Shown one piece after another: positions 1-24,824 of a stretch of DNA of 24,824 nt; positions within the stretch are counted from its first letter, which is position 1; each line of letters opens with the position of its first letter. Below the pieces are notes generated by a model. The model saw only the letters and a list, made by a program, of their open reading frames with translations, made no database searches and was not told the origin of the DNA. This stretch comes from Saccoglossus kowalevskii (Eukaryota > Hemichordata > Enteropneusta > Harrimaniidae): contig NW_003142798.1 of the NCBI RefSeq assembly GCF_000003605.2, positions 760,466 to 785,289 of the forward strand, written 5' to 3'. Both the position numbers and the translations under genes were made by a program.

Positions 1-3000
1 CCCAAGGTAATTTATTTTATAGAACATGTTCAGCTATTATCTTGGCCTTTGAAAGAAACAAGTTCAGTCTTTACATGTCAACATGATTTGGAGCTGGTTA
101 AACATAGAGGAAAGTATTCGTACACTGGTCTTGTCGCAACGTGGTGACAGGGGACCTCGGGGGTCAGTTGCCGAGAGTACCATTTACCGTATCTTGGCAA
201 ACAAAGCACATGGTTAAACAATACAGAATGGAGCTACGTTGATTTTCATTTGTAACCAGAAGTGCTGCTGACAGTCGGCCGACAAGGGATCTTAAAAAAG
301 TTTGCATTTAAAAGAAAGAAGCACCTTATTGGTTATGCATGACTGTGACTGCGGGTATGCAGGACGGTTTGCACCATAGGTAACTAAGCTGTACACACCT
401 GAGTTATGTCGACAGTGAATGCATACTTATTATTGATGGTCTAATGACCCACAGTACCGTGAAGTGTTGTGTTGTTTATTGTGCAGCAGGGGCAAGAAAC
501 CTTGCACGCTTTAAAAACAATATTTCTCCCAAAATGAGGGCACCATTCATCACGTAGTCAACGCCAAATTAGCTGAAGTGGAAGGTGGAGCAAGCACATG
601 AATGCTGCGGTGTTAAAAACACGCGAACGCATGAATGACATTTTTTGCATCGAACCGAATTCCAAATATAATACCCGCTTTACAATGGTTAGCACAGGTG
701 AATGGCAGACTTCCCGGCCCTTCTTGCTCTGGAATGCAGTGAATTTTCTATACAACTTGTTTTGCAAGTGTACTGAGCTCTTCCGTTGGAGTACTTTGAC
801 TCAATCTGCACATACCGTATCCTAGGCTGACACGCCACAAACTCCAACGAATTTGGAAGTTTTATTATCATGGTGGATGGCAAACTTAAATCTCAGGGTT
901 CAATCATACATACTGAATTGTTTGTGTGTTTTTTTTGTTACCTTTAATCTTCAGTAACTTAAGGGGTACTACAAGGATCTTTTGATAAATTTTGTTGTTT
1001 TGCAGCTCTTTATGTTTGAAAGTTTTATGTTATTGAAACCAACAATGCAACACTTCAGTATTTTAATTATATCAATAACAGTAAAATTTTCTGAATTTCC
1101 CCGGTCATAGCCACGCATTTTTTACAACTGCAGGAGTGCTACAAGCAAACAGGATAAGCAGTTATTAGCATACCTAGAGATAACCTTTGACCTGACATGA
1201 CCTTATCCCCATGAACTTTTTTTTTTTTATGTTTATGTCCTCCATATAAAATTTTGAAAAAATTTGTCATGACTTTGCATCCATGTGCCAAAATTCTGGG
1301 GCAGTTTTATTCTGAGATTAATTATAATAAATAGGGCTGATATTGGAGGTACTAATGTTTTAGTAAAAAAGAGATAAAATTGAGATTTAAAAAGATAAAT
1401 CATATTACAGGACACGCTCAGGTGACGTGATAAGATCTAGTCAGTTGCTAATCTACAAATGAATAAAAATAATTGACAAACCAGAAATAAATAATGTTTT
1501 GTATCTAGACAACTGACCAATAAACAATATACTTGCTGTCAATATTTTCCCCTCATTTGTTGGCCGCAGACAGACTGGCAGGATTAGGTTGCCCCCATAG
1601 CTCATGTAAAGTTTCTCACATTACATTGTTGTATGGTTACCTGTTTAACAGCACAGAAAATCACAGACCATGGCCCATTTGTCAACAAATATAGACCGAC
1701 TAACTAAATATTTGGTAAAATCTAAAATTTCAATGTTTAAGACACTTTTCACTTAGCGCAGCTCATTTGTCATATGGAGCATTAATTCAGTACTTGTGGA
1801 AAACATGCAACTTGCTATGGTAAGTGATCGACTAAAAGCCAATGACGAGAGCATTGGGCAGTGGGCAGTGGAATATAAAGGGGTAGTTTCGCATGATTTA
1901 TAAATCCCCAAAAAACAACTTGTGACAAATATTGCAGTCATGAATTTATAGGCACTAAAAGCAAAATAATAACATTGACAACAAATGTTGAGAATTGATT
2001 TTTGTGACCATATAAATGCGAGGTATTAAAATCACATATCACGGGCAGCTCCTTCACTCAACTATCTTTTTTGTATTTTAAGAGTGTCTTTTTTTGGATA
2101 GCCATTAAATGATAACACTGTGCTGAGTACATACCAGAACATTACCAGGCTAACCGCCAATGGAAATCTATCATATCCTGTACATGATCATACCTAAGTA
2201 TTGTAGCTAGAAAAGAAAACGTCAGTTTCTCCAAATTTGCTCGTGAGAAACAGATAGTAAAATCGTATATACATCCCGTTGTTCGAGTAGTTTGTACCTC
2301 AATGGCAAATAATGTAGTCAGGTTGTTTGCACAGTGATTCAACTTGTCTACTAGACATCCTGGGACTCTACTCCACTCAACTTCCACTCGCACAAACAAA
2401 TGAATTAAACATCTCCCGTCTATTTAAAATTGTCAATAATGTATTTAAAAATATTTGTAGTAAAACTAAAACACTTATCGATGTGTCATTTGTTAACGCC
2501 TTATAACATTCAGACAACTACATACTGGCTCGCGGTGAATGGTTGAACCAAATTTTTTTTTTCTTCAGTTTTAGGTAACTTATTTTCAAAAGGGTGAAAG
2601 AAAGAATAACGAGATGGTCGGCCATCTTGAATACCCAATGATTTCCATCATTTTGGCAATGAAATCTTTCAGGATAACCAGACAGTTAATGTAAACATTT
2701 CTAAGATATCTGATTTATTTGCACAGCAGTGGTTCTCATCTCACTCAGAAATGTAACAACTACACAGCCTACAATGAAAATAAACCGGGATCTTGTATCA
2801 GCTGAAATAGCCATTTGGGTAAGGATGCGTTATTTAACTTCAGCTCAAAATCAACAATACAGGAGGATAGTATAAGCATAACAAAAATGTTTGTTTTATT
2901 GAGATGTGATTTTCGTGAAATAAGCCTTGATCATCGATAGTGCAAGTAATTGAAAATACAACTTTTAATTGAATACGATAAACCCAGAAAAAAATATTCT

Positions 3001-3631
3001 GCAATTTAGGCGATTGAAAGTCAACTTAGGAGGCATGACCTAAATAAGACAGCCTGTTCTCATCGCAAGTTTATCATTCTCTTTTACATGCTCGGGTATG
3101 GAACTCAATTTATAATAGTAAACAAGCAGTTAAAGAATCTGCATCGCGGTTGCACACACCAACATCGAGTTGACTTGATTTATTTCTCACACGATCTGAT
3201 TGGGTGTAACAAGTCGAGAACTAAAGGGCAAACTTAGTGATTACAATGTTTGCTCCGGAACCTGTGTAAATGACAACCAAAATATGAAATTAACAGACAA
3301 GGCATCAAATGTAACATAAATAGCAAGTCGTCAAACATCGACAAGGACCCTATACTTTTAAAGTAAACAGGTGGATTTTTTTAAAAACAATTTGGTAGAA
3401 GTCTCTGACATTCGATGGCCCAACATCTCAAGCCACCCTCCTTAGGCTTAACATTAACAGGAAGGAGAACACAAGAAGTCATCTGATAAGAAATTAGAAC
3501 ATAGGTTAGACAGAATTTTTTTGTTTGACACTCTGCAGAAAACAATCCCAGTCTATCTATCCATCAAACCACTAGTGTAAACTTCTCTGCTCTATTGGTG
3601 AAATCTAAACCATACGCAGACTACCAAGGGT

Positions 3632-3991
3632 GTCACCGTGGAAACAATATATGAAAAGATTTATTTCTCCATCATTTGGATGTTCAGGATGTTAAGCTTT
3701 ATAACCATAGCAACCACTGTGGTATTATCAACAGAATCAACATGGGAGTGTTACCATTGGGTTCTTATGATAAAACCAGATGACTTTTTGATCACCAACT
3801 GAGTGGTATTAAAAGTCATCTTTTCTGACAGTTTTTTGTTTGTGTCCTTTCATCTACAAGATATTTAAATATTTGGATGGCCATGGAATTACTGAAAGCT
3901 TTTAGAACCAGAATGAAATCTCAACACTGCTCTACATCTCTAGTCATCCAGACATACTCCTGTCACCACCTGATAAAGTTACCATAGCAAC
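3632..3991. promoter_or_regulatory. Cluster of three RFX X-box-like motifs (candidate intronic enhancer)
   Basis: Three close matches to the palindromic X-box bound by RFX factors (GTNRCC-NN-RGYAAC) lie within 360 bases. They are GTCACCGTGGAAAC at 3632-3645, ATAACCATAGCAAC at 3701-3714 and GTTACCATAGCAAC at 3978-3991. The last matches the consensus fully, the first differs at one position, and the middle one has a good right half. RFX factors are known to drive ciliary and neuronal genes. Whether this piece is an enhancer of the Meteorin-like gene is inference from its place in intron 2. Confidence 0.35.
3778..3821. repeat. Short inverted repeat (hairpin)
   Basis: AGATGACTTTT at 3778-3788 is the exact reverse complement of AAAAGTCATCT at 3811-3821, with partial further pairing inside (ATCACC against GGTAT). 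It lies between the second and third X-box-like motifs. It may be a tiny foldback remnant or chance. No target duplication is evident. Confidence 0.4.
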
Positions 3992-4517
3992 AAATTTTAT
4001 AACAAATAAATCAGAACAGAAGTTGGGGGAAAATACGGACTACTGATTATACATGGGATATCTTTTGGACCAGGGTCCTAATATCTGAATCAGGGGCCTG
4101 ATATAGCAATATTCAAATATTTTGTTCAAAATGAGCAAGAAATATTGAACTAAAGTAAAAGATTTATCAGCGTCAGTGCTCAGAAAAGCCATGAATGTTG
4201 AGAAACCCGCTCAGCTCATCTAGGTTTCCCATGAATATCACATTTTCCCACACTGACACACCCACTTCAGAGACACCGATCTCTTTCAAGCGATTCTCTT
4301 TGCTCCCTTTGTGAGCTGGTCCAGGTTGAGCATGTTTGCTTATTCTTCAAGCTTTCTCTATAGAGAGTAGGAGCACATAGCAAGTTCTAATGCTCCTCTT
4401 TGGCTTATCTGTTTTATAGTCATTGTGCTCAAAAGTAAACACTTATGCATTGAAATAAGTTTAAATAGATCTCAGTTGTAAGGACTCAATGAAGAGGCGG
4501 ATGTTGAGGCATTTAAA

Positions 4518-4541
4518 GGGGGAGGGGGAGGAGGCATTGGG
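4518..4541 (+). repeat. G-rich run, possible G-quadruplex
   Basis: Two runs of five G separated by a single A are followed by GG, AGG and a final GGG after a short spacer. Four G-tracts of at least two are available, so a quadruplex is possible on the plus strand DNA. In the minus-strand pre-mRNA it would be C-rich and would not form one. Confidence 0.35.
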
Positions 4542-6677
4542 AAAGAATATTCCACCCCTCTATATAATACACTTATTTCAAAAGAACCCAGTTTATCTAC
4601 CATCAATGAAATCTAACGACAAATTTGTGATTTTGAAATAAATTTTGAATCTTGTTAGCAAATCTTGAATTATTTTTATATATAATAATGTTAAATTTTT
4701 GCTATATCCATTTAATGGTTATTAAATTAGCTGACCCAATTTCATGCCGGGTACATCACTTGAATGGCCTATATATGCAGCATTAAAGGACCCCTAATTG
4801 CGGATGACATAGGCTGAAGCGCTTAAGAAACATACCAGTTAAACCTTGACGCGTCTTTCCATTCATGGAGCATATTTTCTCACAGCCGACTACATATCTT
4901 TGCTATTGTTACACGCCGGCTGCTATTCTCCCATCCCCTCTTCTTCTTAAACTGCAGCAATTTACAAGGAAAACACGGACATAGGGAATCTAATTGTGAA
5001 CCTGTGTGAATGTGTTCTTCCCGCGCTTTCCAGCCCTACGGGTTCGTTCAGATGAATAGGTGAGCTAGAAACGAGGGAACAATATGGACTATTCTTTATG
5101 CACTAAACTGGATAAACTGAATGTAGTACATTCACAAGGAAAACACCCAGGGTTGAACTATATATAATTAACCATCCCCTGGGAAACTGTTTCACTATAA
5201 CCTACACTTGAGATGTTATAATTATTCTCCGTCCCTAATTTCCATGTAGTAATTGGTTGAGTGATAGTTTGCGCATTTCCTCTTCAATGGAAATTAATAT
5301 TATATATTTTACAATATAATTCATCCATATTTAAGTTGAGAATTTCTAACAGGAACTAAATCTTGCAACAAGAAAATTGAAAAAGACTAATGTATTCTTT
5401 GAGAAATGAGAAAGTGGGTTGAATGAATTAAAGTTGAATGCCTTAATTTGCATAAAAAAAAGAGATCACCAAGGCTATCTCATTGATTTGCTACTCTTTT
5501 TTTTTTATGGTGAGTATTGTTTTCAAATTGATTATTTCCAAAGTATTGGGATTCAACGATGATAGCAACTTGAACCCAAACTTGTTTTCCTAACTAGTTA
5601 TTATCTTACTATCTGGACTATGCATCTTATCGGCATTTAAGTGTATGTAAACTCCCACATCCCCGGTGACATGATTTAACATGAATAACTTCTCTGAAGA
5701 CACAGCATCAAGAAAAGCCAGGGCATGTTTAAACATTTTACGTAGAGACAACTTTTACTTCAAATAACATGACCTCTGACCTAAAAAAGTACATCTCCAT
5801 AGAAACACATTTAACACCTGAAAGCTATTCAGTCAGATTGAATCCACTTTACAAGTGTACCCTTTACCCTCCCCTCCTTTGTTTCTTAAGTCATGCTAAG
5901 TCAATCACCTCTTTTAATCGTTAAGATGAAAATCCTGTTACACTACCCAATGCACTTGTCAGTAAAAAGTCTGCTTTCTTTCATTCATAATGTTAGGTAG
6001 ATTACCTTTCACAGTATGAAAGGCTACCAGAGCACACGCTGCTTATCCCATTCCTTTGAAGCCAATGCATTACTTTTCCAACCGAAAAACACTACTCTGA
6101 AACCAGACTATCAACTGGCTAAAGTAAGGTAAAAGGGGGAGCATGAAATCGAAGAACCGATGATCTGCCCAACAGGTCAGAGTCTTATCACCTGACAAGC
6201 AAGAGTATGTAAAACGATAGGCGCTTGCAACAGGTCACTCATTATGCATTGGGCTTATAATACAACTCTGCCCCGCCCCCTTTTGACAAGCAGCCTTTCG
6301 TGCAGTGTATTTGTGGTACTATATGGTCCGAGTGAGCTGCAGAGCTTCGAACTCATTATACAGTGGGGTGAGGCAGTACGCTGTGATGAAAGATATCGTA
6401 ATTTCTCCATTTGTACAGGTGCATTTGGTGCAACTTACAACACCTACTTCAAATTGGAAAATTACTATTGAGCACTGAACTTGATCACTCAGAAGGAGGG
6501 TACAGCTAATTAGCCTAACAATGCAGCTTGACTATTGTCATTAACTGTGTATTGTTGATAATTTCAGGGATAATTCAAACATAGAGAATGACATGTTCCA
6601 GCAGAAACTAAGGGCCAACATGCTTGTACGCATGAACACTGCTACAGAAAACACTTCTTAATTATGGATGAGCTTAC

Positions 6678-7117
6678 CTTCAAACGTATCCCGACTTTTA
6701 CCCTGTTGGTGATGGTTCACTTTTAAATCATACTCAAACGAGACAGTTTTCCTCTTGCCATCCATATTGGGCATGGCTTCTGCAAACAGAGTCGCTCTAC
6801 CATCTCGCGACTCAAAACAATGCGTCCTACTGAGGAGTTCCTTCCATAGTCCCTCATCCTCCGCATTATTATGATCCTTATCCTGGAGTTTGGGATGGAT
6901 CAAATATTCCAGTTTTGTCCGACCTTCTACATAGATGTTTGCACCTGTGAATTTACTGGAAGGTTTGATGCATCCTTGGAAATCCTTTCCCGAGTTTCCA
7001 TACTGAAAAGTTATTCGGATTGCACCATAGGCATAGTCCCAGTCAACTCGGCCCTTAGAGCAGCCCAAGTAGAGTTGTTGTACACTTTTATTATCAGGAT
7101 CCTCAGACAGGCCACTA
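6678..7117 (-). CDS. METRNL: Meteorin-like secreted factor, exon 2 (CUB-like domain)
   Basis: This is the second coding exon of a Meteorin-family protein, a secreted factor that in vertebrates acts on glia, neurites, fat and immune cells. Joined to exon 1 it supplies residues 35-181. Family blocks are clear: SSGLSED, LYLGCSKGRVDW, GAIRITF, the C-I-K-P block, TGANIYVE, and TLFAEAMPNMDGKRKTVSFE followed by YDLKVNH. They match vertebrate METRN/METRNL in order. Cysteines at about 54, 84 and 135, plus Cys30 in exon 1, match the conserved N-terminal cysteines. Asn44-Lys-Ser is a glycosylation sequon. The exon starts after a pyrimidine-rich TTTCATCTCAG acceptor and ends at a consensus GAAG|GTAAGC donor in phase 1. 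About 15 extra, mostly charged residues lie at 113-130 compared with vertebrates. The C-terminal NTR-like half is not in the window. The symbol is by family; METRN or METRNL cannot be separated here. Confidence 0.93.
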
Positions 7118-9694
7118 CTGAGATGAAAGAAATATATAAGCATTAGCCTTCAGTCAGTCCATTATAATAATCTAAAGAGTTAACCATTATAACTCAGTGA
7201 TGATAGATTTTGTAAAATCCACTCAGAGAAATTATTCAGAAGAAGAAAATTTTACAGAAAAAACATGCATACTTTACAGCAGCACCATCATGACCCCCCC
7301 CCCAAGTTTCCAATGGTCAACCCCTGATGTTGTATATCTAGCACGAAGTATTCAGTAAATTTGAACAGAAAATTTAATCTTTGTGAATAGTCTTTTAAAA
7401 TAAATGTAGGAAACAAACAGTTTACATATCATTAGCGAAACGGATATACGAGAAAGCACATTCCTAAAATTTTGAAGAACCACAACTGAAATGTATCGAT
7501 TATTTGTTACATCCATATTTGCTACTGAACAAAACAAGCAGTGAGAATCTTAAACACTTTAGTGACGACAAGAAATCTCATGTCAAAAACATGTCGATGG
7601 ATATTCGAGGCGTCAAAAGGTTGCCCGCAAACTTGAACTTGTCAATCTACATAAAGCGTGTTGTACCGAAAAGCGATGTTGGAATAACTCCTGGAATTCT
7701 AAGTGGTCACGGACGTAGATAATTCGAGTGAGCTCATCGGAGCGACGAAGGTAAATAAACTTCGACGCGATTCGATAGGATTAGAACAATCATCAAAAAC
7801 CCATAGCGCATAAGAATATTATTATTGAACAAAGTTTACAGGAAAATATCATTATCGGCGGAAAACTTTGTTAAAATGTAGGAATGCTCTTCGCCGTTAG
7901 CGAATCCAATGATACCGGTTTCACTCATTAGAACCAATTGAAAAGTTCATCGGAAAATTGCGCTTTCCTCTCAACTGTATTAGTCTCTCCTTTCATAAGA
8001 GCTGATCGGATTTCCCGATTCAATTAGAAATCTTAGACGTCTTCCATTCACACAAATAAAAATATATGTGCGGTCTGCTGGGTTAGCTGGTCTCCGGGTG
8101 ACGGAGCACGCTGAGAATGGTTGTTTACTTTGGGCGTTAGGTGACTTAGTGTTCCAACTTCACACGAAAAAGGGCAAGACAGAAAAGGGCGGGTAATGGT
8201 TACCGAAGACAAACCATGGGGGAGTTCCATGGGAAAATGCGATTTCATAACGCAGTAACAGCTCTCACATATGTAACCAGTTACGCTGAATTCGTCGAGG
8301 GGGAGTAGTGCAGGCTGTTAGCTTATGTGGTTATGTATTTGCAATGTTTGTTGCGAAGCAAGTCATGGATATCTGGTTTGAGCATACAGAACAAACTCAC
8401 AAGGATGCCTTGTAGAACATCTGTGTTTACAAGTTAAATTACACGACTCCTGGTGCTGTTCCAAAACACCTTGATAACATTCACACTCGGCCAATCACTG
8501 AGCATTGCCTCGTCTGGGTCACACACGCGGACCTTTGAAAATTAGAAATAGTTGGCGACGTTCTCAACCGAAGATGTTAATTTCGAACACAGGAGTGAAC
8601 GTTAGCGCTAGTATTCAACTCGAATTTAGTATTTAGACCCAAATTTAACAGTGAAAACCAGTGTGGATGAGACTTTACTTATAGGGCGGTCGTCCTCTTT
8701 ATGTCCGTATTATGGAATTAAATCGCCATGAGTGGAGCTTCCTGCTTCTTTTTTAATTTTTCTCTTTCAACGATGGTTCACACGATTTTTCGGGTGATTA
8801 GCAGACAACGCGGACAGTGACACCGTTTTCCGTGCGTCTGGTGAACATGTCAAACATGTCAATTCCATTAACGTACTTCCATTGTGGCCTTCGTTTAATT
8901 TGCCTACTTTCCCACGCTATCATTCGCATTCGCGTAAAACGTACAGAATCTTGAATTAATCACGCCTTCGTTAAATAGTATCCTTTTAAAAATTACCGAC
9001 CGTTAACGTTTAAAATTAGCGCCTAAGAAAAAAGAAAACGATGGGCTCAGTGTGTGACATGGGTGAGATACCCCACCGGCCGTGAGCAGGGATCAAATGG
9101 GGGTGTCAAAAGGCTTTTAAACAACTTTTTAATTGTGATGGTAACAAAGGTGATACCACTGTTCAAAGGCAGGATCAGCAAAGAGATAACACCTCGCTGT
9201 AAGGGGTCTATCTCGTCCTCTCTATCAACAGGAAGAAAAATATACGCCGAACTTCGGAGGGATGCAAGCCGAAGTCGTTCTAAGTAACACGTCAGTCAGG
9301 TCTCCAATGCAAATGCCAGAGAAGAAAGCCCAAAACAGGTCGTTTTGTGTTCCTCCAGTAGTGCATGGAACAGCGTCTCTCTCCGAATTACTGACTCTCA
9401 ATATAGCCTGTACTTTCTGTACATATTATTGACAGCTACTGTAGCGACTTGATCCGCGTTTCCCTACCAGACACCTCAAAATTGCCACAGACCACATCAC
9501 ACCAAGACCATGAGTCGCATGTAATTGTAAATAGTGCGAACACGTAAACATCGAGATTGATTTACATGCTTGAATAGGGCCCTATTCAAATGATACCTGT
9601 TCGTTCGTCTAGGCAGATCAACGGACTTCATAATTTGTTTTTCAGGAAACGGTCTACTGAGAAGAAAGTAAGCACAGAAATGAAGTTGTCCTAC
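7118..9694 (-). other. Meteorin-like intron 1
   Basis: This 2577-base intron runs from an AG|GTAGGA donor to a CTCAG acceptor and splits a Ser codon (phase 2). The left part, to about 7.4 kb, is CpG-poor like intron 2; the rest is clearly richer in CpG. A run of ten C lies at 7294-7303. Several 60-80 codon ORFs occur on both strands, for example 7504-7722 plus and 9054-9287 plus. None resembles a known protein, and none has the conserved-block look of the two exons. No mobile element was recognised. Confidence 0.75.
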
Positions 9695-9798
9695 CTCCCA
9701 ATCCAGTCGCATTCATCGCTGGTGTAATGACAGTGCACCCAGACAACACAGCTCACGAGGCACCACAGCAGCACGGCCTGGGTACGTACACTCGGCAT
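9695..9798 (-). CDS. METRNL: Meteorin-like secreted factor, exon 1 (signal peptide)
   Basis: First coding exon, 34 codons plus two bases. The ATG sits in a good context (GTGACCATGC, A at -3). It begins MPSVRTQAVLL, followed by a hydrophobic stretch WCLVSCVVWV to about residue 21, a typical signal peptide with likely cleavage near His22-His24. The mature protein then opens with YTSDECDWIG, which matches the vertebrate Meteorin start (Tyr-Ser-x-Asp-x-Cys-x-Trp-x-Gly). The exon ends at AG|GTAGGA, and splicing to 7117 keeps the frame and gives Gly-Ser-Ser-Gly-Leu, as expected for the family. The exon falls in CpG-rich sequence, as the 5' end of a gene with a methylated body would. Confidence 0.9.
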
Positions 9799-10200
9799 GG
9801 TCACACGTAGTAGTAATGCAACCCCGTCATTCATAGGGGTTAGTACCTCTCCGCAGTACACAAGTAAAAAGTTTTTAAAAAAAGTTTGTTTTAAAAACGC
9901 ACGGGGAAAAACTACAACATGCTTCCGACAACAGTAGCTACGATCAACAGCACTACATCACATCTGATATCGTTTTTGAGATGACAGTAATATCCTAGAC
10001 CGCCGGAACGGCAATCCCGAGAAATCAACTTGTAGTAAACAGCGGCGAGAACGCACTCACAAGTGTAGCACACGTTATGTGGGACTGTATGTTATCGACA
10101 AACTTCGGCCCTCCTTCTCTACGCTCCCTGGGCTATACCATTCTTAAATAGGGTGTATAGCTGAACTACTGACGAGTGCTCATTTGAACATTTTCCCGTT
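9799..10200 (-). promoter_or_regulatory. Candidate promoter and 5' UTR of the Meteorin-like gene
   Basis: Reading the minus strand, a TATA-like CTATTTAAG lies at 10143-10151, which would put a start site near 10.12 kb and give a 5' UTR of about 320 bases without any needed intron. The interval is CpG-rich and its minus strand contains a purine-rich block around 10.11 kb. No initiator or bound factor can be proven from the sequence, and an upstream non-coding exon is equally possible. Confidence 0.3.
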
Positions 10201-13200
10201 GAGAATATTTTGAAATATTATTGTTATAGAATGTAGTAGTGATATATTTTACTGGTTCATATTGGGATTGATATTTTTCGACAATATTTTAAAACAAAAT
10301 CTGCCAATTTCTTCAAAAACACGTCTTCAATTGCAAATAGTGGACACCGTATAGTGAATGGAATCGCCCGATGATTGAGCACTGGCGGCCCCGAGCCAGT
10401 CTGTCGTCAATGGGTTTGGCACCCGATTGAGCCCGCGCTTCGGCACGTGCTAAAATCTATTTAGAAACCACTAGTTATAATCAAAAACTTTGCCATTCTG
10501 TTAAATAAATCACTGAAACAACATTTTTCATTAAAAAAATCTCACACAGCTGTGTGTATCGAGCGTCTATGTCTTTTTTTCTGTTTTTTTTTTTTTAGAG
10601 AACAATATTTTGTGTTATACTAGAGATTTCGAACGATGGCAACTTGCCAAGATCACTAGTAACGTCGCACGACATAAACAGCAACCATAACTTGGCCCCT
10701 CACACGCTCAAACGTTTTCACTGTGACCGATGCGATATGAGAGATCTTTAGTGCAGCGTATTCGCTGACAGCTCAATCAGTGTGTTGCGTTATTGTAAAC
10801 TTTCTGACCATGATTGCGATGTCCGATTTCAACAACACAACTTCTCTATATAATGAGTGTTTTAGGTAATCACGTCAATGCATGTAAACCAGCTTCTAGT
10901 GAGGATAATGAAGTTAATTTCGTGACTTCTACAACTCACGTTACTTATAGGAGAGGTGAACTATAGTCGTATTTATACACACATGGGAAACGCAACTGTG
11001 TTGCATTTGTTTCGTAAAACGTGCTCTATTAGACAAACAGACAGAATCTGTAGCAGCACTAATTAACACTTCCACTAAAGGTCAACTCTGCTGTCACCCT
11101 CAATTATTTAAAATTCTAGTCTTGTTTTCCTTACGTAATCATCATTGTTCATAATCCCTAAAATAAACGGTAGTAGCACTTTGATTTTTGATTTCGAGAA
11201 GTCCCTCCCACAACAACAATGCTAAACAGCAGTGGTCCACTGCGCCGATGTTGCGCCTTTAAACGAGGTGATGTAGAACCCTGGGACTACGTCACATTAG
11301 AACACGCGATGTTTATGCTTTTAACCTTTCCTTTGTTTCCACATTGTGTAATTCAGTTATAAAATGTGGATACCTCAATGCCGAAATGATAAGCAGCTAC
11401 ATACGTTACTTAGCAACGTCGTCGAAGAAACCAGAAATCGACCAGGCTCATACGCGTTTTCACTTTTTCCTCCAGCAAATTCTGTGATAAAATAAATATC
11501 CACAAACCTATGGGTTTTGTGACATTCTTTTGCGATGGAAACATAATTCATTAGATTGACATATTTGTAATTCGTTGAATAAAAATAACAATCATATTTG
11601 ATTAATTTATAACTACGGATGTAAACAACGAGTCGAGTGGTTCGGGAATTCGAGAGTAAAATACTCTTTGCGTGGAGGGGTGAAGCACCTGTCACGTCAG
11701 TTTGGCGTGCTTGAAGAGTAAGCCGAGAAAATGATGGGAACGACGCATTTCCGCGTCTCTCAGCCATTCAAGACGAATCACCGCGAAAGCCGCTCGTTGA
11801 TACTGTATTAGACATGAATGTAATTACGCATACAAGAATGAACTGTTGACCTTTCCATTCATTTCACACACACACTTTAGTATAGGTAGATTAATAATAA
11901 TTTAGACAGGTCGCCTCGAACAAATTTGAACAATCCAGTGTGTCCCATGACACTGCACTATAACACCGCCAAAGCCAAACACGTATTTATTTAAATTTAT
12001 TGAATAAATGTGAAGGAACACAAGTGCTGGATTATACGGCATTCGTGTGCGCGCATTGACAATGGCGTGCGCCCCCAAATTGTGCACAATCACAAACACT
12101 TACTGGATGGGTATGGTTTAAGTCACGTGCCTTCATTGTATCCATCTTATTCTGTGTTTGCCATTGCAGCTGGAGGGGTTTTATTTTAAAAAAGTCGTCC
12201 GCTGCCAAGTTACCATCTGTCAGGCAATACCGTGGGATTTTCCCGGGACTTGCCACTCCGCGCGCCGTAGCGACGATAGAGCATATAGAAACTTTGCTCT
12301 TGGTCCGACCATAGTCGACCCATCGACTGGCCACCCAATGGTTGTATCGCATCCACCCGATACACGTTTTTTTTCCTCACCGGTGCTAATTTAGAACGAA
12401 GTTTACGGAGATTATCGTGAAGAAAAATAAGATAGAGTAATTAAGTCAGTGTTTGTTTTAACTAATGAATATGTACAGTATAATAATAATAATAGTTTAT
12501 TACGCAACTGTAATCTGCTGTGGATACAGTAAGGTAAAAATAGTGTAAAATAAAGCAACTAAAAGTAACAAACAAATTTGAAAATTCTAATAACTACAAA
12601 AAATCAGAAAGTAATAAAAATACAGTAAATAAATCAAAGTAAAGGTAAAGGTTTTCCCTAAACCCAGGTAGTATACTTAGAAGTCCGTCATATTTCTACA
12701 TACCGTGTCACCAGGTTTAATGATTGTATGCCTTTTTTCAGTTGTATTTCATTTGTATAGAATCGTTGGTGGAAATGGAAACACCGTGCTGGCGAGTCGC
12801 GACAAGTGTCGCCGTGTCACGGCTTGACATTGACTACAAGTACCGTGCAAATAAAAAGCTAAATAACAAACTACGTACGCATTTTAAGCCGTTTTCTTAC
12901 TCTAATTGCAGTTCTATTTCCACAATCAATTCACTGAATCAATCATGATCTACCGTAAGACTCCAGGTGTGTAACATAGCATAAACGACATCTGAACACA
13001 AATATAATCGAAGGCGTGTAACGCCCGCCTGCATTGACGTAATTTCCCCTGTTTATGTTCCGATAAAAATAACCTAGATGCGCTTACGCGCTTGCTTCGA
13101 TGCGTTCATTGCGACTATTAAAATACACACGTCTCTGTACTTCCACGATTATGGGACCCAAATAAAAGGCTTCACTTTTAAAATAAATAAATAAATAAAT

Positions 13201-15002
13201 AAACGAACGAATGACTGAACAAATGAGTATTTGGCGTAGAAGATTAGTGCCGCGCGTTATAAATGTTTTCAAGTTGAACCTAGTATTAGTAGTATGAGGT
13301 TGAACTTTCTCCGAACGATCAGGGCCAGCGACAGTCACATTCGCGATCAAAGAAAACAAAATGAGAAAGCCATTTATGAGTATTTGTTAGTACGAACTAC
13401 TCATTATGTGTGACTACCTTGGGATCGTTTAAATTATTTGTAATAGGGTAATGATAATGAGCAAACTCCGCCACGCAAACCGCGACAAGCACCCCACAAT
13501 GCCATTGCCAAGCGATTTAGTTACGGCAAGCCTGCCCTCGCTCAAATTACCTTCTGACAGTACTCTTTTGTTTTTCTCCAGCGATGCGTGAAATGCACGT
13601 TCGTATCTAAGGACAATGACCGTTGTTCGAACACCCCTTCAGCTTTGTCACGATTTATAGCAGATCAGTCCTTTCTTTTCAAAATGAAAATTACAAAAAT
13701 AGATGCACTGAGACACGCGCCGACAACATTCTGAGTAGACATACAAATTATTAATGAAGAATGAATGGGGATAGACAGCCAAAACTATACAGTAAATAGT
13801 TGGATGCGGATAAGGCGGAAACGATGCCTCATTAATCTTCTACGTTTTCAAAGACAAACGTTCGTTACGCCCGCAGGCAACATACCTCGGGATTCATCTA
13901 CCGTATAGCGGTTATCTGTTGGGGCTAGCAGGTGCCACTTTAGTTTGGCAAAGCAAAGATAACTGTAAATCTTTTTTATCTGCTCTTGTATAAGTATTTC
14001 GCTAACACACAAAAGGAGCGACGAACCTCGGCTGCGGGCTCACCGTGCCTGCCTCTATATCACAATTGCTCGTCGATGTATACGTGACTGTTCTGTTAAT
14101 TTAATAGTTACATTTATTACCCTCTACAACACAAAACGTCTCAATGGGAGACCGTAGAATTAGGTGGTACAAACATTTTTCCTAACTCGAAAATATACAC
14201 ATCATGACCACTTAACACATTCAAATTAATCGTTAATCATGACTAGAAAGCCACAAATCTATTAAAGTCTGGCTAACAATGATATGGTAAATAAGTAAAT
14301 AAATTGGACTAATATACATGTATCTGCTTTCTACTTGGGATATCGTACAGTATTTGCAAAAACATCACGTGATCCTGGCCCCAACTCATGAGATCTGGCG
14401 TCTCGTTGTCCGATTCAAAGTTACTGATCCCGACGCCCGATTACCGATACTATATCGTCAAAAATTTTGATGAGTGGTGAGCAAAATCTGGCGGGGAACA
14501 ATTCGCAATTCAGACATATATTTTGCTCCCTAAGTCAGATAAGGAATCCTCGTCGTTTTTGATTTGCAGTTTTTTTTTCAAAACAAATTTGTGTATACTT
14601 TATTTTTTTTAATATGACAGTATTTATTAACAGTTATATTCACCATGTTTATTTCATGTACCATACCTTTATCTGTTTCATGGAGAAATTGTGTTCACCG
14701 TTTATCAGACTCGCTGGCTTGTAACATTTTGATCACCAAATTGTACCAACCTACTCTCGGGATGTGTCCTAACACAGTTGGGTTCGAGTGGAATTTAAAG
14801 TGGATGGAACGGAACGTACAATCCGTATAATTCAAGACCATTGAATTTTAAGTTATTTTAAAAAGAAAAACAAGTGGAAAGAAATCTGTACAATTTCAAT
14901 TATTTAAATACGGTAAACATCTTAACGACTCTACACCCCAAACAACTTGACAACACATCTCTTACTTTGAAAACCAATGAAATTGAATTATTGTTGAGAT
15001 AG
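10201..15002. other. Intergenic / upstream interval; no gene recognised
   Basis: CpG-rich, moderately AT-rich DNA between the divergent genes. The longest ORF is on the minus strand at 11375-11767 (130 codons, begins MAERRGNASFPSF). It matches no family I know and turns AT-driven in its second half. An X-box-like GTTACTTAGCAAC sits near 11405, a perfect CACACAGCTGTGTG palindrome near 10543, and E-box palindromes such as ATCACGTGAT near 14365. A (TAAA)n microsatellite is at 13180-13203 and AT-rich simple sequence at 12480-12640. None supports a gene call. Confidence 0.5.
13180..13203. repeat. (TAAA)n microsatellite
   Basis: Five to six uninterrupted AAAT/TAAA units, followed by two CGAA units. 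This is simple sequence with no other feature attached. Confidence 0.85.
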
Positions 15003-15165
15003 TTAATTATGCCTATCATCTCTCTTGGGACATAGGCCACGAACAAGATTCCTCCAACCAGGCCGTTCCTGTGCCAGTTTTTCTACGTCGCCAGGTGTTT
15101 TTTGGACGGCCCCTTTTTCTTCTTCCCTGTGGGTTCCATGCAATGTTTAATATTACAAATTTGGC
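15003..15165 (-). mobile_element. Degraded LINE, 3' end of the reverse-transcriptase ORF
   Basis: On the minus strand one frame reads WNPQGRRKRGRPKNTWRR, the hallmark block near the C-terminus of many non-LTR retrotransposon polyproteins. The following sequence continues in another frame as VEKLAQERPGWRNLVRGLCP then KRDDRHN and a TAA stop at 15003-15005. This is the usual very end of the same ORF (x-x-Ala-Gln-Asp-Arg-x-x-Trp-Arg ... Gly-Leu-Cys-Pro). The roughly 15-20 residues normally between these blocks are missing, so the copy has an internal deletion with a frameshift. Upstream, QICNI and a Trp-Arg-x-Thr-Leu remnant suggest that the relic reaches about 15285. It is a dead, 5'-truncated copy; no polymerase core is visible. 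Clade is not assigned. Confidence 0.75.
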
Positions 15166-16556
15166 GCCGCACGAAAAATCGCACATTTCTTCTATCCAAC
15201 CACCGTGCAGTCGATATACATTTACTGAGCTCCGTGTTCAGTTTATCCACCATACCCAAGAGAGTGCGCCGCCAACGACATTGGGTGAGTAAACAACGAG
15301 TGTCGCAAAGCAGGAAAATACTTATTACCCTTCAGGGCAAACACATACTTTCTCGTCCCATTCCACTTCTACAGTACATCTTGTTTTCCGCCTTTCTCGC
15401 CGCCGGCTGCAGGCTGAACATGCTTCGGCGCAACACAGTTAAAAACAAACTTTTAATAGTCACCATTAAAATAGGCCAAAAAGCGCGTAACTAACAACAA
15501 TTACCTTAAATCGAACAGGGGGAATTGTTGTCTAACTTTGCGTTACTAGTCATAAAACACGACAAACGCAATAAAAATAGTAATGATCAATTGTCACTGA
15601 CATGCCCCCTAAACATTTCGCCATCTTCAAATGGTTTAACGACGGAGCCCTGGGGTGTACGTAATGTCTGGCCCTGCAATGAAGCGAGCTAATGCCAACG
15701 ATGACAACGTCTATGCAAATCGATTATACGTTCACGCTTCCTATATTCAACCAAGTAAAATGTCTTCTATAACAACAAAAAAATGCCAGAGGAAAATAAA
15801 ACAGGCCGTGTTGTGACTTGAAAGGAATGGCAAACGTCCAAGCATGGTGCGTGTGTTAAATTGTGATACGCAGGCGGTCACCCTATCGCGGTAAAGCAGC
15901 TAGCTCCTTACGCAATCGAGCACTTCATTGTAAAGTCACAGACAACGTGCGAAAGACGACCAGTGAACCGCCGATATATCAGTGAGACCCACCCCTCACC
16001 ACACTCGTCAATCGTACAACTTACGAATGGCAATGTTAGAAAGCAATAATATCTCAAACTAGTAAATGAAAACGAAACAAGAAAAACTGTATATTATTAA
16101 ATCTCTGGTCTAATATACAATTGGTCCACCGCCCCTTACAGTTCACATTTAGAGGTATAGGGACACTCCCCATCCCTACAAAAACAATTATCTTTCGCTT
16201 TCATGCACTTTGAATTTTCAAAGTATAGAGTTACAAAAAAATCAACCAAAGGTCACAACGGCCATGTGTTTTGAATTTCTGACTTATGCTACGACGAAAA
16301 CGATAAAATTGGAAGATTCAGAAAACTACCTTGCATATTGTACAGTGAGCAGTTAAGCCTAATTTCCTTGGATACAAAAGGTGTATTGTAAGCTCTGTTT
16401 TTGTTATCATCAATGATTCACGTGATCTTGAAAGAATAATTCTAATGCGTGTATTCGCCGAGAACCCTCATCGCAATCCACAATAATCCAGTCGTTGGAA
16501 GCTATACCCATTGTGGTTGATTTGCCCAACTTTTTTAATGGTTGAGGAAAAACTTA
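15166..16556. other. Intergenic; no gene recognised
   Basis: CpG-rich at its start (30 CpG counted by hand in 15001-15600), becoming less so toward 16.2 kb. The long plus-strand ORF at 15102-15494 starts antisense to the LINE relic and has no protein similarity I recognise, so I regard it as spurious. I see no tRNA-like, repeat or exon signal in the remainder. Confidence 0.5.
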
Positions 16557-16934
16557 AAGGAAACATCAATCCAAACAACATAATGACCCCTAAAGAAAAA
16601 GCTCCACAAATGTAGGAGAATGCAATTGACAGTTTTTTTTATATCAGTTTTCATTCTCTAGATATTCAACTTTTCATCGGTATTATGTTACAGTAGTCGG
16701 CCATCTTGATTCTCAAGCAAAGGATTATGGGTAAATTATGACATCATAGAATCTGTTGTCAGAAACTGACAAAATTATTTCATCTATGACTTCAAAAGTT
16801 GAACTTCAAATTGGCTGAAAGTTGAATATCTAGAGAATGAAAAGTGATATAAAAAAAAATGTAAATTGCATTCTCCTACATTTGTGGAGCTTTTCCCCTA
16901 GAGGTCATTATGTTGTTTGGATTGATGTTTCCTT
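16557..16934. mobile_element. MITE-like element with long terminal inverted repeats
   Basis: The left arm starts AAGGAAACATCAATCC at 16557, and the right arm ends with its reverse complement at 16934. The match continues inward for about 115 bases with only a handful of mismatches. Both arms carry the same GCTCCACAAATGTAGGAGAA core and an identical CTCTAGATATTCAAC block. Between them is about 145 bp of unique sequence with no ORF. Size (378 bp), long arms and lack of coding capacity fit a non-autonomous DNA transposon. I could not settle a target-site duplication from the flanks. The close arm match suggests a fairly recent insertion. Confidence 0.8.
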
Positions 16935-17339
16935 CAAACAAGGTGTAATGGCGGTTCAAATCATGATGTAATATGTACAGTTATGTAACTAATACAATTC
17001 AGGTTTACAGGTTATGTACGCTGTTAAATGTAGCGATTACAGTACCGTCGCGATTATTAATACGGCTTTAGCGATTACACTCCCAGGATCACACGAGGTT
17101 TACGACCAAGAGTGGTTCTTTTGTATTTTGGTATATCCTCGGGGGCGGACATCCGGGCATTTTCACTGCCTGGCAACCCTCACGGTGAAAAAGGCCAAAA
17201 ACTCGCAGAACACGGAACTTGGGAATGGTTGTTGAGACTCCCCTGAACAGTGTAACAAGATTAGCCCTACGTACGTGTGTAACATATATAAATTTAGTTG
17301 TTCAGGATTACTTCAAAGTTGAGTTTGTGTTGTTTTCTC
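16935..17339. other. Intergenic; one unassigned short ORF
   Basis: Contains a 73-codon plus-strand ORF at 17014-17235 (begins MYAVKCSDYSTVA), whose later half is GC-richer than its surroundings. I recognise no domain. It immediately precedes the CpG-dense block and may be part of the same regulatory region. Confidence 0.35.
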
Positions 17340-17820
17340 GAATTTTCACCGGCTCGACCGGCGTTCCACAGCAGCGCGCAATGAGCCCATAGAAATGCAT
17401 GTACAGTGGTGCGCGTCTTAGCAACGTGGAACGTCTGTGACGTAGCTCCGCCCCCGAGAATACGTCGGGCACATCGAGCTCGCGTAATCGCGCGATTCGG
17501 ACGATGAACACAGGTGTGTGTAGTCAGGAACATAATATAAATACCCAATGGCACACATCTGACTCAGTACATAGTAATATCAATACTAGTGATTCAGCTC
17601 AAAATTAGACGACAGTGCGATCTCTAAATTATCTTTGAGTTATGCGACTGTACTACTTCTGCAAGTCGGTACGCTACGCACATCTGCCAAAAGACTCGTG
17701 TAACACGTGTGTAACGCAAAGCCCCACGGGTCAAAGTAATCTAATCTACCGCGTCGCCGTAGCGATAACGATACTTGCTCGGGGATACTCGTCGCCCATG
17801 GTACACGTGAGCTGAGCTAC
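17340..17820 (+). promoter_or_regulatory. CpG-island-like candidate promoter
   Basis: About 23 CpG occur in 17341-17520 and 14 in 17701-17820 by hand count, the densest in the window. The block contains a CRE-like TGACGTA next to a GC box (CTCCGCCCCC) near 17438-17455, a CTTAGCAACG X-box half site near 17418 and a TATA-like TATAAATA at 17536-17543. Downstream lies a 57-codon ORF (17642-17815, begins MRLYYFCKSV) that stays open up to a GTGAGC potential donor at 17807. The direction and the gene served are inferred: it could be the 5' end of the B3GNTL1-like gene or of an unknown transcript. Confidence 0.4.
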
Positions 17821-19067
17821 CGGTCATAAAGTGGATATTTCGATATTATGATTCGTGTAATGCAATATTTTGAAATCATGAAATATAGATAACCACTTCC
17901 ATGGAAACTAGTAAAGTATCATGACCTACAATCTGTGGTTTTGAAATGAAAGCGATTGTTTTTTTTTTTGAAATGTTAAAATGGGCATAAATTATTCACA
18001 TGAATACTAAAATTCATGAGTAACGACGTTTGAAACATGTAGTAGAATGGTATTATACTTTCTTGTGTATTTGAGTAAACAACACTGATTGAGCGACGAA
18101 ATGAGTGCATATATTTTCAGAGAGTACAGCAAAGTACAGTAAATGGAAACAGAAACAAACTTATATTTTTCTACCGGATGTATTTGTGTATTGATATTTG
18201 ACCATAAAAAGGCAGACGATTTCAAAGACTGAAATCTTTACGGTAGCACCAAATCGAGCATAAATAATTCTGAGCATGTCTAATTGTTCCGCCGCGAGTG
18301 TCAGGGACAGCGATTGGGCTCATCTTTTAGAGGGTCTATGTTGGGCTTTATAAGGGGAATGTTTGACTACTGAATAGTTTGAGTCAATTTTGAGAGGAGT
18401 GTCAATTTAGTAAAAGAGACATTAACGGCGGTACTATGTTTGAGTTTACATTCTGGAAAACCACTGACAAGAACAAAACAAACCGGTGTTCCGCGGAAAT
18501 GATTTTGTGTTTAGCTACGGCGGGGGACTCAGGCTGTCACAATGGATTAGCATTGGAGTGTAGCCAGTCACTGCGGTATCTTCGTCAAGGCTTCTTCACA
18601 GGGTCACTGGGCATACATTCAGTATAACATTCCGTGATGATGATTGTAGTCAATGTGCTTTATCTCACCCCGTATTACCATCGTTTTAAGATTTAAACGA
18701 AATACCTTCATGCTACGAGGAACCAATTTTATAAACATTAGTTATTCTTATCATTTTATGATTCACGTTTTTTGATGCATTGTTTCTATTTTAGATTTTT
18801 TGTTCTGGCTGACGGGCCAGGACATTCTTTAATAGATAAAATGCATGGATGATAGTTTACTGGAGAAATTGGCCTAAAAACAAAAGTCATCTCTATAGTG
18901 GCCCGATGATGGCAGTATTTGTTGAAAAGTCGACTAGAAAGTCGCTGGTTTTAATACTGGGGAAGCCATGTGCTCTTCTTGACAATGAGAACAACCGGGG
19001 GGGGGGGAGTCACTCAATATTAAAACCTTACACCATGTGCATTGACACCAGCACATTGACAAACCAT
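17821..19067. other. Intergenic; no gene recognised
   Basis: AT-rich sequence with scattered short ORFs (for example 18436-18627 plus and 18849-19211 plus) lacking any recognisable family signature. The later part of the second ORF is simply the 32-bp tandem repeat read through. A run of eleven G lies at 18997-19007. I see no RNA gene or splice-bounded exon. Confidence 0.5.
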
Positions 19068-19184
19068 ACCCCCTATTGCGGACGCAGTGTAAATTTAGTA
19101 CCCCCTAAAGCAGACATATTGAAGAAAAAACACCCCTATTTCAGACATATATTGAGAACATTCTACCCCCTATTGCGAGGATTC
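19068..19184. repeat. Diverged tandem repeat, 32-33 bp unit
   Basis: Three and a half units start ACCCCCTATTGCGGAC (19068), ACCCCCTAAAGCAGAC (19100), ACCCCTATTTCAGAC (19132) and ACCCCCTATTGCGAGG (19165). Each pairs a C-run plus CTATT with an AT-rich tail. Related sequence recurs at 20596-20640, on the other side of the foldback element. Confidence 0.75.
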
Positions 19185-19519
19185 TTCTTTTTGCACTCAA
19201 GTGGAGTGTGATCAACTCAAACAAGTTACTGTGTAGTATGCAACTCCTGTTGGTGTCATTCTTTGTTTGATGAAGAAAGATGAGAACTATTGACATGATA
19301 GTGAATATGATCATGTATTTGATACAATGCACACAACTTTGCCAGGATTATTATTTCATCAGATACCATTACGCACTTTTATGTTCAGCTCCGAGTGACT
19401 TTGGCATGAATACAGGGAAGAAAACCCAGTAAAAAGCAGGAGCTGAATGCGAATAAGGCCGAGGCGCGAAAGGAGTTTCGGAGAGTTTCGGATGATTCGG
19501 GGGGGGGTGATTTTCTGTA
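19185..19519. other. Intergenic spacer before the foldback element
   Basis: Nothing coding is recognised. It ends in a GC-rich piece with two TTTCGGA motifs and a run of nine G at 19499-19507, immediately outside the left arm of the foldback element. Minus-strand ORFs here begin inside that arm and are products of the repeat. Confidence 0.45.
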
Positions 19520-20421
19520 GGCGATTTATTGTAATCGACGAAACGAAACGAAACGGGAAAACACACATAATGAAAATTAAACTGTAATCAAAATATTTGC
19601 TGAAAATAATAATATTTAATACGCATATGCAGTTTCGCTATTACAGATAATCCGTCGAAAATCTGTAATCAGCGAAACATCGGTCTGACACGCACAATAT
19701 TCACAACTTTCAGACGACACTTGACCAGTATATTTACCTTTCCGTCGTGTATTTAACACCATGAAACATTTGTCGAAAATAACGGGATTTTAATTAGTGA
19801 ATGGTTCGTTTCGCTAATTATAAATAATTGTTTTATGAAGTTTTATACACGACTGAAAGGTAAAAATACTGCTCAAGTTTCGTCCGATAGTTGTAATTAT
19901 TGTACCTGTAAGACCCTTTTTTCGCCGCGTGATTGCAGATTTCCGATTATCTTTAATTAGCGAAACCATGGAACTATTTTTTTTCCATGACTAATTAAAA
20001 TCCCGTTGTTTTCGGCAAATGTTTTAGGGTGTTAAATACACGACTGAAAGGTAAATATACTGATGGAATTGTGAAAAGGTTTCTTATTGATGTCATGGAT
20101 TATAGAAGAGATTATGTAGGTTGGATTTATTTTCTGTATTTACTTTAAGTTCAAAATTTTTTTTTTTCATTTATATAATATGTGCTTTTTCCAATAATTC
20201 TATTGCAGCTCCTAATTACAAATAAATAAATAAAAATACTGGTCAAGTTTCGTCTCCGGCCGCTGCAGTGGTTTATTGCTTAAATATTATTTTCAGCAAA
20301 ATTTTGTAAATATTGTGCGTATAAAACCCATTTTCACTGAATACAGTTTAATTTATATTATGTGTGTTATCCCGTTTCGTTTCGTTCCGTTTTGTTTCGT
20401 TTCTTTGATTACAATAAGCCT
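19520..20421. mobile_element. Multi-armed foldback element, non-coding
   Basis: The left end (TTATTGTAATC, then GAAAC repeats, then AACACACATAAT and AAATTAAACTGTA) is matched by the reverse complement of the right end at about 20340-20417. Further shared stretches include TTTGCTGAAAATAATA. Inside, one block recurs four times. It contains TTGACCAGTATATTTACC, a GTCGTGTATTTAACACC-like stretch and AACGGGATTTTAATTAG. It lies forward at about 19711-19800 and reversed at about 19815-19888, 19990-20075 and, shortened, 20228-20255. A near-perfect hairpin built on GTTTCGCT / AGCGAAAC lies at 19632-19678. No transposase ORF is present. The structure fits a non-autonomous DNA element with nested inverted repeats; the exact ends are uncertain. 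Confidence 0.75.
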
Positions 20422-21800
20422 CCGTTTGCTCGTGTTGGAAGTGGCGGCAATGTCCCGGTGGGAAAGTTCAGGTGGACGTTTGCGGACTGATCGGGGCTAT
20501 GGGTCCGCCAATTTGGGGCCTAGGGCGGTGTATGGGAGTGATTTTTGCAAGAGGGGGCTTACAGCGGGCGCAGCAGCCCTGTGAATATATTTCTTGGGGC
20601 CTATTGCAGACATTAGCATTTTAAAGGGGGGCCTATTTGCTTCTCACGCGGGCCCGCTTTAGAAGGTGAAAAACACCTCGCTTTCCCGCTAAATTTGGAA
20701 CGCACATGGGGTAGTAACAGCATATAGAGTGACCCCGCGGGAGAACAACCTAGTTCTGAAGCACAGTCCTCAGCTAGTAAACTGATATTGTTGAGAGCAA
20801 AGATACTGGATACTGTTTGGAACAAAGAAAGAGTATATTCCTAGTGAACGGTCACCCCGTTCATCTGCGAGAAATGATTCCGGACACATTTTATAGACTG
20901 CGAAACACAAAAGACAAATTTGACCAAGTTACACAAAATAAACAATCTTTGATATTATCAATAAGTATATTGCTTATGTGCAAACTTTTAACTGAATCAG
21001 CATGGACATGAATAAGTTGGCCAGTTTAGAATCACAAAATAATGGTTTTACCAGTCACTATAGCACTTGTATGCAAACCTTTCACTGAATCGAGCAGATG
21101 CTTTATCAAATGATGTGCGTATGAAAGTCGTCATACATTCTGTGTGTTAAGTTTGAATGTAATCAGTCAAAGCAATTCTACGATTTCGGACTTCGTCTGA
21201 AACGGAGACTAAAACAACAGTAGATACTGTATTGTAAAGTACAAATGACACTAAACAGAACGTTTTTACATATGTTAAGTTTTAGATTTTATATTGGAGA
21301 TGCCCTATTTCTAATTTTTTTTTTATAATGACGTTGTAACGGGAGGGGGATCTACATCTACGAAAATCGGGGCTACCGCGAAAAAACAACCGATTTTCTC
21401 GGTAACTCGGCTTTCGACATTTATACACTCCAATAACATTTTATTTTATTGAAAAAAAATAACAACAACAACTAAACAAGGAACTGTATGCAAGTCTACT
21501 GTCGTGAAGATGGGACAGAAGAACTAAGAACTTATCAATTGTTTAAACGTGAATTTTGAATTTTTTAAAAATTATTTGAAAGACATTAAAAACTTCAATA
21601 TAATAAAACGACTGTCAACATTTTGTCTAAGCGATCACAACTCTCTGGTAGTATAGTATGGTAATAATAAAGAATTATTATTAATGAGGGACAGGTTATG
21701 ATTTTATTATAGCGGCTCGGCTTTAGGACAGAGTCGGTGTCAATAGTGCATGTGAAAACAAGTGGTTCGTATGGTTTACGTGTTGAGGGCGCAATCGGTA
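20422..21800. other. Intergenic; GC-rich patch then AT-rich DNA, no gene recognised
   Basis: 20430-20760 is GC-rich and repeat-like (GGGGCCT and GGCCTATT motifs). ORFs here (20276-20584 plus, 20613-20825 minus, 20817-21011 plus) do not resemble known proteins, and the first arises from the foldback arm. A hairpin, GAAAATCGG at 21362-21370 with CCGATTTTC at 21390-21398, lies in a small CpG-rich patch. The rest is AT-rich. Confidence 0.45.
20596..20640. repeat. Fragment related to the 32-bp tandem repeat
   Basis: GGGGCCTATTGCAGACATT is followed about 31 bases later by GGGGGGCCTATTTGC. The CTATTGC-AGAC core matches the units at 19068-19184. This places two pieces of the same repeat on either side of the foldback element. 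Confidence 0.5.
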
Positions 21801-21920
21801 ATGGCGGACACCCTGTACTCTGATATTATTTTATGCTGGGCCTCGTTCGTTCTCACGTCGGTTTTGAAGGCCGTGAGCAAGAATACTTTGTGTAAATGAA
21901 AGCAACTAGGCATCATGGTG
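21801..21920 (+). other. Candidate 5' exon region of the B3GNTL1-like gene
   Basis: The exon at 22255 lacks an in-frame ATG (stop at 22237-22239), so a start exon ending in phase 0 is needed upstream. Two candidates lie here. ATG at 21801 (GTAATGG, G at -3 and +4) opens MADTLYSDIILCWASFV, a membrane-anchor-like stretch; it stays open to a GCC|GTGAGC site at 21872, phase 0. ATG at 21915 (CATCATGG, A at -3 and G at +4) gives Met-Val and a GTG|GTATGT donor at 21920, also phase 0. Joined to exon 22255 the latter reads [14 protein letters not shown], which aligns directly with vertebrate B3GNTL1. The two cannot both be used. A third possibility is the ORF ending at 17806. Confidence 0.25.
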
Positions 21921-22254
21921 GTATGTGTTTCGCAGAGATAGTCATAAATGGAAGAACATGACACTATTGACGTGGTACGTATGAACATGGTATGAACAAT
22001 TCTGGTAGCATTCCTGGACCTAGCTGTGGAATCATAGCCCTATGTTGCCGACCGCATTATTTACGTGACTGACTCTGGCCGGCCCATCTATGTTCGACGT
22101 ACAACTACAAAATTAAAAAAAAGACGTCCAAATGAAATTGTTAGGGCGAAATTCGATTGTAGGTCGCACCAAAGAGCTCCGGAACCGCAGCTATCCTGGA
22201 CCCCGCCAATTTTGCACTCACTATATAATACTTTTGTGAATAATTACTCTCCAG

Positions 22255-22377
22255 ACCATTGTATTGCCGGTTTACAATGCAGAAGAGTGGTTGGACGAGT
22301 GTTTGCAGTCCATATCACTCCAGCCAAAATGTTTTCGTGGAACGATACAACTGTCTGTTTTCAACGACTCCAGTACG
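22255..22377 (+). CDS. B3GNTL1: B3GNTL1-like family-2 glycosyltransferase, first conserved exon
   Basis: A 41-codon exon (phase 0 at both ends) between CTCTCCAG and ACG|GTAAGT. It encodes the opening strand and helix of a GT-A fold family-2 transferase: [19 protein letters not shown], then a basic loop, then [10 protein letters not shown]. Human B3GNTL1 reads closely similar blocks (Ile-Met-Pro-Val-His-Asn-Ala-Glu, Trp-Leu-Asp-Glu-Cys-Leu, Ser-Val-Phe-Asn-Asp-Ala-Ser) in the same order. In this family the Pro-Val-x-Asn and Asn-Asp segments line the nucleotide-sugar pocket. B3GNTL1 is a predicted beta-1,3-N-acetylglucosaminyltransferase-like protein whose substrate is poorly defined. The overlapping 108-codon ORF at 22065-22391 is in another frame and is a shadow. 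Confidence 0.9.
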
Positions 22378-23973
22378 GTAAGTTGGTATGACCTTTAACC
22401 CCACTGTCATCACAATAAAAGAAAATCACTATATTAAGTTTGCACGACAAATTTTACTATTTTCACAACCCTTTCGGCAAATTATATTTCTAATGAGTAA
22501 TGAAAATATTAAAGCGGAGGGAGTCTTCACCTCGCATGCGGCAGACGGCCATAGCGTGTAGTTGTTTATAAACACGCGACTACCCATGAGCCTTTGCATT
22601 TTTAGCGTATGTTGTTATCGTCGCTAGGGACTCAATTATCGTGCGTGCTTTGACAACTCAGTCCGCGTATATGTTTGATAGTGTTTACCACCATATTCTG
22701 TTTGTTATGCTACCATGCATGCCGTTTTAATTTCTCTTGGGAAATTTTACGTGTTCTCAATAAATGTCGGTATCTAACCATATTATTGTTGTAACACTAT
22801 GCTTTAAAAATCTCTGAAACATTATCAAACATTTCAATTCAATAGCTCCATAGACAGGAGTTATTGTTGTTAAGACAAATAATAACTTAGTCAATAAACA
22901 GTGCAAAATGTCAGGTTTTGATTAGTATAGTCATGGAAGGTACTAACAAAAGGAGCCACGACGCATTTGTTCACAAACATTGACAAACATTGGTTTCTGT
23001 TAGCTCTTAGCACCTTCTTACAGTGGATTACGCTAATTTTGAGCATTCGATAATATTCGGAGCATGTTCGGGAAGCGCATATACAAGACTGAAAATGACG
23101 TCCAGTTTGAATACTGTTGTTTCCGGAGATCTTGGCGAACTTTATTGAAGAAGAACTGGTAAACTATCGTGAATCTTTTTCTATTTGTAATGGTGATGTG
23201 ACTAATAATCAATGATTGCCTGTGACAATAAATATTGCATTATTCAATGGTACCATTGTCAGTGCGTGGGTTTGATGCACAAAACTGGGCATCGGCGAAC
23301 ACCACCAAAAAATAGAGTACCGAAAGCAGGGCATGCCTAGACACTTTCTTTGCAATAATATTTTTTTAGGAGTCTTTAGGAATTTTTGCTGTAGACACCC
23401 AAAATCTTGTTGTTGTTACAGTTGCTAATAATTAAAACATGTGAAATCTGTGAAATTAAACGTTCATCTGTTGAATTTCCGGTTGTGAAATACGTATTAT
23501 GAGCTTTCACACCTAAACAAACCCAGTGCGCATGTGTGATGACTGTAGTTTCATAATGCGAATATATTTTATGGTCACATTAAAAAATCAACGATGTTAC
23601 GGTATGTCATATTCCACTACCTTCCATGGTATAGCTAAGTAACTCAAAATTGAAAGGAATTTCAACTATGTCTTTAAGTCACTCTTGTTTTTAAGGGCGG
23701 TGGTCATCATGCAGTCCATGTTTGATGTATTTACAAATATTTTATATACAGTGCAAGCGACCCATATTAATAAAAGAGCATAAACAATACAGTGATTGAG
23801 GCACATAGCTTGGGCTTTCATTCAAATTCAAATGATAACATTAAAAGGGTTAACAGAATAGCATAAATTCAAAAGTTAGGCCATTTTTTTCTTTCAGTAT
23901 TTCCTTACAAACGAAAACCATTGCAATGTTAACTATCATTTTAAATATTGATATTATCAATTACTAATTTCAG
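22378..23973 (+). other. Intron of the B3GNTL1-like gene (phase 0)
   Basis: A 1596-base AT-rich intron with GTAAGT donor and a TTACTAATTTCAG acceptor; TTACTAAT also resembles a branch-point motif. The protein alignment to B3GNTL1 is continuous across it, so no exon is missing. CpG density falls along it. No repeat or ORF of note is seen. Confidence 0.8.
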
Positions 23974-24073
23974 GATACTTCCGCTGAAATATTAGAGTCA
24001 TGGAAACCCAAACTAGAAGATGCTGGAATATCCGTCGTGATAGGGAGTCATCACTCAAAATCACCCTTAGGAG
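23974..24073 (+). CDS. B3GNTL1: B3GNTL1-like glycosyltransferase, second conserved exon
   Basis: A 33-codon exon plus one base. It reads DTSAEILESWKPKLEDAG and then ISVVIGSHHSKSPLG. It follows FNDSST directly, matching the human order Asn-Asp-Ala-Ser-Lys-Asp-Lys-Ser ... Ile-Glu-Lys-Trp-Arg-Val-Lys-Leu-Glu-Asp-Ser-Gly ... Ile-Ile-Gly without a gap. Acceptor TTTCAG and donor GGAG|GTGAGA are good. The 3' phase is 1, and the leftover G joins the next exon to complete Val. This is the helix and strand between the first nucleotide-binding Asp and the Asp-rich metal site. Confidence 0.92.
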
Positions 24074-24621
24074 GTGAGAAATTATGTCAGGTCATTTAAA
24101 TTTTAAAAAATCATGGAATCAATATTATCTGTCCCACTTTGGCTGTTTTACTATTGTACAGACTTTATTGGTTCTTGTCAAGTAGGGGTATTTAATCAGT
24201 TTCCTACCATTAAAATTTAACACCAGATTTCCTTAACTTTATTTTATGCTGTTGCTCACAAAATACAGATAAAAAGATATGAACTATTTTTCACAAAAAA
24301 AATGTGTCAAACACTTTTGAACATTTTTGAGCCATTTAAAGTAATGTCGTTCCCCAAATTTTGTTGGAAACATATCGTCAAAAATGTGTATGTATTTATT
24401 AGATGGGTACTTGTGGCTGTCCTGAAATATTAGGAAATTGCTATTTATTTTATGAAATTATGCTAAAATAATTTGTTTTGGGTAAAAAAATGACTTGTGT
24501 TTGAATTAACAATTAGGTAACACTTTTGAAACACTTTTTCACTCTTATTTGATAATTTGAATGCCTGTGAACAGCCTTAGGTGTTGAATTGTGAATGATT
24601 TTCAATATTTTGATGTTTCAG
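24074..24621 (+). other. Intron of the B3GNTL1-like gene (phase 1)
   Basis: A 548-base, very AT-rich intron bounded by GTGAGA and TTTTGATGTTTCAG. No other feature is seen. Confidence 0.85.
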
Positions 24622-24686
24622 TGGGATTTGCCAAGAATAAAGCTGTAGGTCAAAGTCATGGCAGGTTTCTATGCTTTCAAGATGCA
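24622..24686 (+). CDS. B3GNTL1: B3GNTL1-like glycosyltransferase, third conserved exon
   Basis: A 65-base exon. Two bases complete Val of Gly-Val-Gly, then GFAKNKAVGQSHGRFLCFQD and Ala follow. This matches vertebrate B3GNTL1 (Gly-Tyr-Ala-Lys-Asn-x-Ala-Val ... Tyr-Leu-Cys-Phe-Leu-Asp-Ser). The Gly-x-Ala-x-Asn-x-Ala motif is typical of family-2 transferases, and the final Asp starts the DxD metal-binding motif, whose remaining residues must lie in the next exon beyond the window. Its GCA|GTAAGT donor is phase 0. The exon's last bases belong to a tandemly repeated unit (see next entry). The gene is cut by the right edge. Confidence 0.9.
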
Positions 24687-24824
24687 GTAAGTAATACAGT
24701 ACTGGGACATTGGGCTGACCATTTAGTATATGAAGTGGTGTCTTCAAAGATGCTATAAGTGATACAGGGACATTGGGCTGAACCATTTAATATTTGCTTT
24801 TTTCCCAAGATGCAGTGAGTAATA
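24672..24824 (+). repeat. Tandem repeat copying an exon end and its splice donor
   Basis: Unit 1 holds the exon end and donor, CAAGATGCAGTAAGTAATA, followed by GGGACATTGGGCTGA and CCATTTA. Unit 2 repeats this 68 bases later (AAGATGCTATAAGTGATA, then GGGACATTGGGCTGA and ACCATTTA), and unit 3 begins 60 bases after that (CCAAGATGCAGTGAGTAATA) and is cut by the window end. Unit 2 has lost the GT of the donor. Unit 3 keeps a GTGAGT donor and is preceded by a pyrimidine-rich TTGCTTTTTTCCCAAG that resembles an acceptor. The array may go on beyond the edge. Confidence 0.85.

Follow-up and report, generated by a model that had tools for sequence, protein, structure and literature searches.

A head-to-head Meteorin and B3GNTL1 gene pair in an acorn worm, probably inherited from the deuterostome ancestor

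In the acorn worm Saccoglossus kowalevskii, a Meteorin gene on the minus strand and a B3GNTL1 gene on the plus strand lie head to head, with 12,456-12,457 bp between their recognised coding ends. The window, by which we mean the whole stretch of 24,824 nucleotides analysed here, carries the 5' halves of both genes, transcribed in opposite outward directions (Table 1). Judged from sequence, the pair was probably inherited from the deuterostome ancestor, in which a pro-orthologue of METRN and METRNL would already have adjoined the orthologue of B3GNTL1. The original prediction, which had placed Meteorin-family exons on the minus strand and B3GNTL1-family exons on the plus strand with about 12.5 kb between their recognised coding ends, is borne out on all three points, and its outer coordinates, 6678 for Meteorin exon 2 and 24686 for the last B3GNTL1 exon of the window, are exact to the base.

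The same prediction had taken the source to be an invertebrate, and it is more precisely a hemichordate. The mitochondrial genes, identified with Pfam, run in the order atp6, cox3, nad4L, nad4, nad5, cob, nad6 (minus strand), nad2, nad1, cox2. Between the last two of these lies cox1, on the minus strand, and 12 of the genes together contain 46 AAA, 4 AGA and 0 AGG codons. For S. kowalevskii, published work describes an inverted COX1 and a moved ND1 or ND2 relative to the mitochondrial DNA of Balanoglossus, as well as AAA coding for lysine and an absence of AGG (PMC3121625), and nd5 and cob are described as neighbours in the two enteropneusts (PMC2697986). As mitochondrial gene order and codon use match S. 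kowalevskii, the window is hemichordate DNA.

What identifies the minus-strand gene as a Meteorin? Its two exons are joined in phase by GT/AG splice sites (donor GTAGGA after exon 1; acceptor tctcag before exon 2, whose own donor gtaagc stands directly before position 6678). Exon 1, which ends in YTSDECDWIG-S, aligns to human METRNL and opens with a hydrophobic stretch from which a signal peptide is predicted by eye; the Meteorin N-terminal domain, of CUB type, comes next, an arrangement shared with METRN and METRNL. Among 177,635 distinct PDB sequences, exon 2 has a sole match at E<=1, to the solved Meteorin structure 7tl6 (E=5.4e-10); against Pfam its reading frame gave no match over the cut-off, the best being DUF5675 (E=0.061). 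Exons 1 and 2 together score 190 against human METRNL, with 52 of 144 aligned residues identical, where 500 shuffles reached a maximum of 47; for this comparison, as for that of B3GNTL1 below, the human sequences are not database copies. The C-terminal exons, encoding the cysteine-rich NTR-type half, were not found by tblastn with human METRNL in the window and 100 kb on each side (224,824 bases, including 34,155 N, with gaps flanking the window, the one at its left edge 3,470 bases long), nor by motif patterns over the same range, nor genome-wide with the human query, a search that had no positive control.

The plus-strand gene is represented in the window by three exons with GT/AG splice sites, in phase, which join to 96 residues and match PF00535, the family-2 glycosyltransferases, over the cut-off (5.2e-12), as well as four GT2 enzymes in the PDB (E 8.4e-6 to 3.9e-4). 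Against human B3GNTL1 this N-terminal piece scores 307, with 57 of 94 residues identical (shuffle maximum 51). Outside the window, 4.6-5.9 kb from its right end, another three exons encode a C-terminal piece that scores 288, with 52 of 74 identical (shuffle maximum 48); the B3GNTL1-specific C-terminal segment is covered by no Pfam model. The middle exons, which would complete the catalytic region with its aspartate motif, were not found, a 4,478-base gap beginning at the window's right edge, and neither was the first coding mini-exon, apart from a single weak candidate listed in Table 1, one of two with a strict donor pattern.

Table 1. Features of the Meteorin-B3GNTL1 region, in positions of the window
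Feature	Position	Strand	Remarks
Meteorin coding exon 2	6678..7117	-	N-terminal domain; PDB match 7tl6
Meteorin coding exon 1	9695..9798	-	start codon, predicted signal peptide, first cysteine segment, MPSVRTQAVLLWCLVSCVVWVHCHYTSDECDWIG
Meteorin-B3GNTL1 interval	9799..22254	.	between recognised coding ends
Inverted-repeat element, MITE-like	16557..16937	.	arms 16557-16673 and 16818-16937, 93-94% alike
Interspersed repeat	17133..17465	.	further copies elsewhere in the flanks
Weak candidate for B3GNTL1 first coding mini-exon	17798..17806	+	MVH then gtgagc; sole support is phase fit
Interspersed repeat, ~1.7 kb	19002..20744	.	internal inverted repeats, many copies; 211 matches in all
B3GNTL1 exon, first of three recognised in the window	22255..22377	+	Pfam GT2 match and B3GNTL1 alignment
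B3GNTL1 exon B	23974..24073	+	in-phase splice sites
B3GNTL1 exon C	24622..24686	+	in-phase splice sites; gene runs on right of the window

Searched against the 572-Mb assembly, the Meteorin exon returned one match at E<=10, namely itself, and the B3GNTL1 query (97 residues, one glycine in excess) returned three, all of them its own exons; both results refer to scored candidates, among which diverged or exon-split copies could escape. A genome-wide profile search with PF00535 listed 40 matches, all elsewhere, and the contig of the window, NW_003142798.1, is absent among them, presumably because the GT2 domain is split across exons. Since each gene is the sole copy found in the assembly, the simplest reading is that the glycosyltransferase is the B3GNTL1 orthologue and that the acorn-worm Meteorin, putatively a secreted signalling protein, is the pro-orthologue of vertebrate METRN and METRNL, humans having both of these versus the one Meteorin gene found here. 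It is very improbable that one of the two family assignments is wrong, the supposed Meteorin being a Meteorin-like fold or the glycosyltransferase another GT2 gene, so that no shared pair would exist. Such an error might be suspected where Meteorin is marked by no Pfam model, where half of each gene is unseen, and where a single-sequence structure model of Meteorin exon 2, mostly strands, is too poor to be usable (mean pLDDT 52.9, pTM 0.49); however, the 7tl6 match, the alignments to the human proteins, which far exceed their shuffles, and the presence of C-terminal B3GNTL1 exons all argue against it.

A third gene lying between the two had been named beforehand as a finding that would refute the pair, and none was found in the interval. 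None of the 47 open reading frames of 60 or more codons touching it has a match over a Pfam cut-off, three of them having sub-threshold matches (E 0.026, 0.026 and 0.04), and the window contains no Rfam family and no tRNA gene detectable by ARAGORN with the bacterial code. A codon-usage scan of the interval, a guide only as its training set was 13 exon stretches of this very region, likewise pointed to no gene; family-less genes or genes of short exons could escape all these searches. An open reading frame at 15019-15237 on the minus strand, which has no Pfam match, includes a stretch that we take to resemble a non-LTR reverse transcriptase in its tail region. Interspersed repeats account for at least 2,076 bases of the interval, being the two so listed in Table 1, a lower bound as 39 of 3631 candidates were scored in the repeat search.

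What could have held the two genes together? For two functionally unrelated genes, unbroken linkage within a conserved chromosome would suffice, the adjacency being kept by descent with no need for a functional reason. Alternatively, as the original prediction suggested, the genes might share regulatory DNA, or one might carry enhancers of the other within its introns. In such a regulatory block, Meteorin enhancers could lie in the interval or in the introns of B3GNTL1, making B3GNTL1 an inseparable bystander. In the typical bystander pattern, a secreted factor with a developmental role adjoins an enzyme of housekeeping type, and the pairing of Meteorin with B3GNTL1 fits it. The interval is also not depleted in CpG, with an observed/expected ratio of 1.12, in contrast to 0.67 on the Meteorin side (1-9694) and 0.71 on the B3GNTL1 side (22255-24824), a pattern to be expected if the interval lies outside the methylated bodies of genes. 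However, most bins at 32-60 kb are as high in CpG as the interval, so that the high ratio is no mark of regulation, and the roughly 2.1 kb or more of interspersed repeat further weaken the case for a block of regulatory DNA. Human disease bears on the question from both sides: in chronic lymphocytic leukaemia (CLL), three of four METRNL-associated IGH translocations are reported to break within B3GNTL1, and METRNL was raised in the one case examined, but all that such breakpoints demonstrate is a response of METRNL to foreign enhancers brought into B3GNTL1. On balance, we consider a regulatory block unlikely, and slightly more so the fuller proposition that Meteorin is deuterostome-wide and has stayed beside B3GNTL1 since the deuterostome ancestor by virtue of control elements in the interval or the B3GNTL1 introns.

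The CpG profile may be informative about the extent of both genes, if, as we read them, the low-CpG stretches are methylated gene bodies. The ratio is 0.19-0.43 over the remainder of B3GNTL1 and returns to values above 1 past 32 kb, which would place the end of the gene, the site of its last exon, at about 31 kb. On the other side, it is 0.25-0.73 in every full bin from -26 to 8 kb; a transcribed unit would thus extend well beyond the window's left edge, and it may be there that the missing Meteorin exons lie.

The preferred reading, inheritance from the deuterostome ancestor, has also to be weighed against an independent origin of the adjacency in hemichordates and in vertebrates, by rearrangement inside one ancestral chromosome. 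Assuming 34,000 genes and 23 equal chromosomes, any one pair would end up next to each other and divergent by chance with a probability of 1.5e-5, or 3.4e-4 with shared chromosomes. This small chance per pair speaks against an independent origin, and so does orientation: the acorn-worm genes are divergent, as we take human METRNL and B3GNTL1 to be. The same arithmetic over 10,000 neighbour pairs, which depends on these assumed gene numbers, yields 0.15 to 3.4 such pairs; an expectation of a few chance pairs genome-wide is what an independent origin can draw upon, together with surrounding genes that differ from those of vertebrates. The Meteorin-B3GNTL1 pair was noticed afterwards and not preselected. 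With 0.15 to 3.4 pairs expected per 10,000, a chance origin is not negligible for some noticed pair; for the Meteorin-B3GNTL1 pair itself it is unlikely, and independent adjacency by rearrangement we hold to be improbable.

The nearest recognisable neighbours of the acorn-worm genes are other than those at human 17q25.3. To the left lie an open reading frame with an IQ motif (2.6e-11) and one with C1 (1.7e-11) and diacylglycerol-kinase domains (DAGK_cat 0.0033, below the cut-off), the latter matching the C1 domain of diacylglycerol kinase delta in the PDB (E=2.2e-12); to the right lies an F-box frame (1.4e-7). Seven of the ten flanking reading frames tested had no match over the cut-off, and three neighbour frames gave none against NCBIfam. 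Profiles for FN3K and TBCD gave no match either, both being uninformative for split exons, and the TBCD search detected 0 of 14 controls. We take the three recognisable frames to resemble IQCE (chromosome 7), DGKE (human 17q22) and FBXW10 (17p), and presume that none of these genes neighbours METRNL in vertebrates. Two of the three likenesses would fit a chromosome-17 linkage group, whereas IQCE would not. On the human side, the adjacency of METRNL and B3GNTL1 at distal 17q25.3, put forward in the original prediction, is stated in published papers, which place METRNL on the telomeric side of B3GNTL1 with no coding gene beyond; the acorn worm is alike in having the same two families side by side.

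How does this agree with what has been written on Meteorin evolution? According to a 2025 eLife paper, searches of invertebrate genomes failed to find metrn and metrnl except in amphioxus and tunicates, and the left-right role is proposed to have arisen in chordate evolution (PMC12316458). Like the amphioxus and tunicate genes, the acorn-worm gene belongs to the same family as vertebrate Meteorin, but it lies outside the chordates; the presence of the N-terminal half in a hemichordate suggests, against that statement, that Meteorin predates the chordates. Our literature search returned nothing on Meteorin microsynteny, on Meteorin in hemichordates or Saccoglossus, or on Meteorin evolution beyond the chordate work, and nothing on B3GNTL1 synteny or B3GNTL1 in amphioxus. 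The public annotation of the acorn-worm gene may already read "meteorin-like", and the pair may already be recorded in papers on the hemichordate genome or on metazoan microsynteny.

A hemichordate Meteorin puts the origin of this family of hormones and neurotrophic factors before the chordates, and the left-right role as a chordate novelty becomes testable in a non-chordate animal. The neighbouring B3GNTL1 provides a positional handle for locating Meteorin in fast-evolving genomes, and the pair itself offers a simple case for asking why some gene pairs persist for more than 500 million years.

At the right edge of the window, the end of B3GNTL1 exon C together with its donor was recognized by eye in about three tandem copies, of a unit like caagatgcagtaagtaata, which reach the adjoining gap; Tandem Repeats Finder did not report this repeat. 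Such a local tandem duplication of the exon end may have been the cause of the assembly break at the gap. Another repeat lies within an intron of the same gene, with four sites in the flanks 84-87% alike, and the joined flanks (neighbouring DNA, 100 kb on either side) also hold an open frame which by eye resembles a LINE reverse transcriptase and is interrupted by a 13.7-kb gap.

Repeats and LINE-like frame in the window and its joined flanks
Feature	Coordinates	Extent
Repeat in B3GNTL1 intron A	window 22504-22648	~140 bases
Exon C end and donor, in tandem	window 24671-24824	~3 copies
LINE-like open frame (L015 to L016)	joined flanks 58100-58699	

Elsewhere in the genome, family-2 glycosyltransferase frames of ~500-600 aa without introns are numerous (places L001 and L002-L008, on contigs C1762, C4660, C258, C1466 and C4511), several of them on C4660, possibly reflecting a lineage expansion. 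By its look, the L001 protein may be a beta-1,4-N-acetylgalactosaminyltransferase.

In the 100 kb on either side of the window, CpG-poor and CpG-normal stretches alternate sharply. This alternation seems to track gene bodies, and could be usable as a marker of transcription units in the S. kowalevskii genome.
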